Shown here: piece after piece, positions 1 through 64,000 of the stretch
How positions within the stretch are numbered: position 1 is the first letter of the stretch
Layout: every line of letters starts with the position of its first letter
Assembly (NCBI RefSeq): GCF_900114485.1
Contig: NZ_FOTF01000009.1
Location: 62,001 to 126,000, forward strand
Reading direction: 5' to 3'
DNA: 64,000 nt
Origin: Loktanella salsilacus
Lineage (GTDB): Bacteria > Pseudomonadota > Alphaproteobacteria > Rhodobacterales > Rhodobacteraceae
Program-made: the position numbers and the translations under genes
Notes under the pieces: model-generated
The model's input: only the letters and a program-made list of their open reading frames with translations
Databases searched by the model: none
What the model was told of the DNA's origin: nothing

Positions 1-1538
1 AGGCCCCCGCCAACAACCGCCTCTGGCGAGGCGTTTAGAATCGACGGGCTTTCAGACGTGCCGCTTTGGCGCCCATCCCCGACAGTCGGAAGATGGTTAA
101 TACCCTGCCGGATCAGCGCATCAGGCGGCTGCATATTCACCACTTCGGCGCTGCCGGGGTAACCGACGCAACCAACACCGCGAATGAATAAAACCGTCTC
201 GGCGTCGATCCCCAGATCGGTATCGTTGATCCGGTCATGGTAATCCTCCGGCCCCTCAAACACGACGGCGCGGCCTTCGAAAATCCCCTCTGCCCCCGGC
301 GTCGACAAATAGCGCGCGCGAAAATCAGGAGAGATCACAGAGGTCTTCATAAGGGCGCTATCAAACAGGTTGCCCGACAGAACAAGGAACCCCGCCTTTG
401 TCCGCATCGGATCGCTCACAGGGCGGATCACGTCCAGATCCTCGCTCTCGATCCCGGCCAATGCATCGCCCACCGTTTGGCCGCTGGCGGTCATCGCGCC
501 CATATGCAGCATCCCGGCTTTGGCCAACTCGCCCATCACCGCAGGCACACCGCCCGCGCGGAAAAAGCTCTCTCCTAGGTATTCGCCGGCAGGCTGCATG
601 TTCACCAAAAGCGGCGCGTCAAAGCCGACGGTTTCCCAATCCTTCACGTCCAGCGCCACGCCCACATGCCGCGCAATCGCGGCCAGATGCGGCGGCGCAT
701 TGGTGGAACCGCCAATGGCGGTATTCACGACAATTGCGTTTTCAAAGGCTTCGCGCGTCATGATGTCCGACGGCTTTAGATCATCCAGCACCATCTGCAC
801 GATGCGCTTTCCGGTCTCATAGGCCATGTTCATCCGCTCGCGGAACGGCGCGGGAATGGCGGACGATCCGGTCAAGGTCATGCCCAAGGCTTCTGCCATC
901 GCGTTCATCGTGCTTGCGGTGCCCATCGTGTTGCAATGCCCCAGCGACGGGGCAGAGGCGCAGGCGCGCTTCATGAACTCGGGATAATCAATCTTACCTT
1001 CCGCCAGCAATCGGCGGCTTTCCCAGATGATCGTGCCGGATCCTGCGCGCTTGCCTTTCCACCAGCCGTCCAGCATCGGCCCGCCATTCAGCGCAATCGC
1101 AGGTAGGTCCAGCGTTGCCGCCCCCATCAGCATCGCCGGAGTCGTCTTGTCACAGCCCGTCGTGAGCACGACGCCGTCGATGGGATAGCCGTGCAGCACC
1201 TCGACCAAGGACAAATAGGCAAGGTTGCGGTCCAGCGCCGCTGTCGGGCGTTTGCCGGTCTCTTGAATAGGGTGAACCGGAAATTCCATCGGAATCCCGC
1301 CGCCGTCGCGAATGCCCGCCTTGATCCGGTCGGCGAGGAAGACGTGAATCTTGTTGCAGGGGGCCAGATCGCTACCGGTCTGGGCAATACCGATAATCGG
1401 GCGGTCCGCTTGCAGCTCTTCCGCGCTGAACGTGCCGTTCTGATACTTTTCCAGATACAGCGCCGTCATCCCCGGATTGTTCGGATTATCAAACCACTCC
1501 TGCGACCGGAACCGCTTGTTTGCGCGTGTATCTGTCAT
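1..1538 (-). CDS. IlvD/Edd-family sugar-acid dehydratase (C-terminus cut by window edge)
   Basis: Iron-sulfur dehydratase that would convert an aldonate (gluconate, arabinonate or xylonate class) to its 2-keto-3-deoxy acid. About 512 residues are visible and the C-terminus runs off the left edge. Three cysteine motifs expected for cluster ligands are present: DLAPCNKIH near residue 60, [11 protein letters not shown] near 130 and [12 protein letters not shown] near 200. The start is the ATG at 1538. A perfect 16-bp palindrome at 1579-1594 lies just upstream and links the gene to the GntR regulon. The neighbouring idonate and gluconate dehydrogenases make gluconate a natural substrate (inference). 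Family members differ in substrate, so no symbol is given. No frame break is visible. Confidence 0.9.
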
Positions 1539-1578
1539 GGCTTCACCTCTTCCCCAGATGTCTGTTTGCAAGCTGTCA

Positions 1579-1594
1579 ATTTGGTATACCAAAT
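1579..1594. promoter_or_regulatory. GGTATACC operator O1 (GntR/FCD type)
   Basis: Perfect 16-bp palindrome ATTTGGTATACCAAAT, 40 bp upstream of the dehydratase start. The core matches the UxuR/ExuR-type operator (TGGTATACCA) known for FCD-domain GntR regulators. Five further copies occur in this window, two beside a gntR gene. Binding itself is inferred. Confidence 0.8.
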
Positions 1595-1629
1595 GCAAGC
1601 GTAATTCGCGCAGCCCGCGCCCGCCCCTT

Positions 1630-1690
1630 TTTCTCGTCAGAAATATCCCGGGGCACGGCGCACAGCGCCGGGGGCTGGCCCCAAGATTTT
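1630..1690 (+). repeat. Rhodobacterales-type intergenic element, copy 1
   Basis: The sequence begins TTCTCGTCAGAAATATCCCG and continues into a GC-rich inverted segment (GCCGGGGGCTGGCCCC). It resembles copies at 6108-6172 (same orientation) and 28905-28962 (reverse orientation). All three lie just beyond gene ends, which fits a dispersed terminator-like repeat. It sits between the stop of the beta-hydroxyacid dehydrogenase gene at 1705 and operator O1. Confidence 0.6.
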
Positions 1691-1704
1691 TCGCAGAAAA
1701 ATCG

Positions 1705-2613
1705 TTACTTCTTTGCCTCGGCCGCCATATCGAGCCCATTCAATGCCCCGACCCTATCCGTGATCGAGGGCACAAAATCAGCACCGTGACCCGACGCTTC
1801 GGCCTGCGCGAAAAACTGCTTTGCAGCAGAGGCCATGATCGTCGTCAGCCCCGCCGCATCCGCCATCGCCCCGACGTATCGCAGGTCTTTGGCCCCATTG
1901 GCGATGGTGAACTTGTGCACCTCTTCGCGGTCAACGGCATATGTCATGAAGCTTTCGAAGAACCCGTTGGTCAAACGGCTGCTCCCGATCACTTGCCGCA
2001 CCTTGGCTGGCGGGATGCCCACTGCCGCACCCAGCACCGTGACCTCGGCATAGAGCGACGCATAGCCCATAGATATAAAGTTCATCAGCAGCTTCATCTT
2101 GTGCCCGGTCCCGGGCCCGCCAACATGACTGATATTCCCCGCCCAGCATTCAATCACAGGCAACACCTGCGCAAACACGGCCTCATCCGCGCCAACCATG
2201 GCGTCGAGCGTGCCAGCCTCAGCCTCTTTCGGCGTGCGTCCCAGCGGCGCATCAACCAGCGTGCCGCCCTTCGCCGCCAACGCCTCCGCCAGCTTGGCGG
2301 TGGACACCGGATCAGCCGTCGTCGTGTCGATCACGATCAAGCCGTCGCGCGCCCCTGCCAAAATCCCGTCTGGTCCGTCAAAGACCGCCTCGACCTGCGG
2401 CGAGTTACTTAGGCACAGGTGGATGATATCGCAGACCTGCGCCATCTCGCGCGCAGTGGCGACCTCGGTCGCGCCCATGCCGATCAAGCTGTCGATTGGC
2501 GCGCGATTGCGATTGCCTTTGACCCACAACGGGTAACCTTTTTGCACTAGGTTCTTAGCCATCCCGTGACCCATGTATCCCAGGCCAATAAACCCGATCT
2601 TTGGCTTACTCAT
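1705..2613 (-). CDS. NAD(P)-dependent beta-hydroxyacid dehydrogenase (3-HIBDH/GarR-like)
   Basis: 302-residue oxidoreductase of the 3-hydroxyisobutyrate dehydrogenase family, which oxidises or reduces short beta-hydroxy acids such as tartronate semialdehyde, L-threonate or sulfolactaldehyde. The N-terminus holds the Rossmann motif [12 protein letters not shown]. The conserved lysine block is [15 protein letters not shown] near residue 170. The substrate loop reads [16 protein letters not shown] instead of the common DAPVSGG form, so the substrate probably differs from the LtnD paralog at 32605-33504. The ATG at 2613 follows a strong GGGAGG site. The gene lies 27 bp after the SDR gene on the same strand and is probably co-transcribed with it from the O2 promoter. 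Substrate unknown. Confidence 0.85.
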
Positions 2614-2640
2614 TGCTCATCCTCCCTCGAAATCCGGCGC

Positions 2641-3399
2641 TTACAGGCTCGCCGTAATGCCGCCATCCACGAAAATCGTTTGTCCGTTTACAAAGCTGCT
2701 GGCCTTGGACGACAGGAATATTGCCGCGCCGACCAGCTCTTCGACCTTGCCCCAACGCCCGGCAGGCGTGCGCTTTTCCAGCCAAGCGCTAAAGTCTGCA
2801 TCCGCCACCAGCGCCGCATTCAACGGCGTGTCGAAATAGCCGGGCGCGATCGCGTTGCAGTTCAGACCGTGCTTGGCCCAATCTGTCGCCATCCCCTTTG
2901 TCAGGTTCGCAATCGCCCCCTTTGACGCGGTGTAGGGTGCGATCCCGGGCCGCGCCAAAGCTGTCTGTACAGAGGCGATATTGATGATCCGCCCGGCGCC
3001 GCGGGCAATCATATGCCGCCCCACGGCCTGCCCGACATAAAACGCTGAATTCACATTGGTCCGCATCAGGCGGTCAAAAGCGTCAACTTCGAAATCTTCC
3101 AGCGGGCCGCGATGCTGCATCCCGGCGTTGTTAATCAGAATGTCGATGGGCCGCTCTTGTTCGTAACCGTCAACCGCGGCCTTTACCGCCGCCGCGTCCG
3201 TGACGTCGAACACTAGCGTATCAACTGCGAACCCTTCGCCGCGCAGCACCTGCGCTGCTTCGGCCAGCCGGCCTGCGTCCCGCGCATTCAGGACGATCCG
3301 CGCCCCCGCTTGTGCCAACCCGCGTGCCAGTGCAAAACCGATCCCCAATGAGGATCCAGTGACCAGCGCGGTGCGCCCGGTCAGATCAAACAATTCCAT
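2641..3399 (-). CDS. SDR oxidoreductase, gluconate 5-dehydrogenase-like
   Basis: 252-residue classical short-chain dehydrogenase. It carries TGSSLGIG (cofactor loop), NNAGMQHR and the catalytic YTASKGA, with Ser in INIASVQTA. The HRGPLEDF stretch after NNAG is typical of gluconate 5-dehydrogenase (IdnO/Gno), which interconverts 5-keto-D-gluconate and D-gluconate. It is divergent from the L-idonate 5-dehydrogenase-like gene across operator O2. The two enzymes together would convert L-idonate to D-gluconate, which the dehydratase at 1-1538 could dehydrate. The ATG at 3399 is preceded by GGGGGAGG. The SDR fold is certain and the exact substrate is inferred from context. Confidence 0.82.
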   Translation of the reverse strand: MELFDLTGRTALVTGSSLGIGFALARGLAQAGARIVLNARDAGRLAEAAQVLRGEGFAVDTLVFDVTDAAAVKAAVDGYEQERPIDILINNAGMQHRGPLEDFEVDAFDRLMRTNVNSAFYVGQAVGRHMIARGAGRIINIASVQTALARPGIAPYTASKGAIANLTKGMATDWAKHGLNCNAIAPGYFDTPLNAALVADADFSAWLEKRTPAGRWGKVEELVGAAIFLSSKASSFVNGQTIFVDGGITASL

Positions 3400-3463
3400 G
3401 GGACCTCCCCCGATTCATATCATTTGGCGCGCTTGACAACGCGTCGTCAAACCGCCTTGATGA

Positions 3464-3477
3464 AATGGTATACCATT
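3464..3477. promoter_or_regulatory. GGTATACC operator O2 in a divergent promoter
   Basis: Perfect 14-bp palindrome AATGGTATACCATT between the divergent SDR (start 3399) and idonate dehydrogenase (start 3504) genes. One site could control both directions. It contains an ATG in frame with the downstream gene, which would add a false N-terminus (MVYHY...) if used as the start. Confidence 0.8.
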
Positions 3478-3503
3478 ATTTCCCCGATGCAAGGACGGCC
3501 CCC

Positions 3504-4544
3504 ATGCCCCGCGCCCTCTTCGCCCACGCGGCCCGCGACCTGCGCTTGACTGACACCCCGGACGCCGCCCCCGGCCCGGGACAAGTGCGCATTGCCATGA
3601 AACGCGGGGGGATCTGCGGGTCCGATCTGCATTATTTCAACCACGGCGGCTTTGGCGCGATCAAACTGCGCGAACCGATGATTTTGGGGCACGAGGTCGC
3701 TGGCGAAGTGGCAGAGCTTGGCCCTGATGTGACCGGCCTTACCGTTGGCGATCTCGTCGCCGTCTCGCCCTCTCGGCCCTGCCGCGCTTGTACCGAATGC
3801 CTGCGGGGATTGCCCAATCAGTGCCTGAATATGCGGTTCTATGGCTCCGCTATGCCCTTTCCCCATATCCAAGGGGCCTTTCGCGACACCCTGATCGCCG
3901 ATGCCGCACAATGCGTCCGCGCCACGGGGCAAGACGCCTCTCAAGCTGCCATGGCCGAACCTCTCGCCGTTGCGCTTCACGCGATCAGCCGCGCGGGCGA
4001 CATGCTGGGCAAGCGCGTGCTGGTCACCGGCTGTGGCCCGATTGGCAACCTCGTGATCCTTGCTGCGCGCCGCGCCGGCGCAGCGCAGATCATCGCCACA
4101 GACATCACTGAGCCGGTGCTGGCCATCGCCCGCCAATGCGGCGCCGATGTGACCTTGAACACGGCGGCAGACCCCGATGCGCTGGCCCCTTACAGCACGG
4201 GCAAAGGGACGCTGGACGTGCTCTTCGAATGTTCCGGCGCGCAGCCTGCCCTGACCTCTGGCATCGCGACCCTGCGACCGCGCGGCAAGATCGTGCAGCT
4301 TGGCCTGTCCGGCGACATGAGCTTGCCGATGATGATGATCACGGCCCGCGAGCTGTCTCTGATGGGATCATTCCGCTTTCATGACGCCTTTGCGCTGGCG
4401 GTCAAGATGATGCAGGACGGGTTGATAGACACCGCGCCCCTGCTGACCCACAGCTTCCCGCTCGCCGACTTCCAAGAGGCGTTTGCCATAGCGAACGACC
4501 GGACCCGCGCCATGAAGGTGCAACTGGTCTTCGGCCAATGCTGA
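3504..4544 (+). CDS. idnD: L-idonate 5-dehydrogenase-like zinc alcohol dehydrogenase
   Basis: 346-residue medium-chain zinc dehydrogenase that would oxidise L-idonate to 5-keto-D-gluconate. It has the N-terminal block GGICGSDLHYFNHGGFG (catalytic Zn Cys), GHEVAGEV, four structural-zinc cysteines in PCRACTECLRGLPNQC, and the Rossmann motif TGCGPIGNL. The LHYFNHGG stretch is characteristic of idonate dehydrogenases. The ATG at 3504 has AAGGA just upstream. An earlier in-frame ATG at 3465 lies inside operator O2 and is rejected. The stop overlaps the start of the LysE gene (ATGCTGA), and DenD follows with an ATGA overlap, so the three genes form one operon. Confidence 0.82.
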   Translation: MPRALFAHAARDLRLTDTPDAAPGPGQVRIAMKRGGICGSDLHYFNHGGFGAIKLREPMILGHEVAGEVAELGPDVTGLTVGDLVAVSPSRPCRACTECLRGLPNQCLNMRFYGSAMPFPHIQGAFRDTLIADAAQCVRATGQDASQAAMAEPLAVALHAISRAGDMLGKRVLVTGCGPIGNLVILAARRAGAAQIIATDITEPVLAIARQCGADVTLNTAADPDALAPYSTGKGTLDVLFECSGAQPALTSGIATLRPRGKIVQLGLSGDMSLPMMMITARELSLMGSFRFHDAFALAVKMMQDGLIDTAPLLTHSFPLADFQEAFAIANDRTRAMKVQLVFGQC

Positions 4545-5149
4545 CCTTTGCCGCCGCGGTCCTGTTCTTGGTCGGCACCCCCGGTCCGGGCGTCCTGTCG
4601 ACCGCTGGCGTTGGCGCTGGCTTCGGCTTTCGCGCTGGCCTGCGGTACTTGACCGGGCTGTTTATCGGCACCAACCTTGTGCTTCTGGCGGTTATCACTG
4701 GCCTAGCCGCATTGATCCTCGCTGTGCCGTCCCTGCGCTACCTGCTGATGGCCGCCTCGCTGGGTTACCTGATCTACCTCGCGGCCAAAATTGCCTTTGC
4801 CGGATCGCGCATCGCCTTCATCACCGCAGACCGCGCGCCCGGCACCCGGTCCGGCATCGCGCTGCAACTGATCAATCCGAAGGCCTACGCCGTCAACACG
4901 ACCCTGATGGCGAATTTCGCCTACGCCCCCGAAAACCTGATGTTCGAGACGGCATCGAAGCTCCTCATCATGAACCTGATCTGGATCCCGATCCATCTGG
5001 TCTGGCTTTACGCAGGTGCCAGCCTGCATCGCCTGAACCTGACAACGCGCACGCAGCGCCGCATCAACGGCGTTATGGCCGCAGCGATGCTGGCCGTCGT
5101 CATCCTCGCCCTCGTGGCAAACCTAAACCAAAGCGGAGCGACCCCATGA
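4538..5149 (+). CDS. LysE-family transporter
   Basis: 203-residue inner-membrane protein of the LysE/RhtB exporter family. The family normally exports amino acids and small metabolites. The N-terminus carries the signature VGTPGPGVLSTAGVGAGFG, followed by five or six hydrophobic segments, with the conserved LQLINPKAYAVN block in the middle. The gene overlaps idnD by 7 bp and denD by 4 bp, so translation is probably coupled. In a sugar-acid operon it may relieve accumulation of an intermediate or serve as a transporter for the acid. That role is a guess. Confidence 0.85.
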   Translation: MLTFAAAVLFLVGTPGPGVLSTAGVGAGFGFRAGLRYLTGLFIGTNLVLLAVITGLAALILAVPSLRYLLMAASLGYLIYLAAKIAFAGSRIAFITADRAPGTRSGIALQLINPKAYAVNTTLMANFAYAPENLMFETASKLLIMNLIWIPIHLVWLYAGASLHRLNLTTRTQRRINGVMAAAMLAVVILALVANLNQSGATP

Positions 5150-6105
5150 ATATCCTCATCATCGGCGGCGGCGGCCTGATCGGTCAAAAACTAGCGCGCG
5201 CCTTGGCACAAAACGGCACCCTGCGCGGGGTGCCGATCACCCAGTTGACACTAGCCGATATAAACGACCCGGCCCCCATCGACGCGCCATTTCCCGTCGC
5301 CACCGCGCGCTGCGATATTGCCGATCCGGCATCCGTCGCCGCGACCGTCACCGACAAAATCGACGTGATCTACCTGCTTGCCGCCATCGTGTCGTCCCAT
5401 GCAGAGGAAGACTTTGACGCCGGCATGTCCATCAACCTGTTCGGCACATACAACGTGCTGGAACGCTGCCGCATCCTTGGCACAAAGCCAGTTGTCGTCT
5501 TCACCTCTTCCATCGCGATCTATGGCGGCGAAGCGGTCGATCCGCTGGGCGATCACAGCTACCCGAACCCGCAAACCTCTTACGGCGCACAAAAGGCCAT
5601 CGGGGAAATCCTGATCAACGACTACACGCGCAAGGGCTTTATCGACGGCCGCGCCTTCCGCTTGCCGACAATCTCCGTCCGGCCCGGCAAACCCAACCGT
5701 GCGGCATCCGGCTTCATGTCCTCCATCCTGCGCGAGCCGCTGAACGGCCAACGTGCGACTTGTCCCGTCGCGGCGGATTTCGAACACTACTACCTGTCAC
5801 CGCGCAAATGCATCGAAAACCTGATCAAAGGCGCAAACCTTGACGCGGCTGACCTTGGCCAGAACCGCGTTATGCAGATGCCCGGCCGGACGTGGAGCAT
5901 CGGGCAAATGATCGCCGCTATGACCGAGGTCGCAGGCCCCGGTCCAGCCACGCTGATCGACTGGACTCCGCAGCCGGACGTGCAGCGCATCGTGTCGGGC
6001 TGGCGCTGGGACATCCACGCCGAAAAGGCAAAGCGCCTTGGTCTGACCGCCGACGACAGCTTTCAAGACAACATCCGCCACTATCTGACCGACGATAAGC
6101 CGTAA
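5146..6105 (+). CDS. denD: D-erythronate dehydrogenase (DenD)-like epimerase-fold enzyme
   Basis: 319-residue NAD-dependent extended SDR. It starts MNILIIGGGGLIGQKL (cofactor loop) and has the catalytic SYGAQKAIGE with the upstream FTSSIAIYG. Length and sequence style match DenD, which oxidises D-erythronate to 2-oxo-tetronate. That product would feed OtnI, OtnK and OtnC, encoded at 29995-32608 in this window, so the two loci complement each other. The ATG overlaps the LysE stop (ATGA). A uronate dehydrogenase is an alternative within the same superfamily. A copy of the intergenic repeat follows the stop. Confidence 0.8.
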   Translation: MNILIIGGGGLIGQKLARALAQNGTLRGVPITQLTLADINDPAPIDAPFPVATARCDIADPASVAATVTDKIDVIYLLAAIVSSHAEEDFDAGMSINLFGTYNVLERCRILGTKPVVVFTSSIAIYGGEAVDPLGDHSYPNPQTSYGAQKAIGEILINDYTRKGFIDGRAFRLPTISVRPGKPNRAASGFMSSILREPLNGQRATCPVAADFEHYYLSPRKCIENLIKGANLDAADLGQNRVMQMPGRTWSIGQMIAAMTEVAGPGPATLIDWTPQPDVQRIVSGWRWDIHAEKAKRLGLTADDSFQDNIRHYLTDDKP

Positions 6106-6107
6106 GT

Positions 6108-6172
6108 CTTCTTCTGGTCAAAAATACCTCGGGGGGAAGGCGAAGCCGGGGGGCAGAGCCCCCCTCTTCCTT
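6108..6172 (+). repeat. Rhodobacterales-type intergenic element, copy 2
   Basis: Starts CTTCTTCTGGTCAAAAATAC and continues into a hairpin-forming GGGGGGCAGAGCCCCCC block, directly after the denD stop. It has the same orientation as the copy at 1630-1690. It probably doubles as a transcription terminator between the convergent denD and hydroxyacid dehydrogenase genes. Confidence 0.65.
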
Positions 6173-6203
6173 CATAACTTTCGTCAAAAGCTGCCTAAAC
6201 CGC

Positions 6204-7142
6204 TCAGTTCACCGGTGTCAGCAGTGCCGCACCCTTCAGCTGCGCGGCGACGTTGTCGCGCTGCAACTGCGCCATCGCCGCGCGGGTCTGCACCGTGCCA
6301 GAGCCTTGATGCGGTTGCAGTACGACATTTTCCAAGGTCAGGAACCGCGGGTTGACCTGCGGCTCTCCAACAAACACATCCAGCCCGGCGCCTGCGATTG
6401 CGCCGCTTTCCAGCGCGTCCAGCAGCGCCTCTTCGTCGATCACCGATCCCCTAGAAATGTTGACGATCACGCCCTTCGGCCCCAGCGCGGCAATCACGTC
6501 GGCAGAGACGTATTTCTCTGTCGCGGGTCCGCCGACCAAAGCGACAAACATAAAGTCCACTGCCTTTGCCAGTTCCACCGGGTCCGCGTGATAGGTCCAG
6601 CCGGGCGTGTCTTTTTCACTGCGTGCGTGATAGTGGATGTCCATCTTGAACGCCGCCAAGCGGTCGGCAATATCGCGCCCGATCCGGCCCATGCCCATGA
6701 TCCCGGCCGTCCCGTCAGACAGTTTTCGATTCAATGGCACCGGCCCGTTTTTGGCCCAGTCGCCGCTGCGTACATGCGCCTCTGCCGCGCGCATCTGGCG
6801 CCCTTGCATCAGCCACATCGCAACGGCCAAATCTGCCACGTCATCGTTCAGCACGTCCGGCGTATTCGTGACCTTAATCCCGCGCGCATCAGCTGCGGCG
6901 ACGTCGATCGCGTCATAGCCAACGCCGTAATTGGCAACCAGTTTCAGCCCCGGTAGCAGATCCATCTGCGCCGCGCCAAAAGCGTGATGGCCCATATAGG
7001 CAACCGCAGTGATCCCGGCGCGCACATCAGCGTCCAAGTCGGCCAAACCAGTTGGCCCGTCCAGCACGGTGGCATCGAAAGCATCGACCAGCGCGGCGCG
7101 GTCTGCAGAGTTATAGGGGCCGATGGCCAGCGTCTGTGTCAT
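6204..7142 (-). CDS. D-isomer-specific 2-hydroxyacid dehydrogenase (GhrB/hydroxypyruvate reductase-like)
   Basis: 312-residue NAD(P)-dependent oxidoreductase that would reduce a 2-keto acid such as glyoxylate, hydroxypyruvate or 2-ketogluconate. It shows GIMGMGRIGRDIADRL (dinucleotide loop), NISRGSVID (catalytic Arg region), a GLDVFVGEP block with Glu, and QPHQGSGT with the catalytic His. The start is the ATG at 7142, preceded by AGAGG. The upstream in-frame ATG at 7172 lies inside operator O3 and would add a false MVYHF... extension. Being under O3 places it in the same regulon as the idonate genes, which favours a 2-ketogluconate reductase role (inference). Confidence 0.85.
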   Translation of the reverse strand: MTQTLAIGPYNSADRAALVDAFDATVLDGPTGLADLDADVRAGITAVAYMGHHAFGAAQMDLLPGLKLVANYGVGYDAIDVAAADARGIKVTNTPDVLNDDVADLAVAMWLMQGRQMRAAEAHVRSGDWAKNGPVPLNRKLSDGTAGIMGMGRIGRDIADRLAAFKMDIHYHARSEKDTPGWTYHADPVELAKAVDFMFVALVGGPATEKYVSADVIAALGPKGVIVNISRGSVIDEEALLDALESGAIAGAGLDVFVGEPQVNPRFLTLENVVLQPHQGSGTVQTRAAMAQLQRDNVAAQLKGAALLTPVN

Positions 7143-7160
7143 GGAAAAACCTCTGGTAAA

Positions 7161-7172
7161 ATGGTATACCAT
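7161..7172. promoter_or_regulatory. GGTATACC operator O3
   Basis: 12-bp palindrome ATGGTATACCAT, 19 bp upstream of the 2-hydroxyacid dehydrogenase start. Its core is identical to the other five copies. It lies in the short divergent region before the YgiC-like gene, which starts at 7279. Confidence 0.78.
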
Positions 7173-7278
7173 CGGTGGCAGGACATCGCTGCGCTGTCAA
7201 CTCTGACCGCATGCCTTGGGTTCGGACCATTTAGCGCTTAGATGGCATCTGAGCACTGACCATATAGAAAGCCGCACC

Positions 7279-8472
7279 ATGAAACGCATCGCCCTTGGCG
7301 CACGCCCCGACCTTGCGCAAAAGGCCAAAGACGCTGGTTTCACGTTTCATGCCATGTATGGCGAGCCTTATTGGGACGAGGACACGGCCTATGCCTTTAG
7401 GCTGCCCCAAGTCGAAAACGATATCGAGGACCCCGCGACCGAATTGCACGCCATGTGCCGCGAAGCGGCCGCGCATATCATCGCATCCGAAGAGCTGATG
7501 GAACGCCTTGCCATCCCGCGCGCGCATTGGGATTTGGTCGCTGACAGCTGGCACACCGCCCAGCCAGAACTTTATGGCCGTTTCGATCTGATCTACGACG
7601 GCACTGGCCCCGCCAAGATGATCGAATACAACGCCGACACCCCGACTGCTTTGTTTGAAAGCGCGTCGTTCCAGTGGGACTGGCTAGAGGACATGGTCGC
7701 CAGCGGCAGCTTGCCTGCGGGCAGCGACCAGTTCAACGGCATCTTCGAGGCGCTGACCGCCCGCTTTGCGCATCTCTACCCCAAAGACACAAACATCCAC
7801 TTCACCGCCGTGCAAGAGCTGATCGAAGACTATGCCACCGTCGAAACGATGGCCTACGCGGCCCGCGCCGCTGAAATGGGCGCGCATTTTGTCGATCTGG
7901 CGCAGATTGGCGTCACGGATGCGGGCCAGTTCGCCGATGCCGACTCCCGCGTGATCGGCAAATTGTTCAAGCTTTATCCGTGGGAAGACCTGCTGCGCGA
8001 CGATTTCGCGGATCACCTCGCCACCTCTGGCTGCCAATTCATCGAACCTGCGTGGAAGGCGACCGTATCAAACAAGGGCTTGCTGCCCGTGCTGTGGCGC
8101 ATGTTTGAAGGCCACCCCAACCTGCTGCCCAGCTTTTTCGCGGACGAGGTTGCAGCAGGCACTGATGCTGTGCAGCGCGCGCAAGACGTCCTGTCCCAAG
8201 GCACCGTCACCAAGCCAATCTTTGGCCGCGAAGGGGCGAGCGTGACCATCCAGCGCGGCGATCAGATCATCGAGAAATCGACCGATCAGGACTACGCTGA
8301 CTACCCGATGATCGTTCAAGCCTATGCGGAAATGCCCAATTTCGATGGCTTCCACCCGATTATTGGCGCGTGGATTGTGGGACAAACTTGCGTTGGCATG
8401 GGTCTGCGCGAAGACCAATCGCGGATCACGCAAAACCTAAGCCGGTTCAAACCGCATTTCATTCAGCCGTAA
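7279..8472 (+). CDS. ygiC: Glutathionylspermidine synthase-family ATP-grasp protein (YgiC-like)
   Basis: 397-residue protein of the GSP-synthase preATP-grasp/ATP-grasp family. The E. coli relatives are YgiC/YjfC, which lack the amidase half of GspS and whose function is not settled. Visible family blocks include MYGEPYWDEDTAYAF near the start, GRFDLIYDGTGPAKMIEYNADTPT, KLYPWEDLLRDDF and KPIFGREGASVTI near the C-terminus. The start is the ATG at 7279, where family homology begins. An upstream in-frame ATG at 7216 would add an unrelated leader. A YgiB-like lipoprotein gene follows after about 50 bp. E. coli has the same pair in the opposite order. Confidence 0.85.
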   Translation: MKRIALGARPDLAQKAKDAGFTFHAMYGEPYWDEDTAYAFRLPQVENDIEDPATELHAMCREAAAHIIASEELMERLAIPRAHWDLVADSWHTAQPELYGRFDLIYDGTGPAKMIEYNADTPTALFESASFQWDWLEDMVASGSLPAGSDQFNGIFEALTARFAHLYPKDTNIHFTAVQELIEDYATVETMAYAARAAEMGAHFVDLAQIGVTDAGQFADADSRVIGKLFKLYPWEDLLRDDFADHLATSGCQFIEPAWKATVSNKGLLPVLWRMFEGHPNLLPSFFADEVAAGTDAVQRAQDVLSQGTVTKPIFGREGASVTIQRGDQIIEKSTDQDYADYPMIVQAYAEMPNFDGFHPIIGAWIVGQTCVGMGLREDQSRITQNLSRFKPHFIQP

Positions 8473-8524
8473 AGCGACCTATATCACCTCGGGACACAGA
8501 CCGAGCGAGCAGAGGATAAACATC

Positions 8525-9112
8525 ATGACGCCAGCACGCGCTTTGAAACGATCACGCATCATGCCCGCCATCTTGATTGGTGCCTCGGCCTTTGCGCTGG
8601 CGGCCTGCCAAGACGAGCAGGTCGACGCGAATGCATTCCCAGATTTGGCGTCCTGTGAAGAGGCCGCCAAGGATGGCACGCAGATCTTTACCGTCGAGGA
8701 TTGCGATACCGCTTTCGCTGAGGCGCTGACCGAATACGAACGCACCGCACCGCGCTATGACGAACTTGCCTTGTGCGAAGAGCAGCATGGCGGCGAATGC
8801 GTCGCGCAGCAGTCCAGCAGCGGCGGGTCGATGTTCATGCCCCTGATGGCTGGCTATTTGATGGGCAGCATGCTGAGCAACAATCGCGCACAGACCCAGC
8901 CGCTATATCGCGATTCCGCTGGCAAATACGCGACCGCATCGGGGGGCACCGTGCTGAACGGCAACAAGGGCAGCGCCAAGATGTCCGCGTCAAACTTTCG
9001 CCCCGCAGCGGCCGCCTCTGCGCCGATGTCACGCGCGTCGGTCAAGGCGACAGGCGGGTTCGGATCGTCGCGCACAAGCTCCTTTTCCAACAGCCGTAGC
9101 TTTGGCGGCTGA
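8525..9112 (+). CDS. ygiB: DUF1190 (YgiB-like) lipoprotein
   Basis: 195-residue protein of the YgiB/DUF1190 family, function unknown. The N-terminus has basic residues, a hydrophobic stretch and the lipobox FALAAC, so an outer-membrane lipoprotein is likely. Conserved features are paired cysteines in SCEEAAKDG, VEDCDTAFAEAL and LCEEQHGGEC, a short glycine/methionine-rich hydrophobic segment (MAGYLMGSM) and a Ser/Ala-rich C-terminus ending in repeated Ser-Phe motifs. The cysteine pattern suggests disulfides. Its position next to the YgiC-like gene is conserved in other proteobacteria. In E. coli the pair lies near tolC, but no tolC-like gene is adjacent here. Confidence 0.85.
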   Translation: MTPARALKRSRIMPAILIGASAFALAACQDEQVDANAFPDLASCEEAAKDGTQIFTVEDCDTAFAEALTEYERTAPRYDELALCEEQHGGECVAQQSSSGGSMFMPLMAGYLMGSMLSNNRAQTQPLYRDSAGKYATASGGTVLNGNKGSAKMSASNFRPAAAASAPMSRASVKATGGFGSSRTSSFSNSRSFGG

Positions 9113-9113
9113 T

Positions 9114-9155
9114 ACTGCCCTGCATTCGGCTACCTATGGCCCGGGGCAGTTTTTG
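9114..9155 (+). terminator. Probable terminator after ygiB
   Basis: ACTGCCC (9114-9120) can pair with GGGCAGT (9144-9150) and is followed immediately by a run of T. The loop is long but the T-tract and position right after the stop fit intrinsic termination. Confidence 0.45.
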
Positions 9156-9277
9156 GACGAGTGGTCATTTAGCGCCTGACAAAAAAGACAGCCTTTTCGT
9201 CGTTTTTCAAAGCTTTGCTGCGTTCTGCATATTCTCTGCACATCCAGGCCTTATCGGGTCTTGGATAGCAGCATTGG

Positions 9278-9823
9278 ATGATGACGATGACACAGCAACA
9301 AATCGCACCCAGTCTTTTTGGCACGATCAAAGCAGCGGTGGCATGCGACGACATCCACCAAGCCTGCCAGATCGTCCAGAAACTGCTTGGCGTTTGCCAC
9401 GGCGGACTTTCGGGCATTCATTTTCCAGAGCTTAGCGATGCGCCTGCACCCCAAGGCGCGCCGTGGTGCAAGATGGGCGCGAGCGATCGTTTTGACCGCA
9501 TGGTGGACTATATCACTGCGGAAATCGACGTTATGGATCGCACCCTTGGCGGTGAAACCCTATCCATTCGCGGCTTTAGGCAATTGCGTACTGGAACAGA
9601 CAGCATAGCGCTGGCTCATCGGTTCCCGCAGGGGAGTGTTTGGCGCATCACAGCAGATGATGGCGCATCGATCCCGCGACCCGGTGATCGCGTCCGCGTG
9701 GACCACCTTGATGTTGATGGCGAAACGGTACTGTTTGCTGCGGAATATGATTGGTCCAGCTTCAGTCCAAATGCCCTGATGGCCCGGGTCGCCGCGACCT
9801 ATGGTGCGCTGACTTTCGGCTAA
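9278..9823 (+). CDS. Hypothetical protein
   Basis: 181 residues, not recognised. It has no signal peptide or membrane segment, so it is probably cytoplasmic. The composition is ordinary, with several histidines and cysteines (CDDIHQACQ, GVCHGGLSGIHFPEL, APWCKMG). The second half (SIRGFRQLRTGTDSIAL onward) has a beta-rich look. The start is one of three clustered in-frame ATG codons at 9278, 9281 and 9287, and no strong ribosome site marks one of them. It stands alone between the YgiB-like gene and the aldehyde dehydrogenase operon. No long ORF competes with it, so I call it a real gene of unknown role. Confidence 0.6.
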   Translation: MMTMTQQQIAPSLFGTIKAAVACDDIHQACQIVQKLLGVCHGGLSGIHFPELSDAPAPQGAPWCKMGASDRFDRMVDYITAEIDVMDRTLGGETLSIRGFRQLRTGTDSIALAHRFPQGSVWRITADDGASIPRPGDRVRVDHLDVDGETVLFAAEYDWSSFSPNALMARVAATYGALTFG

Positions 9824-9924
9824 AGCTTCAGTATTCTTACGATTTCGTGACACGCGCCCCGCGCGGTATCCGGAACTTACCAGCCAGCCGCATCGTTCCT
9901 TTAGCAATTACTGAAGGAGACGTC

Positions 9925-11301
9925 ATGTCTACGATCACAACAACCAATCCCGCCACCGGCGAAACCATCGCGACCTACCCCCTGATGTCCGAAGGCGAAG
10001 CAACCGCAAAGCTGGAAGCCTCTCACGCTGCATTTCTGGAATGGCGCAAGCTGTCCCACGCCGAACGCGCGCCCTATCTAAACAAAATCGCCCAAAAACT
10101 GCGCGACAACGCGGACGAGCTGGCCGCGCTGATGACGCAAGAAACCGGCAAGCTGCTAATCGACGGCCAGCGTGAAGTTGAAATCTGCGCCGCCATCTTT
10201 GAATACACCGCCAAGAACGGCCCGGACGCGCTGGCAGACGAAGACCGCACTTATGGCAAAGACGGCAAACGCGGCGTTGTCAGCTATCAGCCGCTTGGCG
10301 TGATCTATTCGATCCAACCGTGGAATTTTCCGCTTTATCAGCCGGTCCGCGTGCTTGCCGCCAACCTGATGACGGGCAACGGCTGCGTGCTGAAGCACGC
10401 CAGCATCTGCACCGGATCGGGCCTGCGCCTGCGCGAGCTATGCATCGAGGCGGGCCTGCCAGAGGATCTGTTTCAAGTCATCCTGATCGACCATGACACC
10501 AGCGACAAATTGATCGCGCACCCACTGGTCCGCGGCGTGACGCTGACCGGTAGCGACGGCGCAGGTCGCCACGTCGGCGCAGTCGCCGCCAAAGCGCTGA
10601 AAAAGACAGTGTTGGAACTGGGCTCGAACGACGCCTATCTGGTGCTAGAAGACGCAGATATTGAAACGGCGGTGAAGTTTTCGGTCATGGGCCGCCTTTA
10701 TAACAACGGTGAAACTTGCGTGGCGGCCAAGCGGTTTATCGTGACAGATAAGGTCTATGACGCCTTTGTTTCCGCCTTTGTCGATCAGATGAAAGCAATC
10801 AAGCTGGGCGATCCAACCGCCAAAGAAAGCCAGCTTGGACCGCTGTCCAGCGAGGATCAGTTCAAGACGGTCAAGGATCAAGTAGACGACAGCATTGCCA
10901 AAGGTGCTCAGGCGCTTTGCGGCGGCGAGGCTCCCGACCGCACAGGTGCCTACTACCCTGCCACCGTACTTGTCGACGTTGCCCCCGGCATGCCTGCTTA
11001 TGATGATGAATTCTTTGGCCCCGTCGCAGCCGTGATCCGGGCGAAAGATGACGCTGACGCCATGCGCATCGCCAATGAAAGCCGTTATGGCCTTGGCGGC
11101 GGGATCTTCTCTAAGGACGAGGACCGCGCGCTAAAGCTGGCCCGCGATCATTTTGAGACGGGAATGATCCGCATCAACTCTTATGGGGCTGCCGATCCGA
11201 ACATGCCCTTCGGCGGCGTCAAAGACTCGGGGTATGGCCGCGAACACGGCGGCTTTGGCATGAAGGAATTCGTCAACGTGAAAGCGATTTATCTGCCATG
11301 A
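9925..11301 (+). CDS. NAD(P)-dependent aldehyde dehydrogenase, succinate-semialdehyde type
   Basis: 458-residue aldehyde dehydrogenase close in length to the Sad/YneI group, which oxidises succinate semialdehyde to succinate. The catalytic Cys is in NNGETCVAAKRF and the general-base Glu in VLELGSNDAYLV. The cofactor/oxyanion block QPWNFPLYQP and the C-terminal PFGGVKDSGYGREHG are also present. The start is the ATG at 9925 with GAAGGAGA upstream, and the open frame before it is not needed. The stop overlaps the GST gene start (ATGA), so the two are co-transcribed. A GABA or putrescine route is possible because PuuA and PuuB are encoded at 20-22.6 kb, but no aminotransferase is nearby. Confidence 0.87.
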   Translation: MSTITTTNPATGETIATYPLMSEGEATAKLEASHAAFLEWRKLSHAERAPYLNKIAQKLRDNADELAALMTQETGKLLIDGQREVEICAAIFEYTAKNGPDALADEDRTYGKDGKRGVVSYQPLGVIYSIQPWNFPLYQPVRVLAANLMTGNGCVLKHASICTGSGLRLRELCIEAGLPEDLFQVILIDHDTSDKLIAHPLVRGVTLTGSDGAGRHVGAVAAKALKKTVLELGSNDAYLVLEDADIETAVKFSVMGRLYNNGETCVAAKRFIVTDKVYDAFVSAFVDQMKAIKLGDPTAKESQLGPLSSEDQFKTVKDQVDDSIAKGAQALCGGEAPDRTGAYYPATVLVDVAPGMPAYDDEFFGPVAAVIRAKDDADAMRIANESRYGLGGGIFSKDEDRALKLARDHFETGMIRINSYGAADPNMPFGGVKDSGYGREHGGFGMKEFVNVKAIYLP

Positions 11302-11915
11302 TCACCCTACATGCCCTGAAATACTCCCGCGCGACCCGCGTGCTATGGCTGCTCGATGACCTTGGGCAGCCATGCAACCGGATCGATTATGACCGCACCG
11401 AAGAATTTCGTGCGCCGCCCGATCTGTCCAAGGTTCACCCCTTGGGCAAGTCGCCGGTGATCGTCGACGACGGTGACATGATTGCGGAATCCGCCACGAT
11501 CCTGCGGTATCTGGCGGCAAAGTTTGACGATGACACCCACACGCCGCCAAAGGGCACAGCTGACTATTGGCACCACGAGGCGCTATTCGACTATGTCGAA
11601 GCCTCTTTCGCCGAAGTCGCCCTGCAAGCAATCATGCCCGCGTTTCAAGGCAAGCCCGTGCCGGATCAAGCAAAGGCTGCGCTGGACAAACACCTAAACT
11701 ACATCACGCAGGCCATTGGCGATGGCCCGCTACTGTTTGGCGAAAAGGCCATGCTGGCCGATATCCAGATGTCCTACATCATCGCCTTGCTTGCGCGACT
11801 AAACCTGCTGAATGACCACCCTCGGATCGCGGCCTATTGGGACGCGCTGCAACAGCAGCCCGGCTACATCGCCGCGACACGCTCTGCCGGGCCAATGGCC
11901 CCGCCAGCGGAATGA
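11298..11915 (+). CDS. Glutathione S-transferase family protein
   Basis: 205-residue soluble protein with a thioredoxin-like N-terminal domain (MITLHALKYSRATRVLWLLDDLG, then HPLGKSPVIVDDG and the glutathione-binding ES of IAESATILRYL) and an all-helical C-terminal domain. This is the layout of bacterial GSTs that conjugate or reduce electrophiles. The R-A-T-R stretch at the start of helix 1 provides a Ser/Thr in place of Tyr. It overlaps the aldehyde dehydrogenase by 4 bp and precedes a NAD(P)-binding protein gene by 17 bp, which suggests a small aldehyde/electrophile-detoxification operon. The substrate cannot be read from sequence. Confidence 0.85.
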   Translation: MITLHALKYSRATRVLWLLDDLGQPCNRIDYDRTEEFRAPPDLSKVHPLGKSPVIVDDGDMIAESATILRYLAAKFDDDTHTPPKGTADYWHHEALFDYVEASFAEVALQAIMPAFQGKPVPDQAKAALDKHLNYITQAIGDGPLLFGEKAMLADIQMSYIIALLARLNLLNDHPRIAAYWDALQQQPGYIAATRSAGPMAPPAE

Positions 11916-11932
11916 CACAGAAGGAAAACACA

Positions 11933-12535
11933 ATGACTATGAATATTCTTATCGCCGGTGCGACCGGCAAAACCGGCCTGCTACTAACCCAAGACCTGCT
12001 GGACCACGGACATACCGTCACCGCGCTGGTGCGCGAAAGCTCTGACACGTCGGACCTGCCCGAACGCACGGCCCTGCGCCAAGGCGACCTGAATGACCTG
12101 CAAGAAGGCGTTTGCGACGGCGCAGATGTCGTGATCTTCGCCGCAGGCTCTGGCGGTAAAACGGGACCGGACATGACCGACAAGGTCGACCGGGACGGCG
12201 CGAAACGTTTGATTGATCTGGCGAAACAGGCCGGCGCGTCCCGCTTTGTGATGCTAAGCTCTGTTGGTGCAGACCAAGAAAATCCGTCGGGCGATCTCGC
12301 ACATTATCTGAAGGCCAAACACGAAGCCGATGAACACCTAAAGGCGTCTGGCCTGACCTTTGCGATCATTCGCCCCGTCGCACTGACCGACGATGATCCC
12401 AGCGGCGACGTCATCCTTGGCGAGAAAGTTGATGTTTCGGCCAAGGCCGCACGTGCAGACGTTGCAGCCGTACTGGCCGACGCCGCAATGACCGGCACCT
12501 TTGACGGCCAAGCGTTGAACATGCAATCAGCTTAA
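11933..12535 (+). CDS. NAD(P)H-binding atypical SDR (NmrA-like)
   Basis: 200-residue Rossmann protein starting MTMNILIAGATGKTGLLLTQ, the GATGxxG loop of atypical SDRs that act as quinone reductases, flavin reductases or redox sensors. The FVMLSSVGADQENPSGDLAHYLKAK region follows in the middle, and the protein ends near RADVAAVLADAAM, as in SDR_a5-type proteins. The ATG at 11933 has GAAGGAAA upstream. It is the last gene of the aldehyde dehydrogenase-GST operon, followed by a hairpin at 12541. An exact function is not assignable. Confidence 0.8.
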   Translation: MTMNILIAGATGKTGLLLTQDLLDHGHTVTALVRESSDTSDLPERTALRQGDLNDLQEGVCDGADVVIFAAGSGGKTGPDMTDKVDRDGAKRLIDLAKQAGASRFVMLSSVGADQENPSGDLAHYLKAKHEADEHLKASGLTFAIIRPVALTDDDPSGDVILGEKVDVSAKAARADVAAVLADAAMTGTFDGQALNMQSA

Positions 12536-12540
12536 CCCCT

Positions 12541-12573
12541 GACTACGCCCGGTGCCCCGCACCGGGCATAGTC
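12541..12573 (+). terminator. Hairpin after the NmrA-like gene
   Basis: GACTACGCCCGGTG (12541-12554) pairs with CACCGGGCATAGTC (12560-12573) with one mismatch and a 5-base loop. There is no T-run behind it, so it may be an imperfect terminator. The remaining sequence to 12796 is lower in GC and shows no gene. Confidence 0.45.
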
Positions 12574-12796
12574 ATCCCGATACAGTGTATCAAATATCAG
12601 ACTGATCCGGAAAAATGCGTATGTTTTGAAAGTTACAGACGCAAAGCCGCCAACATCTTGCCGCAAACCACTGATACTGAACCCGAAGGCTGCGGTGCGA
12701 ACCTGATTGAGACGAACATGGCGTTATGTTAGTTCCTCAAGTGAACAAGACTGTGGCCCCAGACGTTCGAAGATTGATCAAGCAGGAAGTAAGCGC

Positions 12797-14545
12797 GTGA
12801 AAACCCCATCTTTTGAGAATGTTAAGGCATCTGTCAAACTCGTGATCTGGGATCTGGATGAAACGTTTTGGCAGGGAACGCTTTCAGAAGAAGGTATCGT
12901 TCAAATTGAATCGCACATTGCGATGATCCGCACTCTAGTCGACCGCGGAATCATGTGTTCGATCTGTTCTAAAAACGATTTCGATCAGGCAAAAGCTGCC
13001 ATTGAAAAACTAGGCATTTGGGATCTATTCGTTTTCCCCCATATCGCATGGTCGCCCAAGGGGCAGGCCATCGCAAAAATGGTAAAGGACATGGGTCTGC
13101 GCGATGAAAACGTGGTATTTCTAGATGATAACCACCTAAACCTCGAAGAAGCTGTGTTCTTTAGCCCCAAGCTTATGGCAGTCGAAGCCGTTGGCGATAT
13201 GACCGGTTTGCTGGACTTGCCCGAATTTAAAGGCAAAGAAGATAGCAATCATTCCCGCCTTAAACAGTATAAGGTGATGGAGCAGAAGCAGTCCGAACAG
13301 TCCGAGACTGGACTTTCTAACACTGAATTTCTGAAACAATCCGAGATTAAGATCCGCATTGTGACTGATGTGGAAAACCACATGGACCGTGTGCTAGAAT
13401 TATTGAACCGCACAAATCAACTGAACTTTACCAAAGTACGCGCAAACACCGCGCAAGAGCGTAAGGATTTCGATGATCTTCTTGCCGTCTCTGGGATGCA
13501 TGCGGGACTGATCGAAGTCCAAGACCGATACGGTGATTACGGTGCCGTCGGCTTCTTTGCTGTGCGCACAAAGTTTTCCGGCACAACGGTGCACCACCTT
13601 ACGTTTTCCTGCCGCACCCTTAACATGGGTGTGGAACAATGGGTCTGGGATTATCTTGGTCGGCCTGAATTTAAAATCGTCGGTCCTGTAGCGGGCGAAT
13701 TGACGGAGCCGGTAGATTGGATAACGCAAGTTACCGATTTCGAAACAACAGCAGACCCACAAGAAGAGCGCCGTCTTTGTATGGTTGGCGGCTGCGACTT
13801 GTTGCAAGTCTCTTTTTACTGCGGAACGAACCGTGACGAATACGTCAACAAGCAGGATGATCAGGGAATGCTTGTGCGCTACGACGATGTTGGTTTCTTT
13901 ATCAATCCCCGCGACATGGCATTGAAGCACAATAAGTCCCTGCAACGCTTTATTGGCTACACTTATGAGGAAATGCTAGATCTCGATAAATCGTTGGCGG
14001 CGGCCGACCTCATACTGCTGTCTATGTATTTTTCGATCCCTTCCGACTTGCTGTTCACTTATGGCGGCAATGAATTCGGCGGTAAATACTGGGGCACTGT
14101 TCCGCCTCGCCGTTTTAAGAAGTTGATGAAGGATCCCGACACCGCGATGCGGTTCTCGAAAGAAATGTTCCATCGCCGATTAGCGCTAGAAGAAAGACTT
14201 GAACTTACGAGACAATCCTTTGTTCACGCTGATGCTTGCAGGACGCCAGGTGTGCCGTTGTTCATTCTAGGATCTGCCACACAGCATGGACAACAGGCAG
14301 AGCGTACGCAGGACATGCGCCTGGCGTTTAATGCAATGTGCCGCAATTTCTGTGAAACGACGGAGAACACTCATTTCATTGACGTAGACAATTTACTGGA
14401 AGCGGACGAATTTGCTGACAGCGATCACTATACGCGCACCGGATATTTCAAAATTGCGGACTTCGTTAATAAACAGACCGCCCTTTTAGAAAAAAAAGAC
14501 ATAGTAGAGACCACTAAAAGGTTAAATGAAAGCGCGTCTGCTTAA
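12797..14545 (+). CDS. HAD-IIIC/FkbH-like protein with C-terminal SGNH-like region
   Basis: 582 residues. The N-terminal HAD domain carries LVIWDLDETFWQGTLSEEG (nucleophile Asp motif of the FkbH/HAD-IIIC group), CSKNDF and VFLDDN. The middle (about 215-350) resembles the GNAT-like part of FkbH proteins. The C-terminal part (about 355-570) looks SGNH-hydrolase-like: MVGGCDLL could be the first block, and DSDHYTRTGY resembles the late Asp-x-x-His block. FkbH relatives often load glyceryl groups on carrier proteins or serve in glycan synthesis. I chose GTG 12797, with AGGAAG upstream, over an in-frame start at 12707. Lower GC and A/T-ending codons set it and the next gene apart from their surroundings, which suggests transfer. 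Confidence 0.75.
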   Translation: MKTPSFENVKASVKLVIWDLDETFWQGTLSEEGIVQIESHIAMIRTLVDRGIMCSICSKNDFDQAKAAIEKLGIWDLFVFPHIAWSPKGQAIAKMVKDMGLRDENVVFLDDNHLNLEEAVFFSPKLMAVEAVGDMTGLLDLPEFKGKEDSNHSRLKQYKVMEQKQSEQSETGLSNTEFLKQSEIKIRIVTDVENHMDRVLELLNRTNQLNFTKVRANTAQERKDFDDLLAVSGMHAGLIEVQDRYGDYGAVGFFAVRTKFSGTTVHHLTFSCRTLNMGVEQWVWDYLGRPEFKIVGPVAGELTEPVDWITQVTDFETTADPQEERRLCMVGGCDLLQVSFYCGTNRDEYVNKQDDQGMLVRYDDVGFFINPRDMALKHNKSLQRFIGYTYEEMLDLDKSLAAADLILLSMYFSIPSDLLFTYGGNEFGGKYWGTVPPRRFKKLMKDPDTAMRFSKEMFHRRLALEERLELTRQSFVHADACRTPGVPLFILGSATQHGQQAERTQDMRLAFNAMCRNFCETTENTHFIDVDNLLEADEFADSDHYTRTGYFKIADFVNKQTALLEKKDIVETTKRLNESASA

Positions 14546-14711
14546 CAGGATGCAAAAGTAGCTTCACTGCAGAATATCAACGATATTGTCGTGGCATGCA
14601 TGTAAGTTTTTTTGCTCTGGCAGCTTAACGTTAACGTTGGGTGGCTGGGGATTAAAACCTTCCCGACGTAAGCCATGACGTTATGCATACGCTTTGCGAA
14701 GAGGACCTGAC

Positions 14712-16067
14712 ATGAGCCGCAACATCGAACAGGTCTCTGCAAAAGAAGCCTACGAGCGCGCAAAATCCAATCCACAACGTCGATACCCATCACCAAATCT
14801 TGGTGCAAACAGGTTGCGCCCTACAGCGACACCCATCGGTCGACCTTCGTTTAAAATTTCTGCTGATGAGTCATTTTTCACCATTGGGTCCTGCTTTGCG
14901 CGCAGTCTTGAAGTGGCTTTGATCAATGCTGGCATGCAGGTCACTAGCCATGAAGTCGATCTAGGCATCATTGGAGATAGCCGAGGATTTACGCCAAACT
15001 TTTTCAACAAGTACTCCGTCCACTCCATATATAACGATCTGAAATGGGCGCTTGAAAGGGAGACCTTTCCCGGCGCCGACATCCTCTATCAAGTCGAGGG
15101 AAAGAGCTGGTATGCAGATCTACAATTAGGACTGGCAAAGCTCGAATTTCCAGTCGAAGCTATATTGGCTTTTCGCACACAATATCTTGATGTACTTGCA
15201 CGCGTTGCCGACGCCGATATTGTCGTCGTGACTCTCGGCTATGTAGAAACTTGGTTTGATACTAAGCTTGGCATTTACATCAACACCTCTCCACCTCTTG
15301 CGCTCGTAAATGCAGAGCCGGACAGATTTGAATTCCGAGTATTAAGTTACGAGGATGTACTAAGCGGCCTGCATGATATTCGAAAACTTTTAGAAAAACA
15401 TCGCACAAAGCCGCTGCGCATGTTGCTAACCGTATCACCCGTTCCGTTACTATCGACGTTTCGTGACATGGATGTTTTGGTCGCCAATACATATTCAAAG
15501 TCAGTCCAACGCGCTGCAATTGATGCTTTTACTCGGGATTCCGATAACATTGATTACTTCCCATCCTATGAATTTGTGATGCTTTCAAATCCAGACGTTG
15601 CATGGCAGGATGACGATTTTCGTCATGTTTCGCCAGACCTTGTTGCATCCATTATGGCAAACGTCATTGATCAATACATAACGGACCCGACAAACATCGA
15701 CGGCGAACAAAGTATAGCCCATAATGTAGCCGCGACCATGCGGCTTTCGGCCAAGGCCAAGGATTACCACGGCGTCATTACCGCTGCGGAAGGCGCACCT
15801 GATCTTGTGACACGATCAACGGATTTGATGCTGTTATTGGCGCAGGCTCACGTCCAAATTGGGGACACAGGAACAGCTATCGACCTTTTGGTTGACGCCG
15901 ACAATCTACCAACATCAAAAGGTGGCCCGCTAGAAGCGCTTATAAACTTAGCGCTTGATGTTGGAGAGATAGAAGTTGCGCGCCATTACCTGAAAGAACA
16001 TGAGCAGCGCTATCCTAAACGTGCAGGATTTCGAAACCGCACGCTACGCGCAAATAATCTAGGTTAG
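14712..16067 (+). CDS. GSCFA-domain protein with C-terminal helical repeats
   Basis: 451 residues. Residues about 55-320 form a GSCFA domain, with the defining FFTIGSCFARSLE near the start and a late DDDFRHVSPDLVASIM block. The family is SGNH-like and is usually tied to cell-surface carbohydrate modification, though the chemistry is unproven. The last 110 residues are helix-rich and TPR-like (VITAAEGAPDLVTR..., LLAQAHVQIGDTGTAIDLL...). The ATG at 14712 follows GAGGACC. It lies 166 bp after the FkbH-like gene on the same strand with similarly low GC, so the two probably arrived together and act in one pathway. The gene stops with TAG, showing that TAG is a normal stop here. Confidence 0.8.
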   Translation: MSRNIEQVSAKEAYERAKSNPQRRYPSPNLGANRLRPTATPIGRPSFKISADESFFTIGSCFARSLEVALINAGMQVTSHEVDLGIIGDSRGFTPNFFNKYSVHSIYNDLKWALERETFPGADILYQVEGKSWYADLQLGLAKLEFPVEAILAFRTQYLDVLARVADADIVVVTLGYVETWFDTKLGIYINTSPPLALVNAEPDRFEFRVLSYEDVLSGLHDIRKLLEKHRTKPLRMLLTVSPVPLLSTFRDMDVLVANTYSKSVQRAAIDAFTRDSDNIDYFPSYEFVMLSNPDVAWQDDDFRHVSPDLVASIMANVIDQYITDPTNIDGEQSIAHNVAATMRLSAKAKDYHGVITAAEGAPDLVTRSTDLMLLLAQAHVQIGDTGTAIDLLVDADNLPTSKGGPLEALINLALDVGEIEVARHYLKEHEQRYPKRAGFRNRTLRANNLG

Positions 16068-16517
16068 GTCAATTAAATGCAAATGTTCAGTAGGACCTAT
16101 AAGCTTAAAGAGATGATCATATAATGTTTAGAAATATAAGTTCTTAATGCGCGCTCATTTTTACCTTTATAAGTTAGGGTATCTGTAGTCGCACCTTACT
16201 TGTGACATGTCGAAACGCGGCTTCGCCAAAACGATCTTAAACATATTTAGTACACAATATTCCTCCGCCGAAAATGAAATGCCACGTCACCAAACCACGC
16301 TCAGCAATAGATTGAGAAACGCGATATCCTCAGATTAATTGTACATAGGCATCAGCCCTATACAGGCAACTGGCGAAAATATTAATTTGCCTCCGCTGCT
16401 CACGACAACAGCTTCTTTCGACTTTCAAAAATTAGGCACAGTATCGCGTTTTACGGCTTGTTCTATAAAGTGTTGATTTTGGGACTCCCAATAACACTAC
16501 AACCAACTGAAACCTGC
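16068..16517. other. AT-rich intergenic stretch without a recognisable gene
   Basis: About 450 bp between the GSCFA gene and the hairpin before phoD. It is low in GC with many short stops in all frames. I see no tRNA, repeat or clear ORF. Confidence 0.5.
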
Positions 16518-16550
16518 CGTCCCGGACGGCCCAGCAGGCCGCCCGGGACG
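16518..16550. terminator. Strong hairpin, probable bidirectional terminator
   Basis: A 14-bp stem pairs CGTCCCGGACGGCC (16518-16531) with GGCCGCCCGGGACG (16537-16550), with one A/C mismatch (a G-U wobble on the other strand) and a 5-base loop. A T-rich tract follows on the plus strand. It lies 9 bp beyond the phoD stop and ends the minus-strand gene. Confidence 0.7.
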
Positions 16551-16559
16551 TAGTTTTAT

Positions 16560-18095
16560 TTAGACGGTCTGTGGGTCCAGGTCGACCGACCACAGCTCTA
16601 TGTCGGCGCTGTCCATCAGACGCACGGTCATCACGCCGGTATCGGCCGCAATATCGACCTGGCCAAAGAACTGCATCCCGTCGCTTGGTGGCAGGTTTGC
16701 TTGGCCCGGCTCTGGATGCTTAGCGAAACGCACTTCGGGGCCAAAGGTATTGTCATAATCGCTGGGCCCGAAAGTGCCCGCGTGCAGCGGACCAGAAACG
16801 AATTCCCAGAACGGGTCGAAGTCCTGAAACACCGCGCGATCCGGGGAATAGTGATGCGCGGCCGTGTAGTGCACGTCAGCCGTCAGCCAAACGGTGTTTA
16901 GGATCTGCGCCGATTTGATGAAAGACAACACAGCCGCGACGTCTTTTTCACGCCCCAGAACCGGACCGTCGCCATTAGCACCGTTTTCCATGGCCGTTTC
17001 GCCATCGCGCACCATCATGCCGATGGGCATGTCAGCGGCAATAACCTTCCAAGTCGCGGTCGAATTGACCATCTCGCGCTTCAGCCAGGCCAGCTGTTCG
17101 GCCCCCAGAAATGGCGTACCTTCTGCTTCGGTATTGGCGGTGTTGTCGCCGCGATAGGTGCGCATATCGATCAGGAAAATGTCCAGCAGAGGGCCGTAAG
17201 ATACCTTGCGATAGACACGCATCGGCTCTGCCAGATTTTGCCGTGTGGGCATCATCTCGTGGAATGCATGGGCCGCGCGGGCAGACAGCAGCTGCATCGA
17301 TTTGACCGTATAGCGGTCGTCGCTGGCCAGCACCTCGTTCGGGTACCAGTTGTTCGTGACCTCGTGATCGTCCCACTGGGCGATCATCGGCACGGCGGCA
17401 TTAAAGGCGCGTACATTGGCGTCCATGTAGTTGTACAAATGCTGCCCGCGAAATTCGTCCAGCGTCTCGGCTACCTTGGACTTGGCGGGCGTCACAAGGT
17501 TCCTCCACATCGTGCCATCGGCCAATTCGACCTCTGGTGCGATCACGCCGTCCGCGTAAACCGTATCGCCAGAGTGAAGGAAGAAATCAGGCGCGTGGCC
17601 CATCATCGTGGCATAGGTCGTCATGCCACCGCGATCTTCGTCGATGCCCCAGCCCTGCCCTGCCGTATCGCCGGACCAGACAAAGCTGATATCCCGGCGG
17701 CCCATCGGTGCTGTACGGAACGTGCCCGTGGTCGGCTCTGACAAAGTGCCGTCAGCCAGATCGGCCATGGTCACGCGGTAAAAGATGTCTTGATCACTGG
17801 GCAGTCCGGTTAGCGCTAGTTTGCCGGTGAAATCGCTGGGCGTGCCGACGGCCAGTGCTGGCACCATGCGCGCATCTGACATGTCCTCGGTCGTGGCCCA
17901 TTCGACCAGCATCTTGGCCTCGCGGTCGGCGCGGCCCCAGATCATTGCGCCGTCATGGGCGACATCGCCAGACATGACACCGTGCGTGATCAGGGGACGC
18001 GACTGCGCGCGCGACAAGGACGGCATGGCAAGGGATACGCCAAGGGCGGCACTGCCAAGCAGGGTCTGGCGACGGTTAAAGGAAATCCGGGGCAT
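16560..18095 (-). CDS. phoD: PhoD-family alkaline phosphatase/phosphodiesterase (Tat substrate)
   Basis: 511-residue secreted metallophosphoesterase that releases phosphate from phosphomono- and diesters in the periplasm or outside the cell. The N-terminus is a Tat signal (NRRQTLLGSAALG, cleavage likely after LSRAQ). A PhoD N-terminal beta domain follows (THGVMSGDVAHDGAMIWGRA), then metal-binding motifs WSGDTAGQG, HSGDTVYADG and QWDDHEVTNNW, and near the C-terminus TADVHYTAAHHYSPD. The ATG at 18095 has GGAGAAG upstream. It appears monocistronic, with a strong terminator behind it. No Pho box was identified upstream by eye. Confidence 0.9.
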   Translation of the reverse strand: MPRISFNRRQTLLGSAALGVSLAMPSLSRAQSRPLITHGVMSGDVAHDGAMIWGRADREAKMLVEWATTEDMSDARMVPALAVGTPSDFTGKLALTGLPSDQDIFYRVTMADLADGTLSEPTTGTFRTAPMGRRDISFVWSGDTAGQGWGIDEDRGGMTTYATMMGHAPDFFLHSGDTVYADGVIAPEVELADGTMWRNLVTPAKSKVAETLDEFRGQHLYNYMDANVRAFNAAVPMIAQWDDHEVTNNWYPNEVLASDDRYTVKSMQLLSARAAHAFHEMMPTRQNLAEPMRVYRKVSYGPLLDIFLIDMRTYRGDNTANTEAEGTPFLGAEQLAWLKREMVNSTATWKVIAADMPIGMMVRDGETAMENGANGDGPVLGREKDVAAVLSFIKSAQILNTVWLTADVHYTAAHHYSPDRAVFQDFDPFWEFVSGPLHAGTFGPSDYDNTFGPEVRFAKHPEPGQANLPPSDGMQFFGQVDIAADTGVMTVRLMDSADIELWSVDLDPQTV

Positions 18096-18229
18096 CTGGG
18101 CTTCTCCGCTGATGAGTTAATACAGCGGGTGGTGAGGCCGCCGCGTAACAAACCAGTGCGGATGATGCGACAGTTTCATGAAAACATGCGGGACGGCGCG
18201 AGCTGACTGTACTGACACCTGGGCAAACA

Positions 18230-18261
18230 AAAGCCCCCGGCGATGCAGCACCGGGGGCTTT
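18230..18261 (-). terminator. Terminator of katA
   Basis: Perfect 11-bp stem AAAGCCCCCGG (18230-18240) and CCGGGGGCTTT (18251-18261) with a 10-base loop. On the minus strand it is followed by a T-rich run. It sits 22 bp after the catalase stop. Confidence 0.85.
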
Positions 18262-18282
18262 ATCAGTCATCTGCAGCAGGCC

Positions 18283-19797
18283 TTAGCCACCGATGCTTTT
18301 CGCAGAGGCCATGCCCGGTGCCTTGGACTCGCCGCCCAATTTTTCGCGCACGCCTGCTTCGATCTTTTCGCCGGTTGGCCCGTCGATATTGCGCCAGTAT
18401 TCAAAGGCGCGCAGCAGCACCTTTTCGCTGACACCGTCCGACAAGTGCCCGACGACGTTGCCGACCAGACGTTCGCGCGCGGCATCGTCCATCACGTCGC
18501 GAACCAGAATACCAGCTTGCGTCCAGTCGTCATCATCTTCGCGCAGGGTATAGGCCTGCCGGACCATATCGCCGTCCGCATGCCAAAGCGGCTCGTCATG
18601 GGCCTGCGGTTGCGCGGCCGGGCCGCCATAGGAGTTCGGTGCATAGACCGGATCGGCGACATTGACCGTGCGACCTGCGCCATCCTTGGAATAGCTGTGC
18701 ACAGGGGCCTGCGGGCTGTTCACCGGGATCTGTTTGTAGTTCACGCCAAGGCGCGCACGGTGCGCGTCGGAATAGGCAAAACCACGCGCCAGCAACATCT
18801 TATCCAACGACAGACCGACACCCGGGACGATATTGTTCGGCTCGAACGCCGCCTGCTCGATCTGCGTGTGGAAATCGGTGGGGTTGCGGTTCAGCGTCAG
18901 TTTACCGACCTCGATCAGGGGATAATCGGCATGCGGCCACGTTTTTGTCAGATCGAACGGGTTGATGCGATAGGTCTTTGCATCCTCGAACGGCATGATC
19001 TGCCACTTCAGCGTCCAGCTGGGATTATTTCCCTTGGCAATGTTGTCGAACAAATCGCGGCGGTGATAATCGCCATCCGAGCCCGCCAGTTTGTCAGCCT
19101 CGTCCTGCGACCAATAAGCGTTCCCGTCACCTTGATCGGTGTGGTAGTGGAACTTGACCCAGAACTTCTCACCCTCGGCATTAATTAGCGAATAGGTGTG
19201 GCTGGAATAGCCGTTCATTTCGCGCCAGGTTTTTGGGATGCCGCGATCGCCCATCAGATAGGCCACCTGATGCGCGCTTTCTGGCGACAGCGTCCAGAAA
19301 TCCCACTGCATATCGTGGTCGCGCAGGTTGTTGTCGGCGCGGCGCTTTTGGCTGCGGATGAAGTGCTGGAACTTCATCGGATCGCGAATAAAGAAGACGG
19401 GCGTGTTGTTGCCAACCATGTCGAAGTTGCCATCTTCGGTATACATTTTGACCGAGAAACCGCGCGGGTCGCGCCATGTGTCAGGGCTGCCGCGCTCGCC
19501 CGCGACAGTCGAAAACCGCATGACAACATCGCATTTCGCGCCCGGCTGGAAAATTTTAGCCTTGGTATAACGCGACACATCCTGCGTCGTCTCGAACGTG
19601 CCAAAAGCACCAGAGCCCTTGGCGTGGGGCTGACGTTCGGGTATCCGCTCACGGTTAAAGTTCGCCATCTGCTCTAGCAGATAGTGATCGTTTAGCAGGA
19701 TCGGACCGTCTGGGCCGATGGTCAGCGAATGCTCGTCGCTTTGCACGCGGATACCGGCGTCAGTCGTGGTGGGGGGCACGGATTTGTTGTCAGTCAT
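18283..19797 (-). CDS. katA: Catalase (monofunctional haem catalase)
   Basis: 504-residue small-subunit-type catalase that removes hydrogen peroxide. The distal haem pocket shows [16 protein letters not shown] (His) and the downstream [12 protein letters not shown] (Asn). The proximal ligand region is [14 protein letters not shown] (Tyr). The ATG at 19797 gives MTDNKSVPP and follows AAAGGG; the longer frame to 19848 is unlikely. The gene lies 121 bp after puuB on the same strand. PuuB is an oxidase that makes hydrogen peroxide, so co-location may be functional. No OxyR gene is adjacent. Confidence 0.93.
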
Positions 19798-19917
19798 GTC
19801 AGACCCTTTCGCAGCGGATGCTTTGTTTTGTCTGACGGACAAACGCACCCTGCTGCGAAACAGTTCCGCATGGAACTCAACCTGCGGCCTATGTTGTCGG
19901 CCGCAGGTAAGAAAGGG

Positions 19918-21222
19918 TTACAGCCCCAGCTTGTCGCGCAGCCCATAATACCAGCTGCCCATCACCGAATAGGGCACGCGCAGCGCACGCCCGCCGGGGA
20001 ACGGATACCATTTTAGCCCGGCAAAGACGTCGAACCGCGATAGATCGCCGTCAATCGCCTCGCTCAAGATGCGGCCAAACAGGTGCGAACCTGTCACGCC
20101 ATGGCCAGAATAGCCGTGTGCGTAATAGGTGTTCCGCCCAAGGCGGCCCATCTGCGGCACGCGGCTAAAGGACAGTGCAAAATTGCCCGACCACGCATAG
20201 TCGATCTTTACGCCCTTTAGCTGGGGAAAGACCTTGTCCATGTTACGCCGCAGCTTCGCCTCGATATCCGCAGGATCAGCGCCGCCGTAGACCGTGCCGC
20301 CGCCGAACAGCATCCGTTTGTCAGCCGATAGGCGATAGTAATCAAGTATATAGCGGATATCTTCGATGCAATCGTCGCCAGGCATCAGTTCCTCTGCCAG
20401 CGCAGGGTCCAGTGGCTCTGTTGCCATGACCTGCGTCGACACGGGCATCACGCGCGGTTCCAGATCCGGCACGGCATGACCCAGATAGGCATTGCCGCAC
20501 AGCACCAGCGTCTTGCAGGTGACAGAGCCTTGCGCCGTCTTGACCACTGGCTGCGCCGCCTCGGTATCGGCGGACAGGATCGGCGACATCTCGTAAATCT
20601 TGCCGCCAAGGCTCTCGATTGCGGCGGCCTCACCTAGGGCAAGGTTCAGTGGGTGCATATGACCACCGGTGCGATCAATCAGGCCACCACTGTAAAGGTC
20701 TGATTTCACATGCTTTTGCAGCTGATTGCGGTCCAGCATTTCCTGATTGTCGATGCCATAGCCGCGCCACAGCGTCTGACGCGCTTCCAGCTCTTTCAGG
20801 TGGGCATCCGTCAAGCCGACAAAGACATTGTTCGGCTTCAGATCACACTGAATATCGTATTTTTCAACGCGCTGGCGGATGATCTCTCCGCCCTCTTGCA
20901 CGATGCCTGCGACAAACGTTGCGGTGTCCTTGCCATAGCGCCGCTCAATCGTTTGCAGCGATGCGTTCAGCCCGTTCACCACCTGACCGCCATTGCGGCC
21001 AGAGGCGCCCCAGCCGACGCGCGCGCCTTCAATCACGACAACGGAATAGCCTTTTTCCGCCAGATGCAGCGCAGTGGACAGGCCGGAATAGCCTGCGCCC
21101 ACGACACAGATGTCCGCCTGAATGTCGCCCTGCAGCGCAGGCCGATCCGGCGATGGGTTCGCGGATGCCGCGTAATAGCTTGTCGTATGGGCGCCGGTCC
21201 CGGCGTATGGGTGATTTTGCAT
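19918..21222 (-). CDS. puuB: Gamma-glutamylputrescine oxidoreductase (PuuB-like FAD oxidase)
   Basis: 434-residue FAD-dependent amine oxidase of the DadA/PuuB family. It has the FAD loop ICVVGAGYSGLSTALHLAEKG and the RVGWGASGRNGGQV motif typical of PuuB, with the C-terminal block YYAHGYSGHGVTGSHL. It would oxidise gamma-glutamylputrescine and release hydrogen peroxide. The ATG at 21222 overlaps the puuA stop by one base (TGATG), so the two are translated together. It could act on another gamma-glutamylated amine. Confidence 0.88.
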   Translation of the reverse strand: MQNHPYAGTGAHTTSYYAASANPSPDRPALQGDIQADICVVGAGYSGLSTALHLAEKGYSVVVIEGARVGWGASGRNGGQVVNGLNASLQTIERRYGKDTATFVAGIVQEGGEIIRQRVEKYDIQCDLKPNNVFVGLTDAHLKELEARQTLWRGYGIDNQEMLDRNQLQKHVKSDLYSGGLIDRTGGHMHPLNLALGEAAAIESLGGKIYEMSPILSADTEAAQPVVKTAQGSVTCKTLVLCGNAYLGHAVPDLEPRVMPVSTQVMATEPLDPALAEELMPGDDCIEDIRYILDYYRLSADKRMLFGGGTVYGGADPADIEAKLRRNMDKVFPQLKGVKIDYAWSGNFALSFSRVPQMGRLGRNTYYAHGYSGHGVTGSHLFGRILSEAIDGDLSRFDVFAGLKWYPFPGGRALRVPYSVMGSWYYGLRDKLGL

Positions 21223-22577
21223 CACACCGTCTCCAAATAGGTATCGTATTCAAATTCAGTGACATGCCGGTTAAACCGGTGCTGTTCCTGCCGTTTGCAA
21301 TCGACCAACATGCGCTGCAAGCGCGGCGCATAGATGGACTGGATATGCGCGCCGTTTTTGAACGCCTGAATAGCCGTCGCCCAGTCAAGCGGCAGGTGAG
21401 CTAGCTCTTTTTCCTGCGCATAGGCGTCGCCGACCAGTGCCTTTGTCGGCTCCCATGCGCCCTCGATCCCGAGCAGGGCACCGCCAAGAATGGATGCGAG
21501 CACCAGATAAGGGTTCGCATCCGCGCCAGCGACGCGGTGTTCAATCCGCCGCGCCTTGTGATGGCCGCCCGGAATACGCACGGCGACCGTGCGGTTCTCG
21601 TAGCCCCACGCGACCGAGGACGGCGCATGCGTACCCGGCAGCAGGCGCCGGAAAGAATTCTCGTGCGGCGCAAACACCAGCGCGTTTTCCTGCATCGTGT
21701 GCAGCAGACCCGCAACGGCGTGCATCATGATCGGCGTGCCCTCTTCGCCGCCGTTGTCAAAGACGTTGTTGCCGTCTTCATCCTCGAGCGAAAAGTGGAC
21801 GTGGAAACCACTGCCGGCGCGGTCGCCGTAGGGTTTCGCCATAAATGTCGCAGCAAAGCCGTGCTTGCGGGCAATCCCGCGCACGAGCCGCTTGAACAAC
21901 ACGGCGTCATCGGCCGCGCGCAGGGCGTCGCCAACATGGCGCATGTTAATCTCGAACTGGCCGGCGCCGTTTTCTGAAATGGCGCTGTCGGCCGGGATAC
22001 CTTGGGCGTAGCAGGCGGCATAGACGTCGTTCAGGAACTCGTCGAAATGCTCTAGCTCATCAAGGCTAAGCGCGCCGTCGCTATCCAAACGCTTGCCGGT
22101 CACCGGGGACAGGGGCGGCTGGGGGATCGTCTCGGTCGGATCGACAAGGTAAAATTCAAGCTCTGTCGCGACGACCGGCGTCAGTCCCTTTTCGGCATAC
22201 CGCTTCACGACCGCATCCAGCGCATGACGCGGATCACCCATAAACGGGCGGCCATCTTCGTTATAAAGGCTCAGCGGGATCAACGCGGTGGGCCGCGACG
22301 TCCAGTTGATCGGCAAAATGCCGCGCCCCGTATATTGGCAAATGCCGTCAGCGTCGCCGGTTTCAAACACCAGCGCCGATACCTCAATATCCTCGCCCCA
22401 AATATCCAGACCCGCCAGCGACAGCGGCATACGGACAGAGCCTTCAAGGATCTTGCTCGCTTGCGCGACGTCCAAACGCTTGCCGCGCAGGGTGCCGTTT
22501 AGATCGCAGATGCAGGCAAAAATGTTTTCGATATCAGTCTGTTCGTTCAGCCATTGCAGGTGCTCGGCATGGTCCAT
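21222..22577 (-). CDS. puuA: Gamma-glutamylputrescine synthetase (PuuA-like glutamine synthetase family)
   Basis: 451-residue glutamine-synthetase-family ligase that would join glutamate to putrescine or another amine using ATP. Family blocks present: ELEFYLVDP (metal ligands), ENGAGQFEINMRH, GSGFHVHFSLED and NRTVAVRIPGG. Its length matches PuuA. It is the first gene of puuA-puuB, and about 98 bp upstream is the end of the EamA transporter gene. The puuC- and puuD-type steps are not adjacent. The aldehyde dehydrogenase at 9925-11301 might supply an oxidation step, but that is only a suggestion. Confidence 0.88.
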   Translation of the reverse strand: MDHAEHLQWLNEQTDIENIFACICDLNGTLRGKRLDVAQASKILEGSVRMPLSLAGLDIWGEDIEVSALVFETGDADGICQYTGRGILPINWTSRPTALIPLSLYNEDGRPFMGDPRHALDAVVKRYAEKGLTPVVATELEFYLVDPTETIPQPPLSPVTGKRLDSDGALSLDELEHFDEFLNDVYAACYAQGIPADSAISENGAGQFEINMRHVGDALRAADDAVLFKRLVRGIARKHGFAATFMAKPYGDRAGSGFHVHFSLEDEDGNNVFDNGGEEGTPIMMHAVAGLLHTMQENALVFAPHENSFRRLLPGTHAPSSVAWGYENRTVAVRIPGGHHKARRIEHRVAGADANPYLVLASILGGALLGIEGAWEPTKALVGDAYAQEKELAHLPLDWATAIQAFKNGAHIQSIYAPRLQRMLVDCKRQEQHRFNRHVTEFEYDTYLETV

Positions 22578-22651
22578 GAAAAATGGCCTTTAAGTTGCTC
22601 AGATATGACTTGGATTTAGTGTGATAAGGCAGCTCAAGTCAATGAATCGCA

Positions 22652-22674
22652 GCGGCGGCGTCATTTGTCGCCGC
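22652..22674 (-). terminator. Weak hairpin after the EamA transporter gene
   Basis: GCGGCGGC (22652-22659) and GTCGCCGC (22667-22674) form an 8-bp stem with one wobble at the end of the transporter gene. There is no clear T-run. Confidence 0.35.
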
Positions 22675-22675
22675 G

Positions 22676-23632
22676 TCAGTGATTCATGGGGCCGCGGGCA
22701 TGCACATTCACCGGGGTCACGGTACGCGACAACTGGCGTTCGCGGTGCCAGATATAGATGCCAGCGGCGATAATGATCGCCCCGCCGCCCAGCGTCCAAA
22801 CGGTCGGCCACGTGTCAAAGAAAATGATGCCCGAGACTCCGGCCAGAACGATCTGAATATAGATTACTGGCGCAAGGATGCTGGCATCCGCCAGCCGGTG
22901 CGCCGCCACCGCTAGAATATGCGCAGTGCCGCCAAAGATCCCGATCAGCAGGAAAAACGTCCAATCCACAGCGCCGTGCGGCCAAACCCACGTCGACATT
23001 GCAAAAGGCGCAAGGCAAGCCGTTGCAAGCCCCGCAGACCAAAGCTGGCTGGTTGCGTTGCTTTCAATGCCAGCCAGTTTACGCGTCAGGATAAAATACA
23101 GCGACGCCATACAGAGCGCGCCGATGTTCAGCAGCATTGCCGGGTGAAAGGCCAGCCCCCAAGGTTGCATGACTACGATCACCCCCAGAAACCCGACGCA
23201 AACCGCAACGAGGCGGTGCCGCCCGACCTTTTCGCCCAGCATCGGGATCGCCAGTAGCGTGACCACAATCGGCCCGGCGAACATGATCGTCGTCGTCACC
23301 GTGATCGGCAGAAACTTGAGCGCGGTAAAGTTCAGGATCGTCGACAGGAACAGAAAGATCGATCGCAGAAACTGCACCTTTGGCCGCTGAGAACGGAACA
23401 GCGACGGCCCGCCTTGCGGCATGAACACCACCAGCGCCAACACGAAATGCATCGCATAGCGGGCAAAGACCACCTGCAGCGCAGGCAGCCCTGCGGTCAC
23501 CAGCCATTTGGCCGATGTGTCGATCATCGTGAAAAACACGACCGTCATGACCATCAACCCCAGCCCAAGCGCCGTGCGATCCACCCTTGGCGGGACGGCC
23601 CCGGCCATCACCAACGCCTTTGGTGAGGCCAT
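22676..23632 (-). CDS. EamA/DMT-superfamily transporter
   Basis: 318-residue inner-membrane protein with about ten hydrophobic helices in two EamA repeats, as in drug/metabolite transporters. The first repeat begins near ALGLGLMVMTVVFFTMIDTSAKW and the second near LNIGALCMASLYFILTRKL. Four bases separate its ATG from the DctM stop, so it is the last gene of the dctP-Q-M operon and probably under the same GntR control. Substrate not predictable. Confidence 0.85.
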   Translation of the reverse strand: MASPKALVMAGAVPPRVDRTALGLGLMVMTVVFFTMIDTSAKWLVTAGLPALQVVFARYAMHFVLALVVFMPQGGPSLFRSQRPKVQFLRSIFLFLSTILNFTALKFLPITVTTTIMFAGPIVVTLLAIPMLGEKVGRHRLVAVCVGFLGVIVVMQPWGLAFHPAMLLNIGALCMASLYFILTRKLAGIESNATSQLWSAGLATACLAPFAMSTWVWPHGAVDWTFFLLIGIFGGTAHILAVAAHRLADASILAPVIYIQIVLAGVSGIIFFDTWPTVWTLGGGAIIIAAGIYIWHRERQLSRTVTPVNVHARGPMNH

Positions 23633-23636
23633 GCCA

Positions 23637-25232
23637 TCACAAGAACAGCGTGACGATAGGCGGCCAGATCAGCAACACGCTCAGCGCAATCAGCTGCAGC
23701 ACGATAAACGGTAGGAACCCCTTAAAGATATCCGTCAGGCTGATATGCGCAGGTGCCACGGACTTTAGGTAGAACGCAGCCGGACCAAAGGGGGGCGACA
23801 GGAAACTGACCTGCATGTTCATACAGAACACCACACCGAACCAGATCGGAATATAGCGCGCATCGACAGAGCCAAGAAAGCCGATCTCTTCTGCGGGAAG
23901 CCGCACCACGATGGGCAGGAACACCGGCATGATCAGCAGTACAATGCCGACCCAGTCCATGAACATGCCCATGATCAGGAACACGAACATCATCACCAGA
24001 ATGATCCCCATCGTCGGCAGATCAGCGCCCACAATCAGGTTCGCGACATAAGTCGGCCCGCCCACTAGTGTGTAAGCGGCGGCCAGCGCAGCGGCACCGA
24101 TTGTGACCCAGATGATCGCACCCGTGGACCGCAGCGTGCGGATCAGACTGTCCCAGACGATTTCAAACGTCATCTCGCGCCGCAGCGCGCCAATCACGAA
24201 GACCGCGATCACGCCCATGCCTGCGGCCTCTGTGATGCCAGTGATGCCGCCATAGATCGACCCAAGCACGACGCCGATCACAACGGTTGGCGCGATCAGG
24301 CCCTTGCCCATTTCCCAGCCTTTGGCCGTGCGGTCACGGCCGCAGACAAAGAAGATCAGGATAAGGCACAGCACGAATGTGCCAACGATCCATGGAATAT
24401 CGCTGACCATCCCCAGCGGGATCGGGTCCTGCCCTTCGCGGATCGCATTGTCGCCAGTCACAGTGAAAAACACAGCCCGCACAAACAATACGCCTGCGAC
24501 CCAAGCCGTGAACCGCGACATAAATCCAAGAAACATCAGCCCCTTATCGCCGCCCTTTGGCTCTCCTGGGACCTCTGGCGGCAGCGGGGCCATCTCGGGG
24601 TTTATCTGGGTGCGCACGACGATATAGATCAAGAAAAACGACGCCAGCATGAAGCCGGGTAGGAACGACGCGGTAAACAGCGCCTTGATGCTGGTCTCTG
24701 TCACCAGCCCGTAAAAGATCAACACAATCGACGGCGGGATCATGGTGCCAAGCGAGCCTGACGCGCAGATCGTGCCAATCGCAAGGTTCTGGTTATAGCC
24801 CAGCCGCAACATTTGCGGCAGCGCAATCAAGCCCAGCAGAACGACTTCGCCGCCAATGATGCCCGACATCGCCGCCATGATGACGGCCATGATAGAGGTG
24901 ACGACCGCAATGCCGCCGCGCACGCGGGACAGCCAGACATTCAGCGACGAATACATATCCCGCGCAATGCCGGATCGTTCCAGCAAAGCGGCCATAAAGA
25001 TGAACAGCGGGACAGAGATCAGAACATAGTTCGTCATCTGGCGGTACACCGCCTGCCCCAGCACCGACATCGGTCCGCGGCCAAAATCACCCCACAGTAA
25101 TTCAGGCGAGAATTTCAGCGACAGCGTGACGACCGCCAGAAACGCACTGGCAAAACCCAGCGGCATGCCGATTGCCAGCAAGGCGAACATGCCAAGCAGA
25201 ACAATCAGGCTTAGGGTGCCGATATCGACCAT
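23637..25232 (-). CDS. dctM: TRAP transporter large permease subunit (DctM-like)
   Basis: 531-residue polytopic membrane protein, the ion-coupled transport subunit of a TRAP system. Typical motifs are AAMSGIIGGEVVLLGLIALPQM, ICASGSLGTMIPPSIVLIFYG and the C-terminal GVVFCMNMQVSFLSPPFGPAAFYLKS. It is longer than common DctM (about 430) because of an added central segment around residues 220-310, a feature of the larger TRAP subgroup. It overlaps DctQ by one base (TAATG). With DctP it probably imports the sugar acid used by this regulon. Confidence 0.9.
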   Translation of the reverse strand: MVDIGTLSLIVLLGMFALLAIGMPLGFASAFLAVVTLSLKFSPELLWGDFGRGPMSVLGQAVYRQMTNYVLISVPLFIFMAALLERSGIARDMYSSLNVWLSRVRGGIAVVTSIMAVIMAAMSGIIGGEVVLLGLIALPQMLRLGYNQNLAIGTICASGSLGTMIPPSIVLIFYGLVTETSIKALFTASFLPGFMLASFFLIYIVVRTQINPEMAPLPPEVPGEPKGGDKGLMFLGFMSRFTAWVAGVLFVRAVFFTVTGDNAIREGQDPIPLGMVSDIPWIVGTFVLCLILIFFVCGRDRTAKGWEMGKGLIAPTVVIGVVLGSIYGGITGITEAAGMGVIAVFVIGALRREMTFEIVWDSLIRTLRSTGAIIWVTIGAAALAAAYTLVGGPTYVANLIVGADLPTMGIILVMMFVFLIMGMFMDWVGIVLLIMPVFLPIVVRLPAEEIGFLGSVDARYIPIWFGVVFCMNMQVSFLSPPFGPAAFYLKSVAPAHISLTDIFKGFLPFIVLQLIALSVLLIWPPIVTLFL

Positions 25233-26044
25233 TACTTCTGCTCCTCAAGCGTGCGGCGAATATTCTCGATTTCGACCTCGTCGATATCGTCGTTAGAGCC
25301 CATCTCTGACGGGTCTTTGTGCCAATCTGCGAACAGGTTCGACACGGCCTGCAACGCCACCAATACGATGATCAACAGCAACGCGGGTTTTACGATACCC
25401 GGAATGGGAGGATCCCACGCTGTGCCGAAGGTTTCCATCCGCATAAAGCGGTTTTCAGCGTCGGTATAACCGCCCCAGACCAGTGCCACGGCAAAGCCAA
25501 CAATCAGCAGGACAGAGATACAGTCAGACAATTTCTGCGCCCATCGCGGCATCATGTCGTAGATCACATAGATGCGGATGTGGCTGCGCTGCTGCATGGC
25601 ATAAAGCCCCGACAGCAGGAAAACAAAGGCGGCGATCCAAAGGCTTAGCTCGTTCGCCCAAAGGGTCGGCTTGGAAAAGACATAGCGGGACACGACCTCG
25701 TAGAACATGACCAGCACGATAAAAGTGGTCATGATCATCGACAGGCGGCCCAGCACGACGGACACAAGGTCAAAGACCCCCTCGGGCGGGGATTCAATCG
25801 CGCCCTTTGTGTCCGATAGGAACAAAGACGCGAAAAACAGCGCAAGGCTAAAGATAATCAACATCACCAGCACCAGCGGGCGCCCCGCGGGGCGGATCAT
25901 CTCGAACATGCCGTAGGCGGTGTCGCTGAATAGGTGCTGCGCGATCAGCCAGACATATAAGGCCAGCGTCAGTCCGATAAAGACCATCATCGCGGTCTTT
26001 ACAGGCCCGCGCATCCGGCCCAGCCAAAGCGAATTGTCGTGCAT
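25232..26044 (-). CDS. dctQ: TRAP transporter small permease subunit (DctQ-like)
   Basis: 270-residue membrane protein with an N-terminal pair of hydrophobic helices (residues about 18-75) ahead of the normal four-helix DctQ core (about 90-235, with ANELSLWIAAFVFLLSGLYAM). The extra helices and the charged C-terminus make it longer than most DctQ proteins and match the oversized DctM beside it. A hairpin separates it from dctP and may lower its expression relative to the binding protein. Confidence 0.88.
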   Translation of the reverse strand: MHDNSLWLGRMRGPVKTAMMVFIGLTLALYVWLIAQHLFSDTAYGMFEMIRPAGRPLVLVMLIIFSLALFFASLFLSDTKGAIESPPEGVFDLVSVVLGRLSMIMTTFIVLVMFYEVVSRYVFSKPTLWANELSLWIAAFVFLLSGLYAMQQRSHIRIYVIYDMMPRWAQKLSDCISVLLIVGFAVALVWGGYTDAENRFMRMETFGTAWDPPIPGIVKPALLLIIVLVALQAVSNLFADWHKDPSEMGSNDDIDEVEIENIRRTLEEQK

Positions 26045-26093
26045 CTGTGGTCTCCCCCCACGTGGTGTGCCTGCGGTCGTGCGCGCTTAGAAA

Positions 26094-26119
26094 GGGCGGG
26101 TCCATAACCGGACCCGCCC
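26094..26119 (-). terminator. Attenuator-like hairpin between dctP and dctQ
   Basis: Perfect 10-bp stem GGGCGGGTCC (26094-26103) and GGACCCGCCC (26110-26119) with a 6-base loop, right after the dctP stop and 50 bp before the dctQ start. Such hairpins in transporter operons usually keep the binding-protein mRNA abundant. A TTTCT stretch follows on the minus strand. Confidence 0.7.
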
Positions 26120-26133
26120 AAATCTGTCGTGGC

Positions 26134-27147
26134 TTATTCGGCCAACAGACCCAGCTGTTTCAGGTAGGCTTTGTGGCTGTCGACCAGCTTTGCGGCCTCT
26201 GGCGAACGTGTCGCCCAATCAGCCCATGCGACCTGCGCACCAGCACGGAACGCAGCGCGATCCTCTGGCGTCCAGTCATACAGCGTGACGCCGGCGGCGG
26301 TCAGCTCTGCCGCAGCTTCAGAGTTTGCCTTCTCGTTCGACAATGCGATCTGAAAGCCCAGCTTTTGCCATGCGGTGTCGATGATCCGGCGCTGACCTTC
26401 GGTCAGGCCATCCCAAACGGCTTTGTTACAGGCCAAATGGTCGGACGGCATCGAATGAAAGCCGGGATAGGTGGCATGCTTAACGATGTCATACAGACCC
26501 AGACCCACGTTATTGGCCAGACCTGACGCATCAGCCCCGTCGATGATTCCGGTTTCCAGCGCCGTAAAGATTTCAGTGAAATCCATCACGATGGGTGTCG
26601 CACCCAGTTCTTGGAAAATCTCGGTCTCCATCCCCGGAGGCGAGCGGAATTTCCAGCCCTGCAAATCAGCTAGACCAGCAATCGGCTTAGAGGACGACAG
26701 CGATTCCTGGCCATAGATCGACCAGCCAACCAACTGCATGCCCTGGGCATTATACAGCTCTTGTGCGGCATCATATCCGCCGCCGTAATACAGCCAGCTA
26801 TACTGCTGCCACGGCGTGTCATAGCCGCCCATGATGTCACCGACGAATTGGAACGCAGGGTTTTTGCCGGTCTGATAGGCACCGCCCGTCGCGTCGCAAT
26901 CCAGAATGCCGTTGATCGCGGCGTCAAACGTCTCTGTCGTGGCAACGACAGAGCTGGAATAGAACATTTCAATCGTCAGATCACCGTCCGACATGACAGT
27001 TACATCATCCGCGAACTGCGCCAGCATTTTGCCGCTGGGGTGTTCAGTCGCATAGTGAGTCGAGATGCGCAGGTTAGTCTGCGCGAACGCCGGGGCCGCA
27101 ACAGCAGCCACAGCAACGGCAGACAACATGATTGTTTTCAATGACAT
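26134..27147 (-). CDS. dctP: TRAP transporter substrate-binding protein (DctP-like)
   Basis: 337-residue periplasmic binding protein. The N-terminal signal peptide is SAVAVAAVAAPAFAQ, with cleavage after AFA. The family signature area lies around KFRSPPGMETEIFQELGATP, with the conserved Arg of KFR that binds the substrate carboxylate, followed by EIFTALETGIIDGADA. This implies an organic or sugar acid as ligand. It is first in the dctP-Q-M-eamA operon and is divergent from gntR across two operators. Confidence 0.92.
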   Translation of the reverse strand: MSLKTIMLSAVAVAAVAAPAFAQTNLRISTHYATEHPSGKMLAQFADDVTVMSDGDLTIEMFYSSSVVATTETFDAAINGILDCDATGGAYQTGKNPAFQFVGDIMGGYDTPWQQYSWLYYGGGYDAAQELYNAQGMQLVGWSIYGQESLSSSKPIAGLADLQGWKFRSPPGMETEIFQELGATPIVMDFTEIFTALETGIIDGADASGLANNVGLGLYDIVKHATYPGFHSMPSDHLACNKAVWDGLTEGQRRIIDTAWQKLGFQIALSNEKANSEAAAELTAAGVTLYDWTPEDRAAFRAGAQVAWADWATRSPEAAKLVDSHKAYLKQLGLLAE

Positions 27148-27223
27148 CGTGGTCTTCCTCCCTTAGCAGTCCCGAAGGCTGCCATTTTATCATTTCTACG
27201 CGCCCTCCCCGGCACGCAAACGA

Positions 27224-27239
27224 AGATGGTATACCATCT
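27224..27239. promoter_or_regulatory. GGTATACC operator O4 (dctP/gntR divergent region)
   Basis: Perfect 16-bp palindrome AGATGGTATACCATCT, 77 bp upstream of the dctP start. Together with O5, 44 bp further on, it lies between the transporter operon and the regulator gene, which suggests autoregulation and control of uptake. Confidence 0.82.
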
Positions 27240-27275
27240 GAAGAAACGTTAGCGAGGTGCTTCTCGACACGCAAC

Positions 27276-27296
27276 AAATTTCGGTATACCAAATTT
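27276..27296. promoter_or_regulatory. GGTATACC operator O5 upstream of gntR
   Basis: The core GGTATACC at 27283-27290 is flanked by AAATTTC and AAATTTG, an imperfect 21-bp palindrome close to the classical UxuR/ExuR operator. It is 61 bp before the gntR ATG. Confidence 0.8.
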
Positions 27297-27356
27297 GAAC
27301 GCCGCCTCGGGGTGCCTTGAAACCCCGCCAACGCGACTCAAACGCCAAAGGATAAC

Positions 27357-28043
27357 ATGGCCGATCAGACCCTGCCCGCCCAGATAGCCGATCAATTGCG
27401 CCGCGACATCCTGCGCGGCATCCTGCGTCCCGGCATGTCGATCAAGGAACGTGATAACGCCGATAAACTCGGCGTTAGCCGCACGCCCCTGCGCGAAGCG
27501 GTGCGTATCCTTGCGACCGAAGGGCTTGTTGAACTGCGCCCCGCGCGCAGCCCCATCGTATCCATCCCATCTGTCAAACAGGTCGCCGACGATGTTGAAG
27601 TCCTGCTTGCTATCGAAAAGATGTCCGCCGAACTTGCCTGCGCCCGGGCCACTGAGGCGGAAATTGACGCCCTTGCTGCGATCGTGGACGTGATGGCCGA
27701 TAAATTCGACACCGTCGACGCGGTCGAAATGTTCGAGATCGACATGAGCTTTCACGCCGGCCTAGCCCGCGCAGCGCATAATCCGTCCTTAGCCGACATT
27801 CACAGCACATTCCTGTCCCGGCTGTGGCGTTCACGGTTCTTATCCGCGATCCAGCGCCGTAACCGCGAACGTGTTGTCGATCATCACAGCCAAATCGTCG
27901 CCGCCCTGCGCGCCCGCGACACGGATGCCATCCGCACAGCGCTTGGCGCGCATCTGGACCGGCTCGCGCCGGACATTATCAACGTTATCACCCAAGAAAT
28001 CGAACAAGCCTCAGCCACGGCTGACAGAAAGGACGACCTATGA
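27357..28043 (+). CDS. GntR-family transcriptional regulator (FCD/FadR subfamily)
   Basis: 228 residues. The N-terminal winged helix (residues 1-70) contains IADQLRRDILRGILRPG and the recognition region DKLGVSRTPLREAVRILATEGLV. The C-terminal FCD domain follows, with metal/ligand residues in MFEIDMSFHAGLARAAHNP and ERVVDHHSQIVAALRARD (Asp and three His). Such regulators usually repress sugar-acid genes until an acid binds. It is flanked by O4 and O5 and overlaps the FAH-family hydrolase gene by 4 bp. I infer that it controls all six GGTATACC sites in the window. Confidence 0.92.
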   Translation: MADQTLPAQIADQLRRDILRGILRPGMSIKERDNADKLGVSRTPLREAVRILATEGLVELRPARSPIVSIPSVKQVADDVEVLLAIEKMSAELACARATEAEIDALAAIVDVMADKFDTVDAVEMFEIDMSFHAGLARAAHNPSLADIHSTFLSRLWRSRFLSAIQRRNRERVVDHHSQIVAALRARDTDAIRTALGAHLDRLAPDIINVITQEIEQASATADRKDDL

Positions 28044-28885
28044 AACTGCTACGCTTTGGACCAGTCGGACAAGAAAAGACCGGTATTATGGATGCAGACG
28101 GCCAAGTCCGCGATCTGTCCGCCCATGTCCCCGACCTGTCCGGCCCAGCTGTCGCCCTTGAGGCGCTGGATAAAATCCGCACCATCGACATCAACGCCCT
28201 GCCCGTCGTGACTGATCCCGGCCGCATCGGATCTTGCCTGTCGTCCGTGCCGAACTTTTTCTGCATTGGCCTGAACTACGCCCTGCACGCCAAAGAGTCC
28301 GGCATGGATGCCCCGGCAGAGCCGATCATTTTCTCCAAGGCGACCTCTGCCCTGTCCGGCCCTAACGACGACGTCATTATCCCGCGTACATCCGAGAAGG
28401 GCGATTGGGAGGTCGAATTAGGCGTCGTGATCGGCAGAACCGCGCTTTACGTGTCGGAAAAAGACGCGCTGGACTATGTGGCAGGCTATTGCACGATCAA
28501 CGACGTGTCAGAGCGTAGCTTTCAGACCGAACGCGGCGGCCAGTGGATTAAGGGTAAATCGGCGCCGACATTCGGACCCACCGGCCCCTATCTGGTGACG
28601 GCGGATGAAGTGGGCGATCCGCAAAACCTGCGCGTCACGCTGAAACTGAACGGCGACACGGTGCAGGATTCCAATACATCCGACATGATCTTTAGCGTGC
28701 GCGAGATCGTCAGCTACATGTCCAGCTTTATGGAACTGCGCCCCGGCGACATTATCGCCACGGGCACGCCCTCTGGCGTGGGCATGGGCATGAAGCCACA
28801 ACGCTTTTTGCGTCCAGGCGATGTGATGGAGGTCGAAGTCGAGGGTCTTGGCGCGCAAAAGCAGACTGCGGTCGCGGCAAAGTAA
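28040..28885 (+). CDS. Fumarylacetoacetate hydrolase-family protein
   Basis: 281-residue member of the FAH superfamily, which cleaves or hydrates 2,4-diketo acids (2,4-diketo-3-deoxy-L-rhamnonate or -fuconate hydrolases, ureidoglycolate lyase-like proteins). Key blocks are FCIGLNYALHAKESG, the metal-ligand KGDWEVELGVVIGR with two acidic residues, and the C-terminal GDIIATGTPSGVGMG. It is co-transcribed with gntR (ATGA overlap). A diketo-deoxy acid made from a deoxy sugar acid is a plausible substrate, but no matching dehydrogenase is certain in this window. Confidence 0.85.
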   Translation: MKLLRFGPVGQEKTGIMDADGQVRDLSAHVPDLSGPAVALEALDKIRTIDINALPVVTDPGRIGSCLSSVPNFFCIGLNYALHAKESGMDAPAEPIIFSKATSALSGPNDDVIIPRTSEKGDWEVELGVVIGRTALYVSEKDALDYVAGYCTINDVSERSFQTERGGQWIKGKSAPTFGPTGPYLVTADEVGDPQNLRVTLKLNGDTVQDSNTSDMIFSVREIVSYMSSFMELRPGDIIATGTPSGVGMGMKPQRFLRPGDVMEVEVEGLGAQKQTAVAAK

Positions 28886-28904
28886 GCATTGGATCGCCGC
28901 GCAA

Positions 28905-28962
28905 AGCGCGCCGATCCCGTGGGGGCGCTGCCCCCACACCCCCAAGATATTTTTGACGACAA
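28905..28962 (-). repeat. Rhodobacterales-type intergenic element, copy 3 (reverse)
   Basis: GTGGGGGCGCTGCCCCCAC hairpin followed by a CAAGATATTTTTGACGACAA stretch. The reverse complement matches copies 1 and 2 (TTCTNGTCAAAAATA... then a GC-rich hairpin). It lies 20 bp past the FAH gene stop and may terminate that operon. Confidence 0.6.
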
Positions 28963-29091
28963 GAAGGGGGGACAGCGAGGGCTGTTCCCCTTTTTAATAT
29001 TTAGTCAGTGCGCCGCGCCGCGGTCCTTGTGGAGCCGTTTTCCCGATCCCATCTAACCACGGGGCGCGCGGATGCTCTTGGGGATCATATC

Positions 29092-30006
29092 TTGGATTAC
29101 ATCTACGTCGTAGCTGGCCTAATCGGCTTGTTTTTGGGCGGCGAAGCGCTGGTGCGCGGCAGTGTCGGCATTGCGCGGCGCATGGCAATTCCGCCCCTGC
29201 TGATCGGCTTGACCGTCGTCGGGTTCGGGACATCAACGCCAGAACTGTTGGTCTCGGTCCAAGCGGCCATGCGCGGCGTACCTGACATTGCCGTTGGCAA
29301 TATCATCGGATCAAACATCGCGAACATTCTTCTGATTGTCGGCCTGACCAGTCTTGTCTGGCCCATCCGCGTCTCTGGCGCGACGCTGCGGCGCGATACG
29401 GCCGTTATGGTCGCAGCAGCGCTGGTGTTGGTGCCAGTATTTGCCACTGGCGAAATCGGACGCCTGCCCGGTCTGTTACTGGTCGCAGCCTTGGCAGGAT
29501 ACTTAACTTGGGCCTATCTGCAGCCCGGACCCGCAACCGACGATGACGACACCGCAGTCCCGACGTCGATGGCGAAATCAGCCCTTTGGGTCGCGGTGGG
29601 ACTTGTCGCGCTGATGTTTGGTGCGCGGTTTCTGGTCGATGGATCGGTGTCCATCGCCCGTAGCCTTGGCGCGTCAGAGGCGTTTATTGGCCTGACCATT
29701 GTTGCGGTCGGCACATCGCTGCCAGAGCTTGCGACATCTATCATCGCCGCCTTTCGCCGTCAGTCCGAAATCGCCATCGGCAATATCGTGGGATCAAACA
29801 TTTTTAACGTGCTCGGCATCCTTGGCGTGACTGCCATCATCAAGCCGGTCCCCGTAGCAGACCGCTTTTTGGCTTTCGATCTGCCCATTATGATTGCCGC
29901 GACACTTGCCCTGACAGCCCTGCTACTGACCCGCCCGGTCATTGGGCGCGGCATCGGATTGGTCGTGCTTGCGGCCTATATCATCTACGTCTGGTCAGCG
30001 CAGTAG
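29092..30006 (+). CDS. Calcium/sodium antiporter (CaCA family, YrbG-like)
   Basis: About 304-residue membrane exchanger with two inverted repeats. Each repeat has the alpha motif: VGFGTSTPELLVSVQAA with GNIIGSNIANILLI, and VAVGTSLPELATSIIAA with GNIVGSNIFNVLGI. About ten hydrophobic helices are expected. I prefer the TTG at 29092 (GGGGAT upstream), where the first helix begins, over a GTG at 29008 that would add a charged leader. The 3' end overlaps the convergent otnI stop by 12 bp. It seems unrelated to the sugar-acid genes on either side. Confidence 0.82.
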   Translation: MDYIYVVAGLIGLFLGGEALVRGSVGIARRMAIPPLLIGLTVVGFGTSTPELLVSVQAAMRGVPDIAVGNIIGSNIANILLIVGLTSLVWPIRVSGATLRRDTAVMVAAALVLVPVFATGEIGRLPGLLLVAALAGYLTWAYLQPGPATDDDDTAVPTSMAKSALWVAVGLVALMFGARFLVDGSVSIARSLGASEAFIGLTIVAVGTSLPELATSIIAAFRRQSEIAIGNIVGSNIFNVLGILGVTAIIKPVPVADRFLAFDLPIMIAATLALTALLLTRPVIGRGIGLVVLAAYIIYVWSAQ

Positions 30007-30741
30007 CCAGCCCAAGGTCGGCTCTGTCGGCCCGCCGGGCTTGTATTCTGCGCCAAGCGGCAGCGGCCAGCCAAGGCGTTCTGCGACGGCAAAGATATGG
30101 GGGTAGTTCAACTCTCCGTGGTCCGGTGCGCCGCGGTCTGGGACAGATGCAAATTGTATATGACCGATGATCGGCAGCAGGCGTTCCAATTTGTGCGTGA
30201 CGTCCCCTTCCATCAGCTGCACATGATAGCAGTCGAACATCAGCCGCAGATTGGGCGCGGCGACCTTCGCGATGATGCCTTCTGCCTGCGCTGTCGTTGT
30301 CAGGAAATAGCCCGGCGCGTCGTAGCTGTTCAGCGGCTCGATCAGGATCGTGCGCGTGGTTGCGGCGCAGGCATAGCGCAGGGTGTCGATAAAGGCGGCC
30401 TCTGCCTCTTGCCCTGTCGCGAAACCAGCCATGACGTGGATCGCGCCTGCATCAATCGCATCGGCGTAGGCAATCGCCTCGTCTACAGCGGCGCGTGCCT
30501 CGGCCCCGCGCGCAGGCAAAGCGGACAGGCCGTTTTCACCAGGGCCGCCCCGCCGGGTATTCAGGCCAAGCATCCGCAGGCCGGTGCCTGACAAAGCCGC
30601 CGCGACCTGCTGCGCCGGCACGTCATAAGGCCAGTGACATTCCACTGCCGCAAATCCCGCCCTATGTGCCGCCCGGATTGCATCTGGCAAAGGCAACTCT
30701 TGCCACAAAAACCCAAGGTTTGCTGAAAACGTCAGTCCCAT
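29995..30741 (-). CDS. otnI: 2-oxo-tetronate isomerase (OtnI-like, hydroxypyruvate isomerase family)
   Basis: 248-residue TIM-barrel protein (xylose-isomerase-like). It has FAAVECHWPYDVPA, ILIEPLNSYDAPGYFLTT (Glu) and LMFDCYHVQLMEGD (Asp, His), with a late GAEYKPGG (Glu) forming the metal site. It would isomerise 2-oxo-tetronate to 3-oxo-tetronate. The start is the ATG at 30741, which begins MGLTFSANLGFLW, and it overlaps the otnC end by 10 bp. It is the last gene of ltnD-otnK-otnC-otnI, an arrangement known for L-threonate/D-erythronate catabolism. Confidence 0.9.
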   Translation of the reverse strand: MGLTFSANLGFLWQELPLPDAIRAAHRAGFAAVECHWPYDVPAQQVAAALSGTGLRMLGLNTRRGGPGENGLSALPARGAEARAAVDEAIAYADAIDAGAIHVMAGFATGQEAEAAFIDTLRYACAATTRTILIEPLNSYDAPGYFLTTTAQAEGIIAKVAAPNLRLMFDCYHVQLMEGDVTHKLERLLPIIGHIQFASVPDRGAPDHGELNYPHIFAVAERLGWPLPLGAEYKPGGPTEPTLGWLLR

Positions 30742-31376
30742 TGCACACCAAACTCCTGCACCACTTGGCCCACCTGCGCATCCGTCAACGACCGTGCGCC
30801 CATGCCGCGCGTCAGCAGCGCCAGCCGCGCGGTGTCCTCTAATTCTTCGATTGCGTAACACGCAGCCTCGATATCCTTGCCCGCCACGACGGGGCCGTGA
30901 TGCGCCAACATGACGGCCGCGCGTTTGCCCGCCAGCCCGCGCACTGCCTGTCCCATCGCCGGATCACCGGGCAGGAAAAACGGCAGCAGTTGCACCTTGC
31001 CCAGCTTCATCACCGCATAGGGCGTCAGCGGCGGCAGCCAATTGTCGGCAGGGCCGCCATCCAGCAGCGACAGCGCGACAGAGTGGCAAGAGTGCAGATG
31101 CACCACCGCCCCCGCCGTGCTGCGGGTGTCGTAAAATGCGCTGTGCAGCGGCATTTCTTTCGTCGGCTTGTCACCACTGATATGCACACCTTTGGCGTCA
31201 AACCGCGCCAAACGCGCCGGATCAAGGCGACCAAAACTTGACCCCGTGGGCGACACCAGCAGCCCGCCGTCTTCGGTCCGGGCAGAGATATTGCCCGACG
31301 ATCCCCCCGTCAGCCCGCGATCATACATCGACCGGGCCAGATCGCAGATCAGCTCGCGTAGCTTCGCCTCGGTCAT
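30732..31376 (-). CDS. otnC: 3-oxo-tetronate 4-phosphate decarboxylase (OtnC-like, class II aldolase fold)
   Basis: 214-residue class II aldolase/adducin-family enzyme that would decarboxylate 3-oxo-tetronate 4-phosphate to dihydroxyacetone phosphate. It shows LTGGSSGNISAR (phosphate loop), MPLHSAFYDTR (Glu-to-Pro variation at the start of the metal region), VVHLHSCHSVALS (zinc histidines) and LAHHGPVVAG. The ATG at 31376 overlaps the otnK stop (ATGA). The related fuculose-phosphate aldolase function is less likely because a DUF1537 kinase and OtnI flank it. Confidence 0.9.
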   Translation of the reverse strand: MTEAKLRELICDLARSMYDRGLTGGSSGNISARTEDGGLLVSPTGSSFGRLDPARLARFDAKGVHISGDKPTKEMPLHSAFYDTRSTAGAVVHLHSCHSVALSLLDGGPADNWLPPLTPYAVMKLGKVQLLPFFLPGDPAMGQAVRGLAGKRAAVMLAHHGPVVAGKDIEAACYAIEELEDTARLALLTRGMGARSLTDAQVGQVVQEFGVQWD

Positions 31377-32608
31377 GCCAGCGCCCGCGAGAAGAAGTCT
31401 TCCGTCCCAAAATTGCCTGACTTCAACGCGAGTGCGACGCGGGCACCGCCGCTGTCTGCGGCGCACCACGGCACGCCGGGCGCGATCTCTGGCCCAACGT
31501 GCAGGCGCGTAACGCCAAGCGCCTGCGTCACCGCGCCGCTACTTTCGCCGCCCGCGACAACAAACCGTCGCACGCCGGCATCGCGCCGGGCAACGGCGAT
31601 GGCTGACAGCGCCTCTTCGACGATGCTGCCTGCGCGGGCGCCGCCCATGGCGTCCTGCGCGGCCCGCACCTTGTCCGGGCTTGCAGTGGCATAAACGAGT
31701 GGCGCGCCGCTTTGCTGCGCGAGCCAGTCCAGCGCCGGCTGCACCCCTTCCGCATCCAGCACCAAAGGGTCAAGCTGATAGCTTGGGTTCGCCGCGGCAT
31801 AGGCGGCGACTTGTTTCTGTGTCATCGCCGAACATGACCCCGACAGCACCAAGGCCGGGCCATCCGGCATGGTAAAAGCGTCGCTGCCAACCGCATCGAT
31901 CAACCCCGCCGTGCGGTACAAGTCAGGCAAAGGCATGGCCACCGCGCTGCCGCCCGTCAACAAGACATCGTCTTGGCAGGCCGCCGCAATCACATGCAGA
32001 TCATCATCCGCCACGGCGTCGACGATCACATGCGGTGCTTCCGTTTTATCAAGCGCAGCGCGCAAAGACTGCGCCCCCCGCGCCACGGTCAAACGATCTA
32101 TAAGGGCGACGTCACCGATGACCTGCGGCGCGAGCAACCGCATCAGGTTGCTATCGCGCATTGGGGTCAGCGGGTGATCCTTCATTGGGCTTTCCGCCAA
32201 AGGCTGCTGCCCGACAAACAAATTGCCCATAAACACGGCCCGCCCGTTTTCGGGAAACGCGGGGCAATAGATTGTCTGTTTTGCCCCCAAACGCGCCATG
32301 ATCGCCTCGGCCACGGGGCCGATATTGCCCTGCGGCGTGGAATCGAATGTGCTGCAATACTTCCAGTAAAACCGTTGAACGCCCCGCGCCTGCAACCAGT
32401 CAAGCGCTGCCATCGCCTGCGCGACGGCCTCTTGCACGGGCAAGGTTCTGATTTTCAGCGCGATCACCTCGAACGGTGCGGCATCGCCGCCATCCGGCAC
32501 GCCGATGCGCAAGGACACAGGCTGGCCAGAGCGTGCCAGCAGGCCTGCAAGGTCCGTCGCCCCGGTGAAATCATCCGCAATCGCGCCAAAGAAGCCGCCC
32601 TGCATCAT
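31373..32608 (-). CDS. otnK: 3-oxo-tetronate kinase (OtnK, DUF1537 family)
   Basis: 411-residue four-carbon acid sugar kinase. The N-terminus FGAIADDFTGATDLAGLLA is the diagnostic DUF1537 block. The C-terminal nucleotide-binding part has RRFVVAGGESSGAVTQALG. It would phosphorylate 3-oxo-tetronate at O4 before OtnC acts. The first of two tandem ATGs (32608, 32605) overlaps the ltnD stop. It is in one operon with ltnD, otnC and otnI under operator O6. Confidence 0.92.
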   Translation of the reverse strand: MMQGGFFGAIADDFTGATDLAGLLARSGQPVSLRIGVPDGGDAAPFEVIALKIRTLPVQEAVAQAMAALDWLQARGVQRFYWKYCSTFDSTPQGNIGPVAEAIMARLGAKQTIYCPAFPENGRAVFMGNLFVGQQPLAESPMKDHPLTPMRDSNLMRLLAPQVIGDVALIDRLTVARGAQSLRAALDKTEAPHVIVDAVADDDLHVIAAACQDDVLLTGGSAVAMPLPDLYRTAGLIDAVGSDAFTMPDGPALVLSGSCSAMTQKQVAAYAAANPSYQLDPLVLDAEGVQPALDWLAQQSGAPLVYATASPDKVRAAQDAMGGARAGSIVEEALSAIAVARRDAGVRRFVVAGGESSGAVTQALGVTRLHVGPEIAPGVPWCAADSGGARVALALKSGNFGTEDFFSRALA

Positions 32609-33504
32609 GTGCGTTCCGGCAAGGTCAGCCCGGCATTGCGCGCATAGACTTTTGCAACGGCGGCATCATCTTCGCGGCCCAGACCAGAGCCGCTGGCCGC
32701 CATAAACTGCTGCAACGCCGCGGCCGTAATCGGCGCGCCAAACTTTTCAGACTGGGCAATCTCTAGCACGATGCCCAAATCCTTAGGCCAGATATCAACC
32801 GCGCTCAGCGGCGTATAATCACCATCACGCACATGCGGGCCGCGGCTTTCCAGCGCCCAGCTGGTGCCGGCGCATTGGGGAATAACCTCTAGAAATTGCG
32901 CGGGGCTGACGCCTTGGGTCATGCCAAAGGTCATCGCCTCGGCCATGGCCGCGATATGCACGCCCACCAGCATCTGGTTGATCGCCTTCATCGACGAGCC
33001 TGCGCCGGCGGCGTCGCCCAGTTCGAACACCTTCGATGCCATGGCATCCAGCGCGGGCCTCGCTTTGGCAAAAGCCTCGGGGCTGCCGCTGGCCAAGATC
33101 GACAGTTCGCCATCGGCCGCGCGAAAAGTGCCGCCCGACACAGGCGCATCTAAATACAGAAGGCCCAAGTCGGCGCAGCGCTGCGCCAAGTCGCGGGCCA
33201 AAGCGGGTGCCATTGTCGCGCAAGCAACCACGACCGCCCCTTTGGCCATTTGGACAGCAATGCCGCCGGTCCCGAACAAAACCGCTTCGGTCTGTGCGCC
33301 GTTCACGACGACCACGATTACTGCGTCCAGCGTTGCTGCCACGGTCGCAACATCGCCCGGCGCGCCGCCAGCGGCCTGAAACCGAGTGACCGCATCTTGG
33401 TTCACGTCAAACCCGTGCACGGTCAGGCCAGCGCGGTGCAACGCACCCGCCATACCAAACCCCATGGCCCCTAAGCCAAAAATTCCGACCCGATTGTTCG
33501 CCAT
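32605..33504 (-). CDS. ltnD: L-threonate dehydrogenase (LtnD-like)
   Basis: 299-residue beta-hydroxyacid dehydrogenase that would oxidise L-threonate to 2-oxo-tetronate with NAD. Rossmann motif VGIFGLGAMGFGMA, substrate loop LDAPVSGGTFRAADGEL, catalytic Lys in GSSMKAINQMLVGVH. The ATG at 33504 with GGGAG upstream is chosen; an in-frame start at 33564 would run through operator O6. It is first in a four-gene operon whose order matches the known tetronate pathway. The paralog at 1705-2613 has a different substrate loop. Confidence 0.9.
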   Translation of the reverse strand: MANNRVGIFGLGAMGFGMAGALHRAGLTVHGFDVNQDAVTRFQAAGGAPGDVATVAATLDAVIVVVVNGAQTEAVLFGTGGIAVQMAKGAVVVACATMAPALARDLAQRCADLGLLYLDAPVSGGTFRAADGELSILASGSPEAFAKARPALDAMASKVFELGDAAGAGSSMKAINQMLVGVHIAAMAEAMTFGMTQGVSPAQFLEVIPQCAGTSWALESRGPHVRDGDYTPLSAVDIWPKDLGIVLEIAQSEKFGAPITAAALQQFMAASGSGLGREDDAAVAKVYARNAGLTLPERT

Positions 33505-33535
33505 GATAATCACTCCCGCGTAGCGCTTTTTTAAA

Positions 33536-33549
33536 ATGGTATACCAAAT
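33536..33549. promoter_or_regulatory. GGTATACC operator O6 upstream of ltnD
   Basis: ATGGTATACCAAAT, 32 bp before the ltnD start. The perfect part is TGGTATACCA (33537-33546). It ties the tetronate operon to the same regulator as the idonate and transporter genes. Confidence 0.8.
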
Positions 33550-33587
33550 TTTTAAACCTGCCAAGCGTTGCCGTCCGCTGAAAACAC

Positions 33588-33620
33588 AAAGGGCGCGGCA
33601 GATGACCTGCCGCGCCCTTT
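33588..33620 (-). terminator. Terminator of the response-regulator gene
   Basis: Perfect 14-bp stem AAAGGGCGCGGCAG (33588-33601) and CTGCCGCGCCCTTT (33607-33620), 5-base loop, followed by a T-rich stretch on the minus strand. It is 20 bp after the stop at 33641 and isolates that gene from the ltnD promoter. Confidence 0.85.
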
Positions 33621-33640
33621 ACGTTGATGTTTGACCGGCA

Positions 33641-34879
33641 TTAGGCGCGCAGAAACGCCACGACAGAGCCGCCCTGTTTTTGCATGGCGCGGTTTTCAGC
33701 AAAGTGGATTGCCCGGCTGCTGGCCAAGGCCGCGCGCTGATCCTTCGTCCCTTGCAACGCCACCGGGGCACCGACCGCAATCAACTGACCCTGCGCCGCA
33801 TCTGCCATATCGGCAAAGCCCGCCGCCGCAAGCTGCGCATTGATCGCAGCCTCCAGATCTCGCGCCTCGGGCAGTGCGTCCGATACGGATGCAACCAGCA
33901 AATCGCCATCCTCGGTAAAGGCCATGACGGTCTGATCAATGCCAAGATGAGCGGCAACAGCAATAGCGATTTCTTCAAGCATGATAGCGCAGCGCTGCGG
34001 CGCGGGATCGGCGTGATAGGCCGCAATCAGATTGATGTTCACAGCCAGCACCTGCACCGATGCCACATCCTTGCGCGGCAGCTGCGTCAGGTAATTCGAC
34101 ATCGCCACAGCATCAATCGTCGGCAAAGCCGTGCCGCGCGCTTTTGCACCGACCTGTGCAAGGCTGCTTATCGCGAACTTTTGTGCGACGGTGCCAGCCC
34201 GGCCGCGATACCCGGTGATGCGACCCTGAGCGGCAAAGGCAAGCTGCGCGGCTTCAAGCCGCTCTACCAGCTGATCTACATCAAACGGCTTGGTCGCATA
34301 ATCATCGGCGCCAGCCCGGAACGCATCGCTCATGTGTTCCACATCGCGCATCGCGGTCAGCATTGTGATCGGCGTCTCGCGGTAGGCAGGCAGATCGCGC
34401 ACAGCGCGGCACAAATCGATGCCGTTCATCACGGGCATGCTGATATCAAACAGCAGGTTGTCAAAAATCGTATGCGGATCGGACAGCAGCGCCAAGGCAG
34501 CCTCGCCAGAGGCAACAGTCACGACCTCTCCGATCTCATTGGACTCGCCAATCATCGTCAGCAGATCAAGGATGAATGGGTCATCATCCACCACCAGCGT
34601 GCGCATGCCGCGCGACCGAATGACCGGGCCGGGCAGGTTCGCAGGCACGGGCAGACCAGCGTAAAGGATTGGCTGCGCATCTTCGGCTGGCACAATGAAT
34701 GTACCCGTCTTCCCGCGGGCCTGATGCAGCAGTTCTAACCCGGCAAACGTGGCGGCGCAAAAGCTGCCGACCAGCGTGTAAGCCGCGCCGACCATCCAGA
34801 AAGATGCCCCCATCACCGCCGCGGTGATCGCGCCGATCAGCCCCGTCACGATGCCGATAAAGATATACCCAAGTACCAT
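33641..34879 (-). CDS. Membrane-anchored response regulator with a degenerate C-terminal domain
   Basis: 412 residues. Two hydrophobic helices at the N-terminus (MVLGYIFIGIVTGLIGAITA and a second around 25-50) are followed by a receiver domain at about 90-215 with all key residues: LVVDDDPF (acidic pair), LLFDISMPVMNG (phospho-Asp), TMLTAMRD (Thr) and ATKPFD (Lys). Residues about 260-410 match the size and pattern of a GGDEF fold, but the GGDEF box is not recognisable (AFTEDGDLLVAS at the likely place), so no diguanylate cyclase activity is expected. I chose the ATG at 34879 over a TTG at 34909. A membrane-tethered receiver without a DNA-binding output is unusual. No histidine kinase gene is adjacent. 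Confidence 0.75.
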   Translation of the reverse strand: MVLGYIFIGIVTGLIGAITAAVMGASFWMVGAAYTLVGSFCAATFAGLELLHQARGKTGTFIVPAEDAQPILYAGLPVPANLPGPVIRSRGMRTLVVDDDPFILDLLTMIGESNEIGEVVTVASGEAALALLSDPHTIFDNLLFDISMPVMNGIDLCRAVRDLPAYRETPITMLTAMRDVEHMSDAFRAGADDYATKPFDVDQLVERLEAAQLAFAAQGRITGYRGRAGTVAQKFAISSLAQVGAKARGTALPTIDAVAMSNYLTQLPRKDVASVQVLAVNINLIAAYHADPAPQRCAIMLEEIAIAVAAHLGIDQTVMAFTEDGDLLVASVSDALPEARDLEAAINAQLAAAGFADMADAAQGQLIAVGAPVALQGTKDQRAALASSRAIHFAENRAMQKQGGSVVAFLRA

Positions 34880-35049
34880 CAGACCACTTTCGATTTTCCT
34901 CGTCTGCAAGGCGGCGTGCAGCTGACACGCAGACGAATTTTTAATGCCTCACGAGCCAACCTGAACGTGTGTTGCGGCTAAATTATGGCTCTTCGCGGGA
35001 ATAATCATTTTAAAATAAGGCGCCCATGTCCTGTTTGCGCCGCAACGCA

Positions 35050-35082
35050 GAAAGCCGGGCGCTGCATGTGCACCCGGCTTTC
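35050..35082 (-). terminator. Terminator of the RND efflux operon
   Basis: GAAAGCCGGG (35050-35059) pairs perfectly with CCCGGCTTTC (35073-35082), with an inner GTGCA-like loop. It lies 26 bp after the pump gene stop. Confidence 0.75.
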
Positions 35083-35107
35083 GTTAACTCAGTCACCTGA
35101 TTTTAGC

Positions 35108-38100
35108 TTAGTCAGCGCGCCGCCCGGCACCGGTCAGCCGCGCGATCACGACAAAGAACAGCGGCACGAACAGCACGCCGATCACCGTTGCGCTGATCGT
35201 GCCGCCCAGCACGCCTGCACCAATCGCTTGGCGTCCGCCCGAACCTGCGCCCGTGCTGAGCACAAGCGGCACGACACCCAGCGAAAACGCCATTGATGTC
35301 ATGATGATAGGCCGGAACCGCTGGCGCGCCGCATCAATTGCCGCCTCAACGACGGGTGATCCCGCCTCGATTTGTTCGCGGGCAAATTCGACGATCAGGA
35401 TTGCGTTTTTACCCGTCAAACCAATGACTGTCAGCAGGCCCACCTGAAAGAAAACGCCGTTTTCAAACCCGCCCAGCCATGCGGCAAGCAGGGTGCCCAG
35501 CACACCAATCGGCATGGCCAACATGACCGCAAAGGGGATCGACCAGCTTTCATAAAGAGCAGCCAGCGCCAAGAACACCGCCGCCAGTGACAGCGCGTAC
35601 AGCAGCGGCGCTTGATTGCCGCTTTCCTGCTCTTCCAGCGACAGACCCGTCCAAGCGGCCCCGAACCCTTCGGGCAGTTGCGCGACCAGCCGTTCAATTT
35701 CGGCAATCGCCTCCCCGGTGCTGACGCCCGGCGCAGGCGAGCCTTGGATCTGCATGGCAGAGATGCCGTTGTAACGGTTCACGCCCTGCGGGCCGAAGAC
35801 CCACGACGCCTCGGCAAAGTTCGAAAACGGCACTAACCCTCCGCTGGCATTGCGCACGCGCCATTTATCAAGGTCCGACGGCGCCGCCCGCGCCTCTGCC
35901 TCGCCTTGCACATAGACGCGCTTGATCCGGCCGCGGTCGATGAAGTCGTTCACATAACGCCCTGCCCAAGCGGTCGTCAGCAAAGCGCCAACATCCGTGG
36001 CCGACACACCCATCGCGCCCGCCTTGCGCCAGTCGATATCCAGATTGAATTGCGCAGCGTCCTCTAGCCCGCTTGGCCGCGCCGAGGCGATCAGCGGGCT
36101 TTGCGCCGCCATCCCCAGCAGTTGATTACGTGCGGCTAGCAGCTCTTCGTGGGTCTGCCCGGCGCGCGCCTGTAAGAAGAAGTCAAAGCCAGAGGCATTG
36201 CCAAGTTCGATCACCGATGGTGGCACAATCGGGAACACCATGGCGTCCTGAATTTGGCTGAACGCACCAAAGGCACGCCCTGCCAGCGCTTGCACGCTTT
36301 GACCCGGCTCTGTCCGTTCTTCCCAATCCTTCAGTCGCACAAAGGCCAGCGCTTGGTTCTGCCCCTGCCCGCCAAAGCTGAAGCCGACAACGCCGAACAC
36401 GGATTCAACGATGTCCGATTCCTGCTCTAGGAAATAATTCTCGGCCTGCTCTAGCACGGCCTGCGTCCGTTCTGCCGTGGCACCGGTTGGTGTCTGGATC
36501 AGCGTGAACAGGATGCCCTGATCCTCTTCCGGCAGGAACCCGCCCGGCGTGCGCAAGAATAGAAACACCGTCGCCGCGATGATCGCGATATAGACGATCC
36601 CCATCCGGAACGGACGCCGCACAATCCAGCCCACGCTGGCCGCATAGCCCGCCAGCGTTGCGCCAAATCCAGTGTTGAACCATGCAAACGGGCCGCGCGC
36701 CTTGGTATGACCCTTGGGTTTCAGCAGCGTCGCGCATAGGGCGGGCGTCAGCGTCAACGCCAGCACCACCGACAACACCATTGCCGAGATGATAGTGATG
36801 GAAAACTGCTTGTAAATCACGCCTGTTGAGCCCGGAAAGAACGCCATCGGCACGAACACAGCCGTCAAAACCACCGCGATGCCGATCAGCGCCCCGGTGA
36901 TTTCGTCCATGGACTTGCGCGTCGCCTCCAGCGGGGTCGCGCCTTCTTGCTCCATGATCCGTTCGACGTTTTCGACAACGACAATCGCGTCGTCCACCAG
37001 CAAGCCAATCGCTAACACCATCGCAAGCATCGTCAGAGAGTTAATCGAGAACCCGAACATCGCCAGCACGCCAAAGGTGCCCAGCAAAACCACGGGCACG
37101 ACCAGCGTCGGGATCAGCGTTGCCCGCAGATTCTGCAAGAACAGCAGCATGACAAGGAACACCAGCACGACCGCCTCAATCAGCGTCTTGACCACTTCCT
37201 CGATCGAAATCAGCACGAAAGGTGTCGTGTCGTAGGGGATCACGTATTCGACGCCCTCTGGGAAAAAGCGCGACATCTCCTCTAGTCGGCTCTCAACCGC
37301 CGTGGCGGTATCAAGCGCGTTCGCGCCCGGTGCGAGCGAGATTGCCATGCCCGTCGAATTGGACCTGTTGTAACGGGTAATCGTGGAATAATTCTCTGAT
37401 CCGATCTCGACCCGGGCAACGTCATTCAGCAGCACAAGGCCGCCGTTCGTGCCCGCGCGAATGACGATCTGGCGGAAATTCTCTGGCGTGCGTAGCAAAG
37501 ATTGCGCGGTGATCGTCGCGTTCAATTGCTGCCCGTCCAGCGCCGGTAGCGCGCCAAAGGAGCCAGCCGAGATTTGTGCGTTTTCCTCTGACACTGCAGC
37601 CACAACATCCGACGGCGTCAGATTGAAGGCCGCCAGCTTTGCCGGGTCCAGCCAAATGCGCATGGCATATTGCGACCCAAAGACCTGCACGCTGCCCACG
37701 CCGTCCACACGGCTGATTTCGTTGACCATATTTGACGACAAGTAATCCGACAGGTCCGTCGCGCTATAGCTGCCATCCTCTGAAATTAACGCGACAACCA
37801 TCAAGAAGCCGGACGACGATTTCTGCACCGTCACACCCTGCCGCTGCACCGCCTCTGGCAACAACGCCGTCGCCTGCGCCAGCTTGTTCTGCACCTGCAC
37901 CTGCGCGATATCCGGGTCTGTGCCTGTCTCGAACGTCAACGTAATGCTCGCTCCGCCAGCAGAGGAGGAGCTGGACGAGAAATAGCGTAGCCCGTCCAGA
38001 CCCGTCATTTGCTGCTCGATCACCTGCGTCACCGTATTCGCCACCGTCTCGGCCGAGGCACCGGGGTACACCGCGCGGATCGCGACAGAAGGCGATGCGA

Positions 38101-38212
38101 TCTGCGGGTACTGCGCAATCGGCAGCGACAGGATTGATAAAATCCCAAGGCCAGAGATGAACAGCGCAATGACCCAGGCAAAGATCGGGCGGTCGATAAA
38201 GAAACGGGCCAT
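35108..38212 (-). CDS. RND-family multidrug efflux pump inner-membrane subunit (AcrB/HAE1-like)
   Basis: 1034-residue proton-driven exporter, the usual AcrB length. It starts MARFFIDRPIFAWVIALFIS, a family hallmark. Twelve transmembrane helices are arranged 1+5+1+5 with two large periplasmic loops. TM4 carries LAIGLLVDDAIVVVENVERI with the proton-relay Asp pair, and the second half has GLTGKNAILIVEFA with its Lys. I chose the ATG at 38212 because it matches the family N-terminus. It is 92 bp downstream of the adaptor gene on the same strand. No outer-membrane TolC partner is encoded next to it. Confidence 0.92.
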   Translation of the reverse strand: MARFFIDRPIFAWVIALFISGLGILSILSLPIAQYPQIASPSVAIRAVYPGASAETVANTVTQVIEQQMTGLDGLRYFSSSSSSAGGASITLTFETGTDPDIAQVQVQNKLAQATALLPEAVQRQGVTVQKSSSGFLMVVALISEDGSYSATDLSDYLSSNMVNEISRVDGVGSVQVFGSQYAMRIWLDPAKLAAFNLTPSDVVAAVSEENAQISAGSFGALPALDGQQLNATITAQSLLRTPENFRQIVIRAGTNGGLVLLNDVARVEIGSENYSTITRYNRSNSTGMAISLAPGANALDTATAVESRLEEMSRFFPEGVEYVIPYDTTPFVLISIEEVVKTLIEAVVLVFLVMLLFLQNLRATLIPTLVVPVVLLGTFGVLAMFGFSINSLTMLAMVLAIGLLVDDAIVVVENVERIMEQEGATPLEATRKSMDEITGALIGIAVVLTAVFVPMAFFPGSTGVIYKQFSITIISAMVLSVVLALTLTPALCATLLKPKGHTKARGPFAWFNTGFGATLAGYAASVGWIVRRPFRMGIVYIAIIAATVFLFLRTPGGFLPEEDQGILFTLIQTPTGATAERTQAVLEQAENYFLEQESDIVESVFGVVGFSFGGQGQNQALAFVRLKDWEERTEPGQSVQALAGRAFGAFSQIQDAMVFPIVPPSVIELGNASGFDFFLQARAGQTHEELLAARNQLLGMAAQSPLIASARPSGLEDAAQFNLDIDWRKAGAMGVSATDVGALLTTAWAGRYVNDFIDRGRIKRVYVQGEAEARAAPSDLDKWRVRNASGGLVPFSNFAEASWVFGPQGVNRYNGISAMQIQGSPAPGVSTGEAIAEIERLVAQLPEGFGAAWTGLSLEEQESGNQAPLLYALSLAAVFLALAALYESWSIPFAVMLAMPIGVLGTLLAAWLGGFENGVFFQVGLLTVIGLTGKNAILIVEFAREQIEAGSPVVEAAIDAARQRFRPIIMTSMAFSLGVVPLVLSTGAGSGGRQAIGAGVLGGTISATVIGVLFVPLFFVVIARLTGAGRRAD

Positions 38213-38304
38213 GAGAGGTCTTTCGAAAATAGATAAAGGCTGCAAAGCCGGGTGTCAGTCAGACACGCACCCCAACGAATGGGCGCGTGCCATGACTGAT
38301 CGCA

Positions 38305-39459
38305 TTATTCAGTGGGGGCAGCGTCCGCAGGTTCCGCATCGCTGGATTGCTCTGTCGGCGTGACCGTCGCACCGGGGGCGACCTTTTGCAGGCCCGCCAC
38401 GATAACGCGGTCGCCCGCCACCAGACCGTCATCGACGATCCAACTAGGACCCCGATCGGTGACGACATTCACGATCTTGGACTGCACCACGTTATCCGCA
38501 TCCACCGTCATGACCGTCGCTTGGCCCCGCTGGTCACGGCTGACCGCTTGCTGCGGCACCAAAAAGACATCATCCAGCGTGCTGGTCGGAATTTCGACCT
38601 GCACATACATCCCCGGCAACAACAGCTTGTCCGGATTGGCAAATTCCATCCGCAGCAGGACCACACCGGTCTGCTCGTCCACGTTCGGCTCTGCCGCTGT
38701 CAGGCTGCCGGTCTGATCAAAGATGGACCCATCGGCCAACGTCAGCGTCACTGTCGGGTCAAAGCGGTCAACCTGTCCCGCCCCTTGATCGCGTCGCCAG
38801 ACCAACAGATCCGCCGCCGACTGGGTCACGTTGACATAGACCGGATCAATATTGCGGATCACAGCCAGCGGTGTCGCCTGACTAGCGGTCACCAAAGCAC
38901 CGGCGCTTGTCTCTGACAGACCAATCTCGCCGGACAGGCGCGCCTTGATCGTGGTGCGATCCCGTTCGATCTGGGCCACGGTGCGCTGCGCCTCGGCCGC
39001 TTGCAAATTCGCCTCGGCGCCGGCGCGCGCGGCATCGGCGTCGTCTTTTGTCGCGGTGCTGGCGACGTTACGCGATTGCAACTCGTCTGCGCGCGCCGCC
39101 GCTTTGCGCGCCGCATCCAGCTGGGCCTGCGCCTGCGCCACCGCCGCATCAGCCTGCGCCAAAGCTGCGTCATAGCTGGCCGGATCAATGCGGTACAGCG
39201 CGTCGCCTTCGGTCACGGGCGCGCCTTCGGTAAACAAGCGCTCTGTGATGATCCCTGCCACCTGGGGCCGCACTTCTGCCATGGCAGAGGCCGCGACGCG
39301 GCCCGGCAACGTCGTCGTCAATGTCGCCTGCTGCGGCTGCAAGGTCACGACTGTGACGGCAGTAGGCGGCCTGCCTTCTTGCGCTGCGGACTGCGTTAAA
39401 ATCCCCGCCCACGCCAACGCGGCAATCAGAAGGGGGGCGTAGACGGGACGCGTTAACAT
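38305..39459 (-). CDS. RND efflux periplasmic adaptor (AcrA/MexA-like)
   Basis: 384-residue membrane fusion protein linking the RND pump to an outer-membrane channel. A signal sequence precedes a lipoyl/barrel-sandwich part (VRPQVAGIITERLFTEGAPV), an alanine-rich alpha-hairpin around residues 100-170 and beta-barrel domains (LLLPGMYVQVEIPT). The acidic, Ala/Pro-rich C-terminus is loosely structured. There is no lipobox cysteine, so it may be soluble or held by an uncleaved signal. The ATG at 39459 is preferred to an upstream in-frame codon at 39504. No TetR-type repressor gene is seen beside it; the LysR gene further upstream belongs to pca. Confidence 0.88.
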   Translation of the reverse strand: MLTRPVYAPLLIAALAWAGILTQSAAQEGRPPTAVTVVTLQPQQATLTTTLPGRVAASAMAEVRPQVAGIITERLFTEGAPVTEGDALYRIDPASYDAALAQADAAVAQAQAQLDAARKAAARADELQSRNVASTATKDDADAARAGAEANLQAAEAQRTVAQIERDRTTIKARLSGEIGLSETSAGALVTASQATPLAVIRNIDPVYVNVTQSAADLLVWRRDQGAGQVDRFDPTVTLTLADGSIFDQTGSLTAAEPNVDEQTGVVLLRMEFANPDKLLLPGMYVQVEIPTSTLDDVFLVPQQAVSRDQRGQATVMTVDADNVVQSKIVNVVTDRGPSWIVDDGLVAGDRVIVAGLQKVAPGATVTPTEQSSDAEPADAAPTE

Positions 39460-39685
39460 GACAGAAACCTTGTTATTCAAATTGCTACCGCGCCGAAAAC
39501 ACAAATTGCTTTAGCTATCAATCCAGCGATAGACGCGGCACGTCTGTGCATCACGATTTTGCGCAACCCCCTTGCCAATGCGGATCAGCGGCCCAGACGC
39601 GGCGGGCTAGCAAAGGGCAGAAGTCAAATCGGGGCACCATGATGCCCTCTTGCGGAATCATTACAGTGGCCGGTTCGCACTCAGA

Positions 39686-40615
39686 TCAATGGCCGGCGCG
39701 GCCACTGTCCAAAGACTTTGCAGCATCGGATAACGCACCACGGAACAGTCCCACCAATGGTGATGGGTTCTCCTCGGACCGTGCCATAATACCGACGGCG
39801 CCTTCTGTTGGCCCCATGTCCAAATCCAACGCAACCAGCCGCCCTGCGTCCAGATCGTCCGCGACAACCCCGCGCGAGATAAACCAGACCGGCCGCAGCG
39901 CACCAAGCGTCATGGCGCGCCCCAGCGCCCCTGATACACATTCGATCCGGTCCGCAAACAACGGCACGCCGCGTGAAATCATCAGCCGCGCCATCAGCGG
40001 GCGGATCGCCGAGGCTTCCGGCGGATAGATGATCAAGTCGCCTTCCAACTGCTCTAACCGCGTCGCGCCGCGCTGGGGATGGTCGGGCGCGACGACCGCA
40101 ACCACCCGCTCTGCATAAAGCGCCGTAAACGATAGCCCCCTCATCGTGGCGGCATCGCCTAGCCGGCCAACCACCAGATCAAGATCACCGGCGCGCAGGC
40201 AATCCGTCAAAAACCCGTGCGATCCTTCGACGACATGCAAGACCGTCTTGGGCGAGGCACCGCGAAATATTTCGATGGCAGCGGGCAAAACCTGCGCCGC
40301 AACGCTTGGCAAAACGCCAATTTTTACAACGTGACCGCCTGCCTCGCTATGCGATGCGATGCTGCTGATCCCCTGCCGCAGCGCTGCTGTGCTTTGTTCG
40401 GCATATTGAAGAAACACCTGTCCTTCGGGGGTCAGGCGCACGCCAGCCCGGTCGCGGGTCATCAAGGTGACGCCAAGGATGTTTTCCAGATCCCGCAGCG
40501 TTTTTGAAATCGCAGGCTGGGTCAGGTTCAACTGCTCTGCCGCGCGCTTCAACCGGTTTGCGCGGGCAATCGCGACAAAGGCTTCAAGATGGCGGAATTT
40601 GATCCTGCGATCCAT
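39686..40615 (-). CDS. pcaQ: LysR-family regulator of protocatechuate genes (PcaQ-like)
   Basis: 309-residue LysR regulator. The N-terminal winged helix includes RHLEAFVAIARANRLKRAAEQLNLTQPAISKTLRDLE. The C-terminal effector domain starts near HVVKIGVLPSVAAQVLPAAI, and the whole resembles PcaQ/GbpR-type proteins. It is divergent from pobA with about 106 bp between starts, the position of PcaQ in other alphaproteobacteria. It probably activates the pob/pca operon in response to a pathway intermediate such as beta-carboxymuconolactone. The known ATAACC-N4-GGTTA-type site was not found by eye in the gap. Confidence 0.87.
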   Translation of the reverse strand: MDRRIKFRHLEAFVAIARANRLKRAAEQLNLTQPAISKTLRDLENILGVTLMTRDRAGVRLTPEGQVFLQYAEQSTAALRQGISSIASHSEAGGHVVKIGVLPSVAAQVLPAAIEIFRGASPKTVLHVVEGSHGFLTDCLRAGDLDLVVGRLGDAATMRGLSFTALYAERVVAVVAPDHPQRGATRLEQLEGDLIIYPPEASAIRPLMARLMISRGVPLFADRIECVSGALGRAMTLGALRPVWFISRGVVADDLDAGRLVALDLDMGPTEGAVGIMARSEENPSPLVGLFRGALSDAAKSLDSGRAGH

Positions 40616-40721
40616 TTGGTTTCCATTTAGGGCAACTAAGACGGCGATCTTATCAATTTACTTTCCATTTTCATAAGCCAGAATGAAGAGGCGGGGAAGT
40701 TTCAATCAAAAAAGGCGTGAT
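40616..40721. promoter_or_regulatory. pcaQ-pobA divergent promoter region
   Basis: AT-rich 106-bp gap. Visible features are two direct TTTCCATTT copies (about 40619 and 40661) roughly 42 bp apart, and CTTAT...ATAAG arms around 40650-40676. Which of these PcaQ binds cannot be decided from the sequence. Confidence 0.4.
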
Positions 40722-41891
40722 ATGCGAACTCAGGTTGCGATCATCGGGGGCGGACCGTCCGGGCTTTTGCTAGCTCAACTTTTGCAGCGCCGCGGCATCG
40801 ACAGCATCGTATTGGAACGCAAAACCAAAGACTACGTGCTGGCCCGCATCCGCGCCGGCGTGTTAGAGCAGGGCCTTGTTGGCCTGCTAGAAGAGGCCGG
40901 TTGCGCTGACCGGCTCCACGCCGAAGGGTTCAGCCACGATGGCACCTTGATCGCCTATGGCGACGAGATGTTTCGCATTGATTTCAAGGAACACACCGGC
41001 ACGCCGGTGATCGTCTACGGCCAGACAGAAGTGACCCGCGATCTTTACGAGGCGCGCGAAAAGGCGGGTGGGCCCATCGCATTCAACGTCGAGGACGTGG
41101 TGATCCACGGGGCCGACACCGACACGCCGCATGTGACCTACACGGTGGACGGAACCACACAGCGGGTCGATTGCGATTTTATCGCGGGATGCGATGGCTT
41201 TCACGGGATCAGCCGCAAAACCATTCCAGCGGACCTGCGCCGCGAATACGAAAAGGTCTATCCCTTCGGCTGGCTTGGCATCCTTAGTGAAACGCCGCCC
41301 GTCAGCCACGAGCTGATCTATTCAAACACACCGCGCGGCTTTGCGCTCGCCTCGATGCGCAACGAAAACCTGTGCCGATATTACATTCAGTGCTCTGTTG
41401 ATGACAGCATTGAGGACTGGTCGGACGACGCCTTTTGGGACGAGTTCAAAAAACGCCTGCCTGCGGATATGGCGGCCAAGCTTGTCACTGGACCAAGCAT
41501 CGAAAAGTCCATCGCGCCGCTGCGGTCGTTCGTCACCGAACCGATGCGCTGGGGGCGGCTGTTCCTGTGCGGCGACGCAGCCCATATCGTGCCGCCCACG
41601 GGCGCCAAGGGCCTGAACACCGCCGCCTCTGATGTGCACTATCTTTATAACGGGCTGCGCGAATTTTACGAAACAGGCAGCGCTGACGGGATCGACGCCT
41701 ATTCTGCCAACGCCCTGTCGCGGGTCTGGAAGGCCGAACGGTTCAGCTGGTGGTTCTCATCCCTGATGCACCGCTACCCGGATCAATCCGACTTTGATCA
41801 AAGAATGCAAATTGCCGAGCTGGAGTTTCTGCGCAGCAACAAGGCCGCGCAAAAGGCGATGGCCGAAAACTACGTGGGCCTGCCCTACTGA
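40722..41891 (+). CDS. pobA: 4-hydroxybenzoate 3-monooxygenase
   Basis: 389-residue FAD-dependent hydroxylase converting 4-hydroxybenzoate to protocatechuate with NAD(P)H and oxygen. FAD motif VAIIGGGPSGLLLAQLL, the middle DG motif DFIAGCDGFHG, and the late GDAAHIVPPTGAKGLN. Length equals known PobA. I chose the ATG at 40722 (AAGGCG upstream), which begins MRTQVAIIGGG; the in-frame start at 40683 adds a basic leader not expected for the family. The stop overlaps pcaC by one base. Confidence 0.95.
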   Translation: MRTQVAIIGGGPSGLLLAQLLQRRGIDSIVLERKTKDYVLARIRAGVLEQGLVGLLEEAGCADRLHAEGFSHDGTLIAYGDEMFRIDFKEHTGTPVIVYGQTEVTRDLYEAREKAGGPIAFNVEDVVIHGADTDTPHVTYTVDGTTQRVDCDFIAGCDGFHGISRKTIPADLRREYEKVYPFGWLGILSETPPVSHELIYSNTPRGFALASMRNENLCRYYIQCSVDDSIEDWSDDAFWDEFKKRLPADMAAKLVTGPSIEKSIAPLRSFVTEPMRWGRLFLCGDAAHIVPPTGAKGLNTAASDVHYLYNGLREFYETGSADGIDAYSANALSRVWKAERFSWWFSSLMHRYPDQSDFDQRMQIAELEFLRSNKAAQKAMAENYVGLPY

Positions 41892-42283
41892 TGGAGAGCG
41901 ATGTGACCAACAGATATGACGCCGGCATGCAGACCCGCCGACAGGTTTTAGGTGATGCGCATGTGGACAGGGCCGAGGCGACAAAGGTTGCCTTTGACGC
42001 GCCCTTTCAAACGATGATCACCGAAGGCGCGTGGGGCACGTTGTGGTCGGACGATACGATTACCCGCCGCGAACGGTCTATGCTGACGCTGGCAATACTG
42101 GCCGCAACTGGGAATTTTGACGAAATTCCAATGCACATCCGCGCCACGCAAAACACCGGGGCCGCGCCGCAGGATGTGTTGCAAGCTTTTATGCATGTCG
42201 CGGTCTATGCAGGCGTGCCAGCGGCGAACCATGCCATCAAACTTGCCAAACAGACCTATGCCGAATTGGGAGTAGAAATATGA
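41891..42283 (+). CDS. pcaC: 4-carboxymuconolactone decarboxylase
   Basis: 130-residue single-domain decarboxylase that turns gamma-carboxymuconolactone into beta-ketoadipate enol-lactone. Family blocks are [18 protein letters not shown] near the start and [19 protein letters not shown], with His, in the core. The ATG at 41891 overlaps the pobA stop. The GTG at 41903 has a better-placed GGAGAG site and may be the true start. In this operon pcaD, which normally accompanies pcaC, is missing. Confidence 0.92.
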
Positions 42284-43026
42284 GCCCAGCCAAAACCACA
42301 CCCCCATCAGGCGGTTTCATCCCGCGGGACCGCGACTGGCAGCCGGATGCCCTGACCCCCGGCTACAAAACCAGCATCAAACGCAGCCCGCAGGCGGCCT
42401 TGCTGTCGTTTCCGTCGTCCTTGTCAGAAGAGACCTCTCCGGTTTTTGGACACGGATTGCTGGGGGCTTTGGACAGCGACCTGATCCACAACTACGCCCA
42501 GCCCGGTGAAAGCGCGATCGGGCCGCGGATTATTGTCTATGGCCGTGTGCTGGATGAAATGGGGCGCGGTGTGCCCGGTGCCTTGCTGGAGTTTTGGCAG
42601 GCCAATGCGGGCGGGCGGTATCGGCACAAAAAGGAAAGCTATCTGGCCGCCCTTGATCCGAATTTCGGCGGCTGCGGTCGCACGATTACGGCCGAGGATG
42701 GATCATATGAGTTTCGCACGATCCAGCCCGGCCCCTACCCGTGGCCGAACGGCATGAATGACTGGCGCCCCGCACATATCCACTTTTCAGTTTTTGGCCA
42801 TGGCTTTGCCCAGCGTCTGATCACCCAGATGTATTTCGAAGGCGATCCGCACATCCCGCTGTGCCCGATTGTCGGCATCCTGAAATCCCAAGACGCCGTC
42901 GATGCCCTGACAGCCGTGCTGGACATGCACCGCACAGTGCCGATGGACAGCCGCGCGTACAAGTTTGACATTGTGCTACGTGGGCGGCGTCAGACCTACT
43001 TCGAAAACCGCGAGGACGGGATGTAA
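42280..43026 (+). CDS. pcaH: Protocatechuate 3,4-dioxygenase beta subunit
   Basis: 248-residue iron-bearing subunit of the intradiol dioxygenase that opens protocatechuate to beta-carboxy-cis,cis-muconate. The Fe(III) ligands are visible: Tyr in PGPYPWPNG, a second Tyr nearby, and the His pair in [11 protein letters not shown]. The lead segment [21 protein letters not shown] is typical of PcaH. It overlaps pcaC by 4 bp and is followed 2 bp later by pcaG. Confidence 0.95.
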
Positions 43027-43028
43027 TC

Positions 43029-43643
43029 ATGGTGCAAAAGCTAGACTATTTGCGCGAAAGCCCCAGTCAAACCGCTGGCCCCTATGTCCACATTGGTTGC
43101 ACGCCAAATTTTACCGGCATTGATCTCTATGGCGGCGATCTTGGGGCCGTCATGAAGACCGGTCCGGTGCAAGGCAAAGAGATCGTGATCAGAGGCATCG
43201 TTTTTGATGGCACCGGAACGCCGCTGCGCGATGCGATGATTGAAATCTGGCAGCCTGACGCCGCCGGCCTGTTTGCTTCTGCGAACGAAACGCGCGGTGC
43301 GGCGGACCCAAACTTTACCGGATGGGGCCGTTCGCCCAGCGATATGACGACCGGTGAATTCAGTTTTGATACCGTCAAACCCGGCGCTGTTCCTTGGCCC
43401 GACGGCCGGATGCAAGCGCCGCATATCACCGCTTGGATCGTCGCGCGCGGCATCAACATCGGCCTGCACACACGCATCTATTTCGAGGATGAGGCAGAGG
43501 CCAACGCCGCCGATCCGATCCTGAGCAGGATCGAACATCAGAACCGCATCCAAACACTGCTTGCCAAACGTGAAGGCGACGGCGTCTATCGCTTTGATAT
43601 CCATCTGCAAGGTCCGACCGAGACCATCTTTTTTGACATCTGA
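43029..43643 (+). CDS. pcaG: Protocatechuate 3,4-dioxygenase alpha subunit
   Basis: 204-residue partner of PcaH. It has the typical start ESPSQTAGPYVHIGCTP, the core DAMIEIWQPDAAGLF, and the substrate-pocket region MQAPHITAWIVARGIN. As usual for alpha subunits, it does not hold a full iron ligand set. The ATG lies 2 bp after the pcaH stop. Confidence 0.95.
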   Translation: MVQKLDYLRESPSQTAGPYVHIGCTPNFTGIDLYGGDLGAVMKTGPVQGKEIVIRGIVFDGTGTPLRDAMIEIWQPDAAGLFASANETRGAADPNFTGWGRSPSDMTTGEFSFDTVKPGAVPWPDGRMQAPHITAWIVARGINIGLHTRIYFEDEAEANAADPILSRIEHQNRIQTLLAKREGDGVYRFDIHLQGPTETIFFDI

Positions 43644-43650
43644 GGGCCCT

Positions 43651-44490
43651 ATGACCACTCCCTGCATTATCTGCGTCGCCATAACCGGATCGGTTCCAAC
43701 CCAAAAGGACAACCCAGCGGTACCGATCACCATCGCTGAACAAATCGAAAGCACCCAAGACGCCTTTGAGGCGGGCGCCTCGATCGCCCACTGCCACGTG
43801 CGCGGCGACGACGGCAAACCAACGGCAGATCCGGACCGCTACGCGCAGCTGAAAGAGGGGCTGGAAAAACACTGCCCCGGCATGATTATTCAGCTGTCCA
43901 CGGGCGGGCGGTCAGGTGCGGGCAAGGACCGTGGCGGCATGCTGTCGTTGGCGCCTGACATGGCCTCGCTCTCGGTCGGGTCGAACAACTTTCCGACCCG
44001 CGTCTACGACACGCCCCCCGATCTGGTGGATTGGCTGGCGTCAGAGATGTTAAAGTATGATGTGAAGCCCGAAGTCGAAGCCTTTGATCTGTCACATATT
44101 TTCAAAGCGAAAGAGATGGCCAGCAAAGGCCAGATCGCGGGCACGCCTTATGTGCAGTTTGTCATGGGCGTCAAGAATGCGATGCCCGTCGATCGCGACG
44201 TGTTCGACTATTACATTCACACGGTGCACCGTCTGTTTGGTCCAGATGCGCCCTGGTGCGCGGCGGGGATCGGCGCTAATCAAATCGTGCTAAACGAATG
44301 GGCGATTTCATCCGGCGGCCACGCGCGCACTGGACTAGAGGATAACGTCAGACTTGACCGTGATACGCTTGCGCCGTCCAATGCCGCATTGGTCAAACGC
44401 GCGGTCGCGCTGTGCGAGACATACGAGCGCCCCGTCGCGACATGGCAACAGGCCCGCGACATCCTTGGCCTGTGCAAAACGGCCATGTGA
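43651..44490 (+). CDS. Beta-keto acid cleavage enzyme (BKACE, DUF849 family)
   Basis: 279-residue TIM-barrel enzyme that condenses a beta-keto acid with acetyl-CoA to give acetoacetate and a new CoA ester. The zinc ligands sit in AHCHVRGDDGKP (two His) and the late GIGANQIVLNEWAISSGGHARTGLEDN (Glu and Asn region), with IQLSTGGRSG between. Inside a pca operon the likely substrate is beta-ketoadipate, giving succinyl-CoA and acetoacetate, so it could stand in for PcaIJ and PcaF, which are not encoded here. The ATG at 43651 follows the pcaG stop by 7 bp. Confidence 0.88.
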   Translation: MTTPCIICVAITGSVPTQKDNPAVPITIAEQIESTQDAFEAGASIAHCHVRGDDGKPTADPDRYAQLKEGLEKHCPGMIIQLSTGGRSGAGKDRGGMLSLAPDMASLSVGSNNFPTRVYDTPPDLVDWLASEMLKYDVKPEVEAFDLSHIFKAKEMASKGQIAGTPYVQFVMGVKNAMPVDRDVFDYYIHTVHRLFGPDAPWCAAGIGANQIVLNEWAISSGGHARTGLEDNVRLDRDTLAPSNAALVKRAVALCETYERPVATWQQARDILGLCKTAM

Positions 44491-44579
44491 AAGATGCCGT
44501 TTTAACTGCTGCCATCTGTCGTCACCCGCTCAACCGAGTGGCACTGCGCCAGCCACCCAACGATGCATGAGGCCCTAAA

Positions 44580-45635
44580 TTGACCAGCCCCTTCGATCAC
44601 CCGTGGCTTGGCGGCCTGTTCGGCGACCAAGAGGCCGCTGACATCTGGGCCCCGCAGCGCACCATCGCCCATATGCTCGCGTTCGAGGCAGCGTACACTT
44701 GGGCCCTTGGCAAGGTCGGCAAGATTGACGAAACCTTAGCAGATCAAGTCGCGCAGCAGATCGCGGCGTTCAAGCCCGACATTGCGGACCTGCGGGATGG
44801 CGCCGCAAGAGACGGCGTCGTCGTCCCCGCTTTGGTCACCCAGTTGGAAACTGTGATAAAGCCAAACACCGACAGCATTCATACCGGCACGACGTCCCAA
44901 GATGTTATCGACACGGCGCTGGCCCTGACACTGCGCGACTTCAGCGACTTGCTTGACGTCCGCCTTGCCGCATTGACCAGCGCGTTTGACGTCTTGGCGG
45001 ATCGGTTTGGGGATCGCCCCATGATGGGGCGAACGCGGATGCAGGCGGCGCTACCGATTAAGGTGTCTGATCGGCTGGTGACGTGGTCACAACCGCTCGC
45101 GGCGCACCGCAAACGCCTAGCTTCCTTGCGGCCAGAGGTCGCGCGCCTGCAGCTTGGCGGCGCCGCGGGCGACCGCGCCGCATTGGCACCAAACGCGGCA
45201 CAGATTTCACGCGAAATGGCCGCGGAGCTTGGCCTGCAAAACCCGCCGACAGCGTGGCATTCCATGCGCGCCGACATTGCGGATTATGCCAACCTTTTAT
45301 CACTGATCAGCGGCGCGTTGGGCAAATTCGGGCAGGATATTTGCCTGATGGCACAGCAGGGCGTTGACGAAGTGACCCTGAAAAGCGGCGGCGGATCATC
45401 CGCAATGCCGCACAAACAAAACCCGATACTGGCCGAACTGCTGGTGACACTGGCACGCTTCAACGCCACGCAGGTGTCAGGCATGCACCACGCGCTGATC
45501 CACGAACAAGAACGCTCTGGCGCGGCCTGGGCATTAGAGTGGATGATCCTGCCGCAAATGGCCCAAGCCACAGCGCGAAGCTTATCGGCAGCAACGCAGC
45601 TTTGTGAAAAAATCACTTCGATCGGCAAGCAGTAG
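44580..45635 (+). CDS. pcaB: 3-carboxy-cis,cis-muconate cycloisomerase
   Basis: 351-residue fumarase/aspartase-superfamily enzyme that cyclises beta-carboxy-cis,cis-muconate to gamma-carboxymuconolactone. The superfamily signature GGGSSAMPHKQNP is present, and DSIHTGTTSQDVIDTALAL is an earlier signature. The start is a TTG; upstream ATGs run into stops. It is shorter than the 450-residue pseudomonad form but fits the alphaproteobacterial length. It ends with TAG. A gap of 89 bp separates it from the BKACE gene, probably still one operon. Confidence 0.92.
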   Translation: MTSPFDHPWLGGLFGDQEAADIWAPQRTIAHMLAFEAAYTWALGKVGKIDETLADQVAQQIAAFKPDIADLRDGAARDGVVVPALVTQLETVIKPNTDSIHTGTTSQDVIDTALALTLRDFSDLLDVRLAALTSAFDVLADRFGDRPMMGRTRMQAALPIKVSDRLVTWSQPLAAHRKRLASLRPEVARLQLGGAAGDRAALAPNAAQISREMAAELGLQNPPTAWHSMRADIADYANLLSLISGALGKFGQDICLMAQQGVDEVTLKSGGGSSAMPHKQNPILAELLVTLARFNATQVSGMHHALIHEQERSGAAWALEWMILPQMAQATARSLSAATQLCEKITSIGKQ

Positions 45636-46192
45636 GCTTCGTTGTCGTGCAATTCTGCCGCGCACGCGGGCCGACTTTGCCAAAGCCGGCACAGTGGCAA
45701 TGAGGCGTGTTCGTGCCTGCATCAATCCATTGAGTTTACTTTGGAACGGGCAGTCGCGGGAAGGCCACCGTCGCGGTCGTCGGCACGTTTCAGCTGTCGC
45801 TCGCAGCATCAACCGTGGATCCAAAAACCTATTCATTTGCGCCACGTTTTCAACGACGCAAACTTACAAAGTCACGTTGGACCGATAAACAAATCCGCAC
45901 ATTTTAAACATAACAGGACGCGGCTTTGTGGAATACGAACCATCGCCTAGGCCGCAGCCCGCCCAGCATGAATGATCGGTGGCAGATTATGATACATCTC
46001 GACCGCGCATGCGTTGCACAAAAATACGGCTGACATATACTTTTGGACAGAACTCGAAATATGGATTGGCAGCCGACGAAACATTATGCTACGTCAACAC
46101 AATTATTACGTGAGTATTTAACTTTTCACATTCGTCGCCTTCTTACGAAGGCATACTGCTCAGCCACCGAATTTTCAGGAGCGAGCCTAAAT
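45636..46192. other. Long intergenic region upstream of the Crp/Fnr gene
   Basis: About 550 bp. The first half is GC-rich and the second half (from 45880) AT-rich. Short ORFs exist but none has a convincing start or family. It may hold the crp-like promoter. No hairpin with a T-run was found after pcaB. Confidence 0.4.
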
Positions 46193-46909
46193 ATGAGTTT
46201 CGATAGAACGCCGCTTATGCGCCGGCTTGGCGGAGCCGTTCCTGAAGAGGAATTGGAGCTGTTTGATTCGCTGGGGCGTATTGGAAAAAAATACGCAATC
46301 GGTCACGACCTTGGCGAAGAATGCCGGGCCGATGAATCGATCATGATCCTGCAACATGGCTGGACCATGACCTATAAAATACTACGCGGCGGTGATCGAC
46401 AGGTCATCGACGTCAACTTGCCCGGCGACGTACTCGGCATGCGGCAAATCCTGTTCAATTACGATGACTACCGCATTGAACCCATTACCGAGGTATTTGC
46501 GCAAAAACTGCCCGCTGATATTATTCTGCGTTCTTTGGGGAAATCGCCTGAAATTGCGGCGCAGGTTATGTGGGCGATGATGTCAGACTCTGCCTTTTCG
46601 CCGGAACGTTTGGTCAGCATGGGCCGCCGCGAGGCCCCGAAAAGGGTCGCGCATTTTTTGCTAGAACTTGGGGCCCGACTGGATCGGGTGCATTTATCTA
46701 ATAAGAATGGGTATTTATGCCCGCTTTCGCAGACAGACCTAGGTGATATCTTGGGCATGAGTGCGGTCCACGTGAACCGTGTTCTGCGCGATTTAAGAGA
46801 GCGGGACCTGCTAACTTTTCGTATTGGAAAAGTGAAATTCCATGACCGGGAAGAGCTTAATCGATATGCCGAATTCGAGCCATCCTATATGGAGCGCCGT
46901 TTGCATTAA
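46193..46909 (+). CDS. Crp/Fnr-family transcriptional regulator
   Basis: 238-residue regulator with an N-terminal cyclic-nucleotide-type beta barrel (about 30-130; MTYKILRGGDRQVIDVNLPGD) and a C-terminal winged helix (PLSQTDLGDILGMSAVHVNRVLRDLRERDLL). It lacks the N-terminal cysteine cluster of FNR, so it does not appear to be an oxygen sensor of that type. I chose the ATG at 46193 with AGGAG 10 bp upstream; an in-frame ATG at 46043 adds an unlikely leader. It is convergent with the polysaccharide genes, 15 bp apart. Confidence 0.85.
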   Translation: MSFDRTPLMRRLGGAVPEEELELFDSLGRIGKKYAIGHDLGEECRADESIMILQHGWTMTYKILRGGDRQVIDVNLPGDVLGMRQILFNYDDYRIEPITEVFAQKLPADIILRSLGKSPEIAAQVMWAMMSDSAFSPERLVSMGRREAPKRVAHFLLELGARLDRVHLSNKNGYLCPLSQTDLGDILGMSAVHVNRVLRDLRERDLLTFRIGKVKFHDREELNRYAEFEPSYMERRLH

Positions 46910-46924
46910 ACGGTCGCGGGATAC

Positions 46925-47746
46925 CTATTTCTGGAATGTCTTGCACCGCAGCACATATCCCCGGCTTTCGCTGCGACCAAGCCACGGATGCGTCGAGATA
47001 ACGTGGCCCAAATCCGGGATATTCCAGCTATCCAGAATGTCATATCCCATGACATTGATTTGCGCCTCGAATATGCTTCGGTTGCGCATGCGATAGGGCA
47101 CGCAGCCTGCTCCGATCTTTTCGATCGTATAAAGCTCTGGCCCGTCTCGTAGAGCCACCTTGTTAAGAATGATATATTCGGGCCGATCGGGCAAGGTTGC
47201 GACGAAGTCTGGAAATGCGATATCCTGATATTGCAGCAGGCCTGAACACAGCAGGATCTGCGCCGCTGGCAGCGTTGTCACATCAGTATGAAACGCGATT
47301 TCGACTGGCAGGCCGCCGCGACCTTGGCGGCGACGGGCGGCGTGGACGATTGCGGGCAGATCGTAAACATTCCAGCGGATCGGCCGCAGATCTATCAGGT
47401 CTTGGAACGCGATATATTTCGTGCCGAAATGTCCGCCTGCATCAATCAAAGCGTCGGCATCAGGCAGAAAACGTTGCAGCCAGAACATCACCGGATAGTC
47501 CCACGCGGTGCGCTGACACATCAGATCGAATGACACTTCTGAAATGGCCGCGTCGTCGTACCCTTGCCCGCCGCGCCGGATGACCGCCTCTTGCGCGGCA
47601 GCGCGGGTGTCAAAGGCACCGGAAAAGTGCCGCGCCCGCGGCGTGCGCGTGACCGCCCGCGCGATGGCGGCACCTGGTAGGGCCCTCGCTTGGCGCAGGA
47701 CCGCGCGCAGACGTTTGCCAAGGCGGGGCGATGCGGAAACGGTCAT
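46925..47746 (-). CDS. TIGR04325-type methyltransferase-like protein
   Basis: 273 residues, resembling the TIGR04325 family of putative methyltransferases found in surface polysaccharide clusters. The core shows ALIDAGGHFGTKYIAF (a Rossmann-like loop, degenerate relative to classical SAM motifs), WNVYDLPAIVHAA and YIILNKVALRDGPELYT. The start at 47746 overlaps the flippase stop by 4 bp, so it is the last gene of a sugar transferase-flippase-methyltransferase operon. Real methylation is unproven for the family. Confidence 0.75.
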   Translation of the reverse strand: MTVSASPRLGKRLRAVLRQARALPGAAIARAVTRTPRARHFSGAFDTRAAAQEAVIRRGGQGYDDAAISEVSFDLMCQRTAWDYPVMFWLQRFLPDADALIDAGGHFGTKYIAFQDLIDLRPIRWNVYDLPAIVHAARRRQGRGGLPVEIAFHTDVTTLPAAQILLCSGLLQYQDIAFPDFVATLPDRPEYIILNKVALRDGPELYTIEKIGAGCVPYRMRNRSIFEAQINVMGYDILDSWNIPDLGHVISTHPWLGRSESRGYVLRCKTFQK

Positions 47747-49260
47747 GACAAAGTTCCTTGCTGTACGGGATCAGGGCGAAAAGCCGCCGCGATTTGGTCC
47801 CAGAAAGGCCGGTCCAGCAGCATGAGCGCGATCACATAGACACCGCCGCTCATAAGCCCGAAGGCCACCGCGCGCACCAACTGGGGCCAGTCAACGCCAA
47901 TTGGGCTGGCGCGCAGGACAAGAAGCGTAATCAGACCCAAAGTCAGGGGCAAAACCGTGCTGCGCAAGGCCTTCGCAATCCCGGCTAGCCCAATATTGGC
48001 ATGACGCGTAAACAGGTGCAGCGTCAGCAGCATGATCCCACTATTCACCGCCAGCTGCGACCAGGCCAACGTCATAACCCCCAGCGGGGCTGCGACGCAG
48101 GTCGCCCCAACCGAGACCGCAAAAATAATCGCCGTAAAGGCCGGCAGCCGCCGCGTCTGGCCGCAGATCGACAACAGCGGTTCAGTCAGGATACCCGGCA
48201 GCATCAGAATCGGACACAGCGCTAGAATAGCGACCAGAACGCCTGCAGGCTGCCATTCCGGCCCCAGCAACCCGGCGACGATTTCGCCATGCATGACGCT
48301 AAGCCATAGGAACAGCGGTGTGCCGATGGCCATCAGGACCTTTAGGTGCCGGGCGACCTGCTGCTCTATCCGCGCGGCGCGGCCCTCGACCTGGCCAGCG
48401 TCACGGGCCCGGCGCAGCAGGGTCCAAGCCAAAAGTTGTCCGGGCACAGCGACTAGCTCATAGGCCGCACCGACCAGACGCTCTGCCACGCGGAAGTAGC
48501 CGACAGCGATCGGTCCTAGGAAAGCGCCTAGCGCCAGCGTTATGAAATGAAGTCGCACGTTGATCAGCATCCGCGATGACAAAATCTGCACCGAGAAGGT
48601 CCAAAGCTCTTGCCGCACGGTGGCAGGCAGGCCCCATGCGGGGATGCGGCGCGTGATGGCAAAACTTAGGATCAGCGCGGTCCCTTGATAGGTTAGCCGT
48701 CCATAGACGAGCGATAGCACCCCGGCTCCTTGAAACAGGCAGATCACTGTCACTGCACCGCCGACCAACTCGCTTGTGATTTCGATAATGGCGGCGGTTT
48801 TGATCCGGTTCAGCCAGATCAAAACCCCCTTTTGCGCGGTGAAAACAGTCGCCAACGCGATCCACAGGCAAAAGAGCATGGATAGCGCGGTCAAATCAGG
48901 CGCAAGCCCGAAGCCCTTTGCCGCCTGCGTTCCCGCAAAGCCGACAGCGGCGAAGGCAAAGCCGCTTAGAACTGCGATCATGACGACCTGATAGGGCGTA
49001 TTGTCCCCGTCGGACCGCGTCATGATAAAGGGGGCCCACCCCGCCTCGGCCAGACGCAACAGCAAGATGGCGCAGGCCGACACGATAGCGAAGGTGCCAA
49101 ATTCCACCGGCCCCAACAAACGCGCGGCGAGTACAAACACCGCGAATTGAGAGACTTGGGACACCAGACGCTCTGTCACCGTGACGGCAATGTCGCCCGC
49201 TGTCTTGCGGCCCGCATTTAGGGCTGGGCCCTGCCCTTTGGGCGAGCGATCAGTATGCAC
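47743..49260 (-). CDS. Polysaccharide flippase (Wzx/MATE-like fold)
   Basis: About 505 residues with 12 to 14 hydrophobic helices, an oligosaccharide flippase of the MOP superfamily that would move lipid-linked sugar repeats across the inner membrane. The first helices, VSQFAVFVLAARLLGPVEFG, show the typical LLGPxxFG pattern. The GTG at 49260 has GGGGA upstream and overlaps the sugar-transferase stop by 11 bp. A further upstream TTG at 49284 is an alternative. Confidence 0.85.
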   Translation of the reverse strand: MHTDRSPKGQGPALNAGRKTAGDIAVTVTERLVSQVSQFAVFVLAARLLGPVEFGTFAIVSACAILLLRLAEAGWAPFIMTRSDGDNTPYQVVMIAVLSGFAFAAVGFAGTQAAKGFGLAPDLTALSMLFCLWIALATVFTAQKGVLIWLNRIKTAAIIEITSELVGGAVTVICLFQGAGVLSLVYGRLTYQGTALILSFAITRRIPAWGLPATVRQELWTFSVQILSSRMLINVRLHFITLALGAFLGPIAVGYFRVAERLVGAAYELVAVPGQLLAWTLLRRARDAGQVEGRAARIEQQVARHLKVLMAIGTPLFLWLSVMHGEIVAGLLGPEWQPAGVLVAILALCPILMLPGILTEPLLSICGQTRRLPAFTAIIFAVSVGATCVAAPLGVMTLAWSQLAVNSGIMLLTLHLFTRHANIGLAGIAKALRSTVLPLTLGLITLLVLRASPIGVDWPQLVRAVAFGLMSGGVYVIALMLLDRPFWDQIAAAFRPDPVQQGTLS

Positions 49261-49984
49261 CGCGTCCCCGCAAAACAACGCCAACCGTACGCAGCAGGAT
49301 TTTCAGATCCCCCCAAAGGGAATGCTGCCGTGCGTATTGCACATCAAGCGCGACCCGTTCGTCATAGCTGGTATCGCTGCGCCCGCTGACCTGCCACAGG
49401 CCGCTGATCCCCGGCCGCACCGACAAGTAGTGACAGAAATCGTCGCCATAATTCACGATCTCGCTCGTCGTGATAGGTCGCGGCCCGACAAGGCTCATGT
49501 GGCCCATCAGCACGTTAAACAGCTGCGGCAGCTCGTCCAGACTGGACCGGCGCAGATAGCATCCAATAGGCAGGATGCGCGGATCATGGCGTAACTTTTG
49601 GGTCTGCACCCATTCGCGCAAATCGTCGGGATTGGCCTTGAGATGGGCGGCCAGCACGTCGTCTGCGTTCACACACATGCTGCGGAATTTCAGGCATTGA
49701 AAGCGAACGCCGTGGCGTCCGATCCGGGTGTGGCGAAACATGATGGGACCGGGATGGAAGATCGCAAGCACCGCTATGATCAACAGCATCGCCGGCAGAA
49801 AAAGTAAGAGCAAAAGGCTAGACGCGATGACGTCAAAAGCCCGCTTTCTGCGGTCAGCTTTGCCCCAATCTGCTCTGGCCTGATCGGTCGGAGACACCGC
49901 CTGAAGTGGAGCAGACGGCAGCGGGACAGAATGGACGACTTTTGCTGTCGTCATAATCGTTCGTAGGTTTAAATTAGTAGACAC
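49250..49984 (-). CDS. Undecaprenyl-phosphate sugar phosphotransferase (ExoY-like)
   Basis: 244-residue initiating sugar transferase that would start a repeat unit by placing a sugar phosphate on undecaprenyl phosphate. One N-terminal membrane helix ([20 protein letters not shown]) is followed by the catalytic domain with [37 protein letters not shown] and the C-terminal [14 protein letters not shown]. It resembles ExoY/PssY more than WbaP. The GTG at 49984 with GGGGGAA upstream is preferred over the ATG at 49954. Confidence 0.92.
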
Positions 49985-50257
49985 TTTGTAAATTCCCCCA
50001 AGTAAATTTCTTCATTTCGGGATGCGATCCGGGTAATTCCGGACAGTGCAGCAGTTATCCCGATCAAACGTGCAGAATAGATTTCGTCATAAATGGTGCC
50101 ATCGACACCTCTTTGTTGGGCGTGATGTGCGGCGTAAAAACCGCGTTCAGGCAGGGATTTTTGGCGTAGCCGATGAAACGTTGCCCGGTGACGGGTCCTG
50201 CTTTATGTCCAACCACACAGATAAAACCCACGGTACCATCAGATGGAGGCATGCTGC

Positions 50258-50416
50258 GTGCGTCAGACAAATCGCGACACGGCCTTAGCGCCAGACGCCA
50301 AGCCGCAAGTGGCCTTGGCGGGTTGGACAGCGCAGCGCGGGTTTGCCCTGCGATTGGCAGCCGTCGTGTTTTGCGTCGCTGTGTGGTCTGCTGTGATCTA
50401 TTGGGCATTGGCCTGA
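50258..50416 (+). CDS. Small single-pass membrane protein (52 residues)
   Basis: Short ORF not recognised as any family. A GTG start is preceded by a full GGAGG Shine-Dalgarno 8 bases away. The N-terminal half is polar (VRQTNRDTALAPDAKPQVAL) and the C-terminal half is one helix (FALRLAAVVFCVAVWSAVIY, then WALA). Its stop overlaps the convergent NRPS gene end by 19 bp. The strong ribosome site and clean topology argue for a real gene. It might support the neighbouring polysaccharide or NRPS functions, but nothing shows which. Confidence 0.6.
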   Translation: MRQTNRDTALAPDAKPQVALAGWTAQRGFALRLAAVVFCVAVWSAVIYWALA

Positions 50417-53232
50417 TCCTTTTCACCGGACGCAGCATCGTCGAACGTCTGCAGCAACGCTTCGATTTTTGTGGCCGCGTCAGCAATACCGCGATTGCGC
50501 CCCTGCTCGGCCGACACATCGGGCAGATAAACCGTTTCCATCGGACCGGTGATCAGATCGCCCCAGCCCATCGTCGTGTCAAACCCTGCGCCGCGCGGTG
50601 AATCGTTCGTGACAATGTGCAGCACCCGCCCGTTATACGGCTTTGGTTCATGGACATCGCGCGCATCTGTCAAATAGGCGATAAAGGCTTCCTGTTCGGC
50701 CTTCAGGTCAGTGTAGCGCACCCGTTCCATCAGCCCCAGGCGCACGGCCGCATTCAGCAAACCGGTTGCCCGGATCAGGCGAAAGGTGCCAAGGAACGCC
50801 GGCACGGACATCGTACCCTGCGCCACGCGGTGCAGGCGCACCTTTAGGAAATGCAGCCGATTGCGCCAACGCGTTGACCAGCTTGCATCGACATCGCGGG
50901 CATATTGCGGGGCCCAGACGTCTTTCATGATCACGGCGGCGACCTCTTCTCCCTTGGCCTGCAATTGGCGTGCAACCTCGATCGCAAGGTTGCCGTGCAC
51001 GCAGATGCCGAACAGGGCGTAGGGACCGTGCGGCTGGGCAGCTTGCAGCGCCTCAAGGAACTGGGTCGCGATCTGTTCAAACGGGCGCGGGTCTAGTGTG
51101 TGCCCCTGTGCCTTATCGTAGATGCGCAGCGACATGGCCGGACGCGGCACACTCATGTTATCGGCCAGCGCATAGGTGATGTTGGCGTTGTTGATCGCCA
51201 CAAGCGGGATCCCCGTGCCATCCTCTTGCAAGGTGACCACGCGCCAGTCCCGCTCTGCCGCGAGGCGAGAGGCTGGCTTTTGGCCTCGCGCCAAGTGGCG
51301 AGCCAAGGTGCGCAAAGTTGGGTTCTGGAAAACGTCGGCCAAGGTCATCCGGTGGCCAAATTCAGCCTCGATGCGCGCCAGAAGGCGGACAATCAGCAAC
51401 GAATGGCCGCCCAGATCAAAGAAGCTGGTCGTCTGCGGTACGTCCTTGATGCCCAGAACATCGGACCAGATCGGAACCAACCGCGCGGCAATATCAGCGA
51501 CGCTATCGCCGGAAACCGCCTCTGCCCCTTGCACGCCTGCGGGCGCCGCCCCGACGGCGGCGGCCAGTGGCAACTGCGCCTTGATGACACGCCCGCCCGC
51601 ATCGCGTGGCAAAGACTGCAAAATGCTGATCCCGTCCACCGACAGGGCTGCGCCAAGGTGCGTGTGCAGCAGCCCCGGCAGCACCTCTAGCGGCATCAGC
51701 GCTGCGTCCGGTGCTAGGGTGACAAAGGCATGGCGTGCACGGCGGCCGCCTTGCGCCGCATAGGGCACGACGGCGGCAGCTGCGACGCTGTCATGGGTCT
51801 GCAAGGCGGCCTCTATCCGCGACAACTGCAGCGCGTCATCGGTCCGGGCTTGCGGGCCCTGCGACAGGTGCGGCATATCCGACAACAGGCAGTCTGGATG
51901 ATCGAAGGCCAGCGCAAAGCACGATTGCCACAGATCAATAAGCTCTTGCGCCGTGGCGGCATCGAACATGTCCGAATTGTATTCTAGCGTCATCCGCCAG
52001 CCGCTGCTGCGGCCGATTAGTGAAAAATTCAGATCGTGCAGCGCGCCGGGCGCGTGGGAAGGTGCGCTGGATAGCGTAAAGCCGCCGTATTGCGCCGTTT
52101 CCATAAAGACGTTCTGAAGCAAATAGTTAACCGACACCAATGGCGTGCGAGACGCATCGCGGGCGGGGTTTAACGTCTCAACCAGTTTGTTGAACGGCAC
52201 TGTTTGTCCGATCAGCGCATCGGTGACCGCATGGCGGGCGCGGTCCAGATGATCGCCTAGCGATGTGTCGCCCGCTGTCGCAAAACGCAAGACGACGGTG
52301 TTGATGAACACACCGATCAGCGGCTCCAGCTCGACTTCGCTGCGTCCAGCGACCTGCGATCCTAGCAGCACCTCTGGCGCATCAGCGCAGCGGGCCAGCA
52401 ACGCGCTTAGAACGCCCGCGCCATAAGCAAAGGTCGACATGCCGCGCTTGCGGGCTTCGGACTCCAGCCTTTTGCCCCATGCGGGTGACAGATCCGCTGT
52501 TACGACCGCACAGGCGGTGCTGCGCTGAAGGGGCCTTGGAAAATCTGGTGGCACCTCGAAATAAGGTGCGTCGCGCAGTTGATCACAGACCGGGCCTAGT
52601 TCGGCAGCGAAAGCCTCGCTGTCGAAATAGTCGGCCTGCCACAGGGCGTAATCGCCAAATTGCAGGGCCAGTTCCGGCAGTTTTGCTGTCCGCCCCCCAT
52701 CCAGCGCTGCGGCAAAAGTGCCAACTTCGCGCCCAAGCACCCCGATGGACCAGCCGTCAAAACAGATGTGATGCACGGTGATCGCTAGCACCGCATGGTC
52801 ATTGCCAAGGCGGATCAGGACCACGCGCAGCTGACAAGGCTCTGTCAGATCAAAAGGTTGCACGGCGCTTTCGCTGGCAATCTGATCAATGCGGCTTTGC
52901 TGCTCTGCTGCCGGCGTGTTGCGGATGTCGATGTCCGACAGTTTAAAACGGGCTTGCGGGGCCACCTCTTGGACCGGGCGATCCTGATCCGCGACAAACC
53001 GTGTCCGCAGGGATTCATGGCGGGCTATGACTGCCTGAAACGCGGCCTCGATTGTGGCGGCGCTAAAGGTGCCGTTGATGTTCCACCGAAAGGCCACGTT
53101 CAGGGCCGGATCCCCGGGGTTCATCTGATCCAGAAACCAGAACCGTTCCTGGGTCGCGCTGCAAGGAAAGCGCAGCGGTGCAGCCTCTGGCGCGGGGGTC
53201 GTTAATGGCATGGTATCGACAGGGGCGGTCAT
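50398..53232 (-). CDS. NRPS terminal module: C, A C-terminal subdomain, T, TE
   Basis: 944 residues. Condensation domain at about 20-440 with VHHICFDGWS (second His is residue 155) and SRTPLVSVNY. Residues about 460-575 match only the C-terminal part of an adenylation domain (an A10-like GGRVIKAQLP ends it); the A core with its TSGSTG and YGPTE motifs is absent. The carrier domain has DLGGHSLLIVRLL (phosphopantetheine Ser611). Residues about 670-930 form a type I thioesterase. Its nucleophile motif reads LFGICVHGNLA, with Cys744 in place of Ser. The Asp after the next strand is present (AAVIMKDVW), but I do not see the conserved His near the C-terminus. The ATG overlaps the upstream gene stop (ATGA). 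Confidence 0.9.
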   Translation of the reverse strand: MTAPVDTMPLTTPAPEAAPLRFPCSATQERFWFLDQMNPGDPALNVAFRWNINGTFSAATIEAAFQAVIARHESLRTRFVADQDRPVQEVAPQARFKLSDIDIRNTPAAEQQSRIDQIASESAVQPFDLTEPCQLRVVLIRLGNDHAVLAITVHHICFDGWSIGVLGREVGTFAAALDGGRTAKLPELALQFGDYALWQADYFDSEAFAAELGPVCDQLRDAPYFEVPPDFPRPLQRSTACAVVTADLSPAWGKRLESEARKRGMSTFAYGAGVLSALLARCADAPEVLLGSQVAGRSEVELEPLIGVFINTVVLRFATAGDTSLGDHLDRARHAVTDALIGQTVPFNKLVETLNPARDASRTPLVSVNYLLQNVFMETAQYGGFTLSSAPSHAPGALHDLNFSLIGRSSGWRMTLEYNSDMFDAATAQELIDLWQSCFALAFDHPDCLLSDMPHLSQGPQARTDDALQLSRIEAALQTHDSVAAAAVVPYAAQGGRRARHAFVTLAPDAALMPLEVLPGLLHTHLGAALSVDGISILQSLPRDAGGRVIKAQLPLAAAVGAAPAGVQGAEAVSGDSVADIAARLVPIWSDVLGIKDVPQTTSFFDLGGHSLLIVRLLARIEAEFGHRMTLADVFQNPTLRTLARHLARGQKPASRLAAERDWRVVTLQEDGTGIPLVAINNANITYALADNMSVPRPAMSLRIYDKAQGHTLDPRPFEQIATQFLEALQAAQPHGPYALFGICVHGNLAIEVARQLQAKGEEVAAVIMKDVWAPQYARDVDASWSTRWRNRLHFLKVRLHRVAQGTMSVPAFLGTFRLIRATGLLNAAVRLGLMERVRYTDLKAEQEAFIAYLTDARDVHEPKPYNGRVLHIVTNDSPRGAGFDTTMGWGDLITGPMETVYLPDVSAEQGRNRGIADAATKIEALLQTFDDAASGEKDQANAQ

Positions 53233-55364
53233 GCTGTCGCCCCCGCGCCGCGCCGCGCGCCATTGCGGAAATCCTTCAAGGACGGTGCCTTAGGTTTTGC
53301 CGCGCGGGTTTGCATCAAGGCCGCAGCCCCTGCGATGGTCGGGGCCTGCATCAGATGACGCGCCTCTAGCCCCAGATCGCGGTCTAACATCCGCGCCGCA
53401 ATGCGAAAAATGCCGAGCGAGTCGATGCCCAGATCAAACAGGCTGTCATCAATGCTAAGCTCGTCCAGCCCCAGTACGTCCTGCCAGATCGCGACAAGAT
53501 CACGCTCTAGTTCTGTTTCGGGTGCTCGGACACGGCGGCCCGCGTCGGTTGGTGCCGCGGCAACCAGCGCAGGCAAGGCGCGGCGGTCCAGCTTGCCGTT
53601 ACCAGTTTCGGGCAGCGCGTCGATGGCCTGCAGGCGCTGCGGCACCATATAGGCGGGCAGTTTCGCGGACAGGGCTTTGGTGATCTCAGCCGGCTGCGGG
53701 GCATCCGTATCGGCGACATAGAAACCAGCCAGCAACGAACCTGTCGGCCCTTCGCGCAAATCCACGGCGGCGGAGCGGATGCCGTCCACGCTGCGCATGG
53801 CCGCTTCAATCTCGCTCAGCTCTATACGGAAGCCGCGCAGCTTGATCTGACCGTCGCGCCGTCCCAGCAGGCGGATCGTGCCGTCCGGCAACCGCTGTGC
53901 CAGATCGCCGGTACGGTAAAGCCGTGTCGGCCCCGCGCCGGGGACATCGACGATACGGTAGGCGGCGTCCGTCAGATCAGGCCGGTGAAGATAACCAATG
54001 GCAAGGCCGGCTCCGCCGATGTTCAACTCTCCCGTCACGCCGGGCGGCACCAGGTTTCCGGCGTCGTCCATGACGTGCAACACTGTGTTCGCGATAGGAT
54101 CGCCAATGGTGACATGGCCGTCCGTGACACGACCGCAAGACGACCAGATCGTTGTCTCTGTCGGGCCGTACATATTCCAGACCTCGCCGCCAAAGGACAC
54201 CAGCCGTTCGGCAAGATCACGCGGAAGCGGCTCGCCTCCGGTTAGGATTTTAAGCGTCGGCATTGGTTTCAGCCCCGCCTCTAGCAGCATTTGCCACAAG
54301 GTCGGCGTGGCTTGCAGCACGGTGATGTCGCCCTGCGCCAAACGGTCGACCAGCGGGAATGCTTCGCGCACGTCCGAGTCCGTCGCGATCACTGTCTTTG
54401 CACCGACGGTCAGCGGCAGGAACAGCTCTAGCCCTGCAATGTCAAAGCTAACCGTGGTGACGGACAGGATCGCATCGCTTGCCGACAGTCCGGGGCGGTC
54501 GGCCATCGCGGTCAGGAAATTCAGCAGCGCGCCGTGCGACACCTCTACGCCCTTGGGAGTCCCGGTCGAGCCGGAGGTGAAGATCACATAGGCCGCGTCT
54601 TCGGCAGAGCCGCCGCGGTGCAGCTCGTCCAGTGTGGCATCAGGATAGCTGGCGCTGGCGCGGATCGCGGCAAGGTCCAATCCGCTGATCGCGTCAGTCA
54701 CATCGCCGTCGTAGATCAACCCGGCGACACTTGCTGCCGTCAGCGTCGCGCGGTGGCGCGCGACGGGGTGATGCGGGTCAAGCGGCACGTAGGCATGTCC
54801 GGCCTTCAGCACAGCCAAAAGCGCCACCAGCATATCGGCAGAGCGTTCCACCATCACAGCAACCCTCTGGCCGTGCTGCGGAATCTGGCGGCGGATTTCA
54901 GCGGCCAAGCGGTCGCTTTGCCGGGCCAGCGTGGCATAGCTGCGCGGCCCGCCTGCGTCCTCAACAGCGATGGCATCGGGGGTTGCGGCGGTTTGCGCCG
55001 CGATCATCTGTTCCAAGCGCGCGTGCTTTGGCGGGACCTGGCCAGTATCGTTACCCATGGCGGCCAGTTCGGCGGCCTGCGCCGCACTTATCAGCGGCAC
55101 CGCTTGCAAAGGGGTCTGCATATCGCGGGCTGCGGCTGCGAGTACGGATTGATAATGCTCGCACCAGCGGGCTACGGTATCCGCGTTCAACACGTCTGTT
55201 GCATAGGTCAGATCGATACGCAGGCCTTGGCGGCTTTCGGTGACGTTAAAGATCAGATCAAAGTTGGTATAGGCGCGCGGGTTCGACGAAAGTGTCGCCG
55301 CGATCCCGTCAAAGCCGAAATCAGCGGGCTGTTGGTCAAGGTTGAACTGAACTTCTGTCAGGGG
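53229..55364 (-). CDS. PKS-NRPS middle gene, 3' part (end of C, A, T), in frame after TAG
   Basis: Continues the frame of the 55365-61094 gene after a single TAG. It first completes the condensation domain (PLTEVQFNLDQQ onward, about 100 residues). A full adenylation domain follows, with YVIFTSGSTGTPKG, NMYGPTETTIW, YRTGDLAQRLPDG and GNGKLDRRAL. A carrier domain follows with FDLGIDSLGIF. Specificity residues read by alignment to GrsA are D-I-L-Q-L-G-M-I-W-K, one change from the glycine code, so glycine is predicted. The only candidate internal start (GTG 55193) has no ribosome site and would omit part of the C domain. The stop overlaps the next gene by 4 bp. Confidence 0.85.
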   Translation of the reverse strand, partial: PLTEVQFNLDQQPADFGFDGIAATLSSNPRAYTNFDLIFNVTESRQGLRIDLTYATDVLNADTVARWCEHYQSVLAAAARDMQTPLQAVPLISAAQAAELAAMGNDTGQVPPKHARLEQMIAAQTAATPDAIAVEDAGGPRSYATLARQSDRLAAEIRRQIPQHGQRVAVMVERSADMLVALLAVLKAGHAYVPLDPHHPVARHRATLTAASVAGLIYDGDVTDAISGLDLAAIRASASYPDATLDELHRGGSAEDAAYVIFTSGSTGTPKGVEVSHGALLNFLTAMADRPGLSASDAILSVTTVSFDIAGLELFLPLTVGAKTVIATDSDVREAFPLVDRLAQGDITVLQATPTLWQMLLEAGLKPMPTLKILTGGEPLPRDLAERLVSFGGEVWNMYGPTETTIWSSCGRVTDGHVTIGDPIANTVLHVMDDAGNLVPPGVTGELNIGGAGLAIGYLHRPDLTDAAYRIVDVPGAGPTRLYRTGDLAQRLPDGTIRLLGRRDGQIKLRGFRIELSEIEAAMRSVDGIRSAAVDLREGPTGSLLAGFYVADTDAPQPAEITKALSAKLPAYMVPQRLQAIDALPETGNGKLDRRALPALVAAAPTDAGRRVRAPETELERDLVAIWQDVLGLDELSIDDSLFDLGIDSLGIFRIAARMLDRDLGLEARHLMQAPTIAGAAALMQTRAAKPKAPSLKDFRNGARRGAGATA

Positions 55365-55367
55365 CTA
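55365..55367 (-). other. In-frame TAG interrupting the condensation domain
   Basis: The codons run GAT GTA TCA CGT TAG CCC CTG ACA GAA. The flanks read DVSR-stop-PLTEV, matching the conserved C-domain SRxPL motif. The paralogous domain at 50398-53232 has SRTPL at the same place. No frameshift is involved. A change from TCG (Ser) would need one base. Options are a point mutation, a sequencing error, or readthrough. Confidence 0.9.
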
Positions 55368-58300
55368 ACGTGATACATCGCCGCGATCTGCCAACCCATG
55401 CACGATGGTGCCATAAGTCGTGTCGCCGTGGTCGAAACAGTCCAGCACGCGGGTGGATACGGCCTTCAGGTGGTCGGCCAATGTTGTGTCCGCGTCCGTC
55501 GCGACCTGCAGCCGCACCGGCAAAAGGTTGACGCAATGACCCACCAGACGGTCATCAGGCAAGAGCGTTTGCCCGGCAGTTGGCACCGCCAGCGTGATAT
55601 CGTCCGACCCGCTGAGCCGGGACAGCAGCGCCGCCAGTGATCCGGCCAGCGCGCCGAACAGCGTCACCCCCTCGCGCCCGGCAGCACGCTTGAGCGTTTT
55701 GGCAAGATCCGCGTCAATCAGATGCACATGCGTCGCCCCGGCGAAACTGCGCTGACCATCGCGGCGGGTATCTAGCGGCAGCTCTGGCAGGTCGGGGGCC
55801 TTTGGAAAGGTCGCTTTCCAAAATGTATCGGTTGCAGCGCTGGGGGTGCGGTCACCATGACTACAAGCATAGGCCGCAAAGCTGGCAGGCGGCGGCAGAT
55901 CGGCCTGCCCGCCCTGCACAGCGGCGTTATACAGCGCCGCCAGCTCTTCGATCACCAGATAGCTGGACCAACCATCACAGACGATGTGGTGCATCGTGAA
56001 TAACAGAACATGATCGTCCGGTGCCAGCCGCGCAAGCGCCGCGCGAATAAGCGGGCCGTCCGTCAGATCAAACGGCATTGCAGCATCGGCCGCGATCAGG
56101 TTGTCCAGACCGTCTTGGTTCACGTCAATAGGGTCTAGCGTCAGGGACAGCGCTGGCATGACCCGCGCCGCCTGACCAGAGGCGTCAAAGGACAGGCGCA
56201 GCGCGTCGTGCCGTGCGATCACTTTATTCAGCGCGGTCTGTAGCGCCTTTGCATCCAGATCGCCCTGCAACCGCAGACTGGCGCTTTCGATGAACACGCC
56301 AGAGGCGGCCTTGCCCATTTGCGCGGACATCCAGACCTCTGTCTGCGGCGCGGTTAGTGGGATGGTGTCGGTGCCAGTTTTCGTTGTGGGCTTTGTACCC
56401 TTTGGGTCATCGTCCGTGCTGTCACCGGTCAAAATGCCCACGGACTGCAGTTGATCCAAAGCGTCCGCAAAAACCATTGCCACGTGTTTAAAATCATTTT
56501 GGGTATGGGCGGTCGTGAAAAACCAAGGATAGCCGTCGTGCACGTGCACCCCGCCCAGACGCATCATGGGGTGGAGCAGCGCGGCGCGCGGATCAAGAGA
56601 TGACAGGTTGACGATCATCCAGCTGGAAAAGCCGATAATCGCAGGCGGCAGACCGCGCGCCTGCAATGCGGCATTCATCTGGTCGCGTAGCGCTTCAGTC
56701 TGCGGGGCGATGCGGTCATACAGCGCCGCACCCGGCCCTGCGACATGGTCAAGCACGGCAGAGACCGCCGCCAGCACCAAAGGATGCCGCACAAAGGTGC
56801 CAGCAAAAAAGGTCGGCGGCACCTCTGGTGCGCTATCATCGCCAAAGGACCAGAAGCCGCCATCAAGGGCGTCAAGGAACCGCTTCGATCCCGCCAGCAC
56901 ACCAACCGGCATGCCGCCGCCAACAACCTTGCCATAGGTCGCCATATCCGGGGTGATGTTCCACAACTGCTGCATCCCGCCCGGGGCCACGCGGAAACCG
57001 GTGACAATCTCGTCCATGATCATCGCGGCGCCGCAAGCGGCGGTAATACGGCGGATTTCCTCGCAAAACGCGCGGGGGCGGTGGTCCGGCCTGCGGCTTT
57101 GCACGGGTTCGACCAGTACCGCGGCGATGTCGTCCGCGTTATCTTGAATCCAGTTCAGCGTGTCCTGCGTGCCATAGGTTAGCACGACCATATTCGCGAC
57201 CGAAGAGGACGGTACGCCCGACACAGCAGGCAGCGCCGTTGGGTCGCCCGACGCGCGGCCTTTGACCAGCACCTCGTCGAATTGGCCGTGGTAGTCACCT
57301 TTGAAGGTCACAATTGTCTCTCGCCCGGTGACCGCGCGGGCAAGGCGCATAGCGGCCATCACCGCCTCTGATCCGGTGTTGCAGAACGTAGCGCGGTCGT
57401 GACCGGTAATGGCAAGGAATTTTGCTGCAACTTCGTGGGCTAGCGGCGTTTGCGGGCCGATGGGAAATCCTTTGGCCATCTGGGCGCTGACAGCGTCGGT
57501 CACAAAGTCTGGCGAATGGCCAAATGCAGTCTGACCAAAGCCGTTGACCAGATCGATAAACTGGTTGCCATCCGTATCGGTCAGGTAAGCGCCTTTTGCC
57601 GTCTCGGCGATCACAGGAAACACCAGTTCTTTCCATTCGGGGCGAAAGCCAGCGGCGGTGCGGGGATCGGCAAGTTTACGGCGGTAATCCTGCGTCCGGG
57701 ATTTTGATGTAGGAAACTTGGCGCTGTAGTCATCGCAAAGCGCGGCAATAAAAGCCGTCTGCGCCGGAGTAAAATCAGCAAGCTGGGCCGCACGGCGGTT
57801 CAAATCGTGGCGCGTATCAGGTGCATCTGCAGATGCGGCGACGGGCGGGCGGCCTTTTGGCGCAGCGGCAGGTGCCAGTGGCGCTGTTGTCATCGCGGCC
57901 GCTGCGGGGGATGCGCTGGCGAACGTGCGAAGCTGGGTGTCAAAAAGCGATAGCATCGCTTGCGTCTGCGCCTGCATCAACCCGGCCACATCGCCCGATA
58001 CAGGCACGGCTGGCGGGACAGGTTGCGCCGTTGCAGCAGTGGATACCGGGGCCGGGGTTGGTGCTGTCGCGGCCGCGGGCGGCGGTGCCACTTCGGCCGG
58101 AAGAACATCGTCCAGATGTGCCACCAAAACCGCGACACTTGGGAAGGCCCCCATCAACTGGCGAAAGGTCAGTGTGACATCAAAGGTGCGGGCCAGCCGC
58201 TGGGTGACTTGCCCCAGCAGCAGCGAGTCGAAGCCAAGCTCTAGAAAGGTGCAATCGGCGTCGGCGGCGGTAAAGCTGTCGCCGGACAAATCCGACAGAA

Positions 58301-61094
58301 TGGACAGGACTTGTTCAGTCAACGTGTCCGTGCGGGAAACGGTGGTCATGATCGGTTCCTCAGGCTTTGTATTCGAAATTTGCGGTGACATGATGGGCGC
58401 GGCGTACGCGGCCTGCTGGCGGGCCTGCGGCACAGGTGGGTCGATCCAGTGGCGCGATTTCTCAAACTGGTAACCGGGCAGGCTCGTCCGCCGTCCCGGC
58501 ACTGTGCGGTTGGCCGCCCAGTCGACAGCGCCCCCAGCGGACCAAAGCGCACCGACAGCGCCCGCCATTTGCGCAGCGTCGCCCGCCGGATCGTCGTGAT
58601 CGGGCAGCGACTGAATGATGGCAGCGCGGGCATCTTTTGCCACCGCCTGTGCCGCAAATGCGCTTAAGGTGCGGCCGGGGCCGACCTCTATCAATGCGGG
58701 CGGCTGGCTGCCGGCGCAAAGCGTGCGGATGCCAGCGTCGAAATCGACGGCAGCGCGGCAGTGCTGTGCCCAATACGCGGGATCTGTGGCTTGATCGTCG
58801 GTGATCCAGGTCCCCGTCACGCAAGAGACATAAGGGATGCGCGGCGGCGCAAAGCTGTGGCGCGCGGCCTCAGCCTGAAGCGCGGTGGCGACAGGATCCA
58901 TCATGGCAGAGTGGAAGGCATGCGAGGTATGCAGCTCTCGGCAAGGGATATCCTGCGCGCTAAGCTGCGCCGCAAGGTCCGCAATCGCGTCCAATGGACC
59001 AGCAAGGACTGTCATCTGGGGCGCGTTGCGGGCGGCAATGTCGATGGTGTCCGGTAGCAGGCCAATCAGCGCATCAGTGCCCGCGCGCACGGACAACATG
59101 GCGCCCGGCGGCTGGTCCTGCATCAGTCGGCCCCGCGCGGCGATCAAGGACAGACCAGTGTCGAACGTCATAACACCGGCATGGGTCGCGGCGGCAAATT
59201 CGCCAACCGAATGGCCGATCATCGCACTTGGCCTAACGCCGCGGTCCAGCCACAACTGCGCGGTGGCGTATTCGATCAGATAAAGCGCGGGCTGCGTGAT
59301 GGCGGTGTCGCGCAGAACACGGGCGGCGGCCTTGGGGTCGTCACTGCGATAGATCAGCTCTGCCAGATCAAGGCCAAGCGCGGGGCGCAGGGCCTCGCTG
59401 CCAGCGTCGATGATTTTGGCGAAGGCGGGTTCAGTGGCGTAAAGCCCCTGCCCCATGCCCGGATATTGCGCGCCCTGCCCGGGAAACATGAATGCGACGG
59501 GCGGCGCGTCCTTGGCCGCTTTCACTGCGCGCATTGGCGCGCGCAGGGCTGCTGCGGCCTCGCAGGCCGTGGCGGCAACAACATGGGTGCGCAGATCAAA
59601 GGCGCGGCGGCCCTCTTGCAAGGTCAAAGCAACGTCTGCCAAAGGCGGCGCATCCGGTGCATCAAGGGCATCCGCCAGCGCAAGGGCTTGGGCCGCCAGC
59701 GCCGTATCCGTGCGGGCGGATAAGGGCAGAATGTGAAGCCCGCCATCGGGGCTTGGCACTGGCACAGGCGCTTCCTCTAGCACCAAATGCGCATTGGTGC
59801 CGCCGACCCCCATAGAGGAAATGCCAGCGCGCAGCGGTCCGGCCTCTACCCAAGGGGTCGCGATTTGCGGAATGCGGAACGGGCTAGTCGCAAGATCAAT
59901 CCGAGGGTTCGGCGAGGTATAGTTTGCAAGCGGCGGGATGACCCTGTCATGCAGCATCAGCGTCGTCTTGATCAGCCCCAACACCCCTGCAGCGGCATCG
60001 CAATGGCCGATATTCGCTTTGCTGGACCCCAGCGCGATACGGCCCTGATCGACGCCTGCAAAGGCCTGCTTGAGCCCTTCAAATTCAATCGGATCGCCTA
60101 GGGGCGTGCCGGTGCCGTGGCATTCAACATAACCGATGGACCCAGGGTCCACGTCGGCAATGCCCTGCGCCATCGCAATGACCATGGCCTGACCCGTCAC
60201 GCTGGGCGCGGTAAAGGCGATCTTGTCATTGCCGTCATTGTTCAGCGCACTGCCGCGAATGACCGCATAGATCCGGTCGCCATCCGCCAGCGCGTCCTCA
60301 TACCGGCGCAGGACCACAACGCCCGCGCCGTGGCCAAAGACCGTGCCCGTCGCAGACGCATCAAAGGGGCGGCAGTGACCGTCATGGGACACCATCCCGC
60401 CCTCTTGATAAAAATAGCCGCGTTCTTGTGGAAATGTAATCGACACGCCGCCCGCGATCGCCATGTCGCAGTGAAACGCATCAAGGCTTTGGCAGGCCTG
60501 CGTCACCGCCACGAGCGATGTCGAACAGGCCGTCGAGACGGTTAATGCAGGCCCGGTCAGACCCATGCGGAACGCGACACGGGTCGCCAAGGTGTCACCC
60601 ATCGCCCCCATGAACTGCTGGTAATCGCCCAGCTGATAGGTGGATACGAAATCCTCTATCGTGGCGCGATCAGTCAGCACGTTGTTCAGAAAATAGGTCG
60701 GCATCGAAGCGCCGCCAAAGACGCCCACAGGCCCCGGTACACGGTCCGGGTCATAGCCCGCATCCTCCATCCCCTGCCAACAGGTTTCCAAAAAGACCCG
60801 GAATTGCGGGTCAAGCAGGGCGGCCTCGCGCGGAAGCATGTTGAAGAATGGCGCGTCAAACATCGCCGCATCGTCAAGCGACGGGCGCACCGGCACATAG
60901 TTTCCACGCGCCCGTTCTGCGTCGGAAAAGTTGTCGGCCAAGGCGTCAGTGTCGTGGCGGCGGATTAGGTCACGGCCATCGCAAATGGCCTTCCAGTAGG
61001 CGTCAATCGACTCTACCCCCGGCACACGCGCCGCCATACCGACAATCGCGATCGTTCCGGGCTCTGCCTGGGCAGGAATTGAATCTTTCATCAT
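55365..61094 (-). CDS. Hybrid PKS-NRPS, 5' part: KS-AT-ACP-aminotransferase-C (stops at TAG)
   Basis: 1909 residues. Ketosynthase (1-430): STACSTS with Cys190, ECHGTGTPLGDP and NIGHCDAAAGV. Acyltransferase (about 530-830): GQGAQYPGMGQG, IGHSVGEFAAA with Ser629, and HTSHAFHS, the malonyl-specific form. ACP (about 920-990): LGFDSLLLGQ with Ser957, then an Ala/Pro linker. Class III PLP aminotransferase of the GSA type (about 1120-1540): MDEIVTGFRV and TYGKVVGGGMPVG with Lys1389. Condensation domain from about 1570: MHHIVCDGWSS (His1703), cut at the TAG. No KR, DH or ER is present, so the beta-keto group is left for transamination. This order resembles the iturin/mycosubtilin core. The start overlaps the loading gene stop (ATGA). 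Confidence 0.93.
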   Translation of the reverse strand: MMKDSIPAQAEPGTIAIVGMAARVPGVESIDAYWKAICDGRDLIRRHDTDALADNFSDAERARGNYVPVRPSLDDAAMFDAPFFNMLPREAALLDPQFRVFLETCWQGMEDAGYDPDRVPGPVGVFGGASMPTYFLNNVLTDRATIEDFVSTYQLGDYQQFMGAMGDTLATRVAFRMGLTGPALTVSTACSTSLVAVTQACQSLDAFHCDMAIAGGVSITFPQERGYFYQEGGMVSHDGHCRPFDASATGTVFGHGAGVVVLRRYEDALADGDRIYAVIRGSALNNDGNDKIAFTAPSVTGQAMVIAMAQGIADVDPGSIGYVECHGTGTPLGDPIEFEGLKQAFAGVDQGRIALGSSKANIGHCDAAAGVLGLIKTTLMLHDRVIPPLANYTSPNPRIDLATSPFRIPQIATPWVEAGPLRAGISSMGVGGTNAHLVLEEAPVPVPSPDGGLHILPLSARTDTALAAQALALADALDAPDAPPLADVALTLQEGRRAFDLRTHVVAATACEAAAALRAPMRAVKAAKDAPPVAFMFPGQGAQYPGMGQGLYATEPAFAKIIDAGSEALRPALGLDLAELIYRSDDPKAAARVLRDTAITQPALYLIEYATAQLWLDRGVRPSAMIGHSVGEFAAATHAGVMTFDTGLSLIAARGRLMQDQPPGAMLSVRAGTDALIGLLPDTIDIAARNAPQMTVLAGPLDAIADLAAQLSAQDIPCRELHTSHAFHSAMMDPVATALQAEAARHSFAPPRIPYVSCVTGTWITDDQATDPAYWAQHCRAAVDFDAGIRTLCAGSQPPALIEVGPGRTLSAFAAQAVAKDARAAIIQSLPDHDDPAGDAAQMAGAVGALWSAGGAVDWAANRTVPGRRTSLPGYQFEKSRHWIDPPVPQARQQAAYAAPIMSPQISNTKPEEPIMTTVSRTDTLTEQVLSILSDLSGDSFTAADADCTFLELGFDSLLLGQVTQRLARTFDVTLTFRQLMGAFPSVAVLVAHLDDVLPAEVAPPPAAATAPTPAPVSTAATAQPVPPAVPVSGDVAGLMQAQTQAMLSLFDTQLRTFASASPAAAAMTTAPLAPAAAPKGRPPVAASADAPDTRHDLNRRAAQLADFTPAQTAFIAALCDDYSAKFPTSKSRTQDYRRKLADPRTAAGFRPEWKELVFPVIAETAKGAYLTDTDGNQFIDLVNGFGQTAFGHSPDFVTDAVSAQMAKGFPIGPQTPLAHEVAAKFLAITGHDRATFCNTGSEAVMAAMRLARAVTGRETIVTFKGDYHGQFDEVLVKGRASGDPTALPAVSGVPSSSVANMVVLTYGTQDTLNWIQDNADDIAAVLVEPVQSRRPDHRPRAFCEEIRRITAACGAAMIMDEIVTGFRVAPGGMQQLWNITPDMATYGKVVGGGMPVGVLAGSKRFLDALDGGFWSFGDDSAPEVPPTFFAGTFVRHPLVLAAVSAVLDHVAGPGAALYDRIAPQTEALRDQMNAALQARGLPPAIIGFSSWMIVNLSSLDPRAALLHPMMRLGGVHVHDGYPWFFTTAHTQNDFKHVAMVFADALDQLQSVGILTGDSTDDDPKGTKPTTKTGTDTIPLTAPQTEVWMSAQMGKAASGVFIESASLRLQGDLDAKALQTALNKVIARHDALRLSFDASGQAARVMPALSLTLDPIDVNQDGLDNLIAADAAMPFDLTDGPLIRAALARLAPDDHVLLFTMHHIVCDGWSSYLVIEELAALYNAAVQGGQADLPPPASFAAYACSHGDRTPSAATDTFWKATFPKAPDLPELPLDTRRDGQRSFAGATHVHLIDADLAKTLKRAAGREGVTLFGALAGSLAALLSRLSGSDDITLAVPTAGQTLLPDDRLVGHCVNLLPVRLQVATDADTTLADHLKAVSTRVLDCFDHGDTTYGTIVHGLADRGDVSR

Positions 61095-63082
61095 TGGTTC
61101 CTTTGCCTGTTACGGGCGCGGGCCATTTCGGCGCGCCGCGCGGCGAGCGGATCAACAGCATAGGCCAAAGTCTCGGCTGGGGACGGTGACGGCCCCTCTA
61201 GCAGGCGGACAAGCGCGCGAACCCGAGGGGCCTGAAACATCAGGGCGATATCGAACGACCGACCAATGCGGTCCTGCAAAAGCGCATGCGCCTCGATCAG
61301 TTGCAGTGACGTGCCTCCGTGATCAAAGAAGGTCAGGTCGTCGTCGTTGATCGTTGTGTCCAGAACACCGGCCCACACGCTGCGGATTGTACCGGCCAAC
61401 GTGATTGGGACAGGATGGCCGAGTGGGGCCGGTGTCTGAACCTCTGATAGACCCTGCGCAAGTTGCTTGCGGTCCACCTTGCCCGACCGTGACAGCGGGA
61501 AGGCGGATTGCAGGATCAAACGGGATGGAATGGAGGCTGCAGGCAGGATTTCACGCAGACGGTGCAAGATTTCTTGCACCGCGACGTGCTGGCCTTTGGC
61601 CGGAATAGCGAAAGCGACAACTTTTTTGCCGCCCCCCAAGCGCGGGATTGCGACTGCGGCCGCATCATCAACCGCAGGGTCCTTGCGCAGGGCATGTTCT
61701 ATTGTATCAAGCTCTATCCGTTGGCCGTTGATCTTGATCTGCCGGTCGGCGCGGCCATGGAATTCAAACACACCGTCACTGCGCTCGCGCACCAGATCGC
61801 CAGTCAGATAAACCCGTACGCCGTCCGCGTGATCCAAATTCACAAAAGCCGCGTCGGTCAGATCAGGCCGGCCAAGATAACCCAAGGCTACGCCCTGCCC
61901 GCCCACTGCCAACTGCCCCATCTCGCCTCGCGGTACGGGGCGCAGGTTGTCGTCCAGCACAAAGCGTATGTCGTGGTTCAGGCCGCGCCCGATTGGGATT
62001 GGACCGCCGTCCCATTCGTCCGGGATGGTGTGAAAGCAGGTAAAGACAGCGGCCTCTGTTGGGCCATATCCGTTGATGATGCGCACATGCGGCTGGGCGC
62101 GGCGCACCGTGGCCACATGCGCAGCCGAAAGCACGTCACCGCAGGGAATAACGGATTGCAGCGGGGCCAGCAGCGCGGCGTCCTGTTCTGCAATAATGTG
62201 AAACAACCCTGCCGTGATATAGGCCGTCGTGACACCGTTGCGGGCGATGATGCTGCCAATCCGGTCAAGCGAAGGAGCCGCCTCTGGGACGACAACCAGC
62301 ACGCCGCCATTGAGCAGCGCACTGTAAATCTCGCCCAAGATCACGTCGAACCCGACGGAAGCCAGGTTCAGAACGACTTGTTCATGTCCAAGCGGCACAT
62401 AATCCTGCCCCCGAACCAAGCGGCAAATGCCGCGATGCGGGACCATCACGCCCTTGGGATCCCCGGTCGAGCCGGAGGTATAGATAACATAGGCGCGGTC
62501 TTCTGCGCCGATCCGAGAATGCGGATCGTCCTGAAAGACGCGCAACGCAGGGGCATCTGGTGCCGGTTCCAATGGCAGGGTGATCGCCTGACCTGTCAGC
62601 GCTGCTGCCTTTTCCTGAAATGCGGCCTGGCAGACAATCGCCTTCGGCTGGACGGCAGATACGACCGTCTTGCGGTATTGATCTGGCGTTGCCGGATCAA
62701 GTGGTACAAACGCGGCACCCAAGGCCATAATAGCCAGCTGCGCCGCGACCGTTTCAATGCTGCGCCCCGCCAGAATACCCACAAGGTCGCCCTTACGGAC
62801 GCCCGCGGACTGAAGCGTTTGCGCGATCGTGCCAGCCAGACGGGATAATCCGTCATAAGTCAGCTGGCGATCGTCTTGGATAATGGCGATCCTTTGACCT
62901 CGATTAGAAACCTGAGTAAAAAACAGGTCGCATATCGAGGCCAAAAGATCCGGGCTCTGTGTAATATCATTTACGTTCTTAAATTGCGCTCGAGTTGGCA
63001 AAGCTTCCCCCTTCGAACGGTTGAGCCGCTCGTCAAATCCATTAGTAAAAATTCCTTGTCGCCCAAAAAATATGGGCTGCAC
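61091..63082 (-). CDS. NRPS loading module: A-T
   Basis: 663 residues. Adenylation domain (about 50-560): YVIYTSGSTGDPKGV, NGYGPTEAAVF, YLTGDLVRERSDG and SRSGKVDRKQL. Carrier domain with FFDHGGTSLQLIEA (Ser592). There is no condensation domain, so it starts the chain. The Asp in VGFDVILGEIYSALL is the amino-group anchor of the binding pocket, implying an alpha-amino acid. The remaining pocket residues (V, G, then C, G, V, F) match no code I recall, so the amino acid is unassigned. The GTG at 63082 has a weak ribosome site; a TTG at 63001 follows GAAGGGGGAAGC and may be the true start. It is first in a three-gene operon. Confidence 0.9.
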   Translation of the reverse strand: MQPIFFGRQGIFTNGFDERLNRSKGEALPTRAQFKNVNDITQSPDLLASICDLFFTQVSNRGQRIAIIQDDRQLTYDGLSRLAGTIAQTLQSAGVRKGDLVGILAGRSIETVAAQLAIMALGAAFVPLDPATPDQYRKTVVSAVQPKAIVCQAAFQEKAAALTGQAITLPLEPAPDAPALRVFQDDPHSRIGAEDRAYVIYTSGSTGDPKGVMVPHRGICRLVRGQDYVPLGHEQVVLNLASVGFDVILGEIYSALLNGGVLVVVPEAAPSLDRIGSIIARNGVTTAYITAGLFHIIAEQDAALLAPLQSVIPCGDVLSAAHVATVRRAQPHVRIINGYGPTEAAVFTCFHTIPDEWDGGPIPIGRGLNHDIRFVLDDNLRPVPRGEMGQLAVGGQGVALGYLGRPDLTDAAFVNLDHADGVRVYLTGDLVRERSDGVFEFHGRADRQIKINGQRIELDTIEHALRKDPAVDDAAAVAIPRLGGGKKVVAFAIPAKGQHVAVQEILHRLREILPAASIPSRLILQSAFPLSRSGKVDRKQLAQGLSEVQTPAPLGHPVPITLAGTIRSVWAGVLDTTINDDDLTFFDHGGTSLQLIEAHALLQDRIGRSFDIALMFQAPRVRALVRLLEGPSPSPAETLAYAVDPLAARRAEMARARNRQRNQ

Positions 63083-63561
63083 CTAACGATGCGGCGATCC
63101 AGATAAATCCCGAATCTAATACCATCAATAATCGGCAAGCAGAGTTCAGCCTATTTTCGTTAACCATTCCTTAACATTAGTTAATTTCTTACCAAATAAT
63201 AAGTTTTAAAATTATTACGACATTAAAAAAAACTTATACCCATAGGTTGTAGGGAAAAATATGACCTTAAACTTGGCATACCGACCAGGTAAGACAGGAA
63301 CAGTGACGCAAAAATGGTCACAAAACCGCCGAAAAAATCAAAATTTGCGGAAACCCGCTTATTTCTGCCATTCGATTCGGATCACCTGCCCTACCCCATT
63401 GACACGGTGTGTAAGTTTCAATTGCCATAACACCCAGAATCTGCGATGAGATTGTACATTAGTCTATTTTCGACTGCTGATTTTTTAAGCACCGATCCTT
63501 CAGATAGCCCTTAAATCACGGGCATATATTTTATTTTTTAATTCATAGAGGGAGCAGGATC
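63083..63561. other. AT-rich divergent region upstream of the NRPS operon
   Basis: About 480 bp, much lower in GC than its surroundings, with several A/T runs. It must hold the promoter of the NRPS-PKS operon and that of the plus-strand membrane protein. I see no GGTATACC copy. An ORF at 63261-63449 has a passable ribosome site but no plausible protein character and is not called. Confidence 0.5.
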
Positions 63562-64000
63562 ATTCAGATCTATCCTCTGACACCAGTATTTTTTCTGCTG
63601 CTGGCTATTTTCGCCTTAGGCGGCATTCATCGTATCATGATCCTTGTGGCCGTGATGATGCCCTTTGGCATGTTGGCTATCGTAGGACTGCCAAAGTTGG
63701 GCGGCTTATCGCTGCTGGCGGTCAATGTCGCCTCTGCCGCGGCCGTGGGCGCGGGTATTTTGCTGCTGCTTGGACGGCTGATGCGCGGCGACCCGATCAG
63801 GCTAGAGCCGTCGGCCATCGCCATCCTTATTTTTGCCGCCTATACGATCTTTTCCGCAACGGTTCTTGTCCGCCTTTTCAGCGGCGAAATCATGGTGTTT
63901 TCCTTGTCGCGATCAGCGGGCGGCGTGCGCGTCAGCACGGCTTTCCTTTGGGGCAAGGTTTGGCTGTCTCCGGGCAGCTCTAACATCTCTCAGACCTTCT
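63562..64000 (+). CDS. Polytopic membrane protein, probable polysaccharide polymerase/ligase (C-terminus beyond edge)
   Basis: At least 146 residues in a frame that runs off the window. It has three or four hydrophobic helices (TPVFFLLLAIFALGG, MILVAVMMPFGMLAIVGL, LAVNVASAAAVGAGILLLL and AIAILIFAAYTIFSATVLV), then a loop ending in WLSPGSSNISQTF, a pattern I associate with O-antigen ligase/EPS polymerase-like proteins. No ATG, GTG or TTG precedes the first helix after the last in-frame stop. ATT 63562, with GGGAG 7 bases upstream, or ATC 63568 would be non-canonical starts, while the first ATG (about 63637) would lose helix 1. The assignment is tentative. Confidence 0.55.
   Translation, partial: MQIYPLTPVFFLLLAIFALGGIHRIMILVAVMMPFGMLAIVGLPKLGGLSLLAVNVASAAAVGAGILLLLGRLMRGDPIRLEPSAIAILIFAAYTIFSATVLVRLFSGEIMVFSLSRSAGGVRVSTAFLWGKVWLSPGSSNISQTF

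Follow-up and report, generated by a model that had tools for sequence, protein, structure and literature searches.

The DNA analysed here (the window) is a 64,000-nucleotide stretch of Loktanella salsilacus on a contig of 184,482 bases, taken from a single draft assembly (4.13 Mb, 76 contigs). It carries a hybrid type I PKS-NRPS with an aminotransferase, in which KS, AT, T, AMT, C, A and T domains were found and the C domain is interrupted by an in-frame stop codon. The assembly-line genes and the genes beside them are as follows.

61091..63082, minus strand: A-T loading protein, 663 aa (Pfam AMP-binding, AMP-binding_C and PP-binding)
55365..61094, minus strand: upstream part of the PKS-NRPS, KS-AT-T-AMT-C with the C domain cut off, ending in TAG (Pfam, translation)
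55365..55367, minus strand: in-frame TAG inside the condensation domain; all 84 homologs that span the site have a sense codon
53229..55364, minus strand: downstream part of the PKS-NRPS, with the end of C, an A domain (DILQLGMIWK, Gly-type) and T, ending in TGA (Pfam, translation, code)
50398..53232, minus strand: C-T-TE release protein, 944 aa (Pfam, motifs, ORF coordinates)
49250..49789 (ORF start possible up to 49984), minus strand: undecaprenyl-phosphate-type initiating sugar transferase (PF02397, ortholog extent)
47743..49260, minus strand: Wzx-type oligosaccharide flippase (PF13440/PF01943, 9 TM-like segments)
46925..47746, minus strand: TIGR04325-family methyltransferase (TIGR04325, 138.6 bits against a cut-off of 80)
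46061..46909, plus strand: Crp/Fnr-type regulator at the cluster edge, membership uncertain (PF13545, ortholog annotation)

On the minus strand the A-T, PKS-NRPS and C-T-TE genes overlap by 4 bases each, the start of the upstream PKS-NRPS part overlapping the stop of the preceding A-T gene. The upstream part (55365-61094, 1909 aa plus TAG) and the downstream part (53229-55364, 711 aa plus TGA) share one reading frame, and translation shows the TAG at 55365-55367 to be the sole break in the 7866-bp PKS-NRPS frame. The upstream product ends in DVSR and the downstream product starts with PLTEVQFN, while the next gene has SRTPLVSVN. Because the Pfam Condensation profile (456 columns) matches over columns 3-344 upstream of the TAG and 365-455 downstream of it, the break lies inside the C domain. 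The initial annotation had described much the same picture, namely one frame divided by a single TAG within a condensation domain, about 2.1 kb left open past the stop with intact A and T motifs, and no ribosome site at the first usable start of the downstream half. The translations and the ORF list agree with its coordinates, frame and motif reading. The first start codon 3' of the TAG is GTG 55193, and reading by eye revealed nothing resembling a Shine-Dalgarno sequence in the 20 bases ahead of it. The 711-codon in-register frame with intact A and T is not a product of chance, given that orthologs are single genes over this region.

We compared the codon at the TAG site, as the initial annotation had proposed, across a set of 85 loci comprising the best 80 of 195 relatives (one genome per species) and five plasmid loci, both L. 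salsilacus loci among them. One locus (L135) does not reach the site. The codon is sense in all 84 that span it, and the reading frame then stays open for at least 684 codons, with five of the 84 frames ending at a contig end. An organisation of the halves as two genes of their own, which the initial annotation had named as refuting its reading, was rejected, as none of the 84 loci is so arranged. The two same-species copies lie on 512- and 598-kb plasmids of L. salsilacus 1A07899 and 1A07893 (WP_254249398.1 and WP_254252999.1), and these records hold the cluster at 97.7% DNA identity to the window over 24.7 kb, with the same gene order and neighbours. Whereas the window's gene is broken by the TAG, each plasmid carries one uninterrupted annotated CDS of 7872 bp, with a sense codon at the site that is one base away from the window's TAG. 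A RepA match was absent from the window's contig; the homologous L. salsilacus regions sit on plasmids. Across 295 genomes of the window's taxonomic family, 12 (its own included) gave a match to the AMT-C region with E no higher than 1e-150, and in none of eight congeners was the downstream half matched over nearly its full length. Judged by these matches, the PKS-NRPS cluster is accessory and scattered within the family.

Among the window genes compared, the break is confined to this one. Of 48 annotated NZ_CP072995 genes compared with the window, one was cut at the window edge and 47 were scored; all 47 align over their length, and an internal stop occurs in the PKS-NRPS gene alone. General assembly damage was accordingly rejected, with 1 of 47 compared genes affected. 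The 47 genes end in TGA (24), TAA (18) or TAG (5), so TAG is a normal stop here, as the initial annotation had held from the GSCFA gene, pcaB and the antiporter; it also ends the C-T-TE gene of the same cluster.

We assessed how codon changes are distributed around the TAG in a three-way comparison with two relatives. After the TAG, changes private to the window comprised 10 nonsynonymous and 19 synonymous ones, against 7 and 36 private to either relative (p = 0.09); before it, the counts were 12 and 40 against 15 and 81 (p = 0.27). For the PKS-NRPS gene as a whole, the changes private to the window numbered 22 nonsynonymous and 60 synonymous against 84 and 406 in 45 other genes, a weak difference (p = 0.045) that belongs, like the two preceding ones, to a series of five Fisher tests for relaxed selection whose p values are nominal and borderline at best. 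In the 45-gene comparison it is probably the pooled counts of the relatives, not those of the window, that are swollen by a gene broken in 1A07893. A gene of unassigned function at window positions 12797-14542 is intact here and in 1A07899 and looks degraded in 1A07893, where the best match (L187, about 15111-17050) covers 35% with 8 stops and no CDS is listed. The nonsynonymous share after the TAG is far below the neutral expectation (P 1.6e-5 with equal rates, 1.7e-4 when transition-weighted), which argues that selection acted on the frame through most of the branch. On codon counts of this kind, either the TAG could be young or the downstream half could still be translated.

Reassignment of TAG was considered through the release factor and the tRNA set. 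RF1 is present (prfA match of 467 bits, over the cut-off), and an alternative code or loss of RF1 was rejected on that basis together with the use of TAG as an ordinary stop in the window. No CUA anticodon occurs among the 43 tRNAs detected, a set with at least three gaps: Tyr, Ile(GAT) and Ala(TGC). Looking for a suppressor tRNA, as the initial annotation had suggested, gave a negative result within an incomplete set, and such a tRNA is unlikely in the window's strain. A tRNA-Tyr was not found by anticodon-arm pattern searches of the strain's own genome and of the genus, by ARAGORN on the matches (run on 3 of 3 and 21 of 29 Tyr-type pattern matches) or by a scan of wider stretches. A laxer tRNA family search gave four extra matches, all below the cut-off, and no further tRNA gene was called around the three of them that fell within stretches then scanned (L238-L240). 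Either tRNA-Tyr lies in an assembly gap or the loose first look missed it. The three tRNAs went undetected in the draft despite its stated completeness of 100; those for Ile(GAT) and Ala(TGC) may be missing because rRNA operons were left unassembled.

The initial annotation had left three options for the TAG: recent silencing, a sequencing error, or read-through. Recent silencing is best supported, because the difference is a single private base, the frame is otherwise intact and the relatives are uninterrupted; for read-through we saw no positive support, given RF1, the ordinary use of TAG as a stop and the lack of a CUA anticodon among the tRNAs of the incomplete set, and a sequencing error is possible but less likely. 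These comparisons make a young nonsense mutation the most likely origin of the TAG, one private to the strain among the loci seen. A base error in the assembly, with the gene whole in the living strain, would fit a stop seen in one draft of 76 contigs, separated from its relatives by one base and set in a gene whose remainder looks functional. Against it, none of the other compared window genes has an internal stop or a shortened match, and the private changes in the 45 other genes, 84 of 490 of them nonsynonymous, do not make the assembly look rich in errors; we regard such an error as unlikely, although it is the rival to which we give most weight.

Low-level read-through of the TAG by a near-cognate or suppressor tRNA, yielding a little full-length enzyme, has on its side the purifying selection on the downstream frame along the window's branch, the gaps in the tRNA set and the base directly 3' of the TAG, a C, which makes a leakier stop context. 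A reading of this kind sits poorly with a stop at the site in none of the 84 homologs, with the presence of RF1, with a TAG that ends five of the 47 genes including the cluster's own C-T-TE gene, and with the lack of a CUA anticodon among the 43 tRNAs, and we consider it very improbable. Less credible still is a division of the enzyme into two functional polypeptides, KS-AT-T-AMT in shortened form and an independent A-T on which translation restarts beyond the break. Starts do exist past the TAG, and one of them, ATG 55007, immediately precedes the A domain and has a short GGAA a few bases ahead of it. The C domain itself, however, is cut (between Pfam columns 344 and 365) so that neither part has a whole one, the first starts lack a clear ribosome site, and this organisation is without a parallel in the 84 homologs; we accord it next to no weight.

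Under a young nonsense mutation, translation would stop inside the C domain, which would lose its last quarter while retaining HHIVCDG (residue 1702) and would be physically parted from the Gly-type A-T module that it should serve. A chain begun by A-T, then extended and transaminated by KS-AT-T-AMT, could not be joined to glycine, and the downstream A-T would be left without a good start of its own. The C-T-TE gene, whose start codon ATG shares bases with the TGA that ends the lost half, probably loses its translational coupling too. The pathway would then be off in the window's strain.

We considered what the uninterrupted line is likely to make. Read by eye, the motifs of the KS, AT, AMT, A and T domains are ordinary ones. 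The AT domain has HAFH, which we take as malonyl-type; in another PKS, IAFH has been taken to suggest malonyl-CoA (PMC3908369). The A domain of the loader has the code DVGYICGVFK by motif reading, and the first A domain code varies across the loci. The second A domain code, by contrast, begins DILQ in 81 of 84 matched loci (one of the 85 gave no match). We take a DILQ code to denote glycine. The loader is a separate gene in the window (61091-63082) and in a Rhizobium locus (L026, 4187-6103), and by CDS length it seems fused to the PKS-NRPS in Rhodobacter sp. CZR27 (L024, 351-10346) and Jannaschia sp. M317 (L025, 4504-14082); frame lengths suggest that both forms recur among the loci.

The release protein departs from a standard module. 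The C-T-TE protein has no A core in the window or in any of the four relatives scanned, and a weak piece of the C-terminal A subdomain remains in the window and in one of those four (in the window an AMP-binding_C remnant of 20.8 bits, under the cut-off of 24.5). The usual thioesterase nucleophile is Ser. In the window this position is Cys (GICVHG, residue 744), as it is in all 77 loci with a resolved residue (eight of the 85 had none), and 4zxh, the closest solved match, likewise has Cys there in the alignment. The last C domain reads HHICFDG in the window, HQxxxDG in at least 61 and HNxxxDG in at least eight of the 85 loci. As most relatives have the second His of HH replaced (HQ or HN), the last C domain may condense in a non-standard way, and release may differ from an ordinary condensation. 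A plausible product of the intact line is a C2-extended chain that has been transaminated to give a beta-amino acid and then coupled to glycine.

The assembly line lies within a set of polysaccharide genes, on which the initial annotation is silent. Besides the genes listed above, the window and the adjoining stretch (L028) encode three glycosyltransferases, a phosphopantetheinyl transferase, and Wzc-like and Wza-like proteins. They also hold a multi-TM protein with no Pfam match, whose ortholog in another locus (L022) has 9 TM-like segments and which we would guess to be Wzy. The sugar transferase scores below the cut-offs of the WbaP and EPS_sugtrans models. The Crp/Fnr-type regulator is annotated at 717 bp in 1A07893 against 849 bp here.

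To compare neighbourhoods, taken as about 10 kb around the genes, we scored 11 gene classes, with queries drawn from the window, L028 and four plasmid loci. Of the 71 family loci that span 20 kb or more, 64 had at least three classes (67 of 80 when all family loci are counted). None of 20 control loci, taken at other NRPS genes in related genomes, had as many (14 had none, three had one and three had two); as the queries come from the family's own loci, dissimilar polysaccharide genes in the controls may be missed by this count. None of five other stretches of the window's contig held three or more classes. Two of the 11 classes (multi-TM and GINT1-like) are uncharacterised and were taken from the family itself. 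After these were dropped, at least two of the stricter nine classes were present in 66 of 71 family loci against three of 20 controls, and at least three in 21 of 71 against none of 20; four of the 71 had none of the nine. Among the 80 family loci, a GINT1-like protein occurs in 50, a GH16 hydrolase in 41 and a polysaccharide pyruvyl transferase in 41. Genes of these three kinds lie in the Rhizobium locus (L026, 253-1473, 2966-3886 and 16763-18364), with matches in other loci; L028 and L022 showed none of the three.

Judging from this neighbourhood, the PKS-NRPS family may decorate an exported polysaccharide. Strains with a whole gene would most likely make a beta-amino-acyl-glycine unit, which would be attached to, or travel with, the Wzx/Wzy-type exported polysaccharide encoded alongside. 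We hold as probable the explanation taken whole, in which a young private nonsense mutation has turned the pathway off and intact strains make a glycan-linked beta-amino-acyl-glycine. The TAG would be an ordinary strain-level loss of function, and it decides the annotation, which should be that of a broken allele and not of a split enzyme. The window's strain and L. salsilacus 1A07899 and 1A07893 also form natural strain pairs for product discovery.

The family is more interesting than its TAG. The fixed second A domain and release chemistry, together with the glycan export genes, suggest a class of peptide-polyketide-decorated surface polysaccharides, which if true would be relevant to biofilms and to contact with hosts in rhizobia and roseobacters. 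More tentatively, and with less than even confidence, we propose that this alphaproteobacterial family makes a conserved acyl-glycine that decorates exported polysaccharide, that an A-less last module with a Cys-thioesterase or its C domain passes the chain to a sugar, and that the window's strain is a natural loss-of-function mutant for which the intact conspecifics are controls.

The family is apparently widespread, being found in Rhizobiales and Rhodobacterales, and undescribed; no paper on it was found by title or the start of the abstract, in a search that most subscription journals lie outside. Its setting resembles that of WcbR/RkpA of capsular polysaccharide clusters, type I PKS genes described as located inside polysaccharide biosynthesis and export clusters of Rhizobiales, Burkholderia and Nitrosomonas (PMC3908369). 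In contrast to the genes described here, the passages on WcbR/RkpA mention no NRPS or aminotransferase modules (PMC3908369). The sugar transferase, flippase, multi-TM protein, glycosyltransferases, and Wzc-like and Wza-like proteins alongside also recall Wzx/Wzy-type exopolysaccharide loci, from which the three-gene PKS-NRPS and the phosphopantetheinyl transferase set this cluster apart. Among assembly lines, MycA of mycosubtilin and McyE combine KS-AT-T-AMT and then C-A-T in one protein. The PKS-NRPS of the window shares this order with them. It differs in belonging to a three-protein cluster that includes an A-T loader, a Gly-type A domain, an A-less last module and a Cys thioesterase and has polysaccharide genes as neighbours.
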